DNA of 64,000 nt from Flammula alnicola. Lineage: Eukaryota; Basidiomycota; Agaricomycetes; Agaricales; Strophariaceae. The translations under genes were made by a program, and so were the position numbers. Below, one piece after another: positions 1-64,000 of the stretch. Positions within the stretch are counted from its first letter, which is position 1; every line of letters begins with the position of its first letter. The stretch is taken from NCBI GenBank assembly GCA_015499995.1, contig JADNRV010000038.1:186001-250000 (forward strand). The letters run 5' to 3'. The notes below the pieces were generated by a model. It did not search any database and was not told the DNA's origin. It saw only the letters and a list, made by a program, of their open reading frames with translations.

Positions 1-1362
1 CTCTCCAGCAAATCGATATCAACAAGAACAAGATCCAGGCGCTTCTCCTCGTCCCTACCCGTGAACTTGCCCTGCAAACCTCCCAGGTGTGCAAAATCCT
101 TGGAAAACACATGGGCCTCCAGGTCATGGTCACCACCGGAGGCACCACCCTCAAAGATGATATTTTGCGGTTGTCCGAGATCGTCCACGTACTCGTCGGT
201 ACCCCTGGCCGTATCCTCGATTTAGCCGGCAAAGGCGTTGCGGACCTCAGCGAATGCCCGGTTTTCGTCATGGACGAGGCCGACAAGCTTCTTTCCCCCG
301 AATTCGCCCCTGTTATGGAGCAATTGCTCTCTTTCCTCCCTGCTGACCGTCAAGTGATGTTGTTCAGCGCTACTTTCCCAATGATCGTTAAAGATTTCAA
401 GGTTCACATGTTCATGCGATTTTTACATTTTTCATGCTGACACGAGATCTAGGACAAGCACATGAAGTCTCCTTATGAGATCAACCTCATGGACGAGCTC
501 ACCCTCCGTGGTGTCACTCAATACTACGCATATGTCGAAGAGCGACAAAAGGTCCATTGCCTAAATACCCTCTTCTCCAAGGTAAATCTTTTTCTTTCAC
601 CGTCTTCGATTTATTTCCCAACTAAAAATTTACTGATTTTAAATTTCTGCGATCCAGCTTCAAATTAATCAATCTATCATCTTCTGTAATTCTACCAACC
701 GCGTCGAGCTCCTCGCGAAGAAAGTGACCGAGCTCGGGTACTCGTGTTTCTACTCGCATGCCAAAATGCTCCAATCGCACCGTAATCGCGTCTTCCACGA
801 CTTCCGCAACGGCGTGTGCCGCAATCTCGTCTGCTCGGACCTCCTCACGCGCGGTATCGATATCCAGGCAGTCAACGTCGTCATCAACTTCGATTTCCCC
901 AAGAACAGCGAGACGTATCTCCATCGCATTGGTCGGTCTGGACGCTTCGGACATTTGGGTCTGGCGATCAACTTGGTCACCTATGAGGACAGGTTCAACC
1001 TTTATAAGATCGAACAAGAGCTGGGCACGGAAATCCAGCCGATTCCTCAGACCATTGATCGAGGGCTGTATGTTGCGCCCAGCGGTGGAGAGGAGAGTCA
1101 GGTCCAGAGGCCACCTCAGCAACCTCAGGCTCACGCCCAGCTCCAGCCCCAGCCAGCCCAGCAGCAGCAACAAAGGCAGCAACATGTACCAAGTGCTCCA
1201 GTACAAAGGAATGGACAACAGCTGCCGCTCCCACAACAGCAACAACAAGCCCTGCCACAGCAAATTCAGCCTCAGGCTATACAACAACATCAGAACGGAG
1301 TGCTTCCTGTTCAGCACCGACCCGTGCCTGCGTATCGTCAAGGAGTTCCTCTTCCTCGGTGA
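1..1362 (+). CDS. DHH1: DEAD-box RNA helicase Dhh1/DDX6 (5' end outside window)
   Basis: ATP-dependent RNA helicase of the Dhh1/DDX6 family, which represses translation and promotes mRNA decapping in P-bodies. The gene enters the window already open (first full codon at position 3). I place introns at 402-452 and 582-657, giving exons <1-401, 453-581 and 658-1362 and about 410 visible residues. Helicase motifs in order: PTRELAL (Ia), TPGR (Ib), DEAD (II), SAT (III), IIFCNST (IV), SDLLTRGID (V) and [13 protein letters not shown] (VI). Motif I lies upstream of the window. The linker [15 protein letters not shown] and the C-terminal phrase [15 protein letters not shown] are family hallmarks. The tail after the helicase core is rich in Gln and Pro (QQQQ runs), as in other fungal Dhh1 proteins. 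Stop TGA at 1360-1362. The other DEAD-box families lack this tail and linker, so the assignment is secure. Confidence 0.95.
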
Positions 1363-2199
1363 GGGGCTTTGATTAGCGTAGATTGGAGTGAGAGGTATAG
1401 TGGAGGCTTCGGCGCGTCATGAGGAGAAGAGAAGAGGAAGAGCGTTGAGTACGGAGAGAGCACGGAGAGAGCAGAGAAGCAAGTAGTGCCGCCAGTGGCT
1501 GGTAGGAGATACAGGGCGGCGGAGATCGAGGCCAGCGAGTGCCCAACTCGCATAAACACAGATTCACATTCACAATTCACAGTCGCAAATCCCCCTTCCC
1601 CCTCTGAACCTTTCAGCTATGCGCCGTCACGATATCGCAAATCGCATAACCGTCTTTGCATGATTTACTTGATAATTTCGACTACCCACGACGAGGTCCG
1701 GCGATCCAGACATATCATACCCTTATCCTCGCAATAAACTTCGCAAGAGCTATTTTTTCGTTCGACAATACACACCACATCCACCCCTCATAAACCCGCG
1801 CACCCATTGATTGAGCGGTTGATCAACCATCCGCTTATACACCCCACCCATTGACCATCCATTCATTTCTGTATCATCCATCAGCTCATCGCTATCTATA
1901 TCTTCCCCTTTTTTTCTTCAAGGTTATCCCCCGACCCAACGTCATGTGCCCATACATTCCACGTCTTACACGCGGTTGACGCACCCACTCTTCGTCCACG
2001 CGTCCGTTCATGCGACGTTATATCTTCGTCTTTGTCTTCGCCTCCGTCCGTCGTCGCCGCCGGTCGTCCAAACGTCATATAACCCCCTACCTTAATCTTT
2101 CTGCTATAACTCTAAAGGTTGTCCGAATGTATTTCTCTGTTATGACTGATGTGTTCGCTATAGTGGTTTTCACCCGTGACGTTGTGTTGTGCAGGTGGT

Positions 2200-2222
2200 G
2201 GTTGGTTGGTTGGTTGGTTGGT
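2200..2222 (+). repeat. GGTT microsatellite
   Basis: Five to six tandem copies of GGTT in the DHH1 3' flank, directly readable. Confidence 0.9.
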
Positions 2223-2460
2223 GTTGGGAGGAGGTGGAGAGAGGAGATTGAGAGTGCAATTTGGTGGTAGCTGTTTCGAGCTGGAGTTGGAGAATAAACT
2301 GAGATGAGGGGATTTGTGGGAGCCGCGCTCGTCTGGCATCCTGTCTGTCATATATCATTTGTGTTTCAAGTTCGTAAAATGATTCTGGCAGTATCTCCTC
2401 TATCATCTGTCGTGATACTTAAGTTTCTTCTGCGTACACACCTCGAGGTAAGTCTGTTTG

Positions 2461-2483
2461 ATTAGAATTAGAATTAGAATTAG
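2461..2483 (+). repeat. ATTAGA microsatellite
   Basis: Almost four tandem copies of ATTAGA, directly readable. It is not a telomere repeat, although it contains TTAG. Confidence 0.9.
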
Positions 2484-3047
2484 TTTTGGCTGATTACATT
2501 ACGTAAGTAATTCGGGTAACTACGTCACCTCACCAGCTCGTCGTCAGAGAGACAAGAACTTCAAGAACTTGAAGAAGAAGAAAGAATCTTTGAACTTCAA
2601 AGAAAAGAAGAAAGATGAGCGCTGAGCACTCAGTACTGAGTACTGAGTGCTGAGATCTGAGATTCAGCATGTGTTCAGAACATGTGACTGGTCTCAGTAA
2701 AAAGCAGTGTTACCCGTGACTCGTTCAGGCTGGCGAATCCCAACTTCGAGACAAGTTGAATTCAAGAAACGGTCTGCGTGAACTGTATCTGCCCCACCGT
2801 GCCTGATTTGGAAGAGCAGAACTCGACGCGAACGACGGGAGCGGCCACTCGACGGCCGCCGGCTGACGAAACTGTGTTCGCGTCTTTCGCTGGGAGCTAT
2901 TATTACCAGGGCACTCAGAATATTTTGTTCGATGGTGAGTCGGTTCTTTATCCTCTCAGCCTGCTAACTCGTAGCTACTAGCGCCAGCGCCTCATGGTCA
3001 GGTTGTCTCTGCAGCATCTCAGAACACAAATTTAATTAGGTCTCACG

Positions 3048-3463
3048 GAGCAGAGGCCCCGGGAAGCTCCCGGGTTTTGTCGTCCGGGTAAAATCCAAAA
3101 TTTGAGTCTCAAATCCGCCACGATTCAGGTCAGAACTTGAAATCCGCGAAAACGGACGAGGGCGGTCCTTCCTAAAATAGAAGACTTTCCGCTCCAGCGC
3201 ACGATTTCCTCCCCCCTTCTATCAAGTCACAAGTGCCCAAACGTCGTTATTCGATCACCTTCTGGCTCTTTGGGTGCGAAAATACCTTCCAACAGGAGGC
3301 GGCAACTGCAGTGAGGGTTTTCTACGAGTAAGAGACCATCTGGTGCTCATGTATCCCTCGAAAATTTCCACCAAAATGAGGCTCAAATCCGCGAAACCCG
3401 ACAAAAGTGCGACGCTCTCAAATCCGCCAAATACGGACAACGAAACTCGTGAGCCGTGCTCGC
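3048..3463. mobile_element. About 415-bp insertion unique to SDR flank copy A
   Basis: Alignment by eye of the two SDR flanks breaks after GGTCTCACGG and resumes at GTCACTTATCAG. The extra block contains repeated AAATCCGC words (near 3113, 3140, 3385 and 3420) and a CCCGGGA-AGC-TCCCGGG hairpin near its left edge. No transposase and no clear terminal repeats are seen. It could be a small non-autonomous element, or copy B could carry a deletion. Confidence 0.5.
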
Positions 3464-3680
3464 GGACGTCACTTATCAGAAGATTGGCAATGAGCTGCTA
3501 TGAGCACTGCCAACTGTGATATCATGCGACTCTGACTGTGGTGGGTGCCGGTGACCACAAGACCAGTTTACAATAACGTTCTGCATCCATACGTCTTTAC
3601 GACACACCTGCCAGATTCTTTTTATCCATCCCATTGCCCCATGACCATGGGTACCCAACCAAAGTCGGTCAGGGGCCCCG

Positions 3681-3690
3681 TATAAATAAG
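3681..3690 (+). promoter_or_regulatory. TATA box of SDR copy 1
   Basis: TATAAATAAG lies 83 bp before the start codon at 3773. The same box is kept in the second copy (11888-11895), so the core promoter was duplicated with the gene. Confidence 0.6.
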
Positions 3691-3772
3691 AACGGTACGT
3701 TTCCTCGTTATAACGCCATTACAACTCTTCTGAAAGTTTATCTGTCATCTTTGACCCAAGGATCTCGTTCAG

Positions 3773-4740
3773 ATGTCGCAGGATATAATCACCCTCTCTG
3801 CCGCCTCTAACCCTTTAACGGCGCCTCTTGCAAAGAAAGCTGGCCAGAGTCCGGTTGAACGAGCAATCGAACGGTTTGCTATCACCGGCAATGCCATCGG
3901 TAAGCAGTACCGCAGTTCAAGTGGCAGTACATGCATCATATACTATGCTAATTTGACGTTCTGTTGGAGTACAGTTACTGGCGGTGCAGGAGGCCTCGGA
4001 CTTGAAGCTGCCCGTGCTCTCCTCGAACACGGAGCGAAAGGGCTCTGCATATTCGACCTATCATCCGCTTTTGAGGCGTCGCGGGCTGTACTCCAAGCTC
4101 TTTACGATGAATTTCCCACCAAGACAATTGTAGAAGAAATCGTGGATGTTACAAACGAGCAGAATATCCAAAGTGCTGTGGAGAAGACTGTAAAGAACTT
4201 CGGAAGTGTTGATATTCTTTTGTGTTTCGCCGGCATTGCTAGAATGGCGAAAGCGGAAGATATGACGCTGGAGACATGGCAACAAGTTCTGGATATTAAC
4301 CTGACGGGGAGTTGGCTCTGTTCTAAAGCTATCGGAAAGTAAGGAACATTCTTATTTGCGACATGATGTTTAAATAATATGGATCCAGGGAGATGATCAA
4401 GCAGGGAACTGGAGGAAGCATTGTCCTCGTCTCATCGATCGCGGGCCACAGAGCCCTATTCCCTACCTTTACCTCGGCATACAGCGTCTCTAAAGCCGGT
4501 ATCTTGGGGTTGACGAAGAACCTCGCTGGCGAGTGGGCCAGGTATGGCATCCGCGTGAACTGCATCTGCCCCGGATTCATAGAGACGCCTATGACCGGGA
4601 CTCCGCAAGGCTCTCTTGGGTACACCGCTTTCATAGAGCGAAACCCGATGGGCAGGATGGGACAGCCCTCTGAACTGACAGGGCCTGTTGTGATGTTCTG
4701 CAGTCCCGCTGGGAGGTATATTACGGGTACAACCTTATAG
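3773..4740 (+). CDS. Short-chain dehydrogenase/reductase (SDR), copy 1
   Basis: Classical cytosolic NAD(P)H-dependent SDR of about 280 residues; the closest remembered relatives are fungal polyol/sugar reductases, but the substrate cannot be read from the sequence. Exons 3773-3899, 3975-4338 and 4389-4740; the intron at 3900-3974 is 75 bp and leaves the frame open. Cofactor motif TGGAGGLG near residue 44, the family's N-A-G site read as CFAGIA, catalytic Ser near 180 (VSSIAG) and Tyr195/Lys199 in YSVSK. The C terminus is shortened: where copy 2 reads TGTNLIVDG and splices to one more short exon, copy 1 has lost one T (TACAACC against TACTAACC) and stops at TGTTL. About ten residues of the cofactor/dimer tail are missing, so activity is uncertain. 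A duplicated promoter and flank surround it. Confidence 0.8.
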
Positions 4741-4842
4741 TTGATGGTGAGCAGATTTCTTCATTGCAAAGAGTTGACGATGATTTTATTTTTTTATGGC
4801 AGGTGGTAGCCTTGCATTCTAGTCCGTCTGTGCTTTAAGCCA

Positions 4843-5125
4843 GACCACACCATTCCCTCCAATTTCTATGCAATTAGTAGTGCTCGTGCTACATATATAT
4901 ATCTTTACCATGGCCTGAAAACCTGATCGTTAAATTTTTCTTCGGGAGAACGATGCAATGGTAAGTCAGGCCCGAGCAGGATGAGAACTATTTGTCGACA
5001 GATATACTAGTACTTACATAAGGTGTACAAGTGTGCCTTGCACAAAATCATAAAGTCGTCTTTGTGACCTCATTTTTTATTTAAAGAAGGCTATATTCAA
5101 GGGCCGCGATAAACAAAATGGCCTA
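4843..5125. repeat. Relic of a DUF6535 gene 3' end (copy A)
   Basis: About 280 bp shared with 13024-13320 and 15235-15480. In the third copy the matching DNA is the 3' end of a leftward DUF6535 gene, where the minus strand reads LFIAALEYSLLL then a stop; here the same words survive beside SDR copy 1. Shared landmarks are CCCGAGCAGGAT, AAGGTGTACAA and GTGACCTCATTTTTT. Confidence 0.75.
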
Positions 5126-5550
5126 GGGTGCCTGGTGATATATTTTTATGTGCGCTATTTTGGCCTTCGTTAATTTTTCTCTATATTATATCTTCAACGT
5201 TCATTCAACTCAAACATACGGTCTCTTATTTGGATCCTTTCCTCTTGCGTCTTTTTTTGTCAGGTCTTTATTTCATCCCAACATTTATATTTTTCAAACG
5301 CGATTATTGTCAGAGTAACATACTGCGCGTTGACCGCGCGCATGCCATGCGCAAGCTTGAGTTCTCGTCTACACGTCACGTGCATCACGCGCTCAATTTA
5401 ATTGGTTTGCTGCATAAGCAATTTCAGGAGTCAACTCGCCTCCGACTCGCCTCGTCCTTTAGCTTTCCTCTCACCACACGGGCTTCCCTTTCAGAACTCC
5501 AGTGGACAATAGAACCCGTAATTCTTGTTTAATTGCTGTGAAAAATTGTT
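5126..5550 (+). promoter_or_regulatory. SWC5 upstream region
   Basis: T-rich 5' flank of the next gene. It contains the GCATGCCATGCGC inverted word at 5339-5351 and a CACGTG core near 5377. Pyrimidine-rich stretches precede the start codon, as is common in basidiomycete promoters. No TATA box stands out and no protein is convincing here. Confidence 0.4.
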
Positions 5551-6532
5551 ATGTCTCCACTGGGCTCGAAATATAACCCTTACAACGAGTCAGATTCTGA
5601 CGAGGACGAGGACTACATTCCTCCGGAAGGCAGAGGTAACCCTTCGTGCAAACCATTTCATAACACGGCAACCATTCATATATATTACCGTAGATTCCGA
5701 CTCCGAACAGTCAGAGCAAGAAGACAATGGCAAGAGCGTCGATGTGAGCGCCACCGAGAAACCGGTGGATGAGGGAGAACGAAAACGGCAAGTAGTTCAT
5801 TGGCGTTATCTTCTATCATATGAGATCTTCACGTTCGAGTATCAGCGCACGCGAAGCTTTGTGGTCCAGCTTTCAAGCATCAGCTGCGAATACCTCTAAG
5901 TCTCCAGATCAGCAGGCCCCACCACGAAAGATGATCAAGATACAACGAAGATATCTGTTCGCTGGAGACGAAGTTATGTGAGTGAGAAACATTTTGATCA
6001 CCCTCTCTTATCCATCTTTCAGAGATGTAGTTGAAGTACACGAAGATTCGCCAGAGGCCAAGAAGTGGCCTCTGTGGAAGGATCCTGAGGTAGAATCAAC
6101 AGCAACCCCGCCTTTCATATCGCAAAATGCCCCAGTCACACTACAGCGACGGCAACGGAAGGTGTACTACCGGGGATTTTATCATCACTAGACTCCACTC
6201 AATCCACTCCTACAGCATCGACGGCGAAGACTGCCTCTGCACCCACCAAGCCACCAAATAAACGACCTGGTCCTCGCAAACCCAAGGTATCCCTTGCCCC
6301 TCTCCCCGGCTCCGCGAAAGCAAAAAAGCTGACCACCTTGGATAAATCCGCGATGGACTGGAGAACCCATCTGCAAGCGGAACAAGAGGCAGGCTCCTCC
6401 GTTAAGGATGAACTGGAGGCGAATCGTAGGGGAGGCGGGTATCTGGAGAAGGTGGAATTTCTCAAACGCGTGGAAGAACGCAAGGAGGAGAATTTGGACT
6501 CCCTGAAAAGTAATAAGCGGCGGAAGCTATAG
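5551..6532 (+). CDS. SWC5: SWR1-complex subunit Swc5 (BCNT/Cfdp1 domain)
   Basis: Subunit of the SWR1 remodeller that exchanges H2A for H2A.Z in nucleosomes. The N terminus is acidic (NESDSDEDEDY, then DSDSEQSEQEDN), suited to histone binding. The next block is GERKRAREALWSSF, followed by GDEVIDVVEVHEDS. The C-terminal BCNT domain contains KKLTTLDKSAMDWRTHL, GGGYLEKVEFLKRVEERK and ends in a basic tail, with TAG at 6530-6532. Exons: 5551-5635, 5694-5787, 5846-5977, 6023-about 6161, then about 6230-6532. The second intron (5788-5845) appears to use a GC-AG pair (GCAAGT donor), because no GT donor restores both frame and the conserved ALW block. The boundary of the last intron is uncertain: good acceptors near 6191 and 6215 do not keep the frame, and 6229 does. 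Confidence 0.9.
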
Positions 6533-7255
6533 GTACATTCATGTTCCTACATATGCGTGACGATGGTCGCTTTGCTCACGATGCTTTCCAAGATTCCTTC
6601 ACTTTTTCCTCGTCTCATAGTACACGCGACTGCCCGTCTGGTTTTCGATTCCAAATGCCACACAACATCCATAGCGTCAGGTGAATTATCAAATATTGTA
6701 TAGTATCATCCGTGTTAATGATAAATGTAGAATACGTCTTTTAGCACCTCCTCTGTAAGTTCAGTCCTTCGATTCAGACTCCAAGCTCGGATTTCTCTGT
6801 TTTGGCTCTTCCGACGGTTGCCTTGCCTTTCTTGCCTCTGCCTATTGTCATCTGCAACTCATCTGAGATCCATCGGTGGCTCTCCCTTCCAAGCATCTTG
6901 CTCACGGTCGCCAATCTACTCCCACTATTCTAAAGTATTCCTGCTTACTTCGGCATGCGTATATAACTCAGGGCCTATTGTATGCGCGGTTCCTTCTGTT
7001 TCTTCGATTCAGATTCGAACGCTTCCCAAAGCTGGGCCTACATTGACCTATTACATCATGGGCACAGACATTCAGAAATGTATACTTCACGGACTTCGAG
7101 GGTTTCTAATACGTGATTTCTAGTGTTATTGATAACCCGGCTGGTATTTACGAGATTGTAAAAAAATTGTTCCTGGTGCGTCAGCAGTTTGCGTCGTCGG
7201 AGGCTACATAAATGCAAGCGCGCCATTCAGTCTTGCATCAACAGTAAAGATGAAG
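6533..7255. other. Intergenic DNA between convergent genes
   Basis: About 700 bp between the end of SWC5 and the 3' end of the leftward F-box-like fragment. A 101-codon open stretch at 6818-7123 has no recognisable domain and no codon or splice support. I see no element or RNA gene. Confidence 0.4.
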
Positions 7256-8500
7256 TCAACCCACATGCAGAGGAGGATCGTACGGCGACGACAAATAATC
7301 GACTACATTTATTTTAACCTCATCAGTCACGTAGGAAATGTAACACAATCTTCCGGATACCGGGCAGAAGCTGGCCTGACGTTGATCGACGTGTTCTGCT
7401 TTCCGCAAAAGTGCCTTGCAATTGGTTGCCTCCAAGGACGAGGTGCCTCCCGTATGCAGAAAGATAGCAGTGGAATTGCACCATAAAAAGGAAATATCTT
7501 CGCCGCACACGCGATATGGGGTCCAATATGTGTGGCGATAGTATGGGATATGAAAGGAGGAGATCGATGTGATGGGGACTGCGGGGAGGTGTATATCCGG
7601 CACGTCGATTTTAAATCTGGTGAAATTGAAGGTGGACAACTCGTTTGCCGTGATGTCGAACCATAGGGGCTGCCGGCTGCCGGTATACCAATCGCAGATA
7701 CCACTGCACTCAGACCTTGATGGTGATTTGAAGCCTTCAGGATATGAGAGTCTGAGGCGGGGTTGGGAGGGTTCGGACGGTTCTGTGCCCGTCTCGACAG
7801 AGTGAGCCTTCAGTGACAGTGGGGGGATATCCCATAGAGAAAGGTCGGAGGGCGCAACCAATACCATTACCTCGTTTGTCATGAGAATCTGTGAGAAGGA
7901 GATATAAATGCATCAAATATATTTGTCGTTGCGAGACGCACCTGCCGGGAGGAGTGAGTCGTGTTCCAAGTTACCCAGGCATTAGTGACGAAATCCCAGA
8001 TCTTGATTATTGGACCGTTCACCATGACCATTCGATTTCCAGCTACCGATGTAAAATCCAAGTCGTGCATACTGTCCACCCATAGAGTTGCGAGTTGCAC
8101 GAATTCAGTTTCAGGCTTCCATGGGAATATTTCATAGACATCGAAATAGTGTCTACAGAAACGATTAAAAATGATCAGATGACTAGTGCAGCGTGCTCTT
8201 CATTGATAAAAGGTGCCTTATTCACCTTATGGATGGATTGTCGAATACGCTCCGAAGAGCAATAACTCTGATAGCTGACCCATCAGGAGAAACGTGCACG
8301 GTGAACGATGTACCTCGGGTGGCAACTCGTGCAATTGGTCTTCGTGTGATGTCTGAGGGTCCAGTTCCGGAAGTGGTGCGTAAATCCCATATGGATAAGT
8401 GCGACCTCAGCAGCGTCACTAAAAAGCGTCCTCCTGGGATAAGATACAATTGATCTGGTTCACCGATGTTCTCTGGTAATATGCCATCGATGGCAGCGGG
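7256..8500 (-). pseudogene. F-box-associated beta-propeller protein, N terminus missing
   Basis: Leftward gene with three clear exons: about 8500-8226, 8152-7942 and 7888-7256, joined by introns 8225-8153 and 7941-7889 with good GTGAAT/GTGCGT donors and TAG/CAG acceptors. The protein reads as a WD-like repeat chain (LYLIPGGRFLVT, HLSIWDLR, IIKIWDFVT, SDLSLWDI, then SGRLCYIS and VVDYLSS), typical of the C-terminal two thirds of Agaricomycete F-box proteins. No ATG precedes the first repeat in frame and no F-box is visible: a TGA lies just upstream, and the next gene's stop is at 8546. The head has been lost or replaced. It may still be transcribed, but a normal product is unlikely. Confidence 0.6.
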
Positions 8501-8545
8501 TTCATGAACATTTCTTCAACTTGTACCAACGCTATCTGAAACTAC

Positions 8546-9496
8546 TTATGCCTTGATCCACAAATCGCGATTGGTTTGGAAGTATTCCAACAAGGTGTGC
8601 TTCCCGATGATTTTCTTGTCTGCACTGCCGTTGAAAAGTTCCTCCTCCTTTCCCTTCGCAATATTTGCTTCCAAGTTTGCGAGGAAGTTCACATACTCAG
8701 GACCCAGGCCCAATCCCGCGAACATCTTCGCCGTTTCTTCAATCGAATTCTTCTTGTGAGTGATTTCTCTTCCCAGGATCGATGACAAGAGCTTAGCAGC
8801 CTGTTCTCGTCATGTTAGTATTTCGACCTTGCAGAATCGTCTGCGGAATTGACGCACCTCATCGTATGAGTACAGGTCGGGCCCGAGGACCAGCAGATCT
8901 TTGTTGGGGCTTTTCTCAGCCGTCAAAGCTTCAAATGCGGCCTGTGCGACATCGGCGACCGAAACAAAAGGGATGCGACCCTCCCCAGTACCCGAGATAA
9001 TCTGGTTGTGCTCTCGGATGCTGATTTCGAAGTTGACAGCAAAGTTCTCTGTCTGGAGTGTCAACAAAGGAAAGTGAGTGCGAGGAGGAGGCTTACCTTG
9101 AAACCAGGTTGGACGCAAGACGGCGTAATCGACCCCAATGTCCAAGAGGTACTGGTGAACCTTGCCGAGGGGGCCATCGCCTGGCTCTAACTGGCTGGTG
9201 CTCAAGAGGACAAACCGCTTGACGCCTTTGGACACCGCGAGGTCGATGAATGGCCCAAGGTATGACAGCACGTCAAAAATACCGGGTACGATGATGTAGA
9301 CGCGATCGATCTTGGGGTCGGCGTTGAATGGATTCTCGTATGTCGTCTTGTCGAACCAGTCGAATTTCACGGCCTTGAAAGGTTCGGGCGCCTTCCCGGC
9401 ACGCGATGTGATGAGAACAGGTCGATTGGCAGCATGGAGCAGTTTCGCCAGAGCAAGTCCTGTCTTTCCCGTTCCGCCTGTGATGAGAGTTGTCAT
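8546..9496 (-). CDS. NmrA-like / EasG-type NAD(P)-binding oxidoreductase
   Basis: Protein of about 281 residues encoded by exons 9496-9097, 9048-8858 and 8800-8546 (introns 48 and 57 bp). The N terminus carries an atypical-SDR glycine motif, TGGTGKTG (residues 6-13), then RVYIIVPG, KRFVLLSTSQLEPGDG and VLRPTWFQENFAVNF, and a C-terminal segment that ends NRDLWIKA. This pattern fits the NmrA-like family close to festuclavine/agroclavine dehydrogenase (EasG). Members of the family either reduce small molecules or sense the NAD(P) redox state. No ergot cluster genes are nearby, so an alkaloid role should not be assumed. The start is the first ATG of the frame, directly before the Rossmann motif. 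Confidence 0.82.
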
Positions 9497-10689
9497 GTTG
9501 TTCCTAGAGGTGGTGTGGTAGTGAAGTGGTAATGCGGTGGTATGCTGGTAGTGAAGTATGACGGCTTCTGTGAAAGTGGCTTGCTCTTATAGCCCTCCTC
9601 TTTCATCGCTATCTATTGCCCCTTGTAAGCGTCTTACAAAGCTGAACTGTGGACATGTTCCAGGCAAGTAGACGCACTCAGAATTGTATATGCTGATTGA
9701 ATTGGTCCAGTTGCTGATCAATCATGTTGAAGGACAACACCCGCCGAATATCATCGAATCGTAAGCTGCAGTCTTGACGTTGTCATGTTTTCATCACGGT
9801 TGACTCAGTGTGCGTTACTAACCTTGGTGTAATCCTGCCTGGTTCAGCACCTCGCAATGCCTGTAATTGCGAGCGAAGCGAGCATCATTCTCTAAGGGCT
9901 GCCCTGCCTGCCCAGGGCGCCCGGTGGACAAACGCAGCCAAATCCATTTCCGAAACGGATGCCTTTGGCTTTGTTCATTTCATATCGCTCTCGTGGAGTC
10001 CAATCGATCGTATTCTATGGTTTTGTGCAGAAAAACTTCGCGTTTTTGGACCTGCTACTCTGTTTTTCAGTGTTTTATGACGGTGAGCTTACAATAGTAT
10101 AACTTTCTTGTCGAAGGTGGAATCATGTTTCTGTTGGGTTTCGAAAATCATTGCAATTGTTTTGAACTTTTTACTAAAATTTTTAGTACTGTTTGGGTCT
10201 TAGAGGGCTCGCAAGCGGCAAATGTAGAAATGAATTCGAAATTCTGGGGTGGCCCAATGGCGCAGCGAGGCTGAGCGAGCCTTCCCCCGCAGGAGCAGAT
10301 CCTTAATAATTCATTGCCCAACAATGTCAAGATGTCGTAATCCACATTATCCAGAAGATGTGTTACATACATACGAGTGCTGATCTAACGCATCTCTCCG
10401 CCCATTCTTCTCGCAAAATCCTGTCCTCCATCTTGATCTTATCTTTCCACGACCTTCCAGCCACGATCCATTATTACGCTATCTCGCTACATAGGCACGT
10501 TCGTCAACCATACCACCCCGAAAATGACTCGATGTCAGGAACATTGACCGCCTGAGTCAGCGTCGGTTTACCTGAACCCCTCCCAACTTGAAACCCCTCC
10601 GGCTTCGAGGCATAAGATGATTCTTTTCAAGGGCACTATCGACAATGACAGGCCGACGAGCGTTGTACTCGCAGTTGACTCGCAGCACG
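9497..10689. other. Intergenic DNA, no gene recognised
   Basis: Starts with the promoter of the NmrA-like gene (pyrimidine-rich, with CTTATAG near 9590 as a weak TATA candidate). Two overlapping open stretches near 9810-10095 have no family features. GCGAGCGAAGCGAGC near 9868 and GCAGCGAGGCTGAGCGAGC near 10262 are short repeated words, possibly traces of an old element. Confidence 0.35.
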
Positions 10690-11253
10690 TTTGTCACAGT
10701 CCACAAATCCTACACCTTTCTCATGCTTACGCACAAACCACGGGAAGGCAGCTCTCTTCTCTGCAGTTGTGACGGCTTTCGTGATCGATTCATATAAGGG
10801 ACTATAATTACGGCCAGACCCGAACGATACGATCACTTGCTTTCTCAAAACGCAACGCGCCTGCATAATCCCCTCAACGCCTCCTCTATACTACTAGAAT
10901 GATCCCACTAGTAATCCCCTCCAAATCCCAATACCTTCAACTCCAGCATCTATCTTCCGAGTGAACGTCTTCTGGTTTACCAGTCTCGTGCTTAGCCTCA
11001 GCGTTGCCATCATCGGGGCAGTCGTTCTCCAGTGGCTCAGAGAACGCCGACAATATCTTGGAGAAACACACCTACTGCTGTGTATGTCAAGTCGAGCCCC
11101 GATGCTATATTTCCACTGGGGAACCGCCGATGGAGTCGAAGACATTAATCGTTACGCGCCGGGAGGCTTCCACCCCGTTCACCTTGGAAACACGTTTAAA
11201 TCAGACAAGGCAACATATCGAGTCCTCAATAAGCTTGGGCATGGCTCCTTCTT
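10690..11253 (+). pseudogene. DUF6535 fragment fused to a truncated SRPK-like kinase start (copy B)
   Basis: The first part (10690-10950) matches the DUF6535 N-terminal block (ALFSAVVTAFVIDSYK), but carries an in-frame stop just after it. From 10955 the frame is open through the membrane helix VNVFWFTSLVLSLSVAIIG and VVLQWLRE, and runs straight into the kinase N terminus (HWGTADGVEDINRY, PGGFHPVHLG, NKLGHGSF). At 11253 the kinase is cut in its glycine loop and joined to the SDR flank phrase TTCGCTGGGAGC. Copy C (13340-15169) keeps the same order, so DUF6535 and kinase DNA were adjacent before duplication. Confidence 0.75.
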
Positions 11254-11975
11254 TCGCTGGGAGCTATTATTACCAGGGCACTCATTTTGTTCGGTGGTGA
11301 GTCGATTCTTTATCCTCTCTTAGCTTGCTAACTCGAAGAACCTCATTTTTTTTACCGCAAAACTCACAACTCCAATGTTACTCAACCGAGCTCAACCGCG
11401 TAGAATAATGGTAGCGCCAGCGCCTCATGGTAAGGTTGTCTCTGCAGGATCTAACACAAATTTACTTAGGTCTCACGGGCGTCACTTATCAGAAGACTGG
11501 CAATGAGCTATGAGCACTGCCAACTGTGATGTGTACTAAGGACTCTGAATCTCTCGCGGGTAACACACGATCTCACTCAGACCGTAATAATTATCGGATT
11601 GCAGCCATCCTTTTTCTTCTTCTTCAGCGAGTGAACATCTCTTTGCCGTCCTGGTTACTTGTCATAAGAAATCACTGTGATATGATGTTTCTTCAGCAAT
11701 TCCTCGCTGACATTCCTTCCATTTTCCATGACGAAGAAGCTTCAAGAACTTTCCTCTAGGTGACCAGTTTATGATAACGTTCTGCATACATATGTCTTTA
11801 CGACACGCCTGCTAGATTCTTTTATCCATTCCACTGTCCCATGATCATGCATCGATCATGGGTCCTCGAGGTTGGTCAGCGGCCCATTATAAATAAGAAC
11901 GGTACGTTTCCCCGTTATAACACCATTGCAATTCTTATCTGTCATCTTTGACCCAAGGATCTCGTTCAGATGTCG
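11253..11975 (+). repeat. Duplicated 5' flank of the SDR genes (copy B)
   Basis: Matches 2886-3780 without the 415-bp block present there. It has an extra T-rich stretch near 11345-11410 and further divergence around 11550-11750. It ends in the conserved TATA box and the SDR leader. Confidence 0.8.
11888..11895 (+). promoter_or_regulatory. TATA box of SDR copy 2
   Basis: TATAAATA, 75 bp upstream of the second SDR start codon and identical in context to the box at 3681. Confidence 0.5.
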
Positions 11976-13013
11976 CAGGATATAATCACCCTCTCTGCCG
12001 CCTCTAACCCTTTAACGGCGCCCCTTGCAAAGAAAGCTGGCCAGAGTCCGGTTGAACGAGCAATCGAACGGTTTGCTGTCACCGGCATGCCATCGGTAAG
12101 CAGTACCACAGTTCAAGTGGCAGTACATGCATCATATACTATGCTAATTTGACATTCTGTTGGAGTACAGTTACTGGCGGTGCAGGAGGCCTCGGACTCG
12201 AAGCTGCCCGTGCTCTCCTCGAACACGGAGCGAAAGGGCTCTGCATATTCGACCTATCATCCGCTTTTGAGGCGTCGCGGGCTGCACTCCAAGCCTTTTA
12301 CGACGAATTTCCCACCAAGACAATTATAGAAGAAATCGTGGATGTTACAAACGAGCAGAATATCCAAAGTGCTGTGGAGAAGACTGTAAAGAACTTCGGA
12401 AGTGTTGATATTCTTTTGTGTTTCGCCGGCATCGCTAGAATGGCGAAAGCAGAAGATATGACGCTGGGGACATGGCAACAAGTTCTGGATATTAACCTGA
12501 CAGGGAGTTGGCTCTGTTCTAAAGCTGTCGGAAAGTAAGGAACATTCTTATTTGCGACATGATGTTTAAATAATATGGATCCAGGGAGATGATCAAGCAA
12601 GGAACTGGAGGAAGCATCGTCCTCGTCTCATCGATCGCGGGGCACAAAGCCCTGTTCCCTACCTTTTCCTCGGCATACAGCGTCTCTAAAGCCGGTGTAA
12701 TTGGGTTGACGAAAACCTCGCTGGCGAGTGGGCCAGGTATGGCATCCGCGTGAACTGCATGTGCCCCGGATTCATAGAGACGCCGATGATCGGGACTCCG
12801 GGAGCCTCTCCTGGGTGCACCGCTTTCACAGAACGAAACCCGATGGGCAGGATAGGACAGCCCTCTGAACTGACAGGGCCTGTTGTGATGTTCTGCAGTC
12901 CTGCTGGGAGGTATATTACGGGTACTAACCTTATAGTTGATGGTGAGCAGATTTCTTTATTGCAAAGATTGTTGACGATGATTTTTTCCCCAGGTGGTAG
13001 CCATGTGTTCTAG
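11970..13013 (+). pseudogene. SDR dehydrogenase, copy 2, with two frameshifts
   Basis: Near-identical duplicate of the SDR at 3773. Exons 11970-12095, 12171-12534, 12585-12942 and 12994-13013, with the same splice sites. Two single-base losses break it. In exon 1 (about 12086) GGCATGCC stands where copy 1 has GGCAATGCC, just before the Rossmann motif. In exon 3 (about 12714) ACGAAAACC replaces ACGAAGAACC, after YSVSK. The catalytic Ser, Tyr and Lys codons survive, and the C-terminal VDGGSHVF exon is intact here although it is lost in copy 1. The two copies therefore carry complementary damage. Either both are decaying, or the indels are assembly errors. Confidence 0.8.
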
Positions 13014-13023
13014 TCCGTCTGTG

Positions 13024-13320
13024 CTATAAGCCAGACCACACCATTCCCTCCAATTTCTATGCAATCAGTAGCGCTCATGCTGCATATATCTTTACCATAG
13101 CCTGAGAACCCGATAGTTAAATGATCTTTCTTTCCTCCGGGAGAACGATTCAGATGCAATGGTAAGGTCAGGCCCGAGCAGGATGAGAACTATTTATTGT
13201 CGACAGATGTAAGGTGTACAAATGTGACTTGCACAAAATCGTAAAGTCGTCCGGTGTGACCTCATTTTTTCTTTGAAGAAGGCTACTTATATTCAAGGGC
13301 CGCGATAAACAAAAATGGCC
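13024..13320. repeat. Relic of a DUF6535 gene 3' end (copy B)
   Basis: Same segment as 4843-5125, following SDR copy 2. It ends at CGATAAACAAAAATGGCC, immediately before the next DUF6535 fragment. Confidence 0.75.
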
Positions 13321-13335
13321 AAGGTCAGTACAACA

Positions 13336-13665
13336 GCACTGAAAATCCACAACCTTTCTCATGTTTACGCGCAAACCACGGGAAGGCAGCTCTCTTCTAA
13401 GTTCTCTGCCGTTTTGACGGCTTTCGTGATCGATTCATATGAGGCAATACGGCTGGACCCGAACGGCCGAACGTATGATACGATCATATACTTGCTCTCT
13501 CTAAATACCTTGCAAATACCAATATCTCCAACTCCGGCGTCTATCTTCCGAGTGAAGGTCTTCTGGTTTACTAGTCTCGTGCTTAGCCTCAGCGCTGCCA
13601 CCATCGGGGTGGTCGTTCTTCAGTGGCTCAGGAGTCAGAGAACACCGACAACGTCTTGGAGAACG
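13336..13665 (+). pseudogene. DUF6535 fragment (copy C)
   Basis: Reads the DUF6535 N-terminal block (FSAVLTAFVIDSYEAIRLDPN) and the helix VFWFTSLVLSLSAATIGVVVLQWL. It then runs out of frame before the kinase start. The first helix and the C-terminal two thirds of the family are absent. It is a forward-oriented counterpart of the fuller leftward gene at 15417-17702. Confidence 0.7.
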
Positions 13666-13702
13666 CACTGCCTACTGCTCGGGTGTGTATAGCAAGTCGC
13701 CG

Positions 13703-15169
13703 ATGCTATCTTTCCATTGGGGAACCGCCGATGGAGTCGAAGACATTAATCGTTACGTGCCGGGAGGCTTCCACCCCGTTCACCTTGGAAACACGTTCAG
13801 ATCAGACAAGGCAACATATCGAGTCCTCAATAAGCTTGGGCATGGCTCCTTCTCCACTGTATGGCTGGCCAGAACCGTTAACGATGGTCATGAATCCTCT
13901 TCCGGGTGAGTCTTTGCATTCCCAACATATAGCAGAAACTTATTGTTCACAGTCGGTACGTGGCGCTCAAGATATGCGTTGCAGATGCCGATCCTAGACA
14001 TGAGCTTGCCATCCATGCTGGACTGCCCCGCACCCACCAAAACCACGTCATACAGCTTCTCGATTCGTTTTCTCTCCAAGGTCCGAATGGAACACACGTC
14101 GTTCTCGTTCACAACGTCCTCGGATCTTTGAGAGACACCAAACCTCCGACGCTGGCTCAGTTGCGACAGCTGTGCCGCCAGATTGTGCAAGGAGTCAGCT
14201 TCCTGCACAGTCGTGGTGTGGTACATGGAGGTAAGTTATCACTTTCTGGGCTTTAAATAATTCTTCCATTTCTTGTCATTTCTGCCCAGATTTGCATACT
14301 GGAAATATCGGGATCTGCCTACCTACCCTAGACGAGCACTCAGAAGACGACATCCTCGACTACTTCGGTCACCCGGAAATCCACCTCGTTCTACCTCGCC
14401 AACCACATGCTCAACCTGAATCGTTGCCGCTGTACCAGGTACCATCCATCGAGCTTGGGTATTACTACAAACAGAAAGATGCCTCCTTCACACAATCACC
14501 CTTGTGTGTGGAGATCATGGATCTCGGTAACGGTCAGCAAGTCCTGCCGTCATGTGCTGTATGTTCTGATACAGATAATATAGCCGCACTCGCTGGCGAG
14601 GATCCACGCCCTTCTTGCATTGCCCCAGCAGTATGTGCGCCAGAAATCATGTTCAACTTGGTGACAACCTCGGTGAACTCACCCTCGACGTTTGAGAGCG
14701 ATATCTGGTCTCTCGCATGCACGGTGAATTCCTCTCTTTTACAATTACATGTGAAACTGAAATGTCGGGCCAGTTATACGAGATCGTGTGTGGATCATCC
14801 TCTTTCACTGGGCTCGGCCCAACGATGCATTGTTGGAGAAGATGGCGAAACTGTGCGGCGAAATGTCGCCCGAATGGCAGGAGCATATCCCAGATGTGGC
14901 TAGTAGTGTGTCTTATCATTTCAATATCCAAATACTCAGTGTGACCCACCGTGCTAGCAATTTCTGCGGAGGGCGCCGATGCTGAATGGGAAATGCTAGT
15001 GAGCCATCTTACAAAGGATTGGAATGCGGCGGACGTCGCAGAGTTTGTCGCACTACTGAAGTGGATGATGAAGATGGATCCCCAAGCACGGCCAACTGCC
15101 GAGGAGGCGCTTCAGCATCCGTGGTTCTCCCAGCTTTGTCCATCCAAAGACGTTACACGACCTCTGTAG
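13703..15169 (+). pseudogene. SRPK-like serine/threonine kinase with one frame break
   Basis: Kinase of the SR-protein-kinase-like family that is expanded in Agaricomycetes. The most likely start is ATG 13703 (MLSFHWGTADG). Exons 13703-13905, 13953-14230, 14290-14723, 14774-about 14905 and 14958-15169. Features: N-terminal PGGFHPVHLG, glycine loop KLGHGSFSTVWLAR, catalytic Lys in YVALKICVADADP, LLDSF and GPNGTHVVLVHN. The catalytic loop is HGDLHTGN (formed across an intron; His-Gly-Asp instead of His-Arg-Asp). APEI and FESDIWSLACT follow, and the protein ends RPTAEEALQHPWFSQL. Near 14798 the frame slips: LYEIVCGSS is followed in another frame by LFHWARPND. Apart from this single indel the gene is complete. 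It may be alive if the slip is an assembly error. Confidence 0.75.
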
Positions 15170-15234
15170 CATGCAAGGACAAGGGTGTCTATTTCCCTAC
15201 AAAACATGGAACACAACAGTTCAATCATGTAGCG

Positions 15235-15480
15235 TTCATGTTACATATAATATCTTTACCATGGCCTAAGAACCTGATAGTTAAAAGGGCTGTATATCTT
15301 TCTTTTCTCCGGGAGAACGATGCAATGGTAAGGTTAGGCCCGAGCAGGATTATTATCGATAGATATAAGGTGTACAAATGTGCCTTGCACAAAATCCTGA
15401 AGTCGTCCTTGTGACCTCATTTTTTCTTTAAAGTTAAAAGAAGGCTGTATTCAAGGGCTGCGATAAACAGCCCGATCGCC
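15235..15480. repeat. DUF6535 3' end (copy C, contiguous with a longer gene)
   Basis: Third copy of the segment at 4843-5125 and 13024-13320. Here it joins the coding 3' end of the leftward DUF6535 gene, which identifies the origin of all three copies. Confidence 0.75.
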
Positions 15481-17702
15481 ATCATAGGTCCTGATGATGC
15501 TAGGTGACGCCAACCCAGGAGATTCCATGAGGCGAGGCCACTCAGATTGAATGACCTCGTGTACAACTGGGATATCCTCGAATTCGCTTTCATCAACATC
15601 AACTGTGCGAGGCCTGAATCGCCCTCGTCTGAGTGTATTGCGATGGAGTGGAGTTGGAACTTCTGGGCGGACGTGTTGACGCTCAGGGGAGCCTGAGAAA
15701 AAGATGAAGGCAGGCTGGGGTACTGGTAAGTTCTCGACGGGGCCAGACGCTGGCGGTACCCTCCCAACACCGGGACGAGCTTTTGAGCAGCAGGTATAAC
15801 ATCTATCGTCCAGCTCCGTTTGAAGCTGGCAGTCTCAGGATCCAAAACCGTGTCGACGTAGTGAGAGGCGGCATTGTAAAATAGGTAACGATTTTGGCGT
15901 CGTTCTTGTCCAGGCAGGAAGGGTTTATCCAGATGCCTAGATATCAGGGTCAAGGTTGATTTGGCCCCGTCATTGTCCTGGAAGTCTACTGCAATTTTAT
16001 AAATCGCAAAAAATATGAGCGTGGATGAAAGCTCTGCATAAGTTCCTTTTCCGTGATGTATTGGTCGTCCACCGTTCTGAACCATGATTTAAGAATATGC
16101 GTGTACTGATAAGAGAAGGCCCTAACTTGAGGAGAAGAGAAGGTCAGTATCTATGGTAGTTAAGACATATCTTTCACGCTTACAGGTACCATGGTAGCTT
16201 TTGGATCGGAATGACAAAAGAATTTGCTCAATATCCCATTGTTGAGAGAGCCTGTCCGTGTCCACTCCGAGTAGAGCTGGAGCCAGCTTGCGGGGTTCTG
16301 TTGCATAGCAGTAGCCCAAAATTCGTGTGTGCAATTCCGCAATGTGCTTTTGGATTGTGCTGGACTCATCGGCATTTCTCCAAGTCGTGGTAAGTATGAA
16401 GGCATTTTCGTCCCGTAGCATATCGAGGCTTGGATGCGCTAGATAATCTGAAATAGAAATAAAAGGCTCCTCGGATAGAGTGGGGTTATATCCTAGAAGG
16501 GTTTGAAGATATTGGTTTTTGCGATGGAGATGGTCCAAAGATTGAGCGTCATGAACTGAGCGTTCGCCGAGTATGGATAATGTAAGCTCTTCCACGCAGT
16601 AGTATGTTGTGGAAAGAATAGATAGATCAGATCCGCTTTGCTCCGCCATTTTTTGGAGACCTTCTGTCAAATCGTACAGAGGAAAGTCTGTAGGCAATAG
16701 CGGAGCAAGGCTAAGGCGTTCGCGTCCCCGAGAAAAAATTTCGCGGGAGTATTCGTTCCGCATAGAAAGCCAGAAGTTGTCTAAGGATGACCAGGTCGTG
16801 TAACGCGTTCCGAAATTGGATCCATATCTCTTGTAGTGGTGAGGAGGAAGTTTAAACACTGGTTCCGAAACGTTGCACCTCAGGACTCGAAAGAAACGTC
16901 GAGGAAGTGTGATGAATAGGAAATGGAATACCACACAGATGGTGACATATGTTTTGAATAAAAGATCAGTAAATGAAACCAGTCGATAAAACACTTGTGC
17001 TTGGGGGGACTTGTAGGGGCATTGCTCGGGAATCTTTTGGGTGCCATCGGATAGGGAGAATGTGAAAAGCTGAAACGTCGGAAGTGCGGTCGTCACAATT
17101 ATAAAGAGAAACGGAAGAAATATGATGACCATGACGGGAATTGCGAATTGTTTCCGAGGTCAATTAAGAATTCAACCAGTCCCACCAAGAATAGCGCCAA
17201 GGTGAGCTGTAACAAGAGGAGGAGGATAGGGAATATCTGCGGGACATGCCATGCTTCAAGGCCTTTAGACCTCATGCGACAAAGAGCAAATTGGTCCCTG
17301 GGTGTCATGGACTCAGGGTATTGTTGGTGTTCTCTGAGCCACTGAAGAACGACTACCCCGATGATGGCAACGCTAAGGCTAAGGACGAGACTAGTAAACC
17401 AGAAGACGTTCACTCGGAGATAGACGCTGGAGTTGGAGATATTGGGATTTGGGGGGATTACTAGTAGGATTACTAGTAGAGGCGTTGAGGGGATTATCCA
17501 GGCGCGTTGCGATTTGAGAAAGCAAGTATATGATCGTATCGTTCGGGTCTGGCCGTAGTGCCTTATATGAATCGATCACGAAAGCCGTCACAACGGCAGA
17601 GAAGAGAGCTGCCTTCCCATGGTTTGCGCGTAAACCTAAGAAAGGTTTGAGCAAGCGAGTAAACTTACAAAAAGTAATATATTTTCGACTTCTTCCTTCC
17701 AT
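15417..17702 (-). pseudogene. DUF6535 membrane protein, nearly full length but frame-broken
   Basis: Leftward gene with the whole DUF6535 plan. The N-terminal block is ALFSAVVTAFVIDSYK (about 17615). Helix VFWFTSLVLSLSVAIIGVVV and LQWLREHQQYPES come next, then FPILLLLLQLTLALFLVGLVEFLIDL, a further helix FLPFLFIIVTTALP (about 17110), a long soluble region and the end LFIAALEYSLLLTLKKK. The family is anchored in membranes and has no known function. Breaks: a lost T near 17428 (TCTATCTCCG against TCTATCTTCCG in copy B), a slip near 17145 between LIDLGNN and AIPVMVIIF, and unresolved joins around 16085-16125, where THILKSWFRTVDDQ continues in another frame. The multiple breaks suggest decay. Confidence 0.65.
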
Positions 17703-18072
17703 ACCTCACATCTCTCCTTGTCTTTTTGCAAGAGAGGGTGAAGTAACTTCATCCAAGGATCTCCATCTTCTTTGGGGATGCGAAACTTATATGGTTCGCC
17801 GCACTTCCACGACTCATGACTCTAAAAGCACAATGTTATTGTCTTGTAATCGTAGCGCAATACGTCCACCATTTACCTCTGGGTCTGAAGACGATTGCTT
17901 TTCGTTTGCAGGAGGACGAGGTGGCATCATCGACATGTTTGTTACTATGGATATTTCTTGAACTTCCTTCGCTGTCGATTTAGATCACTGCGCTGAAATT
18001 GAGCCAAGGCCTGCAGCTGGTTAATCAAGAACCACATACCTTTCGATCTCTTTATTCGACGATATTGTACTT
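17703..18072. other. Intergenic DNA
   Basis: Upstream region of the DUF6535 gene and downstream region of a possible leftward gene. No feature stands out. Confidence 0.4.
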
Positions 18073-18976
18073 TCAGGCTCTGACTCCCTTTTTATGATGG
18101 GGCGCCTCCTGTCTTAGAGAAGGGTCTTCACGTCGACTGTCATTGAGCCTCGATTTTTCCTGCATGGAGGGTTGCTGGGCTAGGCTAGGCTTTTCGGTGG
18201 ATAGCTTGAACGACAGCGGTGCCAATTTATCAGGCAGCAGGTACCGACTTGCCAAACCCTCGGATTGACTGATACCCATCCTTTCAATTGCTTTCGACCA
18301 CAGTTCATGAGGGAGATGCGGCGATTGACTGAAGCGAATCACAGTTCCTGAATTCTGGATGACAGACACCACGGTCTGGCCTTTTGTCGAGTGCCTGGGG
18401 TAAATGAACAGTCGCGAGTTGACTGGCAGTATCAACAGCATCTCGACTTGCAGTCAGACGTTTATCGCGGTCTATGTCGAATGTATGTCGCCAGATATTT
18501 TTGATAGAATTCTCAACCAATTGCGAGGATCATCATCAACTTGAACGTGAAAGCAAACCGCGCAGTACCTTACGTAAGTTACTGTGCCGCAGCTGGTGCG
18601 CACTGAATATATTTCCCACGACATTGGTGAAAGCTCTTCCAGTTCGCGTTCGCGTTTAGCTCCCCCTCTCGTTCTCAAAAGTGTGAATCTCGTTTCGATG
18701 CGGAATTCGAAAGGACGAGGGACCTTCTCGTAATCTATATTGCTGACAGTATCAGAATCATGGGTTATGGGTCACCTGGATGTAGACCGGCTCACTCCAA
18801 ATATCAATACCTTGAACGGCTGCTCCATTTCTGTGTTCACTATGCTTTTTCTTATCCACTCTCAGGCTCTCATGGTTGGAAAAGATGACGTAGACTTGGT
18901 TCTGAGGGTATTTCATTGACGCTAGAGCGCTCTTTGACTCTTCACCGTTGTCATTAGTTGCAAAATCTGCTCGCAC
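18073..18976 (-). CDS. Possible leftward multi-exon gene, unidentified
   Basis: Three protein-like blocks on the minus strand can be linked by plausible introns: 18976-about 18780 (ESKSALASMKYPQNQVYVIF, ending GIDIWSEPVYIQ before a GTGACC donor), about 18735-18570 (YEKVPRPFEFRIETRF to SCGTVTY) and 18520-18073 (NIWRHTFDIDRDKRLTAS to a basic tail). I recognise no domain. The frames of the second and third blocks do not join cleanly. It may be a degraded gene, or chance. Confidence 0.3.
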
Positions 18977-18989
18977 TTGTCGAGCTCAG

Positions 18990-19735
18990 GCTCTAGCGCG
19001 TTAAATCCTTTGACGGTACCTCTGTCAAAGGCGGAAAAAGTCCAGTTGAGCGAGCCACCGAAGACCTCACAGTTACCGGAAATGCTCATCGGTAAGTAGT
19101 ATCATTTACCTAAGATACACATGAATAATATTCTCATGACCAACCTAAATAATTACTGACGGTGCAGGTGGCCTTGGACTGGAGGCAGCTCATCCAGAGT
19201 GCCGTCGAACAGGCGGCGGAAAAAGTTAAGGAGCGCCGACGTTCTCTTGTGCAGAGCGATGCTAAGGCGGAAGATTTTGCCCTGGATTCGTGGAAGCAAG
19301 TCTTGGATACCAATACCACAGGAAGCTGGCGCTGTGCTAAATATGTTATGTACAGGGAAAGCCTTCAACCTAAGACTTGAAAAATATCTTCGCGACGAAA
19401 TAACAGTGACATGGGCAAATGATCAAGCAAGGAACAGGTTGAAGCATAGTATTTACCGCCTCTATCGCTACCTTTAAAGCCATATCCTGTCGCCCAAGCT
19501 GCCTATCGTGTCTCCAAAGCCAGTTTAATCCGCCTCATGAAAAATCGCGCGGGTGATTGGGCTCAGTATGGGATCCGTCGCAGGCCCCGGGGCCGCGCCT
19601 GTGCCCAAAGTCTGAGGAGAGCGCAACCTTAAGGGCAGGATGGGCGACCCAAGCTCGCAGGTCCCATCGTGATGCTCTGTAGTCCTGCGGGGGAAGGTAT
19701 ATCAGCGGTACTGATTTTATCGTTGATGGTCAGTG
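18990..19735 (+). pseudogene. Strongly decayed third SDR copy
   Basis: Remnants of the same SDR family appear in order but in shifting frames: a leader word LNPLTVPLSK, a GTAAGTAG donor after GGAAATGCTCATCG, then GGLGLEA, IQSAVEQAAEKV, LDSWKQVLDTNTTGSW, and finally a tail word reading GTDFIVDGQ near 19710. Large parts of the middle, including the active-site region, are missing. It is much older than the near-identical pair at 3773 and 11970. Confidence 0.7.
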
Positions 19736-21539
19736 ATTTTTTCTGCCGAAGTCGGGAAGCAAAACAACTCTGATCATCACAATATCCTGATTCCTTGTGC
19801 GCAGCTAGGCGGCTTGCATATCTTCAAGCTTTTTCTATTTCAAGTTTGCGGTCGCATTGTATCTTAAATAACTGTGTCCAGAAACGTGTCATTGGCTTCG
19901 TGTTGTGCGAGGACTGTTAGCGCGCTGCGCATGGACCTCTGTTCCCCGCCGCCTATGGAAAATGCACCATGTCAACATTTCAACTCGAACTTGTCTACAT
20001 CCTCGTCGAGCGGAACACCTCAATCGGTAGGGTTATATTACAGAGGCCAGGGCCGCGGCCGCGGCGGAGTGTGGCAGATGGCATGGGCAGATCGGTCGAG
20101 GCAGGCTTCGCTAGCGCTGTCCCCCAAACCAACAAATCAGGCGCATGCTGTCAGAAATAAAGTTCTGGCTGGGTATCCTACTGGGGCGTCCGTCGGACAA
20201 GAGATAAATATATCTGCGAATCATTGGGAGGAAGCTCTTCACGATATTTATACTTACTACAGATATATTTGCAGGTCATGGGAACAAGTAGATATTCATG
20301 TGCATTCTCTCAGCAGTGGGTCATTTGTGATATCTTCCTCTGCAAATAATAGAAGCCCTTCTCATCTACCGTTCTGATGGTCTTGTAAATATCACGATTC
20401 AACCTATGTATTGGATCGATATCCATAACAAAGACAACGATGAAGGAAGTGCGATCGCCGAATGACATTTTTTCTTTGTCTCTGCAGTTTTTGAATAGCT
20501 CAGTACTGGAGGACCAAATAAAGACGGACATATTCCGAGGAGTTCATTCTATAAGGATATCGATACTTTAAACGTGTCAGTGATGAAATCAAGGCAGGAG
20601 GATAGAAAATACCGATACGTATTTGGTGGAATGGAGGTGTTGAGGGGTATTATGCAAGTATTATGTGCATGATGGTCTTCATCTGTACTGAATAGCATGG
20701 CACAACCGCAGGATGCAATTGAGAGTTAACGTTCTTGAGTGACCCACTCTTGCAGCCTTTAAATTTTGGGGTACATACTTATATCAGATCAATCATTTAG
20801 GCTTTCACTATCATTTAGACGTGTCAGTGAAGGCAAAACCCACAAGCTGAAACGCCGACGGATGTTTGGGACCAAGAAACTCCTTGAGGCGGGGTCCGCC
20901 GGGGTGCTATATTTAAATCGTCTTGAATTCATCAATCCTCACAGCTCTAGGATTCTAGGAATCGCAAGAGTTTTAAGACTTTCGAAACGAATGTGTTGTA
21001 TGCAGTGGCAGGGAGTTCAAGTCCTCTGAAGCCTTCCCAGACCCCTGAGGCTGTGAGATGGTCTGGAGTCTGGACTCTGAAGCGAGATGATTCGCCTTTG
21101 TAGATTTGAATTGGCCAAGATGCCAGGAGCAGGGCGTGTACTTATACGCTCGTGACGTTTCCTGATTGTGCCTGAGGAACAGTCGCTCGGATAGGGTTTC
21201 TATCAGACAAATCAAAAAAAAACACAAACAGAACCCCGTTCTCACTCTTGTCCGAGCATGCGGCCAGCACTGTCTGTTCATTGACGTCCACGACAAGGAG
21301 GGACCCACTGTCAGGCCGTCGCAGTCTTGACCACTGCTTTTGTCCAGAAAGCTCTAGATAGTAAGTATTTGCACCCTATTCACAAAGAATAGCCCTGTGC
21401 TCAGCCTCCATCATACAGGATTAGTTGAAGCTGTGATTTCAAGGGATCACACGTTTCGCTGCTTTTCGCACATCACTACCACATTCTTTTCCCCTCACGC
21501 TCTTTAACTGATCCTTTGTGGATCAAGGCTATCGCTATC
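19736..21539. other. Long stretch without a supported gene
   Basis: 1.8 kb. A 168-codon open stretch at 19874-20377 and a minus-strand stretch at 20310-20531 have no recognisable domain. The phrase TTTAGACGTGTCAGTG near 20813 resembles TTTAAACGTGTCAGTG near 20568, a short direct repeat about 245 bp apart. The last 150 bp should hold the promoter of the DUF7729 gene. Confidence 0.35.
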
Positions 21540-22869
21540 ATGTTCACACCTCCGCCGTCTCCTCAGCCTGCTCGAACGACCGCGCGTCCCATTGCGATAC
21601 CCGAATCTCGTTCAAATGATTCCAGGGAAGCCATGGAATCATATTCATCCTCTCTAGAGGCCAAGCGATGGACGGGGCGAAGATTTAGATGGGCAGTGGT
21701 ACTCGTGCCTCTCGTAATCATTTTTATTACCGCGCGTATTGGGTACAAGACAAGTCGCGTCGCTCAGGAGTCGTCCCAGCCATTGCTACCTATATCATGG
21801 CATGGATTTGAGGAAGGGTCAAGTTGGCGACATCACAAAAGGCATCCGGAACCGGAACCAGCTCCTCAAGGACAGAGCTCGGTATCAAGCTCACCCTCAG
21901 GCTCAAGTTTAGTTTCTGCCTCTGCAACGACGACAGCAACGGCAGCCAGCTCAGCATCGTCGTCGTCAATACCCGTCTCATCCCAACCTGTGCCTGTAAT
22001 ACCAGCCTCACCGCCGACGTCTCTACCCACGCCATTCCCGCAGCCTTTCGACGGGACCCTCGCCCAAAATTTCTCCAGTTTGACATGCTCCAATTTCTTC
22101 ACCAATATGACCAACTCTGCACCATTTCGCCAGTGTCGCCCATTCTCTATGCTTCTTCAGAGTTCTACCCAATTTATTAACGTGTGTACCACCTCCGAGG
22201 TTGTCTTCCTCGATGCTGACCGTCTTTGACAGGCGCAAACAAATCTCACTCTCATGAATTCCATAATATGGGGAACATGTAACACCAATGTTGACCTTTC
22301 ACAATGCGAGCAAAACATGGGTTGGTTCGCAGATAATCTCAAGACGGCTTGTGATCAAGAGTTGAAGCAGTTGAACTCGATGGCCACCACCACCCTCACA
22401 GGTGCGTGCTAGCAACTATTCTCTATCATTGGCTAATATTAATAATCCGTTCGTTAAAGCCCTGCAAGCCTTCCAGGTCATGCACGACGTGGCTTGCCAA
22501 GCCGATCCGACCAGCAATACCTATTGCTATCTCAACGCTGTCCGGAATTCGAATCCTGCAGACTCGTATTATTACGCGTTGCCACTTGGTATACCAGTGC
22601 CATCGTCGTCGCAGCCCACCTGCTCAGCATGCTCCAAAAGTGTCATGAGCATCTACGCTTCTGCGCTGACGGACCCAGTCCAAGGTCCACAACTGGCTGC
22701 CCTAAAGACGACATATGAGCCCACTGCGGCGCTGACAGTACAATTTTGCGGCGCTAATTTTGCTCAGACGACCGTCAGCGCTGCTTCTCCATCCTTCAGC
22801 CGTTCGTCGTGGGCGATATCGGGGTGCCTGGCTATCTTCGCTTGGACGATCCTTGCCCATGCCTCATGA
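21540..22869 (+). CDS. DUF7729-type membrane/cell-wall protein
   Basis: 406-residue protein from exons 21540-22181, 22233-22401 and 22460-22869 (introns 51 and 58 bp). I chose the ATG at 21540 (MFTPPPSPQP). One membrane helix follows a basic cytosolic stretch (RRFR, then WAVVLVPLVIIFITARIG, residues 51-68), so it is a type II anchor. A Ser/Thr/Pro-rich linker of about 100 residues comes next, likely O-glycosylated. A cysteine-rich outer domain (SLTCSNFF, FRQCRPFSMLL, CNTNVDLSQCEQNM, ACDQELKQ, PTCSACSKS) fits DUF7729 of fungal surface proteins. The C terminus is hydrophobic (WAISGCLAIFAWTILAHAS) and could be a second helix or a GPI signal. Biochemical function is unknown. Confidence 0.8.
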
Positions 22870-24189
22870 CATTTACCACTCTAACTTCAATATGGATTTC
22901 TACCGTGGATTAGATCACTATTCTTTTTTCTTTTCGGTGTTTGTTTCGTTGCACTCGGGTTTTTGGTTGGCTATCACCACCTTGTCTAGTGTTTTAATAG
23001 TTATTCTCTAATTCGGGCCTGCAGGAATACGGGAGTGCACAAGGACGTTTTGCCTCGTCTGTCTTTGCCTTTGTTGCTGTGGATAGTTTTTTTTTATCGT
23101 ATTTATTGGCATCTATTTTTTCCGCCTTCTATACCTCTTACATGCACAGTATCACATTTCCCATGAACGCGTCTTCCATCTTAGACTCCCACAGCTGATT
23201 GCCCCACCGATGCTTCCACCCGCATTCGCCTATTAGGGTCCCTTCTCTCCGTCCGCTACATCGCCGCATCGCATCTGTCAAACATGGACAAGTCCAGCAC
23301 TCCTCCAGTACCGCGTGCCCACACACGCCACCGCCTGTCCCTCGTCCTCCCCCGGCGCTGGACATATCGACATCCGACGCCTCCGTTTAGGCATTTGGCG
23401 GTGATGGCTGGCGGCGATCATTTTTTCATTACCTCCCTCCCCTCCTCATTTGCATGTAAGTAGTATACACGCACCCACGCTCATAGTATTTTACCCCTTC
23501 GCGATAGTTTACCGCCACCCTGTATCTCTGAATCACGGATGCCAACAAGCCCTAGCAGCACGATCAGCGGCCACTCTCTATCGAAGCGTTATTCACAGCA
23601 AGAAATTTTTGGGTCTTCGAGTTGGTATCCCTGTATTTTATTTCAATCGGTGGGAACTTATGGGAGGTAAGGGTCAGGCTGCGATAGGGTGGCCGCGAAA
23701 AAGAAGGCAGGATTACTTTGTATGCATCGGTTGTTCAGGCGACAGATATCTGCATTGGCGAGATTGCGGTCGACGCAATCGGTAACTTCGTTTATCCGCG
23801 CAATTTTTTTGCGCCTCAGTAGATATACTGTATATTTTATACTTACATTTATTCGACGGCGGACTACCGTTCAGCGTTCAAAAGAAATTGTGGACGAACT
23901 AGGAGGACTGACTGAGGAACGGGTAGTAACGGACCGTGAGCGCTTCGAACAACAAGGACAAATTTATCGCTGGACAAGCGACGCGTCGGTGGCATTTGTC
24001 GCCCTTGAAATTCTACTTCTGCGACAAAGGAGAAAACATGCACCCTCAATCTATTTCCACTTCTTCACATAGAAGTACCCCATGGATGTTCTTGTTAATT
24101 CTCAGCCCAATTTCAGCGCTCAGTGGCAGAACTTGAAAATAGGTGACAAGCCGCAGCACCAATAACTCGAAAACACGACGATACGGACG
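22870..24189. other. Intergenic DNA, no gene recognised
   Basis: Includes the 3' flank of the DUF7729 gene. Open stretches at 23450-23785 and 23689-24072 overlap in different frames and show no domain, so I do not call them. Confidence 0.35.
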
Positions 24190-25060
24190 CGTCAACTTCA
24201 GATGAGATTTGCGAATGTACGTTCCTTATTTTTCTAATTTCTCCTGCGCGATATATGCGGCCCATATGATGCGAACTTCACACCTGGAGAGGGCACGTAT
24301 GCCACGCGCAGCGTCCTCGTTGAAAGCCCAGACTACGCGGTCCATTCTGGTATATTCCTGGTGCATGCCAGGAGGAACCGCTTGGACTCTGGTCAAGAAC
24401 GGAAAGCTGATGGGCATGAGATTCTATATACATTGATCATCCTGCGTCGACATCCTGACTGATAAATATCACATAGAGCAACACTTTCAGACTCATCGAG
24501 CAAGCAAGGGAATGGCAATCGCCTGCCAATGACTGTTGATCAAGACGTCGTCATGTCCCAGTTGAGATTTTGATTGGTCAAGTGCGTGCGTGCGATTGCA
24601 TTTACATGGCATATCTGCTCGGCTAGCTTGGGGTGCTCGGAGGTGAGTCTTTTGACAGTTTTTCCCCAATATGTATCAAATTCATTGACATGTTTGTACG
24701 CACAGAACAGGCGACAGGCTGGTGCACCCAGCGCTGTAATGATATGGATATGACTTTCATATGCATAAGCCTGATGAGGGCTGAGAGCTGAGTGGTCCAG
24801 TTGGCATTGCATGAAGGCCACCGAGTACGGAAGCATGTTCTTGGATCACACCATCTTGTCTTCCTTTGTCCGTACATTCGCGGAAGCTATTCGAAGTACA
24901 AGGCAACGAGCATCAGTCGAATGATGTTCTGTCCAGTGGCAGATTGGATATGTGATAATGCACTCAGGTCGGAAACAGGCAAGCACATGCATTTCAGCAG
25001 TTTGACCTTATTCTTAGTGACTTTCTCATATCTGGCGCCAGATTTGATCATCTCGTCCTG
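24190..25060 (-). CDS. Possible leftward multi-exon gene, unidentified
   Basis: Three protein-like minus-strand blocks in order: 25060-24878 (IQDEMIKSGARYEKVTKNKV, ending LMLVALYFE), 24836-24540 (MLPYSVAFMQCQLDHSALS to NQNLNWDMTTS) and 24417-24226 (FPFLTRVQAVPPGMHQEYT to IAQEKLEK). Amino-acid composition is protein-like, but I recognise no domain and splice joins were not proven. It lies between the DUF7729 gene and the broken HAD gene. Confidence 0.3.
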
Positions 25061-25188
25061 AATCAAGACCGCTACTGAAACCTTCTTTTGATGGTTCTCA
25101 TGTCGCGGTTTCTGAAGATATGAGGTTTTCTTAATCCAACCACTTCACACATGGTTGCATACACGACAATGGATATCACTACCAAATC

Positions 25189-26238
25189 ATGGAATCGGAA
25201 CACACTGACGCAGCTTGACTACTCCTTCTAGACTCCGCGAGCTCTCTTTCTACGGCGTCCGCCATCTCCCCAGCGCTCGAACCTCCAAGTCCATTTTTCT
25301 TCGCACCAGGACCACCGGCGTCACGTTGCAAGTCACCGCGCTTTGTCTATCAATCCACACACTCCGCATACCGAGCTGACTCACTGCTCATGGTCGTGGG
25401 GCAAACTCTGTGCCACGGACAGGATTCTGTCCTTCACCTCGTCGCCTGGTCCTAGTTGCAAATCCCCGAAAAGCCCTGGCTGCTTGGCGATGTAGTCGAA
25501 GATCGTGAGGAATCCCCTAAAGCAGGCTTATAGCATCCGGTGTCTTGCGCCGTAAGGATGAGCGAAAAGGGTGAATTGGAGCCTGGCGCGGCTTGTGGGT
25601 GCCAGTACTTATTTGGGTTAGGATCGGGGTAGGTGTAGACCTCAAGATCGGAGCTGACAGTGGTCCAGGAGGGACCTTCAGAGAGCAGAGCATGGGTGTG
25701 TCGGAAGGATTGGCGGTCGACGTTGGAGAGGACGACGAGCTTGAAGTGCTTTGCCAGCCGACGCAAGGCATCGCAGGTGTCGGGAAACATGGGCCAGTTT
25801 TGGATCGAGGCTCCAAAGGATTTGTGTGCATCCTCCGCGCTGGGTGTGGTAGTGGAATTGCCGACAAGTGTCGCCGTTCCGGTCGCTTCACCTTGTTCGA
25901 CGTCTGAGAGTGCCTTGAGCCTTTCCTCCAACACTTCGTGCACCTTTGCCAAGAGATCGCTATACAACATGTCCGGATATTGGGTCTGGAGGTCGCCCTC
26001 CGCAGCCATGAATGCCCCTAAGGCATCCTTACGCGTCCAACTTTTAGATGCGGGGTAACGGGAGAAGAGGGGTTCGAGAGCGTTAAACAACCCTAATTCC
26101 CAGTCCTAATCATGACGCACATGAGGTCGCGAAATTGTTTAAACGTGAGATGAGAGCGCTTACTGCGAGGGTGCCGTAGACGTCAAAGATCAGGACCTTA
26201 TAATCGGTAAGCTTTCTAGTGTTGGTGCCGGTGGACAT
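25189..26238 (-). pseudogene. HAD-superfamily hydrolase (type II haloacid-dehalogenase-like), frame-broken
   Basis: Start ATG 26238. Exon 1 is 26238-26164 and encodes the nucleophile motif LIFDVYGTLA (Asp19), then an intron 26163-26106, then exon 2 from 26105. The cap region and motif II (KLVVLSNVDRQSF) are intact, followed by the motif III lysine region (TAQDTGCYKP). After that the reading frame slips three times: ALGD to FLTIFDYIAKQPG (about 25514), the VAQSLPHDHE block to LGMRSVWIDRQ (about 25388), and VTC to AGGPGAKKNGLG (about 25325). The last frame ends with the family-like tail GEMADAVERELAESRR before TAG at 25189. All motifs exist, spread over frames. Confidence 0.7.
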
Positions 26239-26562
26239 GATAACTTGGTGATAATAGTTTGTTGAGGATGATCAAGATTTCGATTGTGGTTCAAAACGTT
26301 CAAACGTTCACTATCGCCAATCTTTTACATTCATCCAAGGAGAGTTTATGTAAGTGAGTCACTTGTGAAGGAGATGCTTTGGAAATCAGTCTTCTTGTAG
26401 GCGGCCATCTAATCTTATCTTACAAGTGAACAAGATTAAGATAACTTGAGCCTTGATTGTGCAATCTTATCTTATCGGCACACAGCACTGGACAGCCACG
26501 CCGTTCGACTGCGAAGTTCGAACAAATTGCGCTTTTGCTTTTAACTTGTCTTGTCTGAATGA
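26239..26562. other. Intergenic DNA
   Basis: Promoter side of the HAD gene. TCTTATCTTA and related words recur at about 26410-26475 (ATCTTATCTTACAAG, CAATCTTATCTTATCGG), reminiscent of GATA-type sites (GATAAG on the minus strand). Confidence 0.4.
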
Positions 26563-28149
26563 TTACAACTCAGAAGCTTCTCCTGCTCTACTAGTATAAC
26601 AGTGTTGTTTAATAATTACATCATCTTTGGAAATATCGTGCGTAATTATTCTCCGACATTGGTACTTTAGGAAGGGTTTTCTCGCATAGTCCAAGGAATA
26701 GAAAATGTGCGTCTTAAGTTCATCCCCGTCGGTGTGTTGGACCTTAAAGACGGCCGCTGTCCCACCATGCCCAGATACTTCATAGGCGTATCCAGCTGTC
26801 GGAGACACCTAAACCTCAATTTGGCAACACCATATGTGTGCAGAAAGTGTCATGCAACGTACAGTGGAAGATGTCCCAATTATCAGAGCTAAATAAGCAT
26901 CGTCTACAGTCTTGCTAGGTGACGAGGAACCCCATCAAACCAGACAACACCGGGATGCAGAAGTCCAGTACATTGACTCTAGATCTGAGAACAACGAGGA
27001 AGGTCTGTCAATGGTATCAATCAATCAACTTGAAGTTGATTGAGACGGCTTTCTAGAGAGGGCCCGAAATTGCAAGTTGCAACAATGAACAAGCACACTC
27101 AATTTGATCCGGCCGCTCCAAACACCGAATTCGAACCAATGGCACTACCAATCCTCTTGTTCCTTGTATCTGAGTCAGATGTAGCTTGCCACTCTTGGTA
27201 TACTCTCCATAACCCCACCAACCTGTGCTTTAGTGGCACAAGGACTGAAGCGGATTTAAGCTTGCCTGCATAGTAAGACTCGTACATCATCGAGGAGGAC
27301 TAATGGAAAGGAGCATTGAAGGGTCGTAATTTATAATATACCAGTACTGTACATTGCATGGCCCAGGTTCGAGCTGGAGTTACACAAGTGGGACGGAAGA
27401 TATCAATAAGGACAGCGTGAAAACAATTAAAGTAAACGGTGCAGTTATACGAGAAAGGTAACATGAAAACACGACGAATTAGCTGAGCTATGCAGGGGCA
27501 TTGGGGCTGAGATAGGTTTGTAAATACGACGCAGACCAACTTACGCATGATTGTTGGGAAAAGTCTCAGTATCCCGAGATACGAAGACCCGGCTGCGGGT
27601 TCTTGAGGATTGCTGACCGGGCGATGGCCCGTCGTAGAAGTGGGTTCCCTCCATTTCCTGCTTTTGTGCGTTCGGTCTTTATCGTTCGACGCCGATTGGC
27701 CTCAGTCTGCCATACGTGTTGCAATGAGTATCACAGAATTGGACAGATATGTCTTGCACGTACAATAACTTGCAACGATATGGCATAGGTTACTCTGTTC
27801 ATGAACGCCGAGTCATCGAAATCGACATCAGGCTGGAAGGCAACACCCATCATCATGCGATCCACAAGAACTCGTTGTTTGGTCTCGTCAATTGAAAGCC
27901 AGTATTTCTTTATCTTGTGTTCTGAATCCCTAAACACGAGTTAGATTGTCAGTTCAGCGGATAGAAATGACGCATGAAGGTACTTGAATGTGTCGTACTT
28001 AGTACTTACAAGCATTGTAATTGATGATAGCAAGCTTCCCTGAACCTCTGGTAGTAGTAAGTCCTGTATTCTGGACTATCTTTGTCCGGGATCTCGTCGA
28101 ATTCAAGTGGGGAGACTTGTGAGCTTGTAGGTTCCAAGGTGGCTGACAT
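26563..28149 (-). CDS. Unidentified leftward multi-exon gene (X)
   Basis: The best-supported part is the 5' end: ATG 28149 (MSATLEPTSSQVSPLEFDEI), exon 28149-28010, intron 28009-27930 (GTAAGT donor) and exon 27929-about 27790 (DSEHKIKKYWLSIDETKQRV). Further minus-strand blocks that may belong are 27290-27099 (YYAGKLKSASVLVPLKHRLV) and 26808-26563 (YAYEVSGHGGTAAVFKVQHT, ending SRAGEASEL). I recognise no domain. The span may be one gene or two. A short perfect inverted repeat at 27021-27043 sits inside it. Confidence 0.35.
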
Positions 28150-28618
28150 GGGAGCAAGAATCAAGATGTGTAGATCTAAGTAAGCCGTTGCCGATTCAGC
28201 CAAAAAGTCATCTCCGCTTGAATTTATGCATATGTAATACATAGGGCCTGGACACGGCCAAGGTTGGTTCAACGAAAGCACATTACTTATTGCGATTCCA
28301 AATCTAATCCACTGGCATCCGCCAATGCAAATCTAGACTACATACTCATATGTGGAGAGATCCCACAGAGTCGGAAGATCCCGCCGGCCTAACCCCTTGT
28401 CTACACTGTCGTACACGACCAGAACTTGACTCAGGACTGGAATTCAAATCCCTCGCTTCTGACCCAGGACTGGAACCCAAACTAATCGTTTCTATCCCAG
28501 GTGCAACTAACCCAAAACCGTCTGACGACGGCGCTTTGAACGACTTGTCGGACGTTATGGGAGAATTGTAACCAACTTCGAACTTCGCCTAAGCGGCAAG
28601 TTAATCGGACGAAATGTG
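28150..28618. other. Region between two leftward genes
   Basis: Upstream side of gene X. A plus-strand open stretch at 28350-28571 encodes repeated variants of DSGLEFKSLASDPGLEPKL and looks like a degenerate internal repeat rather than a gene. Confidence 0.35.
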
Positions 28619-29913
28619 TCACTGAAAATGTTCTGAACTTACAATCATTTCATAAAGTATGTCCGTCACAACGTTTTCCAGCTCGGCAGCGTTCTTCGCC
28701 GTGATGTTGTCCGACCTTGGTTCCAATGGCGCTGGATTCCACTTAGCGCTAATGTAATCAATGGATTTCTTATATACATCGCTTCTGACATATCCGGAGA
28801 AGTTTTGCCAGTTAGGAGCATTATAAGACGTGGATATAATCCTAAGGCGGGGAGGGAGTGTCAATGGGTAAGTATCCTTGAATGTGAATTACTGTACATA
28901 CCCCGTGAACTCTAAATCCCGCGTTGCCGTGTACACTGTAAAGCGCTGTAAGGACAAGCCTTTCCTTTAGCTCGTCCAGGTGGAGTTGGTCACTATCTTC
29001 TTCCCGTGCTCGAGCGGAAAGGATGTTTCTATTGCCCGGTGGCCTTGCTGTTCGTGCGAGATCGAGCAATTCAAGTTGACCACGAGTTAAGGCTTCAAAG
29101 CTTCACGGACTACGCTCTAGAGAAGAAACATTTAAATTTGAAGTTTTATATGCACTGACAACGTACAATTGCCTTGAAAAGTTCCTTCGGAGCACAATTC
29201 ATGAGTTCAGTTCCAATTTCCAGGCAGTCTGGAGCGTCCAGATAACCCAGTTCGGCCGACCCCCACTCCATGCGTGTGGCGGTTTTTTCCTTAGCGGTCC
29301 TGAAAACGGCATATCTTGCTAGACCATTGAAGGCCCTCCAGTGTCCTATCAGCTGTAATTTCTGGACGTCAACATCATTCGAGTTGCCAGCGTCTTGGGT
29401 GCGGATAATTTCTTCTTTTGAGCTTGGGAAAGTGAACCCGATGGCAACGGTAAAGTAACTGGAACACATACTACTTGTTAGAATCAAAATCTTTTGCTGC
29501 ACTGTAAAGTGCGGCGAGGATAAGCTGTCTTCTCTCCCTGAGGTTGTCGGTCATAATCTGGCGTGTAGAAAGCTCTTCAAGTGTCTCTTTTATAAGCTCC
29601 CCAATGGCGAAAATCCCACAGTGGCACAGCGGTGAGTCATAGAGATAGATTCCTTTGTACTGCGGCGTTTCTCTCGGGCTTGCCACTCGACCCCTTATTG
29701 CGTGGGGAACATTCCTCTCTATAACAGGTGTCTGAACCTCGATTTGTAGGGGTTTATCCAAATGTGGATGTGTTCGGAAGATATAATGGAAGTCTGCTCT
29801 GGCACATCAAAACGAAGGGCACGAGGCTTCAAGGCCTCACGGCACTGTGGTGACTCGAAAACATCAGAACAGCGTTCAGAAATCACAGAACGTGTATCGA
29901 TTTGGGTGGCCAC
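28619..29913 (-). CDS. Unidentified leftward multi-exon gene (Y)
   Basis: Five protein-like minus-strand blocks follow each other: about 29913-29760 (VISERCSDVFESPQCREALK), 29758-29471 (DKPLQIEVQTPVIERNVPHA), 29462-29160 (VAIGFTFPSSKEEIIRTQDA, LQLIGHWRAFNGLARYAVFR), 29069-28910 (ARPPGNRNILSARAREEDSD) and 28840-28619 (YNAPNWQNFSGYVRSDVYKK). Similar words (RRQLILAALYSAAKD and KERLVLTALYSVHG) recur, hinting at an internal duplication. No ATG is evident at the 5' end, and one join near 29760 needs a one-base shift. I do not recognise the family. Confidence 0.4.
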
Positions 29914-30898
29914 TGCAGTTGTGGGTGCCCCTTATCAAGATTTCACACCTGTGGTCAATGCGTTATAGATAAAAAATCCCCGCCAACATATCCAGTGATG
30001 CAAGCCTTTGTCCTCATGTTTTCTTGATCGACTATTGTTCGCCAAAACAACGCAGATAGGCAATCGGGTTGGTTGTACAGAGATCATCGATGGATCAGTC
30101 ACTCAGCTTTTAATACTCCAAATCCAGCGATCTCAAGATATAAACAACGACGCGACTTTGCCATCTCTTTGTATGATGCTGATGTTCAACGCGGACTGGA
30201 AGATTTAGCGCTGGCTTATCCGATCAGCGCCTATTCTCATCATCACACGACTTTTGTTTCCGTATCGGCATCTTCCGTAGTGACTCTACTTCGACGCCGA
30301 GATACAGAAACTCACCCACATGCGGCTGCTCAAGCGCCGTCGATACATAGTCGAGTTTTATCTATTTCGAGAGGATTTTGAGAGACTAAACCACCTCATA
30401 AATTGCCTATGCAACACAAGTTTTGCAAAAGGGAGATTTACGTAGGATTGTACCTTGCTTCAACGTTGCTTGTACGCCCGTAAATGATCCATAGAATTAT
30501 AAATAACTCCAAGAATAGCGGTGAGGATCACTCTCTCCACAAACTATGCATCCTTGGGATTTGCGATAAGCGACGATCGGAGCCGAGGGGCATTGGCAAC
30601 ACACTGTCAATCGCTGAGTGGCCGGAGGGTCTCGTCTTTCAGCAAATCCACCTGAGGAATTCGTATACGAGACGCATTAGTTACTACGCTAATTAACAGT
30701 AGTGTGTAAAATACAAGAGCACCATACTTCAAGGAAAATTTTCTGTTTCTCGTAGTCAAGACGGAGCTTCTCACGGACTGGTATAATGTGGCTGTGGGCG
30801 CAGGCTCTTGACTCGAATCGGAGTTTCGGCTCCTTGAACTCGCTCCCTTTTCCTGCCATCATCTTGCTTTTCGCCCACGAACGCGGATTGCCATTCGC
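29914..30898. other. Intergenic DNA between divergent genes
   Basis: Separates gene Y (leftward) from the F-box gene (rightward), so it should hold both promoters. Two overlapping open stretches near 30010-30380 show no domain. Confidence 0.35.
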
Positions 30899-32163
30899 AT
30901 GGCTCCCACTTCCACTCTTCCTTTCGAGATTGAAGAAACAATCGTCGATATTCTTGCTGCCGAAGACGACGAAGACCTTTCATCAGTCAAAGCATGTTCT
31001 CTTGTCTGCAGGGAATTTCTTCCTCTTTGCAGGAAGCATATCTTTGCTTCCGTCGTTCTTAATGACCGTAATGTGGTGTCTCCTTCTCCTACAACTCGTA
31101 TGCTGGAAAGACTCCTTTCCAAAACACCCGAAATTGCTTATTACATTCGCAAATTGGATTACAACATTGTACTCCAGGACTTCACTAGCCCCTCGATTCA
31201 AGGATGCCTGAAACGAATTTCTAGGCTACAATTTCTTAGAGTTTGGCATTATAGCAGGCGGAAACTCAACTGGAGCACCAACCGCCTTCGACCGGCTTTG
31301 CTTCACCTCTTACATCTTCCAACCCTCACTCACCTCGAGGTGTTCGCGATCGACAACTTCATTTTATCGGATCTTACACCCTGCGTCAACCTCAAAATGT
31401 TGGATATCGGGCAAAGTACCACTGTGGCGGCCGAAAATACCTTTTCTGCAACTTTGCCTGATCATTCAATCCGCCTGAATGAATTTGTAGCACGGATCAG
31501 AACCGCCATGGCAATAATGAAAATCTGCAAAGCTCAACGTCCCGATAGACAACCGCTCATTGATTTCAGCTCTCTCACTAATATAACAATCACGCTCGAA
31601 AAGCACGATGACATTGAGGCTTCACAGGAGCTGTTCAAGCGTTGTGGACAGCTTACCGACGTGTACATTTCTTGTAAGAGATGTCTTCACCGTGATCATT
31701 AACTTTTCTAACGGTTCGCTCCCTTCTAGTCTGGAACCCCACGTTGGTCTGGCCCGGCCTTGCCGACATGCTGCGGCCGTCCATGCAGACACTGAAGCAC
31801 ATTGACATGGTTATCCATGTTAACGATGCTGATGACGATCCTCTGGCCAGTCTTCCTTCTGAACTTGAGGATATGTGCAATAACAAAAATATCATCGAAA
31901 ACATTTCCATCTTAGTCAACGTTACGACAGATCCCAACGATTGCAAGCGAGGAGACGAATGGGGTAGGCTCGACACAGTACTCACGAGATCGGGATGGCC
32001 TGCACTGAAGCAGATATCACTGGCTATAGAGATTGGTTGTTGCTATTCAGACGATGTTGAATTGGAAGTGGCTTTACAGAAGTTGCCTGAGACACAATTT
32101 CCGCGACTTTCATCGAGTAAGTCTGTTTCATTCGAATTCAAGGTTACCAGTATACTTGTCTAA
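30899..32163 (+). CDS. F-box protein
   Basis: 402-residue protein from exons 30899-31673 and 31730-32163 (56-bp intron, GTAAGA donor and CTTCTAG acceptor). The N terminus matches a fungal F-box: LPFEIEETIVDILAAED then KACSLVCREFLPLCRKHIF (residues about 7-50). The remainder has irregular leucine-rich spacing (LPTLTHLEVFAI, CVNLKMLDIG, LTNITITLEK, GWPALKQISLAIE), as in LRR-like F-box proteins. F-box proteins link substrates to the Skp1-Cul1 ubiquitin ligase; the substrate is unknown. Such genes form large, fast-evolving families in Agaricomycetes. The first ATG of the frame is used. A GTAAGT inside the last codons (about 32118) might be an unused donor. Confidence 0.85.
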
Positions 32164-32568
32164 GTACTGTACATACAGTAGGTAGGTAGGTAGGTAGGGT
32201 ACTTGATAACATCGCTGAGATGATGTCGTTAGTCTTGCATGTATATACTTAGCGAAACTGCCATCCATAAACCATAAAGTTAATGTTAGTATATGTGAAA
32301 TGCATTAGTGCATCCTAATTAATATTACATATCAAGTACATTCACAAAAGCCTCGATAAAAAAAGCGTCCATGATAGCAATGTCGTCGTCGTCGCAATCG
32401 TCTCCAATCATGACGTTTTCCCTCAGTCCTATGTAGTGTGCAGTGTGCTTCCCGTGTGCTAAAGAAAATAATATACAGTAATGATAGATCCTTAAATCGA
32501 AACGCTTGAAATTTTTTGAGATGATTCCAACACCACACCACCAGCCTGGATCCCGCGCACGCATCGAA
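32164..32568. other. Gap between convergent genes
   Basis: 405 bp shared as 3' UTR by the F-box and PH-domain genes. It contains a GTAG microsatellite. Confidence 0.5.
32178..32198 (+). repeat. GTAG microsatellite
   Basis: Five tandem copies of GTAG directly downstream of the F-box stop codon. Confidence 0.9.
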
Positions 32569-35500
32569 TCACCTCCGCGTCCTAGCAAGCGGCGGCGCCA
32601 AGAAGCTAGCAGACACCGGCGTCTGGCCTGTCGGCGACGGGATCGGATTCGCAGCACCGGCACCACCAGAGGCAGTCGCAGTCGCAGTCGTATTAGTGGC
32701 CACAGCGAGAGCGGCAGGACGTCTGCGTCTCCTTCGTCTACAGAGAATAAAACAAACCCAACGAGGGGCGGGGAGAAGGTCAGATCCCAGTCGCAACTTG
32801 ACGAAATGGTTTATGCATGTACGCACCTGGGAAAGAGCGGGCCACGAGGCATCGGTCGCTCGTCCAGGTCCAACGCGATATTCGTCGCAGCTTGCAAGCC
32901 CTAAAAGAGTTATTTATTATTTTCATCAGCACCAAATCCCAATTCTCCGACGAGGACGAGGACGAGGACGAAAGAAAGAAAGAAAGGAAAGCAACCACAA
33001 TCCGTCCCAAGTTCACCGCAACGGAAGAAGCAATGAAAAAAATAGCAATCAAACGAAAACGAAAAGAAAAAAGAACGAAAGGAAAAAAGAAAGAAAAAAA
33101 AGACAAACCCACCTCGATCCACTCAACGACATTCTCCACATCCTCCGCCTGCAACAAAAACTGCTCGCCCTCCAGCCGCACCCTTATCACATGCTTCCTT
33201 TTAAGATAATCCGACCCCAGCCCGCTCTCCGCGTTCTGCATCGTGTACGCGCGCAGCAGATCCGAGGGGTGGAGGTCGGCGTCCAAGGAGGGTGGTGCAG
33301 AGGCGGAGGCGGAGTCTTGCGAATTGGACTTGGATTTGGATTTATCTTTGGACGATTTGGACTTGTCTTTCGCGTTGGAAGCGTTGGACGCGTGAGAAGA
33401 CGATGGAGCGATGCTGCTGCTTCCATTCAACCTCGCCGTCGACGACGGCGTCCCAGGCCGCGACCTTTCATACGTCGACGACGAAGGCGTCGTCAGCGTC
33501 GTCGTCGTTGGCGACCGCGACCGCGACCTCCTCGACATGCCACTCCCATCCACGTCCATCGACGTCCTCGAGCTCGCGCAGCTCCCAGCAGCAGCACCAC
33601 CCCCATCCCCGACCCCTGCCCATGCCCGCCGTGCCCATGGCCCAGCCCAATCCCCGCGAACCCCGCCAGCGAGAGCATCGACACACTACTCGACGCGAGC
33701 GCGTGCATCGCGCTGAACCCGTACCCATTGCCTCCACCACTCCCGCTCGAGCTGCTGGGCGTCATCCGCCCACTAGGGGGGTACGGAGGGTTGGGGGTCG
33801 TGCGGCCGCTGTGACTCGGCGTGTTCCGCCCACTGCTGCGCGGGATGTTCAGCGACGCTCTGGGTCTGCTTGCGCTTTCTCCATCCCAGCCCCAACCCCG
33901 ATCCCGATCCCGACTCGCCTCGCGCGGACTGTGCGGCGCCACGTCGCTATTCGACCGCCCATGGCCCTGTCCACGCTCGCGAATCCTGGACGAAGACCTG
34001 GACGCGGAGGTCGGCTTGAGCAGCTGCACGGCGAGGTTCAGCGCGGAGCGCGTGGCGGGGATGACGCCTAGGCTGAGACTATGCCCGTGTCCATGCCCGT
34101 GTCCGTGTCCATGTTCGTGCCCATGTTCGCCGTGGCTTTGGCTGTCGGCACTATTCCGGCGACTCGAAGACCCACTCGCGTGCCCACCACCACCACCACT
34201 ACCCACCGGCGTCTGCTGCACATGGACATGGACCGCACTCGCACTCGTCGTCGTCGTCGGACTGCCGATCTCTAACACCGGCGGGCCCTCCTCGCCCCCT
34301 CGCCGCTCTTCCGCGCACGTGCCATCTCTCGCTCCCTCTCCCTCTCGCGGCGCCCTCGTATACCACCATCATCGTCCGTGGCACCCGCACCTGCAGCTCC
34401 ACTACTCCCACCTGCGCCAGCAGCCCCAACCGCACCAACCGCAAACGCGCTCGTCCTCGTAGCCCCACCCAGCCCCACCCGATCGCCCACCCCCACCTTA
34501 CTCTCCCACCACCCGCCGATCCTCCCAATCCCACTACTCTTACTCTTGCCGCCACCACCCTTCCCCCCACCACCACCACCACCACCACCACTCCCAAACC
34601 CACACCGATACACGCGCAACACCGTCCCCTCAAGCACACAAACCGTCCTCCGCCACTTCCTATCCCGCGCCTGCACGCCCGGCGCGGAGAACTCCATCTT
34701 CCGTGGCATCACGGCGCGCAGGTACACGGCATTAGTGTATGCGGGCAGCGCCTCGCGGCCTTCGTCGTCGCGCGGGGCGATGGGCGCCAGGGACGCGGCG
34801 GGGTGTGCGCTTGGATATGGGTAAGGGGGCGGCGGGGGGTCTAGGGCGTCGAGGGCGGGCGGGCTGCCGAATGTGGGCATGGAGGAGCGTCGCCGCCGGA
34901 GGAGGGGGTGCGCGAGAGAGTCGTATGCGGGTGCCATGCTGATGCGTTTGCTTAGCCTATTCGCGGTGGTCGTGTTCGCGTTCGTGCTTGTGGTCGTAAT
35001 ATCAGTACTACTGGTTATAGTCGTACTCGTCGTAGCCGCCATCGTATTTGTCGCCGTCGTATTTGTCGCGGCCGTCGTCGTCATCGTTCCTGTACCTGTA
35101 CCTGTAGTAGCAACACCAATATCCCCTCCAACAAAAGCCAACGACCCGACCAACACCCCAGCCTCGTCTCCCTCCTCCATGCTATAGTAGTATTCCTCCA
35201 AGTCCTTCTCGTCAGCGCCCGCTGGCGCCTCCGCGTTAGGGTGCATCAGGTGCTCAGTGGCAGGAGCTATCTTTGGCGCAGTGCCAGCACCAGCACCAGC
35301 ACCGAGGCTTGGATGACTAGGAATGGGGCTTGGAGTGGGAATAGAAATAGGAATAGGACCAAGCCCAACACCACCATGTAAATGTATCTCGGCTGCTCCG
35401 GTACCGTCGGGCCTCGAGGCTATCGAAGGTATCGAAGGTATCGAAGGTTGCGAAGATTGCGAAGGTATCGAAGGTTGCGAAGATTGCGAAGATTGCGAAG

Positions 35501-38234
35501 GTTGCGAAGATTGCGAAGGCTGCGAAGCAATCGAGAGCACCGAAGCCCCCGAAATTGTCGAAGCCATCGAAGCCACCCCCACCCCCATCGGACCTGCTGC
35601 GCCCCTCCGCTGCATCTGCATCGTCTGCGATGCCGGTTCCGCTGGTACGCGTGCGGGCGTCGTCATGCCCATGCCTCCTCGTTCTCGTTCTCGTTTTTGC
35701 GGTCCGTCGCTCTGCGTCGCGGCTGCGTTACCACCCTCCTGGACCACCACCTTCTCACCACGCCGCCCCTCCACACCCGCACCCGCACCCGCACCACCCG
35801 CACCCCACTCCGCCCACATCCTCTCCGCCTCGCGCACATCCACAAGACTCCTCGACACCCGGTGGTGGGATTTGTAGAACGACGACACTGGACGTTGTGT
35901 GGTCGTATGGCCAGTATTAGCAGTAGTACCTAGGGCACCTGCACGCAAAGCAGCACCGGCACCCGTAGGGACACCGATAGTCGCACCCATAGTCTGCATC
36001 GCAATAGCACCAGCGTTGAACGCGGCAGCCGTATTATTATAGGTATTGACCACTCGCTGTACAGAGGGACGGTGGTGCGCATAGGAATAGTTGGACGTGT
36101 ATGAGGATTTGGAGCGGCCGAGGAGGGTGGGCGGAGGCAGAGGCGGTGGTACTGCGGCCTGCGCCGACGACGAGGAGGAGGAGGAGGAGGTGGTGGTGGA
36201 GGTGGTGGTGGAGGAGGAAAAGGAGGAGGAGGGTACAGAGGAAGGATCCGAAGCAGAGGGATTCATGGAACCCGAGGTATCATTTTTGAGCGAAGCCAAA
36301 TACGAAGGGAACAGATCCCCAGGGCGCGGGGTGCGCGCAGGCGACACCGCGCGCGGGGTGGGTGTGCCCTCCTTACTACTCGCCGCCGTCGTCGTCATCG
36401 TCATCGTCCTGGTCGAATTTGTCCTCGACGGTTTGTTCGACGCGGCGTGGTGGCCCGCCTGGGGCTGGAAATAATCCCCCGTCCCTAGCCCTAGAAAACC
36501 TCTACTCGCAGTAGCGACAGGCGTCCGCCCCGCGTCTTCCGTCACATACGCATTCGCATTCGTCTCTTTGTCTTTGCCTTTACCCTTCGCCGTCCTCCTC
36601 AGACTCTTGTGCTGATCCCTATTGTGATCCCTGTGATCGCCGCCGCCAGTCCGCCCGTGGGCGTGGGCGTGGCTGTGGGTCAAGACAGGCTCCTCGCTCA
36701 GGAAGCTCAGATCCAGCTTGCCCAGCCCCAAGGTGGAGGACCCGAAGTCGATGCCGGGCAGCTGTGGCGCATACGAGGAGGAGGGTTTGTCGGGCAGTTG
36801 GGAACTGGATGCAGATGTATCAGATAGGGATGGCTTTGGTTTGTGCCCGCGCGAGGGCGACGGGTTACGCGATGCAGGTTGAGATCCCAGCGCGGTTTTG
36901 TATGATGAGGTGCGGGACGCGATGCTCCTTCTGTCGTCGTCTGAGGGGTTGTCGTTGTCGTTGTCGTCCGAGGTGTGCTCGTTGTCCGAGGTGGCCTCGT
37001 GGTGCTGATGGTGCTGGTGATGATGGGCGTGGTGCTGGTGCTGCCGATAACTCTGATCATACGCCGAGCCCGTAAAAGACGACGCAGACGACGCAAGTGT
37101 CTCCGAGCTCCGCTCGCTGCTGAAGCTCGACCGCGGGAGGTCTTCGTCCTCGAGCGGCGATGGGGTGTCTTCAGTGTCTCTTCTTCCAAGATGGTTATGG
37201 TCGTCATCGCCATCATCGTCGTCCAAATGCAACGCATGTTCCTCCTCCTCCTCCTCCTCTTCTTCCAGAATATCCCCGTGCTCATCCACGTCCACGACCT
37301 CCTCTCCCGCGCGACCGGCGCCCTGCAAAGGCAGCGCAGGCATGCCACTCAACCTATTCTTCCTATTCCTCCGTCTCCTGTCCTCCTCCGTCTCCTCCGC
37401 CTCCGTGCCCGCACTGGCACCTGCACCTGCACCTGCACCTGCACCCCCACCCACACGACCTCCAACAGCACCCCCAGCACCGATCAACGGCGACGGCAAA
37501 TTCAAAATAGGCAATGGCGGCGGACGAAGAATAACAGAAGGCGACAACCGCGCGGGGCTGTTGTTGTAAAAGCTCAGGCTGAAGCGGTGGTTCGGCGGGG
37601 GCAGTGTGAGTCTGGGCGGCGGGGGCGCTGCGGAGCCTTCCGAGGCGGATACTACTATTCTCGGGGGTGCGGCGCCCGGTGGGAGAGGCGCTAGATGCGA
37701 AGAGGAATTGGTAGAGGTAGAAGGAACGGCCGACGCCGACACAGAGATGTGCATGGGCAGTGGGGGTGAAACAGAGGATGGCAACGGCGGAATCGGGCGA
37801 GATGGTGGCGGGTGGTGATCTGATCGTGATCGACCCTGTGTCGTCATATTGCTCACTCTGGGCGTCGGTATCACCTCTACGGGCGACCCTTCCTCCTCCT
37901 CCTCATCTTCCTCCTCGCCCTCCTCTCTGCCGCCTACTTCATCCTCGTCGTCCTTCGCCCCCAACAAATGCGGTTGCGACATGTACGGCTTCACTGCCCC
38001 GCCCATACTGCTCCCGCTCCCACTGCCGCTCGAGCTGCTCCGTGTCGACGGCATATATCCATACGGGCCTGCATTCGGTGTATAAGGTGAATCCAGTGAG
38101 CTTCTTATGGGTTGCGAATACCCGTTGGCGGTGGTGTGGGTCGTGGATTGCGTTCGTCTGTGCTGCGTAGGCGTCACAGTGTTATTGGTGTTAGTAGTAG
38201 TAGCATCGCCCTTCCTCGAAGTCGGAATGCGCAT
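32569..38234 (-). CDS. Very large low-complexity PH-domain protein
   Basis: Leftward gene starting at ATG 38234 (MRIPTSRKG). One open exon of about 1,300 codons runs to about 34272, full of Ser/Pro/Thr, His, Gly-Ala and acidic runs. Near its end comes [20 protein letters not shown], then [20 protein letters not shown]: strands 1-3 of a PH domain. After a His/Gly/Ser-rich stretch the domain resumes at 33290-33113 ([20 protein letters not shown], then ENVVEWIE) and continues in exons 32900-32827 ([20 protein letters not shown]) and 32737-32569. Introns 33112-32901 and 32826-32738 are clear. The joins near 34272 and 33560 need a frame change (intron or indel) and are unresolved. Family relatives are Agaricomycete PH proteins that probably bind phosphoinositides; function unknown. 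The high-GC sequence creates long meaningless antisense frames. Confidence 0.75.
32965..33108 (+). repeat. Purine-rich GAAA tract inside a PH-gene intron
   Basis: Plus strand is almost all A and G with GAAA and GGAAA words, so the transcribed strand has a 140-nt pyrimidine tract inside intron 33112-32901. That is far longer than a normal polypyrimidine tract. Confidence 0.7.
35413..35560 (-). repeat. Coding nonapeptide-like repeat in the PH protein
   Basis: Iterated TATCGAAGG/TTGCGAAGA words on the plus strand encode alternating SQPSQSS and SIPSIPS units on the minus strand. The unit length is 9-15 bp. Confidence 0.8.
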
Positions 38235-39670
38235 GATGTCCTTGAGTGATGTTATCCTCTGCGAGATCTTGCTTGCTCGGGGCTGGTCGAGGGTCCAAGA
38301 GATGAAAGAACAAAAGACAACAGAGTGGTTAGTAAAGCGCTCATAAGCAATGAAAGGTGAAAGAAAGACAAAAAAAAGATCCTGTCCGTCCAAGTCATGC
38401 CCTACATCAACGTTGACGACACGAGACACGACATGACACAAGACGCCAACAACTCGAGCCCATCCCACCCCAAACACGTGTACTCATCTCCTCGTTTCTC
38501 CGCTCAAAAAGCCCAACAGCATCCATGCATCACCCAAAAGACCCAAAGACAAAAGCATCCAAAGAAAACCCACCTTTGGCCTCGTCGCACTCTCCTCCAC
38601 CAGCGGTCGTCTCGCATAATACATAGATGGTGGTACCTCCATCTCAAGCTCTTTTGTCCCTTCACGTTCGCTATATCACTACGTCTCGTTTTCCGTGGTC
38701 TCCGATCTCCGTCTCGCGTCCGTGGTGATGAAAGCCAAGCGCAAGCGCAAACGCAAAGCAGTAATGTAGTACCACTGCCGATACTACTCAAGCGAGCGCA
38801 GCCGGATCTACCTGAAAGCCCAGGCCCAAGCCCAACTTGCGGCCTTGCTCCGACGAGTCCAAGTCCAAGTCGACGGCAAAGATTACAGAGGGTGGGGTAC
38901 CGTGTACCGCAAGCACGAATTAATAGAGAAGACACTTGGGAGGTCGAAGCGAGGTAGGTGGTAATGGAAAGGAAGCGGAGGGTGTTGGGTTGGGCCGTTC
39001 AAACCCAAAGCTTCGAATCGAGCGTGCCGGCGGGGCGCGTGTACTGAACGAACCCAATCCTGAGCCTTGCTTGCGTGAACAAGTCGCTTCTCCGTGTGAG
39101 ACCCTGTTCACGGTCCGAATCGCCAAGTTCGGATGGACGATAAGATGAGTACCTGTATGTGAGGAAAAGTTGGGAAAGGAAGAACGCTTTCGTGGTAAGA
39201 ACTTGCGAGATTCGCTACTCTAGAGGAGTGCAGCCCCGTCAGAGCTCCGAGTCGTCAGAGACAATGTGCAAGATGGATCCGGTGGAGCGAGCTCACACAC
39301 AGCCATGCATGCAGCCCGGCTCTGAATGAGCTATAAAAAGAACTTCTACTAAAGACCCAACTAAAAAAAGAGCCAAACCAAACCCTCGGCGGACCCAACG
39401 CGGCGCAGTAATCCAAGTCTAGAGGTGAATACTAATAGGCGAATTCAATGAGGCCTAAACGCATTCGAAGGATAGGAAGAAGAAAAACAGAATTGAAGAG
39501 AGATACCAGTACAATGTGCCGGCGCAGTCAGTCGGAACGGCGGCGATCGAGCGATGCATAGACTATCTATAGACATACAGTCGGCATTCAAAAGTAATGC
39601 AAAGGACACCCAAGCAGCGCTGAGCGCTCCGTTGGCGCTCCGCTACCCCCGGATCCACACCTCAAACATT
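38235..39670. other. Upstream region of the PH gene, no other gene seen
   Basis: 1.4 kb. The reading frame of the PH protein stays open for about 80 codons above ATG 38234 (to 38477), so an earlier start or a 5' exon is possible. Open stretches at 38397-39148 overlap in several frames without domain signals. Confidence 0.4.
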
Positions 39671-39672
39671 TA

Positions 39673-40454
39673 CAGCGACTTGCGGTACTTAGGGCGCGTC
39701 ACGATTTTTTCCAAACGCGGCGATTTTTGATGGTTTTTGGTTCGTTTTGAGTATTCGTAGAATAGCGTCACCAGTTCTTATTATTTTTGAATAACAATCA
39801 GACCAGTGAATTCGCATTGAAAATTGGCATCGATAGGTATAAGGAATGTCAAGAAAAAGTTGAATTTGAGTGATAGTTTGAGGAACATAGATTTCGCAGG
39901 TGTTCTGATGATGTGGCACAATGTTCATGAAGTTACACATCTATTTCTTAGTCAACTCTCCCAATTTTATGCTCATAATGCTTTCAGTAGATATATATAT
40001 ACGCTGTAAAAAATGGATGGAGAGTAATTCTATGGGGAGATTTCGACACTGTGTTTGTGGTCCCGGGAGGCCCGAGGAAGCACTTACAACTTCACCGCGC
40101 TATGCCCCCTCCTCTTCATTTTTCATATATAATTTAGCACAGAGCATATATCCAAGCCAACTGGAGGTAAATTTGTGCATTTTGAATGACCATTACGCAC
40201 TTTATTTCATGAGCATTGTGCCACATCCTGCGAAATCCATGTTCCTCAATCTATCACTCAAATTCAACTGTTTCTTGATATTTCTTATACCTATCGATGC
40301 CAATTTTCACTGCGAATTCACTGGTCTGGTTGTTATTCAAAAATAATAAGAACTGGCGGCGCTATTCTACGAATACTCAAAACGAACCAAAAACCATCAA
40401 AAATCGCCGCGTTTGGAAAAAATCGTGACGCGCCCTAAGTACCGCAAGTCGCTG
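39673..40454. mobile_element. MITE with about 250-bp inverted arms and TA target duplication
   Basis: Left arm 39673-about 39920 and right arm about 40205-40454 are inverted copies that begin CAGCGACTTGCGGTACTTAG, followed by GGGCGCGTCACG. TA lies directly outside both ends (39671-39672 and 40455-40456), as in Tc1/mariner-type elements. The middle (about 280 bp) has no transposase. A second copy of the terminal word CGCTGTA occurs at 40002-40008 inside it, hinting at an internal end or a nested deletion derivative. Mismatches between the arms are few. Confidence 0.9.
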
Positions 40455-40788
40455 TAAAGAACGCTACACTGCGCCTGCATCAGGAAACAATAAAATGTTC
40501 AATAGATTAGCCTTTAACTACGCAGATTTGGTAGGTAAGGGCCTCACCTATGTTGTTTCCAGTAGCCCCCGTAGTCAAACATAGGAAATATGTGTCGTCT
40601 GTACACCGAGGTAGCTGTAGGGTACCACCCATAGACATGGGTAACCGTAGCAGTCAGTCGGTAGTCTCCAGAGTTGGTAACGCTCTGCTGGTAGTACTAG
40701 GAGAACTATAACATTGTGAATGTGGTTACTAATCACAAAGCGGGAGACGGGCAAAAAATGTATTGTTACAAATAACAAGTGGTAAGAC
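40455..40788. other. Spacer between the MITE and a Plavaka fragment
   Basis: Contains short GGTAGC/GGTACC/GTAACC words near 40605-40690 that resemble subterminal repeats of a CACTA-like element and may be the 3' end of the Plavaka element. Confidence 0.35.
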
Positions 40789-41805
40789 CTATCTAATGTG
40801 ACGCATTAGTCGCGGCCGTGTTTGGCGTTCACGCTCTTGAACCAGCCGAGTCTCATATCTGTCTGGTAGGTAGCGAAGTAGGAAAAAATCGTGATGACGA
40901 AGGTAGCAACTCAAGTAGAAGGATGTGGCATGCTCAAGCACGGACTCCGAAGCCCAGGTCGAGTTGATGCCCTTGCCGCAGACCGGAATGAGGTGACAAG
41001 TCTGAGTGATTTGGGTTATTGGGATAATTGAGGCACGCCGGCGGTGATTATGGGATGAGGGAGAGACTTGGTACATCCCAACGTCAGGAACAGGGGAGGT
41101 TAGAGGTTTGAACCAGTGGACATATGCAAGTGGATGAGGGTGGGAGCCATATTCTGCAGGGAGCCGGAAGATTAACATGACCTGGGCAACACGTAACCCT
41201 AAAATTAAAAGACAGACCATCGAGATGTCATTAGGTTGCGTTGAGAAGAATAAACAGCCCGAGCGTACCGTCTAGGGGACCCGATTTGCCATCAGCCGCC
41301 CGTTCACGCACAAGCACAATACTGAATCGTGCAGGAACAGGGGCCTTGATTCCGCCTCTTGTAATCTTTCCAGGTTCGTGCTTCGTGGCGTGGATTGTAT
41401 CTTTGGTGGGTTTTGAAGTAATCTCACAGCGAATGGGCAATAAAAGCGAGAATTTTTTGTAGACAGGAAGCACAGAGGCCTCTGTCAGATAAGCGGGGGG
41501 GATGGTGGAATTGGATTGTAAAAATTTCGCCAGTTGAGGCAGGAAGTCGACAGCGCCAAAGTCGTTGGCAATGGAGGAAATCGAAACGCGGGGTAGCGCA
41601 GGTAGCTTGGCGATGACATAAGCAGGTTGTTGATTGGACGAGAGATCAGATGGAACTTGGTCTCCCCCATCATCGTCTTCAGGATCTTCATCATCGCCTT
41701 CATCGTTCGCGTCTTGAATTGCCGCGATATAACCACGGCTGAAGCTGCTGTTGAAATAACCGTGTCCGCGTCGGTTACTCGGGATGTGAGTAGGGACCCT
41801 CGCAA
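40789..41805 (-). pseudogene. Plavaka-type transposase, C-terminal fragment
   Basis: The minus strand reads the C-terminal third of a Plavaka (CACTA-related) transposase: PALPRVSISSIANDFGAVDF and LPQLAKFLQS, then FSLLLPIRCEITSKPT and RFSIVLVRE, and after an intron near 41220-41260 RVAQVMLIFRLP, LAYVHWFKPL, GMYQVSPS, RRRASIIPI and TCHLIPV, ending near 40789. The catalytic core and N-terminal zinc finger are absent, and one frame change occurs near 41480. It is a dead remnant. Confidence 0.65.
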
Positions 41806-42112
41806 TCGAGCGAGGGCTTCGTCTCTAATTTACACTAGCTATATACAATTTACATAGCAGTAATGACGAGCCCACGTGGTAGAAACTAATGTGAAATAGA
41901 CGAAGAACGTGCGAGGCTAAGCCAAGCATACACCAACGTCGCATGAACCTTTTGCGTGCGCTCAATATTCCAACACACCCCCGTGAGCGCAACGCAAAGA
42001 GAAAAGGAGGAAAGAGAAACAAAATAGAACCAAAAACGACAGGCGCACCTCAGCACCCCCGCAAAGAAAAAGAATCTTGCACCCCCGTAAGTCCTAAACC
42101 ACAAAATAAAAA
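41806..42112. other. Spacer between two element remnants
   Basis: 307 bp with nothing recognisable. Confidence 0.4.
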
Positions 42113-42415
42113 TCAGAAAACCCCATCACTATCATCGTAGTCGTCCTCAGAATCTTCTTCGACTGCTGCTGCAATATCTCCCTTCCTTTTCTTCTTTGAC
42201 TTCTCCCACTCCAACCTCTCTGGACATTCAGACTTGTAATGCCCCTTCTTGTCGCAGAAAAAACAGGTAATGTCAGCTGCAGCCTGAGTGGTGAGACGTG
42301 AAGTCCTCGAGGTAGCACCGCGAGTAACAACCATTGCTTCGTCGTGTTCATCCTTGGAGTTGTCGTCACCATCGGGTTTGGCCTGGCGAACCTCCTCGTT
42401 AAGTAAGCGAGCCAC
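42113..42415 (-). pseudogene. Retrotransposon gag remnant with zinc knuckle
   Basis: Minus-strand fragment with one CCHC knuckle (CFFCDKKGHYKSEC), preceded by ARLLNEEVRQAK and followed by a basic-acidic tail. This matches the 3' end of a Ty1/copia-type gag. The fragment starts exactly where the big element's left end begins, and no gag 5' half is found beyond the right end. No protease, integrase or reverse transcriptase is present. Confidence 0.6.
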
Positions 42416-42422
42416 ATACCTT

Positions 42423-42575
42423 TGTTACAGTGTACCGTATAATATGGTACACCGAACGTGTACAGTGTGCCGCGTGATACGGGTTCAGCGAATTCGCTGA
42501 ACCAGTGAATAACGTACTATACATAATTAGGTAGCTAGTGTACTACATAATATGATACACCGAATTCGCTGGAGC
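42423..42575 (+). repeat. Left terminal inverted repeat of the KDZ element
   Basis: Aligns with the reverse complement of 59813-60000. Contains a 22-bp perfect palindrome at 42482-42503 (GGTTCAGCGAA/TTCGCTGAACC) and a partial one at 42559-42572. Compared with the right end it has one GTACAGTGTGCC unit rather than two. Confidence 0.85.
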
Positions 42576-42923
42576 CACGTTCAACATGTCTAATGCACCT
42601 CCATAGCCGATTTCCGTAGGTTGGGGCAATCGGCACCCAAAATCGGGGCTGCTGTACATATAATAAGATCCATAGGGAATGCTCGGGAGCACGATGGGTC
42701 AGTCGGCATTGAATCGGCACTGCTGATTTGCATGAATCAGCGTCAGTCGGCACTTAAGAGCAGGGTCGGCACTTGAGATCGGGGATGCTTATGTCGATTT
42801 GGCCTTGCTGTTTTGCTTGAATTGTTGCCCTCGGCACTGAAAATCGTGCTGAAAATCGCGTGTGGCAAGATATGAACCATTAAAAATACAAAATACATCA
42901 ACATATATCGATGTTCCGATAGA

Positions 42924-45173
42924 CTACTCTGGGATGCCGTCGTCACCAAACCACTCAACTGGGAGAAAGGTGAAGTCGAGGGCATCATATTCAGGCCGAG
43001 GGAGAGTGAATCGCGATGGAGTGGCGCTGAAATCGGCTGGATATGTGCCACCGATGCATGTGCGCTGTCGGGATCGGCATTGTCGTCGGAATCGGCACTT
43101 TCATCAGCTCCATCAGCCTCATCATGCTCATGCTCATGCTCATCGCTGGTGCTATCCTCATCCTCATTGCTAGTACTATCATCCTCGTTGCTGTCATCCT
43201 CTTCCTCATCGCTATCGTCCTCTTCCTGTGAATCGGCAGCGTCGTCACTTTGATCGGCATCGGCACCTGGGGAGTCGGGCACGGCCCCTCTGTTGAGCCA
43301 GGCATTGTCAGTATTGGGCATCCTGCGATTACCTCCATCGTCTGAATGTGTGGCATACCAGTTATCGACTGTAACTTCTGCAATAGGTTGGCCATCAGAG
43401 AATGGGTTTGGAGCTGGAGGAGGACCGGCATCCTCATGCGCAAGCCACCGTGAGGCGACCATTTCGGCCTCAAGATTGTCATCCGACGAGGTGTCGGAAT
43501 GGGTTGGAGCTGGAGGAGGACCGGCATCCTCATGCACAAGCCACCGTGAGGCGACCATTTCGGCCTCAAGATTGTCGTCCGACGAGGTGTCGGAATCGGC
43601 AGTCTCATCTGCAAGCCACCTGAGGCGAGAGTGTGGGCATCAATCACCTCCTCATCTGTTGACTCCCCTGCGTCGTCGTCGCCATGTTGCAACAACCATG
43701 CAGCGCCAACAGCGGCAGGCGATGTTGAGGCGGCATCGGCATCGGCATCGGCGTCGGGATCAGCAAGCCAGCATGGGGTGACAGCCTGAGCCGAGATGGA
43801 AGGTTGGTAGGGTGCTGCATGCGAGGTGCCAGCAGTGCCATGTGCAAAAACCATGCAGCGGCAACAGTAGCAGCGTCAACAGCAGGCGATGGTGGGGGCT
43901 GATCGGCAGCGGGGGCATCATCCTTATCGGCAAGCCATCGTGAGGCGATACCAGAGATGGATAGTTGGGAATCTTGGGATGTGGTTGTCTTCGTGTGGAA
44001 CGACCCGAAGTGTGCAGGAAATTGCAGAGTGGTAGCTGGAGGTGGGGTGTCGGCATCGGCAGACACCAAGCTGTATCGGGCTGTGCCGTTTGGCGTAGTG
44101 GGGCTGGCCACTGAAAATTCCCCAAGCAATTTCGCTTCCCTGATGCTGGTATTGTACCCAGATCGAAGGCGTTGCTTGGCGAAATGGCGGAGGTCGAGAA
44201 CATCTGCTTTCGTGAGGCGCTCACCCCAGGTCCACTTGAATGACGTGGGCGGCATGGCCTGAAGACGTCTCAGGTCTGCCTCTGCAGCCCCGGCGACCTG
44301 CCGAATCAACTCGCGTCTTTCCGAATCAGAAATATCAGCCGAGTCCGATGCCGATGCCGATCCAGATGTGCGTGCCTCCTTCAGAATAACTTCTCATGCA
44401 GTATGTAAAAGCCTGCTGCCCGACGCGTGGCGATAGCGACTTTGTTGCGTGATAATTCAGCCATGCTAGATGCGAAGTTCTTCAGACTCCTGAGTTCACC
44501 CAGGAGATCAGCAGCAATGGTGTGGTTGGCCGCGCACCGGCTGCAGTCGGCATCGGCATCGGCATCGGGTGTGGACGGTTGGAAGGGAGGAAGGGGGATG
44601 ATCTTTTGAGCAATCGACCCTGTCGCATCCATTTGTCGCTGGAGGCGGTAGTGTGTGAGGCACGTTTCGAGTGTTATGGCCGTAAGAAGCTGACGGTCGG
44701 CAGGCTGGCGAGTCATCATCCACCAGCTGAGGTGATAGTCCTTCACGACTCTCCAAAACTGTTCCTCCGTGGTGCCCACATCCAGCGTAGCAATGAAAGC
44801 CGAATTGAATTCAACCGGCAGATCGGCATCGGAGACCATCGCCAGGCTGTCAGCAAGTGACCGCAGCACGATCGGCACTTCGACGATCTGCCCGACTCCG
44901 GTCGCTATTCCAATGTATGACATAATAAACATCTTGAAGACCTTCAGAACTGGACATTTAGGCAAATTCAATGAAACTACGCACTAGTTCACGTTGCAGG
45001 CACCGCTGCATCCACTCTTGGTGCCGACCGTCGGACTTCGTTATGACAGCAAGGGCTTGCCGAAATCTTGACTCGCCATAATATATGACTTCCTGGACCT
45101 TGATGTGCCAGTTTTTATTTGAGCCATGCTGCAGATTGAAGGGGTTGAAGGTGCGGATAGAGTGGGAGGACAT
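42924..45173 (-). CDS. KDZ-element accessory gene A (unknown function)
   Basis: Starts at ATG 45173 (MSSHSIRTFNPFNLQHGSNK), 88 bp downstream of the transposase stop on the same strand. Exons continue at about 44960-44381 (GVGQIVEVPIVLRSLADSLA; SMAELSRNKVAIATRRAAGF), 44309-about 43870 (FKWTWGERLTKADVLDLRHF), and on through a long acidic region to the end EYDALDFTFLPVEWFGDDGI before TAG at 42924. The middle repeats a motif of the type ASRWL-x-x-x-DA followed by prolines at least four times, two of them in a recent 96-bp tandem duplication. Runs of Asp-Ala come from the GCCGAT hexamer. No known domain is recognised. Frame joins around 43620-43860 are uncertain. Confidence 0.55.
43404..43596 (-). 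repeat. Tandem duplication (97 + 96 bp) in accessory gene A
   Basis: Units 43404-43500 and 43501-43596 are nearly identical and each encode one ASRWL motif unit with its proline-rich tail. Confidence 0.9.
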
Positions 45174-48100
45174 TTTCACAGTGACAGTAATAGTGATAGA
45201 TGGATAAGATAAAGGGTTCTGCAAATTTTGTGATAGTAGGGTTAACAAATTAATATATAATTATAGTGGTGATTCATAATGTACATTTGTATTTTTAAAT
45301 GATTTGTCAGATATAAGTGCCAATTGACGCCACATGACAACTTTCCGATCGGCATATGCAGCGGCACCCGCAGTGAGAGGCCGACCACTGGTTAATGCCG
45401 ATTGCCAAGTCTTGCTCTTATGCATGAAATAACGCACGGTCCATTGCATCTCATACCTGACCAATATACACTCTTCACGCCATCTTTGAGTTTGCGCTCG
45501 GGCACGCAGCCAGTGGACACGTTTGACTGAAAATAGTTCAGGCAGGAATTGTTTATGGTGCAGAGGATCACTTACATTCCAGAATGGTTGCCGGGTCGGC
45601 ATCCGCTAAATCGGCATCGGCATCGGGCAAGATGTGACGTCTCACGGAATGCCAAATCCACGAAAGCTGGAGTGTTGTTGACCCTGGGGTGTTCGGCCGT
45701 AGAACGGCGGTGCTGGCTTTAATGTCTTCCTTCTTTAATAATCGGAATTTTTGCAAGGTTGCTTCATCAGCATGGAGGAGAACCAGACGGGCTCGGCATC
45801 GGCTGTAGACCTGGCAATGAAATGATATCCGCATGTTGAGATCCTTGACGGCGGCTCGACCCCGCGTACGGACCCCTTTTCGAGGTGCTGCCCGAATGAC
45901 ATCGGAGTATTGAAAGGATTTCTCGGCAATGAGTTCCCGTAACTGATTGAGGTGAGCTTTTGCCTGAGTTTTTCTGAGCGCTAACTCAATTTCATCGTAC
46001 ATGGGCCCGACATTTCCATTTGAAGGAAGGCAAAGTGTCTGGCGTTCGACAGGAATATCGTCATCAGCCGATGCCGACTGTTCCTCCGCTGCCGATGCCG
46101 AGTCGGGGTCTGGCGTAGCATCGCCGTCATTGATACCCTCAGCTACGTTGTCCCAATCCTCCATTGTCTCATCTTGCTCTGTCGTATCTGACCGTGTGGA
46201 CTGGAATGCACCTGCTGCAGCCTGAAGGCGGGCCAGCTCCGTCAGTAGGGGTGCCAAAGCTTTTCGGAGCTTTTCCATTTGCTGCCGATCGGGATCCCGA
46301 GGTTCACGTCCGAGTTGGCGTACACGCTGTCGAATATCCATTCTGGAATAGTTAGCACAAAGCAAGGCAAAGCGAATGAAACTTACTGTTTTTCCTCAAT
46401 CATCAGTGCAAACTCCAGCCAGATTTCAATTGCCGATCGGGGCCGATTAGCTGCCGATGCCGATTGGTCATCCGTCCCATCGGCCACGCGTGCCGCGTAT
46501 ATATCCATAGCCTTGGGATCGGTCAGTCGTCTTGCCTCGGCATCCTCAATATCAGTTTTCCAGCGTTCCACTGCTTGGGGACCAGCAGCTTCAGAGAGTT
46601 CAGTGAAATACTGTTGAAGATTGGCAAGGTTTTCGGATGCCTCTATGTGCCGTCGGCATAAAACTTTGGTTATGCGAAGCATCTTTTTATGGTTAGAATC
46701 ACAAGCAGAATCATCTATCACTTCCACACGATGCGCCAAGGTTGCCGTGCGTACGGTGGGAGAGATCGCATTCAATTCAGACCACAAAGGTTCCAGAATC
46801 TCGCCGATGGTCACAGCGGCGTCGGGAATAAATGAGGTAGCGTAGCGGAAGAAACATTCGTCTTTGTGGGCATGGACATGGAAGAGGCCGATCGCACGGT
46901 CGACCTTGAGGCCGGTCGGCAGCCGATTGCCGATTCGCTCTTGCAGGTGAACAAAGTACTGGCAGGCGATGTCGTAGATGATCATCACACCCTGGTCAGG
47001 ATCTACCCGAGTCGTTTCGAGTGCTTTAAGCAACGCAAAGTCCACATTCTTCTGCTGTTCACCCTTGAACAAATCCACGAGCGCGTTCGGCGCATAGCAA
47101 CCATGCCGAGCGCATGCAATGCCGACTAAGCCAGTGATATCACAGGCCGATGAGGCGAGTAGGGCGTTCATGATGGCCCTGAATGTATTTTCACACGGTG
47201 CTTTCTGACATGCGAAGTCAGTGTAATGAATCGGCATCGGCAGGGTGCCGACCACATAATCTTACCGTCAGTCTCTCAATTGCTATCTTGAGGAACGCGA
47301 AATATTCTTCACGCGTGGGGGCCATTCCACCACCTTCCGAAAGCCAAACATCTTTGGATGGCTTGGCCTGCCGAACATGGTCGGCCTTGAAATTGCCATC
47401 GGCAACAAAGACCCGTTGATACACAGCTCTGCAAGTACAAGTTAGGCATGCGCAACATTTTTACAATATCGTACCTGTTCAAATCATCTTTCCAATTGTC
47501 CGGCAGATTTATGCCGGGTTGAGGGCATGCCGGACAGTAATTCGCCAACTCCCCGGGGCCGACGTTCATTGGGTCTTTGCCATTGTGGCCGTAGCCAGCC
47601 CACTTCAATTTCTTCATCCATCTCCACAAACGGCTCATCCTTTGAAATTCGTTGTATAAATCCACGACGTCGGCCGGTGCCATCGGCATTGTCAATCGGC
47701 GCAGTAGCTGATAGAACTGATATGCCGATGCCTTCAGTTCCAGATTGCATAGTCGGAAGTAGTCGAGTGCCTGTGCCGAAAACAATGTGCGAATCCTGTG
47801 AAAACTGGCTGGCAGCAGTCGGCATGCAACAAGGTCGACCGGCAGTTGATCGGGCCCACGGCATCGGCATGATACCATCGCTAAATGATGGATGCCATTG
47901 GTATGCACTACCCGGACATAGGAATTGTTGAATGCATCGGCTGTAGGAATGTGTCCGGAGGTGCCACCTGACTGATCACCTGCGAACAAGTCCGCAGTGG
48001 GAGCGGCATCGGCATCGTCATCAGCGTTGGGCGTGGAGGCAGGTAGGAAGGCAAGGCAGCTACATCGGCATCGGCATCACCAACAACCGTACTGTCATCG

Positions 48101-49159
48101 GCCTCAGTGAAAAATACCGACTCCTCAATCGGCTCATCATCGAGGCGAGTTTCCTGTTGGTGATGCAAGTCATCTAGGTATTGTTGAAAGGTTTCATCCT
48201 CCATTGCCTCTGCGGCCTGATCTGGAATCCCGAATCCATCGTCTGCATCACGCATCTCAAAATCGACATTGATGCCCTGCCGATCGCCTCCCCCCTGCGA
48301 TGCCGATGCCGATCGGCTCAGATCCATCTGCTCGGTAGCGTCCTTTTGACCCTCGAACTCTTCAAGATAGTGTTTGTAAAACTTCAAAGTATCGCACAGA
48401 GGCTCGCCATCGTAGTGGCGCACAAGAATGTAAGTGCCGACCTCCCATAACTCGGCCGATCGGAAATGTGTGCCGGTCCATCGCTGTATTTTATGCATCG
48501 GATTGTCTTGATGTGTGTGGCGCATGCATTTTCGACACAGAGGGCTCGCCAGACTACAATCCTGGCATCTCCAGACTGCGTGAAGATTCTCATTACAGTG
48601 TGAACATCTGGAATGTTCAATCGGCAATGCTTCCCGGCATCAGGAAAAACACTTTTTCCCCAGGTCTTCCCAAGGAACTCCTAGGGCAGCCTAAGAGTGC
48701 TAGGTCAGTCAGGGTGCTCATATGCTCTTGGGCGTCAGTTAGGAGATAACTTTTCTTTAGGGTAACCTAGGGCGTCCCTAGGACACCCTAGGACGTACTG
48801 GAGGCAACCTAATGGTTTCCTAGATTTCAGTCAAATTTACTCAGAGTGTCCTAGGATAGCACAATTGATCTTAGGATTGGGTCAATTTGCATTTATTTTG
48901 CCCTGTAGTACCCTTGCTCAGCCTCTAAGCACACATTCACAGTAATTTTGAATCAATATATATTATAGTACAATACGGTACAAGGGTTATTAGATAAACT
49001 ACATAACTATCTATAGTTACATTTAATACATATCTGCTAAGCTGTCACCTGCAGGTACGGGTCAAAGCCCACGTACCTGCAATCTGCATGTACCCATCGG
49101 CATGAATGACAGGCAGAGAGGTGGGAAGCCATCTCTGGTTTCAGTAACCTCGACGACAA

Positions 49160-49400
49160 TACCTACACAAAAGAGGGGTGGGGGTTAGCAGCAGCGCAGG
49201 CGGGAGGTGGGCTGCTACGTACTTGGTGGCATTTATCATATCCCTTCCTCCCTGCTCCCACTGTGGTTTTGTGTCCAGTTTCAGTACCCTCGTTGTTATT
49301 ACCTGCACGAAAGAGGGATGGGGGTTAGCAGCGGCGCAGGTGGGGGGGTGGGCTCCTACGTACTTGGTGGCCTCATATTCCTCCCTGCTTCTGCCATGCT
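49160..49400. repeat. Direct repeat inside the nested element
   Basis: Two copies (about 49163-49262 and 49308-49390) share AAAGAGGGATGGGGGTTAGC-like, GCAGCGCAGG and CTACGTACTTGGTGGC words. A weaker third copy (GACGTACTGG) follows at about 49414-49460. Confidence 0.8.
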
Positions 49401-49954
49401 TTTGTAGTATCAATGTTAGCGGGGGCACAGCACTGGCAGGGTTGGGCTGTGACGTACTGGTTTTGGCACCCTTGGCATGTTTGGGTTGTACAGACGACAT
49501 TTGAGGTTGTGCAAATGGGCGGCAGTGCGAATCGGTGGCGGCACAAAGGGATCGTGGTGGTGCATCTGGTATATGTACAATGTTTGACATTGAAGAGGAG
49601 ACAAGGAAATGTCTCCTCGTATGACCTGTGGGTGGATTGGTGAGTCGGAGCTAGGGGCAGCGAGAGCAGAATGGAAAACAAGTCATATGACTCATCTCGC
49701 GACGCACCAGGTGGGTCTCCCTCTTCCAGGGCCTCCCCTTATTGTATATGATCTGTTTCTATCATCTACTCCTCTCAAAAGTTGGCCCACATCCCTAACA
49801 CGGGGAGGGGTGCAAACACCATCAGTGCAGTTGTTCAGTTTGGGCGAGGAAAGAGGGAGGGAAGATGAAGCGTAAGGTGAAGTTTGACTGCCAAACGAAA
49901 GTTCAACATGTCAGGTGACCCTCAATTCCAAACTCCGTTGGAGATGACTAATTT

Positions 49955-51040
49955 TCTGACTTAAGGAATTTCGCAAAGCTCAGATATAATCAGGTGACTA
50001 AACGTGTCGCGTCGCGCTCTCAGTTTCGTTGATTTCTGTGACGAATTTGCGACATGCATGTCGCAAATTCGTAACACCTTGCTGGATCATCACTCCCTCG
50101 GACCCTCTTTGCGACTCTGCGTTTGTCTGGCCAATCCGGTCATTCTCGGAAACTGCCGGATTACGGATCAGCAACGTTGAACGTTGTCGATCTTCGACTC
50201 CACGCCCTTCACCTCAACCCACTCTCTCTCGTTCCCCCTTCTTGTCGAGGGATATAGGTGGGCAGCAAGGGGACCGAGCGATCAAGGGGAGGCCCTAGTA
50301 GAGGGGGACCCACAAGGTACGTGAGCGGAACGAGTCGGCAGCACCGACTCGTTCCGCACTTCTACTTCAAACCACACACAGGGCGCTCACCTCTCCCCAC
50401 AGCTTGTACGAGGAGACGACGAACTGCTGTTCGTCGTCTCCTCAGATTCGAATGTCGTCTGCATCAGACGACGTTCGAATCTGTGCTTGGGACCTCGACC
50501 ACGGCCTTACACCACCCGCAAGCCCCATCCGCTGCGCCCTTTGGCGTCGCATACCCCGGCTCGTCATCCCGTCACCATCACCCACCGCCCACTCCCCTCG
50601 ACGATGAATCCACGACGCCCCAGGTGCATCGGCGATGACCCCAGATGCCGCGGTTGCATCGACGACGAGCACACGGTGCCGCGGGGCATCGACAACGACC
50701 CCACAACACCCCGGGTGCATCGACGACGAGCCCACGACGCCGCAGTTGCATCGTCACCGAATCCATGATGCCGCGGGTGCATCGACGACGACATCACCGT
50801 GCACCGCCAGCGTCTCGCCCAACGGCTGCCTACACCACCATCCGCTGCGCCATTTGGCGTTGCACACCCTGGTTCGTCATCTCGTCACCTTCACCCACCG
50901 CCCATTCCCCTCGTAACCAAGCCGTCGAGCGTGTCGCGTATGCGACACGTTCTATGAATCCTCCTTCACCACCCCACTACTCACCACCCTTCTACTTACA
51001 GGCCGAAAGAGGAGACGACGCCGTCGTCGTCTCTTACATT
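49955..51040. repeat. Series of hairpins and palindromes
   Basis: In order: a 32-bp perfect palindrome at 50041-50072 (arm ACGAATTTGCGACATG); a stem of 14 bp at 50325-50357 (GCGGAACGAGTCGG); a stem of 15 bp at 50410-50443 (GAGGAGACGACGAAC, loop TGCT); a stem of 19 bp with one mismatch at 50443-50483 (CAGATTCGAATGTCGTCTG, loop CAT); an 8-bp stem at 50930-50949 (CGTGTCGC); and a 9-bp stem at 51012-51033 (GAGACGACG). Several share the GGAGACGACG word. Confidence 0.85.
50590..50810. repeat. Decayed minisatellite, GGGTGCATCGACGACG family
   Basis: Imperfect units of about 30 bp built from GCATCGACGACGAGC and CACGACGCC words repeat through this stretch. Related units reappear at about 51550-51680 and 52265-52450 (GGGTACAACAACGCCAC, GGGTGCATCAACGACG). 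All six frames are open in places only because the unit length is near a multiple of three. Confidence 0.75.
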
Positions 51041-53268
51041 CGCGTTTGTCCTGGCCGCCACCCACCATCGATCATGGGTGCTCGCTCACCAAGCGCCCCC
51101 CACCAGCTACCCGGTTCCAACTGCAACACCACCACGACCGCCGCCGCCCCTCGTCCCAGCCTCTGCCACCCACTGCCCTTCCTCCAGGCTCACTGCCACC
51201 CCCTACTACCTTCGTTTTCGACATGGTGCCCCGCTCCCCAATCACTGCTACCCTACCATCCTATCGACTCTACCCCCTGCATCCACGATGGAGAGGGGAA
51301 CGAGAGCTGCACGACCAGCGCTGCTTGGATATGATGAGGATGAAGACCAGCCGCTGCTGCGTGGATACAATGAAGGCGAGCCGGAGATGGACCCACCGCT
51401 GTTTCAATATGACGATGAGGGCCGCCACCGCCGCCACCGCCGTTTCGATCCCACGAGGCGGATGCCCTCGCGGAACTCTCGTCCATCGTCCGAAGCTCCG
51501 CGAGCAGCAGCGGACACCCTGGCTTGTGCCCTTCAACGCCTCTGCCCACCTCGTTGACCGCTGCGGGTGCATAGACGCCGCGGGTACAACGATGACGACG
51601 CTGCGACAGCGAGGGCATCGACGATGAGCCCACGATACCGCGTGTCCAACTACGACGATGCCACAGCGGTGGGTGCATCGCAACTTTCCCCAACCCGAGC
51701 TATCACCCATGCTCGAGTGCTGCCGCATTCCCCCACAACGTCCGCTACCACCACCGTGCACTGCATATCTTCCTCCCCACTGCACCCCAGCGACATGCCC
51801 GCGCTCATCAATACCTCCATGCCCAGCTGGTCTACCCTGAATGACTTCTCCTCGCTCTCATCCTCCGCCGTCCCACGCCTGCTCGGCCACAACGCTCTCG
51901 TCGGGCTCACTGTTCAGTACCAGCAGCGGTGGTGCTGGCACCAGTGCCGGCGGTCTGCCTTGCACAATCCACGCCTTCAATGCATCCGCCGGCTCCGACT
52001 CGTTCTGCTCCAGCCCTCCAGCTCCACCGCCCAAAGACTACCCATCTACCAACAGCATGGCGGGATTCCCCCGCCACCACCATTTTGATATAATGACGAC
52101 CACCACCACCTGCCAGTGAATTCACTCGAAGCGGGAGCAGCGAGGCGAGGTAGGCGCAGCGAGGCGAGGTAGGTGCAGTGATTGAGGTGACAGCAAAGGG
52201 GCGGGCGGGTGCAGTGACGGCGAGGCCAGGTGACAGCAGGACGATGCTGCCACCGCTGCAACAATGAAGCTGTGATGGCGGGTGCATTGACGCTGCGGGT
52301 ACAACAACGCCACGGGTACAACAACGCCACGGGTACAACACCGCAGGTGCATCCACAATGACCCCACAATGACCCCACAACGCCGCGGGTCCAACAATGA
52401 TGGTGATGCCGCAACGGCGGGTGCATCAACGACGGGTGCATCAATGACGATGTCCCAGCGACGATGATGACGGCCCAGTGACAGTGTGAGCAAACATGGA
52501 AGACGTCAGATAATGTTTTAGATACAGCATCAAGTTTCCTACTAAAAGTTCTTATTTGTATCAAACACTTTGGTAATATAATTTTACATTATGTAGCTAT
52601 AAAATGAATTGTATTTGGAAAAAGGCCATCTAGATTCTTAGACTGCTCTGAAAGTGTCATAGGATATATTAAAATTGATACAACCTTCTGGGAAGTCTCC
52701 TGGTGTCACAGGAGTGTCATAGGATATATTAAAATTGATGGAACCTCCTGGGAAGTCTCCTGGCGTCACAGGAGTGTCCCAGGGCACATATAGTGCCCTG
52801 GAATGCCCTGGTAGTATGTCTTTCAGCCTAATTTTCCTAGGATGACCTGGGGCAAAAGTGTTTTTCCTGATGGGCTCAGTAGGGCTTCCAACAAATCGTC
52901 GATGTGTTCCACAAATTGTATTATGTAGTCCTTTTGGGTCTGATTCACGACATTAATAACATTTGCAGCATGAGATTGATCCATACCCTCACCTTGCGCT
53001 GCTTTGGATCGGCAATCAGCTCGGCATCGGGCATGTCGACATCGTTTAGAGTATAATCTACCTCATGGTGCGATGGTCCGGGAGGGGGTGTTTGTGCAGG
53101 TTGAGACTCCTCTGGAAGGAGAGCTACTTTCACTTTTGTTGTTTTTTGTTTTCCTGATCGTGTGGTAGTCGTCACTTTCTTAAATGTAATGGCGTCAGCT
53201 GCATCGACATCACCCTCCACCAAAATATTTCTTCGTCTCCTCGGACGCTTGCCTGCTTGAGAGCTCAT

Positions 53269-53461
53269 GGTACCGGAGGAAAGAAGATTTCGGAAAAGAT
53301 AACCGTCAGAATGTTTTTTTGTTATCGCCAGATGATCGGAATTTTTCTTTTGTAATGGACAGATGATCGGTCCTCGTGTTTTTATTTTCCATGTGATGAT
53401 ATATAAAGATAGTTTACATTTGGCCGATTGCTTCTTGTCAAAAAAAGACCTCTTTCTTCCC
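53269..53461. promoter_or_regulatory. Bidirectional promoter of the KDZ transposase and accessory gene B
   Basis: Only 193 bp separate the divergent start codons at 53268 (minus) and 53462 (plus). Two related words, AGATGATCGGAATTTT and AGATGATCGGTCCTC, at about 53330 and 53361, form a direct repeat. TATATAAAG at about 53399 is a TATA candidate for the rightward gene. Confidence 0.6.
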
Positions 53462-55734
53462 ATGTCAACACCAGCTTTCGATATCCCAGACCGCCCGGAT
53501 CGCCGCAAAACATTTTACAGCAGTGAAGAGCGGGCAGTGATTGATGTATATAAAAAGGAGTACCTTGAAGCAACATCGGCCACTGCACGCAAACACATTG
53601 CGCAAACCCAGATCTTCCCAGATCTATTCAATTATTGGGCTCAGAAAGAGATGGTCGACCCGGCTGATACTCAGACCCGGGCAAAGGTATTCATATTCAG
53701 CATCGACATATAATATATACAGCTCCACTGACAAAAACTAAAAAGGATCTGTCGCGTTGGCTACACAATAATTGGCGTTCTCCTCATTCGTCTGAGACAC
53801 AATCCAGCTTCACAATTAAGCGAACAGAGGTGGTGTGGAAGACAAGGCAGGAAGAGGTGTGGACAGAGATTGCAAAGCTACTTGGGGTTGAGTCGGCAAA
53901 CACAAGGACCACGGGGTGGTTTGAGACTCGTATGGTCGCTGTGCATAACATTATCGGGCGCATGACAGCCGAGGAGAATGCAGAACTTGATGAAGATGTG
54001 GCGAGAATGTCCAAGGAGGGCCATTCCGAGGAGCACAAGCGACAGTAGGTGCCGAGCCAATGCCGATGCCGAGTGACTGACGAACCATCGGGATACCAGG
54101 ATTGCTGAAAAACGCTGGACACGCCGTTTCGATAAAGACGCGAAGAACCATTACCTAGAGATGGGGTTGCTTACCATCTCATTCGTATCACGCATGACTC
54201 CTGATGGTCAATTGGCAGTTGAAGTGTGAGCCGCCCACCTAATGCTGATGCCGCTGCCGATGCACACAAACTAAACATTCAAAAGACATGATCAGATAGC
54301 CGATCTCTTAGGAGCCCCAACCACCTCCTTTGAGAAGCAGCATGAACGGCAGGTACTGGAGATGAAACGCTTGCTCATGACATATGTGCAGACTGTCCAA
54401 GCTACCTTAAATGGCCCCGGCACCGTTGGTGGAATTGGAGCAGCACAGCCGACCGCAACACCACAGCTGCAAGTCAATGCCGATGGCTTTCCTCAACTAC
54501 CATCACCATTCAAAGGTGACTCATACTCTAAAACACAACTGGAGGAGTTGTTCAGACATTATCTGTCACACTACTATCGTACGTGTTCATTTCTGCCATG
54601 CCAAGTGCCGATTGCCGATTGCCGATTGCTGTGTTAGATATCGCAACCAGGGCCGAAGTCGGCATGTGCCGTACAAATGCCTGGCCAGTGACCTATACAC
54701 TTATATTAAGCCTGAGTACTTGCCGAACAACTTCAAGATACTCGAGCCGCGCAACATGAAGCGCAAAGAAATCATAGCATTTTTTGAACACATCGCTTCC
54801 AGAGAGCTGACTTATAATATCAGCGAAGTCTTTGCTTTTCACAGTGTTAATAGTGGACGGAAAGGGAATCAGGTAGTACACAGGGTCGATGCCGATGCCG
54901 ATGCTGAACCCACCCCTCCACGCGCAAAGCGCAAGAGGAAAGCAAAGAAGGCTGCAACTACCGATCATCCCATCGAATCCACTGCCCCACAGAATGAGGA
55001 TCCTACAGCCAATGCTGACATTGAACCTCAGCCACCAAAGCCTAAGCCTAAGAAGAAAAAGAAAGGCGTGTCAGAGGTTGCCGATCCGCCACCCCATGCC
55101 GATGCCGATGCACAACAAACTCGCCCGCGGCCGAAACCGAAGCCCAAGACGAAGAATAAAACCAATCAAGCTGTAGACCCACCAGCTGACAAGACAATCC
55201 AATCAACAACACAAGATGCCAATGCGGCAGCAAATGTCGATGACACAGGTACTGCCGATGCAGACAGACAACCCCGTCCGCGACCGAAGCCAAAGCCGAA
55301 AAAGAAATCAAATGCGGTTAACCAGAGCAATGTGAGTGGGCCATTGGAGCACGACGTGAGTCATCCTTACTGTATGTAATTGACATAGTATGCTGATTGA
55401 CAAACGTTGCAGGTGCCGATATTGAGCGCCAATGTACCACAAATGCTGATCAATCGGCCACTGGAAGACCACGATCCAAATCATATGCAAACACTTCGCA
55501 ATGAAATCCCAGATGAGCTCATTGATCCCGTGCTGCACGCAGCATCGGCATTGGCTATTGCCGCTCAGAACACTGCCGATCCGTCAGCCGGGTCGGCGAC
55601 CATGGTCCCCAACAATCACATGTAAAAGCTACACCAAGGAAACCAGTCAATACTGCTGATGAGCTAGCTCGTATTGAAGCAAGTAAATATGCTGTCACTG
55701 GTAAAAGAGAACGAGTGCGCCGAACGAGAGAATA
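53462..55734 (+). CDS. KDZ-element accessory gene B (charged, nuclear-type protein)
   Basis: ATG 53462. Exons 53462-53686, 53746-54044, 54100-54225, 54286-about 54564, about 54638-55357 and 55414-about 55734. The N-terminal half is a conserved Agaricomycete segment: TFYSSEERAVIDVYKKEYLE, IFPDLFNYWAQKE, DLSRWLHNNWR and TGWFETRMVAVHNIIGRMTA. The C-terminal half is a series of basic KPKPKKKKK-type blocks alternating with Asp-Ala runs encoded by GCCGAT. Basic patches suggest nuclear location. The last block (ATPRKPVNTADELARIEASK to RRTRE) needs a one-base shift after NNHM at 55625. The donor near 54564-54579 is uncertain. Relatives recalled from other mushroom genomes are unannotated; I cannot give a function. 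Confidence 0.6.
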
Positions 55735-55895
55735 GTTTGAAGACGCCCCGATGCCGATGCCGATGCCGATGAAACTTCAGATCACAACGAGAACACCAAA
55801 CTGTCGTATACTGAATTTTTGTATATACTGTCAACTATATGTATATACAAACAAGAATCATCTTTACAAAAAAAAACTGTCCAAAAAACGTCACC

Positions 55896-58424
55896 CTATC
55901 CATCTATGACCATGTCCATGTCCGAGCCACTGTTGCCAGGTGCCGGTCCCGGTGCCGGTGAGAGTCGAGGTGACCTGCGAGGCGGACCTGGAGATGCAAC
56001 ACGCTGTCGACGAGCACGAGGAGATGGCGATCGTGATACATGACTGTCGACGACCGCAAGGTGCATATTTGCTGGGGCCGAAGGGGCCGACAGTGCTGCA
56101 GCACTGGGAGGCGGCGGACCAGGTGGTGGGGGTGGTTGCATTGGCGGAGGACCTGGAGGAGGAGGTGGTGGTGATGGAGCTGCACGAGGAGGAGGAGATG
56201 GTGGTGGTGATGAGGCGGGACCAGGAGGTGGGTGCGGCAGGGGTGACGAGGGACCAGCCGGTCTACCTACTTCTGTCTGTGGCGACTGCGGTGTGGCTGG
56301 AATGACCTTCACCTGTGGGGGGGCCTGATGCGAGCATTGTGGTCGTGCAGTAGCTATTACCGTCGGGGGTTCAACCAGCCTCACTGGATGGGAGCGCGGT
56401 GCTGCCGATGCCGACTGTGGTCCCGACTGGGGGTGGCCGACTGGGGTGCTGCCGACTCGCCTGCTGCCGACTCAGGTGCCGACTCAGGTGCTGCCGACTC
56501 GCGCGCTGCTGCCTCGCGAGCTGCAACTCCGCTTCTGCCTCCAGCTCTTCCTCCTCAGCATCCACAGCTTCTACATACTTGCGGAGGGCATCTGGCCTCA
56601 CCTGGTAGACACGATCCATTTGCAGGCCTGCGTACAGGACGACGCTCTGTTGGGTTGTCCTCGGAATTCCGAAGTAGTCCTCCAACCCAATTAGCCGGTC
56701 CTCCAGGGTCAGGCGCTTCACCTCCTTCTCCTCCAACTCTTCTCGAAGCTCCTGAAACTGGACATCCATGCTCAGGCGCTTCTCCTCCTGCTGCTCCAAC
56801 TCTTCTCGAAGCTCCTCTCGAAGCTCCTGCCACCTATCGTCCACGATGTCAACTTGTCCTCGAGGTACACCAATGCCGACTGTACCTTCCCCAGCCAGCC
56901 CTTCGTGTCCTCCGGTTCTGTACTCGCCTTCGCAGCCTGGGCATTGAGCGCTTTCTCCATCCTCGTCAACCTCGCCTCGATTGCCTTCATCCTGTCCTCC
57001 ATCGCGCGAGTCGGCATCGGCATCGGCGCACGAGACGCGCGATCGGCATCGGCTTGCCACGCATTGTAGTCGGCCTCAGTCGCTATCGTGTAAACCATTT
57101 GTTAGTATGCTCATTAGTCTGCAGAATGAACACTTACCTTTCCGTTTCCCCTTGTCTTTACGTGGCCCCCCGCGTTTGGGCTGACCGCCGATCGTCGATG
57201 TGGGTGCCGGGGCCGATGTCACTGCCGACTGCTTCGGCGTACTGACCGCACCTGATGGGCCACTCTCTTCGTCCGTGTCTGTGACCACTTCCTTGCTCTT
57301 GGGTTCCTGTGCACGCTTGGTGGTGCGCGCTTTTTTCTTCGGCCCCGCTGCCGACTTCAGCGTCGCTGCCGGCTTCGATGTCGCTGCCGACTTCTGCACT
57401 CGCTCTCCGCCCCACACACACTTCACCTTGTGCCCCCCGCAGTTCAGGCATGAGGTAATGCCGTGGAGCTGCTTCTCGCATGCCTTATCCAACCGCTGGC
57501 AACGGTCGCAGCGCGGGTCGTGGTAGGTGCCAGTGCCGATGGGCTTCGCCCTCTGCTTTCCTTTCCTCGTCACGGCGCTCGGACTTCTGCATCCTCCTCC
57601 TCCACTTCCTCCTCCTCCTCCTCCTCCTCATACTCGTCCGAACTGTCCTCCCGTTTGCGCTTGGCGACTTCGGCTGGCATGACCCGCGGTGGCCGTTGAG
57701 CCTGGATCACCCGCGTCTGCCGAGTGGGTCCTGGTTTGGGTTTGGGTGCAGCTGCAGGTGCCGGTGCCGATCGGTCGTCGTCGACCTCCATCCTCTCCAA
57801 AGACCCTAGGCGCCGTATGGGCCGAGGAGCTGCAGCGGGCTGTTGGTGACGGCTAATGGGACGAGGAACTACAGCGGGCTGCTGCTGATGGCTAACCGTC
57901 AGGTTCGCCATCTCCTCAGTCGGTAGTCGCACCCGACCTCCAGTCCGCGCTTCGTTCCTCGCAGCCGATCCAGTAGCTGGGGCTCTGACCGGCACTTCCT
58001 TCATCGGCGCCGATCGTCCTGCCGATGCTACAATCGGCGCTTCCCCCCTCACAGCTGACCCTGATCCTGATGCCGCCTCCACCGCTTGCTCCTTGTCAAA
58101 CTTTGCAAGGGCCTTCATTTGCTGTACCCGGAATTCTTGATCAATTGCTTGCCGGTCTCTGGCCGGCATGTACTTCTTCACAAAGCGGTAGAAGAACCGG
58201 CTGACATCGAACTCGGCCTTGAACTGGCCCGTCTGTAATGTTTTGAAAATTTCACTCTTTTTGTTTGTTAGTGGTATATTCCATGTACTATCTATCGCAC
58301 TCACTATATCATGTTCGAGTCCGCGCAAAACTGGCTCGATGTTGTCATCTGCAATGGACTGCCGAATGGCGGCATCGGCAGTGTTGAGGGCAGCGCGCAG
58401 TGATTCAATGGTGGTGAAAGGCAT
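55896..58424 (-). CDS. KDZ-element accessory gene C: Zn2Cys6 cluster plus coiled coil
   Basis: ATG 58424 (MPFTTIESLRAALNTADAAI). After an intron near 58307-58263 comes FKTLQTGQFKAEFDVSRFFY, then a basic/acidic region ending in a poly-Glu tract (about 57600). A zinc cluster at 57418-57510 has C-x2-C-x6-C-x9-C-x2-C-x6-C, the exact Gal4-type Zn2Cys6 spacing, preceded by the basic stretch TRKGKQRAK. Heptad-rich coiled coil follows (ALNAQAAKASTEPEDTKGWL; WQELREELREELEQQEEKRL), as dimerisation helices do in Zn2Cys6 factors. The C terminus is proline-rich and stops at 55896. One-base shifts are needed near 57580 and 56830. By family, such proteins bind CGG triplets in DNA; here it may act as a transcription factor or a transposition cofactor. 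Confidence 0.6.
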
Positions 58425-58650
58425 TTCGGTGATGCAAAAGAGGTGCGTTGGTGGTTGTGTAGAGAGATCGGCGTCGGCAGGTGTAGTAGCAAGGACGTAG
58501 GACGAAGTCGTGTATCGATCAACGATGAAAATCGAAAATCAACCATCACGTGATAGTGTACACAGTGCCAAACGTCTATTTTTGTCAATTTACCGATGAG
58601 ATAGTAGAGATCATAGATCTTACCCTTGCCTCAGTACGACCATCACCACC

Positions 58651-59378
58651 ATGCAGAAACAGAGCAATCAGCGCAAGTTGGCAACGACCATCAGCGATAT
58701 TCCCGAAGGCTTTACGATCGGCACCGGGCCCGATGGCCAACAATACCTGGTACCACAGTACATGGTGCCGGCGTTGGACCACGCCTTTGCATCGTACCAG
58801 AGTAAAGCAGATTTGGGTGTTTCGAATGCACCAGGGGGGGTAAGTGCTCATTTTTGCGCTTACTCTGTCGATCGCCCATCCAAAGTGACAATCGGCATTC
58901 GACAGCCCGATCGGCAGTGAGACTGATCGGCACTTGCTGTGTTGATCGGGCGTCTATTGTTTCGCACGTTTTCTTACCATTCATTTCAGTCATCACAGGC
59001 GATGAATCGGCCTTTTTCTGGTCTTCTAGGTGAAGGACAGCTCATGTTTCCACCAGACCCAGTAAGGCCGGCATCACTGCTTTGACCATATATCGGCTGA
59101 CTCCCCAACAGCAATTAAGTGACCATGAGCGCCTCACCTTACACGCAGAGGTCCTCGCACTACAAGAGAAATTAGGCATTTCCTATAAAGATGCCTCGCA
59201 TAGGCTGTATATGGCAGAACTCGAGAAGCTCAAAGTTGCCGATGAAACATACAAGGCCTTCAAGAACCTTGACAGTCGCATCGCGACCTCCCTCAAAACC
59301 CTGCAGGCGCAGTTCGGAGATCCCAAAGCTAACGCAGAGGCTGATGCCGAGGTCATTCCCGATGCCGATGCCGAGTAG
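58651..59378 (+). CDS. KDZ-element accessory gene D (small helical protein)
   Basis: 175 residues from exons 58651-58839, 58990-59061 and 59112-59378. All joins are in frame with consensus sites. It starts MQKQSNQRKLATTISDIPEG and contains GFTIGTGPDGQQYLVPQYMV, a short proline-glycine middle and a helical second half (DHERLTLHAEVLALQEKLGI; YKDASHRLYMAELEKLKVAD), ending in Asp-Ala repeats (DADAE). It is an intact gene with no known domain. Its 150-bp first intron contains at least four copies of the ATCGG word. It lies divergent to gene C with 226 bp between start codons. Confidence 0.65.
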
Positions 59379-59812
59379 TTTATTTTTTGTACATTATCAC
59401 CATAGTCCAAAGATTTTGTCCTACCCTTCCATTCGTGCACACCTAAGGTCCACCTTCAATAAAAATAGCAGCTCAGCTGATCCAATTTGGGTCACCTTGT
59501 CAGTGCCGACTGAGATTTAGCGCACATCGGCAGTGCTGCCATTTTAGCCAGTATCGGCAAGGCTGATGAAATTCAGCCAACGTTCAGCAACGCCGATCCA
59601 ACGTAACTACATTGCAATACTGATCTAATTCCAAGCATCCTGAGCACTGTATTGACCACATTTAGTGGACATTATGACTGCCGATCTCATTGTGAGCGCG
59701 TCGGCATTGCCGATCTCATTTTGGGCGCGTCGGCATTGCCGATTTCATTTTGGGCGCGTCGGCATTGCCGATGTACGTGTATTGGGCCCATCAGACATAC
59801 ATGCAAATAAGG
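59379..59812. other. Right subterminal region of the KDZ element
   Basis: Non-coding, with many TCGGCA/TGCCGA words (for example 59503, 59527, 59553 and 59679), mirroring the left subterminal DNA at 42600-42870. It contains the 29-bp tandem repeat listed next. Confidence 0.7.
59681..59767 (+). repeat. 29-bp tandem repeat, three units
   Basis: Units 59681-59709, 59710-59738 and 59739-59767, each starting CCGAT(C/T)TCATT and ending GCGCGTCGGCATTG. Each contains one GCCGAT/TCGGCA pair. Confidence 0.95.
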
Positions 59813-60000
59813 TTCCAGCGAATTCGCTGGATCACATTATACGGTACACTGTACTACCTATTATGGACAGTACATTATTCACTGGTTCAGCGAATTCGCT
59901 GAACCCATATCACACGGCACACTGTATGCGTTCGCTGAACCCATATCACACGGCACACTGTATGCGTTCGCTGTACCATATTATACGGTACACTGTAACA
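59813..60000 (-). repeat. Right terminal inverted repeat of the KDZ element
   Basis: Reverse complement aligns with 42423-42575. Contains palindromes at 59815-59830 (CCAGCGAA/TTCGCTGG) and 59884-59905 (same 22-bp palindrome as on the left), and a 36-bp unit repeated twice at 59895-59930 and 59931-59966. Confidence 0.85.
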
Positions 60001-60795
60001 TGCCTACCTGTAGACGACCGGATGGCTTCATGGAGATGTCCAGTCTGGTGTGACTGGAGCGCTGATTGTTGGAGAGCAGCAGCGAGTAGGTTGAAGAGAT
60101 ACACTTTTTCGTCTTCTGTGACAGTATGATCTGCAGATGTTCGAACGCGCAGGGAATATATCAAACGAAGCAAGGGAGGTCCTTCGACTGGAAATTCCTG
60201 GACAAGGAGCAACCTGATCAGAGACTTGAGGTCGTCTAAGTGTTCCTCGCTAGAAGAAGAAAAGCGTCCAAAGGAGCCTCCAGAAGTTGTTTCCTCCTTG
60301 TCACCCGTCAGGTTATCCACATTGCTATAACACGACTGAAGGAGGAATATCATCTCGCGTAGTCGAGGAAAGCGGTCATCGTTCAGGGGGTCGTAAAGAT
60401 ATTCCTCTAGGTTTGAACCATTTACTTTGAGAGTATGGGCCAATCGTTCTAGATTTGCGAAGTATTGCAACTTGATGCATGCTTTCAGTGGTACATTATA
60501 GGAAGATCTAAGGGATATACCTCGCGAGATATCTTGGCATCAATGTATACGATACCTGGACATGAACACAGGTAAGAGTTTCGTGAAAGACAAATAAAAA
60601 ACCAGGTGCTTGCCGTTTTCTTCTCGGATGTCATGAGTGACCATTAATCGTTCGAATAGTTCCTCAAAGTCAGGTAAAACCGTGCCATCCTGCACATACA
60701 TAAGTAGATTGAGCAGCTTCGTCAACATCAATAAAAGGCCCAGTCACCTCCGAACCAATCAATGAATACCAATCCTCATCCTGAGTGATCACCAT
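60001..60795 (-). pseudogene. Unidentified leftward gene cut by the right end of the KDZ element
   Basis: ATG 60795 (MVITQDEDWYSLIGSE), intron 60747-60690, exon from 60689 (DGTVLPDFEELFERLMVTHD; LVFYLSFTKLLPVFMS), another intron near 60555-60475, then YFANLERLAHTLKVNGSNLE and LIRLLLVQEFPVEGPPLLRL, ending at 60008 with a GTAGGC donor. The element begins seven bases into that intron, so all downstream exons are missing. I recognise no domain. No continuation is found beyond the element's left end. Confidence 0.5.
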
Positions 60796-60904
60796 TTTTG
60801 CATTAGGAACCTGTTTCAAGACCGGACGCGTTGATGTTGACTGGCATGTTTTCCGTACAAAGCATCCACTGTGGACTCCGGTCCCGGGACAAATACCTCA
60901 TCAG
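60796..60904. promoter_or_regulatory. Upstream DNA of the truncated gene
   Basis: Short 5' flank; no TATA box is evident. Confidence 0.3.
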
Positions 60905-61694
60905 CAAACCTGGGGGACGCGGGAGAGTGCTGCCGAGCGCTACATAGTGCCATAGCGTCATAGTGTAGGGTACCGAATGCGTAGTGTTACATAGCGTTCT
61001 CACGTTTATATATAGATAGGGCAGGGCACTATGACGCGCTATAGATCGCTATGCAGTGTGAGGTCAACCCTTTACAGTGCTATTCTGGGCTTCCTCTGCA
61101 GGCCTTTTTGTACTCAATTATGGCACACTGGGGTATCAGATTCACACTTGTTTGGATAGCTAACAACGCAATAATATATTTGAACTACTAATACATATGT
61201 AAATATGAGGCTGAAGGCAACAGCATATGGACATGATTCTGTGGGGCCTTGCAAGAGAGAGGGGTGATGGTAGTGGTGGACCTGGTGACGTGGCGAGGCT
61301 AAATCCTTCCCGGGGCACGAAAGGGGTAGCGGTCGATGGGCGGTATTTGGAGAGATGCCTCGCATCCCCACACGGCCTACAGGTGCACAGTCAGCGGCGT
61401 AAAACAAGGGGCGTCTGGCCACGTACCTGGTAGTTTGCGCTATTGTCATACCCCTGTATGCATGTAGTGAAAGGTGGAGGGGAGTTTGGCGTCGTCAGCG
61501 GTGCCAGCAGTGGGGTGTGCATGGGTGGTGGTGGTAGGTCAGGTGTTGAGCATAAGTGTGAACGAGCAGAGAGAAGGGCTAGGCAATGGGCCTGCTCTCT
61601 GCTCAAAACAAGATCAGGGTGTTCAAAGGCGGCAAGAGGGTAGCGGAGACTGGCGAGAGTGTGGGTCGTCAGCATGCGAGGAGGTGAGGAGAGA

Positions 61695-62165
61695 GGTGAC
61701 GACGTACGTTGGCCGACATGCGCTGGGCGTGTGGTGGCGAATTCCGCTCTCCGGTTGATCGACGGTGGGCGGTACGGATTTGTGTGTCACTGGCTAGGCA
61801 TACGAATGTGCTGGTGCCAGTGGGTGTGATGGGATGCAGGCCCACGTCGTCAGGCTTCGATGTTCTTGGCGCCATCTCCGAGAACGTTTATAAACCTTAT
61901 GCGCGCCAATTCTCGTCCTTCGTCGTCCGTCTATGCCTCGAAACCTATCCTATGGTCGACGACAACACCCGCGGCAAGATCTTCGAGGTCGAGGAGGAGA
62001 GGAGAACGTATACCACGTACCGAGAGATACGCTGGCATGGCGGGAATCTGGGTTTAAACGGGGGGTCAGCAGGAACCAGGGCGGTGAGTACGAGTCCTGG
62101 TCGTACCTTTGCTATGCCATGGCACGCCGATGGGTCGTTTGCTTGACAGGATGGATCATCAGTCT
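61695..62165 (+). repeat. About 450-bp duplicated segment, copy 1
   Basis: Matches 62385-62830 in order through GGCCGACATGCGCTGGGCGT, GTGGTGGC, CCTCGAAACCTATCCTATGG and CGAGGAGGAGAGG. A GGTGAGTACGAG word in both copies could be a splice donor, and a minus-strand reading (PPFKPRFPPCQRISRYVVYV) is shared, but I cannot support a gene. Confidence 0.85.
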
Positions 62166-62384
62166 CTGCTAAGGTGAGCAGCAAGCCTTACTTACGTGCA
62201 TGAGAACAGTTGCTGACCGTAATGTGATGCTCTAGATATGATATCATCAGCGAAAAGCGGGCGGAGAAGAATGAAACGAGGCGCTTACAAGTGGGCTATA
62301 AACTTGACACTACGGGCGAGCATGGGCAAGACGGACTTGGAGCAGCTAGTCCGATGATGATGATAGCGGAGAGGGCTCGGGAGC

Positions 62385-62830
62385 GTACATTGGCTGACAT
62401 GCACTGGGCGTGTGGTGGCTAATTCAGCTCTCCGGTCGATTGAAGGTGGGCGGTGCCGATTTGCGGGTCGCTGGCCAGGCATACGAATGAGCTGGGGGAT
62501 GCAGGCCGAACCTCAGCTCTCCACATTGTCAGGCTTCGACGTTCTTGATGCCATCTCCAGGACCGTTTATGAACCTTACACACCAATTCTCATCCTTCTT
62601 CGTCCGTCTATGCCTCGAAACCTATCCTATGGTCGATAACAACACCCAGCGCAGGATCTTCGAGGGCGAGGAGGAGAGGCGAACGGGTACCACGTACTGA
62701 GAGATATGGTTGCATGGAGGGAATCTGGGGTTAAATGGGGGGTCAGAAGGAGCCGAGGCGGTGAGTACGAGCCTTGGTCGTACCTTTGCTATGCAATGGC
62801 GCACTGACAGGTGGTATTTGCTTGACAGGA
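62385..62830 (+). repeat. About 450-bp duplicated segment, copy 2
   Basis: Counterpart of 61695-62165, with roughly one difference every 8-10 bp plus small indels. Confidence 0.85.
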
Positions 62831-63285
62831 GAAGCAACGATGTTGATCTTCACTGAGACGTTATTGGGTGTTAACCAAGGTGTAAGGGGGGTGGCGACAG
62901 ACGGGGTAGAGTACAATAGAGGATGAGGTGAATAGCACTCTAGGATGTTGTGGAAGTTGGTGGGCGACTTTGACGGTGGACTGGTGCATGATGATGGTGG
63001 GAGAAGGAAAGAGTGAATTTCGTTTAAGTCCACAAATTTCTATTTGCGGACATCAACATCTCACGTGATAGGACGCGCGTTGCGTGAATTTGTTTACCTG
63101 GCAAGAGCCTCTTAGTATAACGCTCTGTAGTCGATCTTACGATACTGGAAACAACTGTATAGATATTTGAGTAAGGGGCATAGCGTGCTAAAGTGCTACG
63201 TAGCGCCCTGTCATTGCTATGGCACTATGGGATACTATGGCCGCAAAAGGAACACTATGACAGGCTATGGGAAAAATCTAGGTTT

Positions 63286-64000
63286 GCTGATGCTGGTCAA
63301 TCCGGTAGAAAGTCGCAATTGCCCCTTTAACAGGCAATTATATAGTCTTTTCGCATTTTTTCCCAATCTAGTTCTATTTACCTGATTTTAACTGGTAATC
63401 AGCTTAGCGGGTGATTTTTACATGTTGAGCGAGTACTGGGCTTCTGTGCCCAATTAACTGGTAAAGTCAACTGGTTCTATATACCAGATTTGACCCGGCA
63501 TTTTTCAATACTTGTTAAACAGGTACTTAATAGTAATTTATAGAGTGGGTTTGACTGATTAATATTGACAGTGATTGTATTTTCTAGATTTGTATATATT
63601 TTCTGTGTACAATTCTACCACATTCTATTACAGTATTACTACATCCTATTACTACAATTCGGGGTGTCCATGTGTTGTTGAATTGCACAGCTAGCGTAGA
63701 TGCGGTCCGACCCCAACATCGAGTTTTGCCACACGTGACTTTGTGGCAAAACTCGATGTCGGGCCTCGGCATGATATCCGGCTTGTTTTTTTCACTGCAA
63801 CGTCTATGTCCGCCTCTGATAAGTAGCACGTCCGCCACCTGTTGCTATCACACAGTTCACGGGGACCTCGTTAAATCGCACACCTCCATCTCCCTCTCTC
63901 GGCTCTCCCTGCTGCCTCCAGTGCCTCCCGGGTGGCCTGCTGCACGCTGGCATTCCTGTCGAAGCATCTGTCAACACCGTGAACCGCCAGTGCTCATCTG
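63286..64000. other. Terminal stretch without a recognised gene
   Basis: AT-rich, with ACTGGTAA and TACCAG words recurring at 63388-63500. An inverted pair at 63720-63762 reads CGAGTTTTGCCACA, then TGTGGCAAAACTCG. No gene or element is identified. Confidence 0.4.

Follow-up and report, generated by a model that had tools for sequence, protein, structure and literature searches.

A short DNA word repeated throughout a KDZ transposon of Flammula alnicola, and a candidate zinc-cluster protein to read it

A KDZ (Kyakuja-type) DNA transposon in the genome of the basidiomycete Flammula alnicola carries an element-wide DNA signal, the word TGCCGA(Y), which has been retained at synonymous sites of exons, within introns and spacers, and also by gene-free relatives of the element. 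Each related KDZ family of this genome favours its own word, a point that goes beyond the preliminary description of this DNA. The window (the whole stretch of DNA analysed) comprises 64,000 nucleotides of contig JADNRV010000038.1, and coordinates refer to it unless another copy is named.

The element and its repeated word

The transposase of the element (Table 1) matches PF18758 (E=2e-37, 129.4 bits, cut-off 26.6) and, through its CxC2 cysteine cluster, PF18803 (E=1.9e-17), and its segments are conserved in a copy of family B, C854 (tblastn). The preliminary description had placed the hexamer at 42600-59800 of a 17.6-kb element; the limits of the element (Table 1) were read from the terminal sequence of gene-free relatives, the ends being fixed from the relatives C136 and C33, both with 7-bp TSDs. 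Such TSDs, together with CA...TG ends, were seen in C136 (CCTTGCT), C33 (GGCAGGA) and C9 (GAACATG), none was found for C2, and none was seen for the window copy, although its CA...TG ends are present. The TIRs of the window element match each other over 153 columns at 84%, plus a terminal 36 bp at 97%. Gene 1 is conserved at 43797-45173 in C854 and at 43890-45173 in C357, the remainder weakly or not at all, and a Pfam search gave no match for two of its ORFs.

Table 1. Features of the element (positions in the window)
Feature	Position	Strand	Basis or remark
KDZ (Kyakuja-type) transposon, 17.6 kb including 4.2-kb nested insert	42413..60010	.	starts CACATACCTTTGTTACAG, ends CTGTAACATGCCTACCTG
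Left TIR, outside word zone	42426..42576	+	self-match; same TIR in gene-free relatives
Zone of GCCGAT copies (113 without nested insert)	42606..59772	.	word count
Gene 1, unknown family	42927..45173	-	tblastn segments; limits approximate
KDZ transposase with CxC2 cysteine cluster, broken by nested insert	45264..53268	-	Pfam; start codon by eye
Transposase intron, 3 words	47205..47265	-	splice sites
Nested element interrupting transposase gene, word at chance	48641..52869	.	2 GCCGAT in 4,229 bp
Gene 3, unknown family	53462..55376	+	tblastn segments; start and end by eye
Gene 3 intron, 3 words in 55 bp	54045..54099	+	splice sites
Gene 3 intron, 1 word	54226..54285	+	one of several fits
Gene 3 intron, 3 words	54587..54637	+	boundaries by eye
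Gene 4, Zn2Cys6-like protein, proposed word reader	56371..58424	-	limits by eye
Zn2Cys6-like cysteine cluster CX2CX6C...CX2CX6C	57418..57510	-	pattern
Gene 5, unknown family	58651..59378	+	tblastn segments; start and end by eye
Gene 5 intron, 3 words	58840..58989	+	3' end by eye
Right TIR	59811..59962	-	self-match

As the preliminary description had claimed, the hexamer GCCGAT (ATCGGC on the other strand) saturates the element, with 113 copies in 12,972 bp (42600-48640 plus 52870-59800, the nested insert being left out), or 8.71/kb, against a mean of 9.2 and a maximum of 18 in 200 dinucleotide shuffles, and the runs named there were recovered at 43735/43741/43747, 44552/44558 and 55753/55759/55765. 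The scarcity reported for the nested element was also found (0.47/kb; shuffle mean 2.0 copies, 100 shuffles), the rest of the window being equally poor (20 copies in 46.8 kb, 0.43/kb; shuffle mean 24.3), and because these counts are close to the shuffle means, both are at chance for GCCGAT. Over the whole genome TGCCGAT occurs 10,135 times in 74.44 Mb (0.136/kb), far below its density in the element (80 in 12.97 kb, 6.2/kb), a contrast that rules out the genome-wide background as source of the word. None of the fetched loci of family A, to which the window element belongs, was without it: TGCCGA stands at 8.1-11.7/kb in the 16 whose transposase match is of A type (L009-L016, L020, L021, L023-L026, L028 and L037, which represent 11 insertions, some loci overlapping). 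The identity of the word had to be refined, since GCCGAT is enriched but the commonest hexamer is TGCCGA/TCGGCA, with 130 copies in the element (68 on the forward and 62 on the reverse strand). The core of the word, GCCGA, is preferentially preceded by T and followed by T or C, the commonest form being TGCCGA(T/C).

The gene-free relatives, of which there are at least about 11 insertions, have the same ends and TIR as the family A element and have kept the word. They are built of 163-bp tandem repeats, with 52-54 copies of TGCCGA per element compared with 1 each in the flanking sequence fetched.

Evidence for maintenance of the word at the DNA level

The proposal that the word is under DNA-level and not protein-level control is supported by synonymous shuffles, by the occurrence of all six frame/strand readings in coding DNA, by introns and by the gene-free relatives. 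In conserved coding segments of family A (18 pieces picked and trimmed by hand from tblastn segments, several others, including 43797-44303 and 55938-56411, being left out), TGCCGA occurs 56 times (8.4/kb), whereas 500 synonymous-codon shuffles that kept the proteins fixed gave a mean of 11.4 and a maximum of 21; among 1,851 hexamers it is the strongest outlier. The earlier statement that the word is read mostly as Asp-Ala was too strong: 17 of the 56 copies are read as Ser-Ala, 17 as x-Ala-Asp/Glu (8 of these as Asp-Ala-Asp) and 22 in the other four readings.

Exons, introns and spacers all hold the word, as had been noted, but it is present in only five of the 11 introns and absent from the other six, even though introns are the richest in it (13 copies in 666 bp, 19.5/kb). 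The boundaries of the introns at 53687-53745 and 54587-54637, like the 3' end of 58840-58989, were placed by eye, and for the remaining boundaries one fit was chosen out of several. Among the intron coordinates first given, 54045-54099 is exact and the donor at 58840 is right, while 47183-47241 was replaced by an interval that fits the splice sites (Table 1).

Words of related KDZ families

The related KDZ families of this genome favour other words, all built on a CCGA/CCGG core and all holding a CpG and a CGG triplet; the transposase loci compared are part of 97 matches and were not chosen blindly. Relative to dinucleotide shuffles, TGCCGA is enriched 14.6-fold in family A and 30-fold in the gene-free A elements, TGCCGA and TGCCGG 9.5- and 6.1-fold in the family B copy C854, CCGAGR 5.5- to 7.8-fold in families C and C', and CCGGA 3.8- to 5.7-fold in family E. 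The family E word rests on loci of 2.4-3.5 kb, where only CCGGA and TCCGGA stand out; the leading hexamers stay below the maximum reached in shuffles (12 versus 13 in C314, 11 versus 12 in C257 and 9 versus 10 in C261). The words are also partly shared, with CCGAGR at 5.9- to 6.7-fold in gene-free A elements, TGCCGA at 5- to 6.2-fold in C' and TGCCGG at 2.9- to 5.9-fold in E. Synonymous shuffles gave the same kind of result in two other families: TGCCGA occurs 24 times in C854 versus a mean of 6.7 (maximum 15 of 300 shuffles; one of 18 segments left out on account of stop codons or wrong ends), and CCGAGG 25 times in the family C copy C9 versus 8.5 (maximum 17 of 500; four of seven segments were first dropped for the same faults and the analysis was redone with five). 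In C9, CCGAGG is clustered within the TIR-bounded element (141503-152687), with 0 copies in the 4.5 kb to its left.

The transposase tree follows the words: the word-bearing families form one clade (100/99), in which A/B, C, C' and E are sub-clades. Inside the C branch there is a decayed copy, C268b, that has no word, and C357, of family B, is poor in words, with 2.9/kb at its transposase. At six distant KDZ loci of this genome no word rises above z 2.4 in dinucleotide shuffles, which rules out a word common to all KDZ elements. A fifth word type was considered for C415 (L029) and rejected; its transposase is C-type, with a KDZ row identical to that of C447, and the short repeat next to it is unrelated.

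Most C/E-type copies carry a TET/JBP demethylase and A/B copies do not: 16 of the 18 KDZ copies at 42-49% identity have Tet_JBP within 6 kb, compared with none of the 16 A/B copies, that of the window included. Since A and B are the richest in words, TET recruitment is not the whole story. Outside the words, the CpG observed/expected ratio is 0.83 and that of TpG+CpA 1.26, compared with 0.94 and 1.10 in window positions 1-33000. CpG protection as a simple sign was accordingly discarded, the ratio in elements being no higher than in window positions 1-33000, so that any protection from methylation would be incomplete.

A candidate reader, the alternatives and known systems

Gene 4 encodes a cysteine cluster resembling the fungal Zn2Cys6 DNA-binding domain. 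A 47-aa piece of the window protein matches Pfam Zn_clus (PF00172) with E=7.9e-4 and 19.9 bits, just below the cut-off of 21; other cut-out pieces gave E=0.02 (C) and E=1.2 (B), and the whole gene 4 protein of C268 gave no Zn_clus match in Pfam. The CX2CX6C-linker-CX2CX6C spacing is found in A, B, C and C', with a longer middle linker in C and C', and the best PDB match of a profile of three clusters is the Zn2Cys6 domain of AlcR, a weak one (E=0.076). In 9 of 11 A loci the zinc-cluster gene and the transposase are 5-11 kb apart, and the two were found side by side at 8 of 9 C-type loci and at 1 of 2 C' loci; no such gene was found near any of six E-side copies, although E has a word. The window gene 4 is frame-shifted near 57573-57627 relative to C854 and C268, both continuous there. 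No homologue of the C268 protein was found at E<=0.001 among 7,994 candidates scored from a large protein collection, and a single-sequence structure model of the window zinc region was poor (mean pLDDT 57, pTM 0.33) and was not used.

By analogy with the VANC system of plant transposons, we see about an even chance that the word is an element-wide binding site of an element-encoded protein, probably a zinc-cluster protein, that serves escape from silencing. The likeliest candidate for this reader would be the gene 4 product, which could cover the whole element between the TIRs at about 10 sites per kb, label it as the transposon's own and leave it accessible to transcription and transposition even where the host methylates DNA. 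In families C and E, such a reader, once bound to the word, could bring in the element's own TET/JBP 5mC dioxygenase; in A and B, TET might be supplied in trans, or another effector might act. Word and reader would change in step, so that each family would come to have a word of its own. A wider reading of the sequences, to which we incline somewhat less, is that of a KDZ clade with a DNA address, in which a family-own CCGA/CCGG-cored word, spread through exons (at synonymous positions), introns, spacers and gene-free satellites, would be recognised by a putative family-own Zn2Cys6-like reader that strips or blocks silencing element-wide, with TET/JBP carried by some families and dispensable in others, and in which word-reader co-evolution would insulate the families.

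Other origins of the word have to be weighed against a zinc-cluster reader. A by-product of protein-level selection (Asp-Ala linkers) or of codon bias could be suspected from Ser-Ala and x-Ala-Asp/Glu being the commonest readings (34 of the 56 words in conserved coding segments), but it is refuted by the synonymous shuffles and by the gene-free elements, introns holding the word as well, and we give it practically no weight. Whether selection or amplification spread the word had been left open; maintenance is now favoured, and tandem amplification also occurs. Neutral spread by hexamer slippage and gene conversion, leaving a functionless selfish microsatellite, would agree with the 57 of 130 TGCCGA copies that start within 12 bp of another, with the 163-bp tandem units of the gene-free elements, and with non-coding differences between copies, which are highest in the 10-bp flanks of words (11.9%) and no lower in word columns (5.5%) than at distant positions (4.7%). 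We nevertheless regard it as decidedly unlikely: the other 73 words are isolated by more than 12 bp, 102 distinct 3+3 flanks surround the 130 copies, and 29 words are present in one of two copies only, 23 differing by substitutions and 6 by gaps. Moreover, between two element copies 90 of 101 ungapped word sites are intact (0.89), compared with 0.76 of other CpG-holding hexamers (Fisher P=0.0017, the sites not being fully independent), which favours maintenance, and related families favour different words, that of C9 stopping near the element ends.

The word might instead serve host factors (nucleosome phasing, a host transcription factor or a host methylation target), as the CpG and CGG of all family words could attract host CXXC or Zn2Cys6 proteins; this is very improbable, because one host factor should favour one word, whereas several occur in this host, and six distant KDZ loci have none. 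Binding by the KDZ transposase itself through CxC2, body-wide and for transposition or synapsis, is unlikely, though less so than the other alternatives. Subterminal motif repeats are known in hAT and CACTA elements, the transposase too has a cysteine cluster that could equally be the reader, CxC2 varies from family to family (the 25 best matches listed against the C9 element do not include the A CxC2 exon), and gene-free relatives keep TIR and words, as expected of substrates moved in trans. Against it, the outer TIR has no words and mid-element exons and introns are full of them, while an enzyme of the cut-and-paste type requires its sites close to the termini. Apart from this placement, nothing here decides between the transposase and the gene 4 protein.

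A zinc-cluster reader would bear on two open questions, namely how a transposon distinguishes itself from host DNA and how a transposon-borne fungal TET/JBP is aimed. The genome offers a candidate code (the words), a candidate reader (gene 4), four word types side by side and, in the gene-free elements with TIR and word, natural minimal substrates, which together make the idea directly testable. If true, it would also be an example of a DNA signal so dense that it influences the make-up of the proteins encoded by the element carrying it.

Among known systems, TnpA of En/Spm is element-encoded, binds repeated short motifs and counteracts methylation; its motifs are subterminal, unlike the element-wide word described here. 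The founding KDZ paper is that of Iyer et al. 2014. In the literature covered by the search, namely title listings and passages of PMC12730594, PMC12810828 and PMC8889193, no report of dispersed words in KDZ elements was found, and the available text of PMC12730594 makes no mention of a dispersed word or a Zn2Cys6-like reader. For Kyakuja/KDZ elements with TET/JBP, that text proposes escape from methylation-based silencing (Kojima 2025, PMC12730594). The elements described here resemble these Kyakuja in KDZ transposase, CA...TG ends, 7-bp TSDs and, in C/E, TET/JBP beside the transposase, and differ in that A/B are without TET/JBP and in their long TIRs (those of the window element, 322 columns at 91% in C854 and 624 at 84% in C9), none being reported there for two Laccaria families. 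Fungal Zn2Cys6 regulators typically recognise CGG triplets, Pho7 binding single TCG(G/C)(A/T)... sites (PMC5559640); the CGG in every family word here is similar, although Pho7-type regulators are host transcription factors with promoter sites.

The closest parallel is found in the VANDALs of Arabidopsis, as described in the available portion of Hosaka et al. 2017 (PMC5735166). The elements are enriched in a short motif (YAGTATTAY for VANC21, AGTTGTCC/AGTTGTAC for VANC6) to which the element-encoded VANC binds, causing methylation loss; motifs differ between related families and have spread through tandem repeats, and VANC has highly variable regions. The VANC motifs lie in non-coding regions, and motif-free coding-region probes were bound much less (PMC5735166). 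In both systems each family has a characteristic short motif enriched in its elements, the words of different families overlapping to some extent in ours. Unlike the VANC motifs, the word here is also dense in exons, at synonymous positions, and has been retained by relatives that are gene-free, and the system belongs to KDZ and not MULE elements, in another kingdom, with a Zn2Cys6-like candidate protein and with TET/JBP in some families.

Element, gene-free relatives and word density

The element, a family A KDZ (Kyakuja-type) DNA transposon, matches the KDZ transposase (2e-37) and the CxC2 cluster (1.9e-17) in Pfam, and has terminal inverted repeats (TIRs) aligning over 153 columns at 84% and five genes, whose order is kept in C854, a family B locus. 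Coordinates are collected in the table.

Features of the window and of two related loci
Feature	Position	Remarks
Element, window copy	42413-60010	ends CA...TG, read from gene-free relatives; no target-site duplication seen
Nested element	48641-52869	4.2 kb; splits transposase coding sequence of the window copy; inverted ends CAGGAAAAACACTTTT...AAAAGTGTTTTTCCTG
Word-count region of element	42600-48640 + 52870-59800	12,972 bp
Gene 4 (Zn2Cys6-like product)	56371-58424 (-)	frame shift at 57573-57627 relative to C854 and C268, both one open frame there
GC-rich segment	33000-39000	0.53-0.67 per kb bin; + strand repetitive frame, Cys-Glu-Asp / Glu-Ala-Ile type repeats near 35449
C9, family C element	141.5-152.5 kb	TIR-bounded; CCGAGG confined to it save one copy near 153 kb
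C357, B-type element (L050/L018/L051)	190500-204500	1.8-kb inverted pair (97% identical) splits its conserved segments

The preliminary description held that GCCGAT/ATCGGC saturates the 17.6-kb element and is only scattered in the nested element and the first 39 kb, and the counts bear this out: 113 copies (8.7/kb) were found in the count region, against a mean of 9.2 and never more than 18 in 200 dinucleotide shuffles, while the nested element (2 copies) and the remaining 46.8 kb of the window (20) are at shuffled expectation. Genome and element densities, whose similarity would have spoken against a specific enrichment, are far apart for TGCCGAT (10,135 in 74.44 Mb, or 0.136/kb, versus 80 in 12.97 kb, or 6.2/kb). 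The identity of the repeated hexamer needs amending, since GCCGAT is abundant but the top hexamer is TGCCGA/TCGGCA (130 copies); the GCCGA core is preceded by T in 130 of 191 cases and followed by T or C in 153. The word, TGCCGA(T/C), is a sharp motif and not a cloud of decayed repeats, since, relative to background, neighbours one base off at positions 2-5 are found 0.5 to 2.7 times as often (1.7 to 9 times at the first base). Orientation is balanced (68 versus 62) and spacing not notably even (largest gap 872 bp, random mean 556, 95th percentile 782); the next word starts more than 12 bp away for 73 of the 130 words, which have 102 distinct 3+3 flanks.

Three gene-free relatives (C2, C136 and C33; 3.6-4.8 kb, GC 40-41%) have TIRs of the A type (100% identical over up to 46 bp), start with CACATACC and finish with GCCTACCTG, and at least about 11 such insertions exist genome-wide. 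Their longest stop-free frames reach 109 (C2), 118 (C136) and 179 codons (C33); those matches listed between window frames and these elements are either terminal or short. Each holds 52-54 copies of TGCCGA, with one in its fetched flanks. Two inverted arrays of 163-bp units make up these elements (units read in C136); 47 of 48 units contain at least one word, and column agreement is 0.924 in words versus 0.868 in the rest, or, for CpG columns (8 each), 0.846 versus 0.703.

Maintenance of the word at the DNA level

It had been proposed that the word is kept at the DNA and not the protein level, and a shuffle of synonymous codons, which leaves proteins and codon pool unchanged (n=500), supports this: 18 conserved coding pieces (6,648 bp) hold 56 copies of TGCCGA, against a shuffled mean of 11.4 and a maximum of 21 (z = 13.2, the top of 1,851 hexamers). 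Two reversed control words show no excess over expectation in the same sample, and a mild excess is seen for the near-word TGCCGG (14 versus 7.0 expected). All six readings are seen in coding DNA, Ser-Ala (17) and x-Ala-Asp/Glu (17) being the most frequent. The word stands at 8.4/kb in conserved coding DNA and at 11.0/kb in the rest; it is densest, at 19.5/kb, in the 11 introns, five of which have it and six do not.

Between the window copy and that of C268, 90 of 101 ungapped window words are intact (0.891), versus 0.783 of other hexamers (Fisher P=0.007) and 0.761 of other CpG hexamers (P=0.0017), the sites not being fully independent. When columns within a word of either copy are taken, so that gains and losses both count, non-coding differences are 5.5% in words, 11.9% in 10-bp flanks and 4.7% in other columns; words are therefore steadier than their flanks but, in non-coding DNA, not than distant positions. 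The coding values are 2.4%, 6.0% and 3.9%. Besides the 90 common words, 13 are private to the window copy and 16 to C268; opposite these 29 stands a substituted form in 23 cases (TGCTGA or TCAGCA in six) and a gap in six. In a comparison of ten A copies in the region near the transposase, 24 of the 47 word sites proved identical across all covering rows. Over about 3.9 kb of codon-aligned sequence, families A and B have 34 and 15 words, only seven in the same place, so that most positions turn over although the density is maintained.

Words and TET/JBP genes across KDZ families

At least 97 KDZ transposase matches of all kinds exist in the genome, and related families favour words of their own.

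Word enrichment by family, as fold over dinucleotide shuffles
Family	Loci	Enrichment
A		TGCCGA x14.6; x30 in gene-free C136 and C33
B	C854	TGCCGA x9.5, TGCCGG x6.1
B	C858, C630, C357	TGCCGA x6.1-9.4, TGCCGG x4.3-5.9
C	C9, C447, C59, C264, C534	CCGAGR x5.5-7.8; TGCCGA x0.8-1.7
C'	C49, C77	CCGAGR x7.2-7.8, TGCCGA x5.0-6.2
E	C257, C314, C261, C73	CCGGA x3.8-5.7, TGCCGG x2.9-5.9

The words overlap in part, since CCGAGR is also raised in gene-free A elements (x5.9-6.7). Six distant KDZ loci (C143, C201, C105, C412, C23, C556) have no word above z 2.4. A dense short repeat (GGAATCC, CACATGG), unrelated to the KDZ words, adjoins the C-type transposases of C415 (L029) and C548 (L031); GGAATCC is also raised in C357.

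In a transposase tree of 30 rows (C849, C281, C548 and C590 absent), for which the program warned of long branches among outer rows, every worded family falls with C268b in a single clade (100/99). Inside this clade, E, B, C and C' each form a starred sub-clade, and A forms one at 89/95. C268b, in which no enriched word was found, has a long branch and two stop codons in its transposase match.

The C9 element matches TET/JBP (PF12851, E=1e-15), and at least 32 such matches exist genome-wide (26 above cut-off). Such a match lies within 6 kb of 16 of the 18 transposase copies that are 42-49% identical to that of the window (C415, C447, C548, C59, C119, C9, C264, C314, C849, C257, C77, C49, C281, C590, C73, C261), the others being C534 and C268b (nearest 18 kb away), and of none of 16 A/B loci, some of which are on short contigs. 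Five further matches (C323, C235, C588, C779, C268:24478), nearly equal in score and frame length, are more than 15 kb from listed KDZ copies and are perhaps carried by another transposon.

A candidate reader and known systems

TpG+CpA is raised to 1.24-1.34 in families A, B and C (words masked) and in gene-free elements, compared with 1.10 in window positions 1-33000 and 1.11-1.19 in distant KDZ loci, suggesting that CpG decay acted on the elements, probably through methylation, and that words persist despite it; values are also high outside worded elements (1.31 in the C9 left flank, 1.21 in the nested element). The results show a code that is maintained; in the simplest model, the element-wide word would be a binding site for a protein encoded by the element, which, once bound, could counter silencing.

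The candidate reader is the gene 4 product. A Zn2Cys6-type cysteine pattern is present in the family A gene 4, in the corresponding genes of B and C, and in C', and is retained in the A subgroups C147 and C129. Pfam Zn_clus scores on cut-out pieces are E=7.9e-4 for A (19.9 bits, below the cut-off of 21), 0.02 for C and 1.2 for B, and the whole C268 protein gives no Zn_clus match; a three-row profile against solved structures returns AlcR first (E=0.076). Zn2Cys6 proteins as a class are described as typically binding CGG triplets (PMC5559640), and CCG/CGG lies inside every family word. Searches place gene 4 near the transposase at 9 of 11 A loci (not found at C429, nor at C174, where the contig stops short of the expected place), and beside it at 8 of 9 C-type loci (C9, C447, C264, C415, C548, C590, counted as C-type on the basis of its gene 4, C59 and C119; not found at C534). 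It is near the transposase of C49, a C' locus, and was not found at C77, the other, where the transposase is near the contig end, or near six E-side copies (C314, C257, C261, C73, C281, C849); further copies are on contigs without a listed transposase.

Kyakuja elements are reported (PMC12730594) with 7-bp target-site duplications and CA...TG ends, both present in C136, C33 and C9, but without TIRs, which the window element has. Of the known systems, VANDAL/VANC in Arabidopsis comes closest, VANC being an anti-silencing protein. VANC is variable, and likewise the Zn-cluster protein (C268, C147, C129; L047, L068, L069) diverges far more between A subgroups than the transposase does: pieces of gene 4 of C147/C129 are 54-69% identical to the C268 protein, their transposase 98% to that of the window. 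VANC motifs are reported to lie in non-coding regions (PMC5735166), whereas the element's word also occupies coding DNA.
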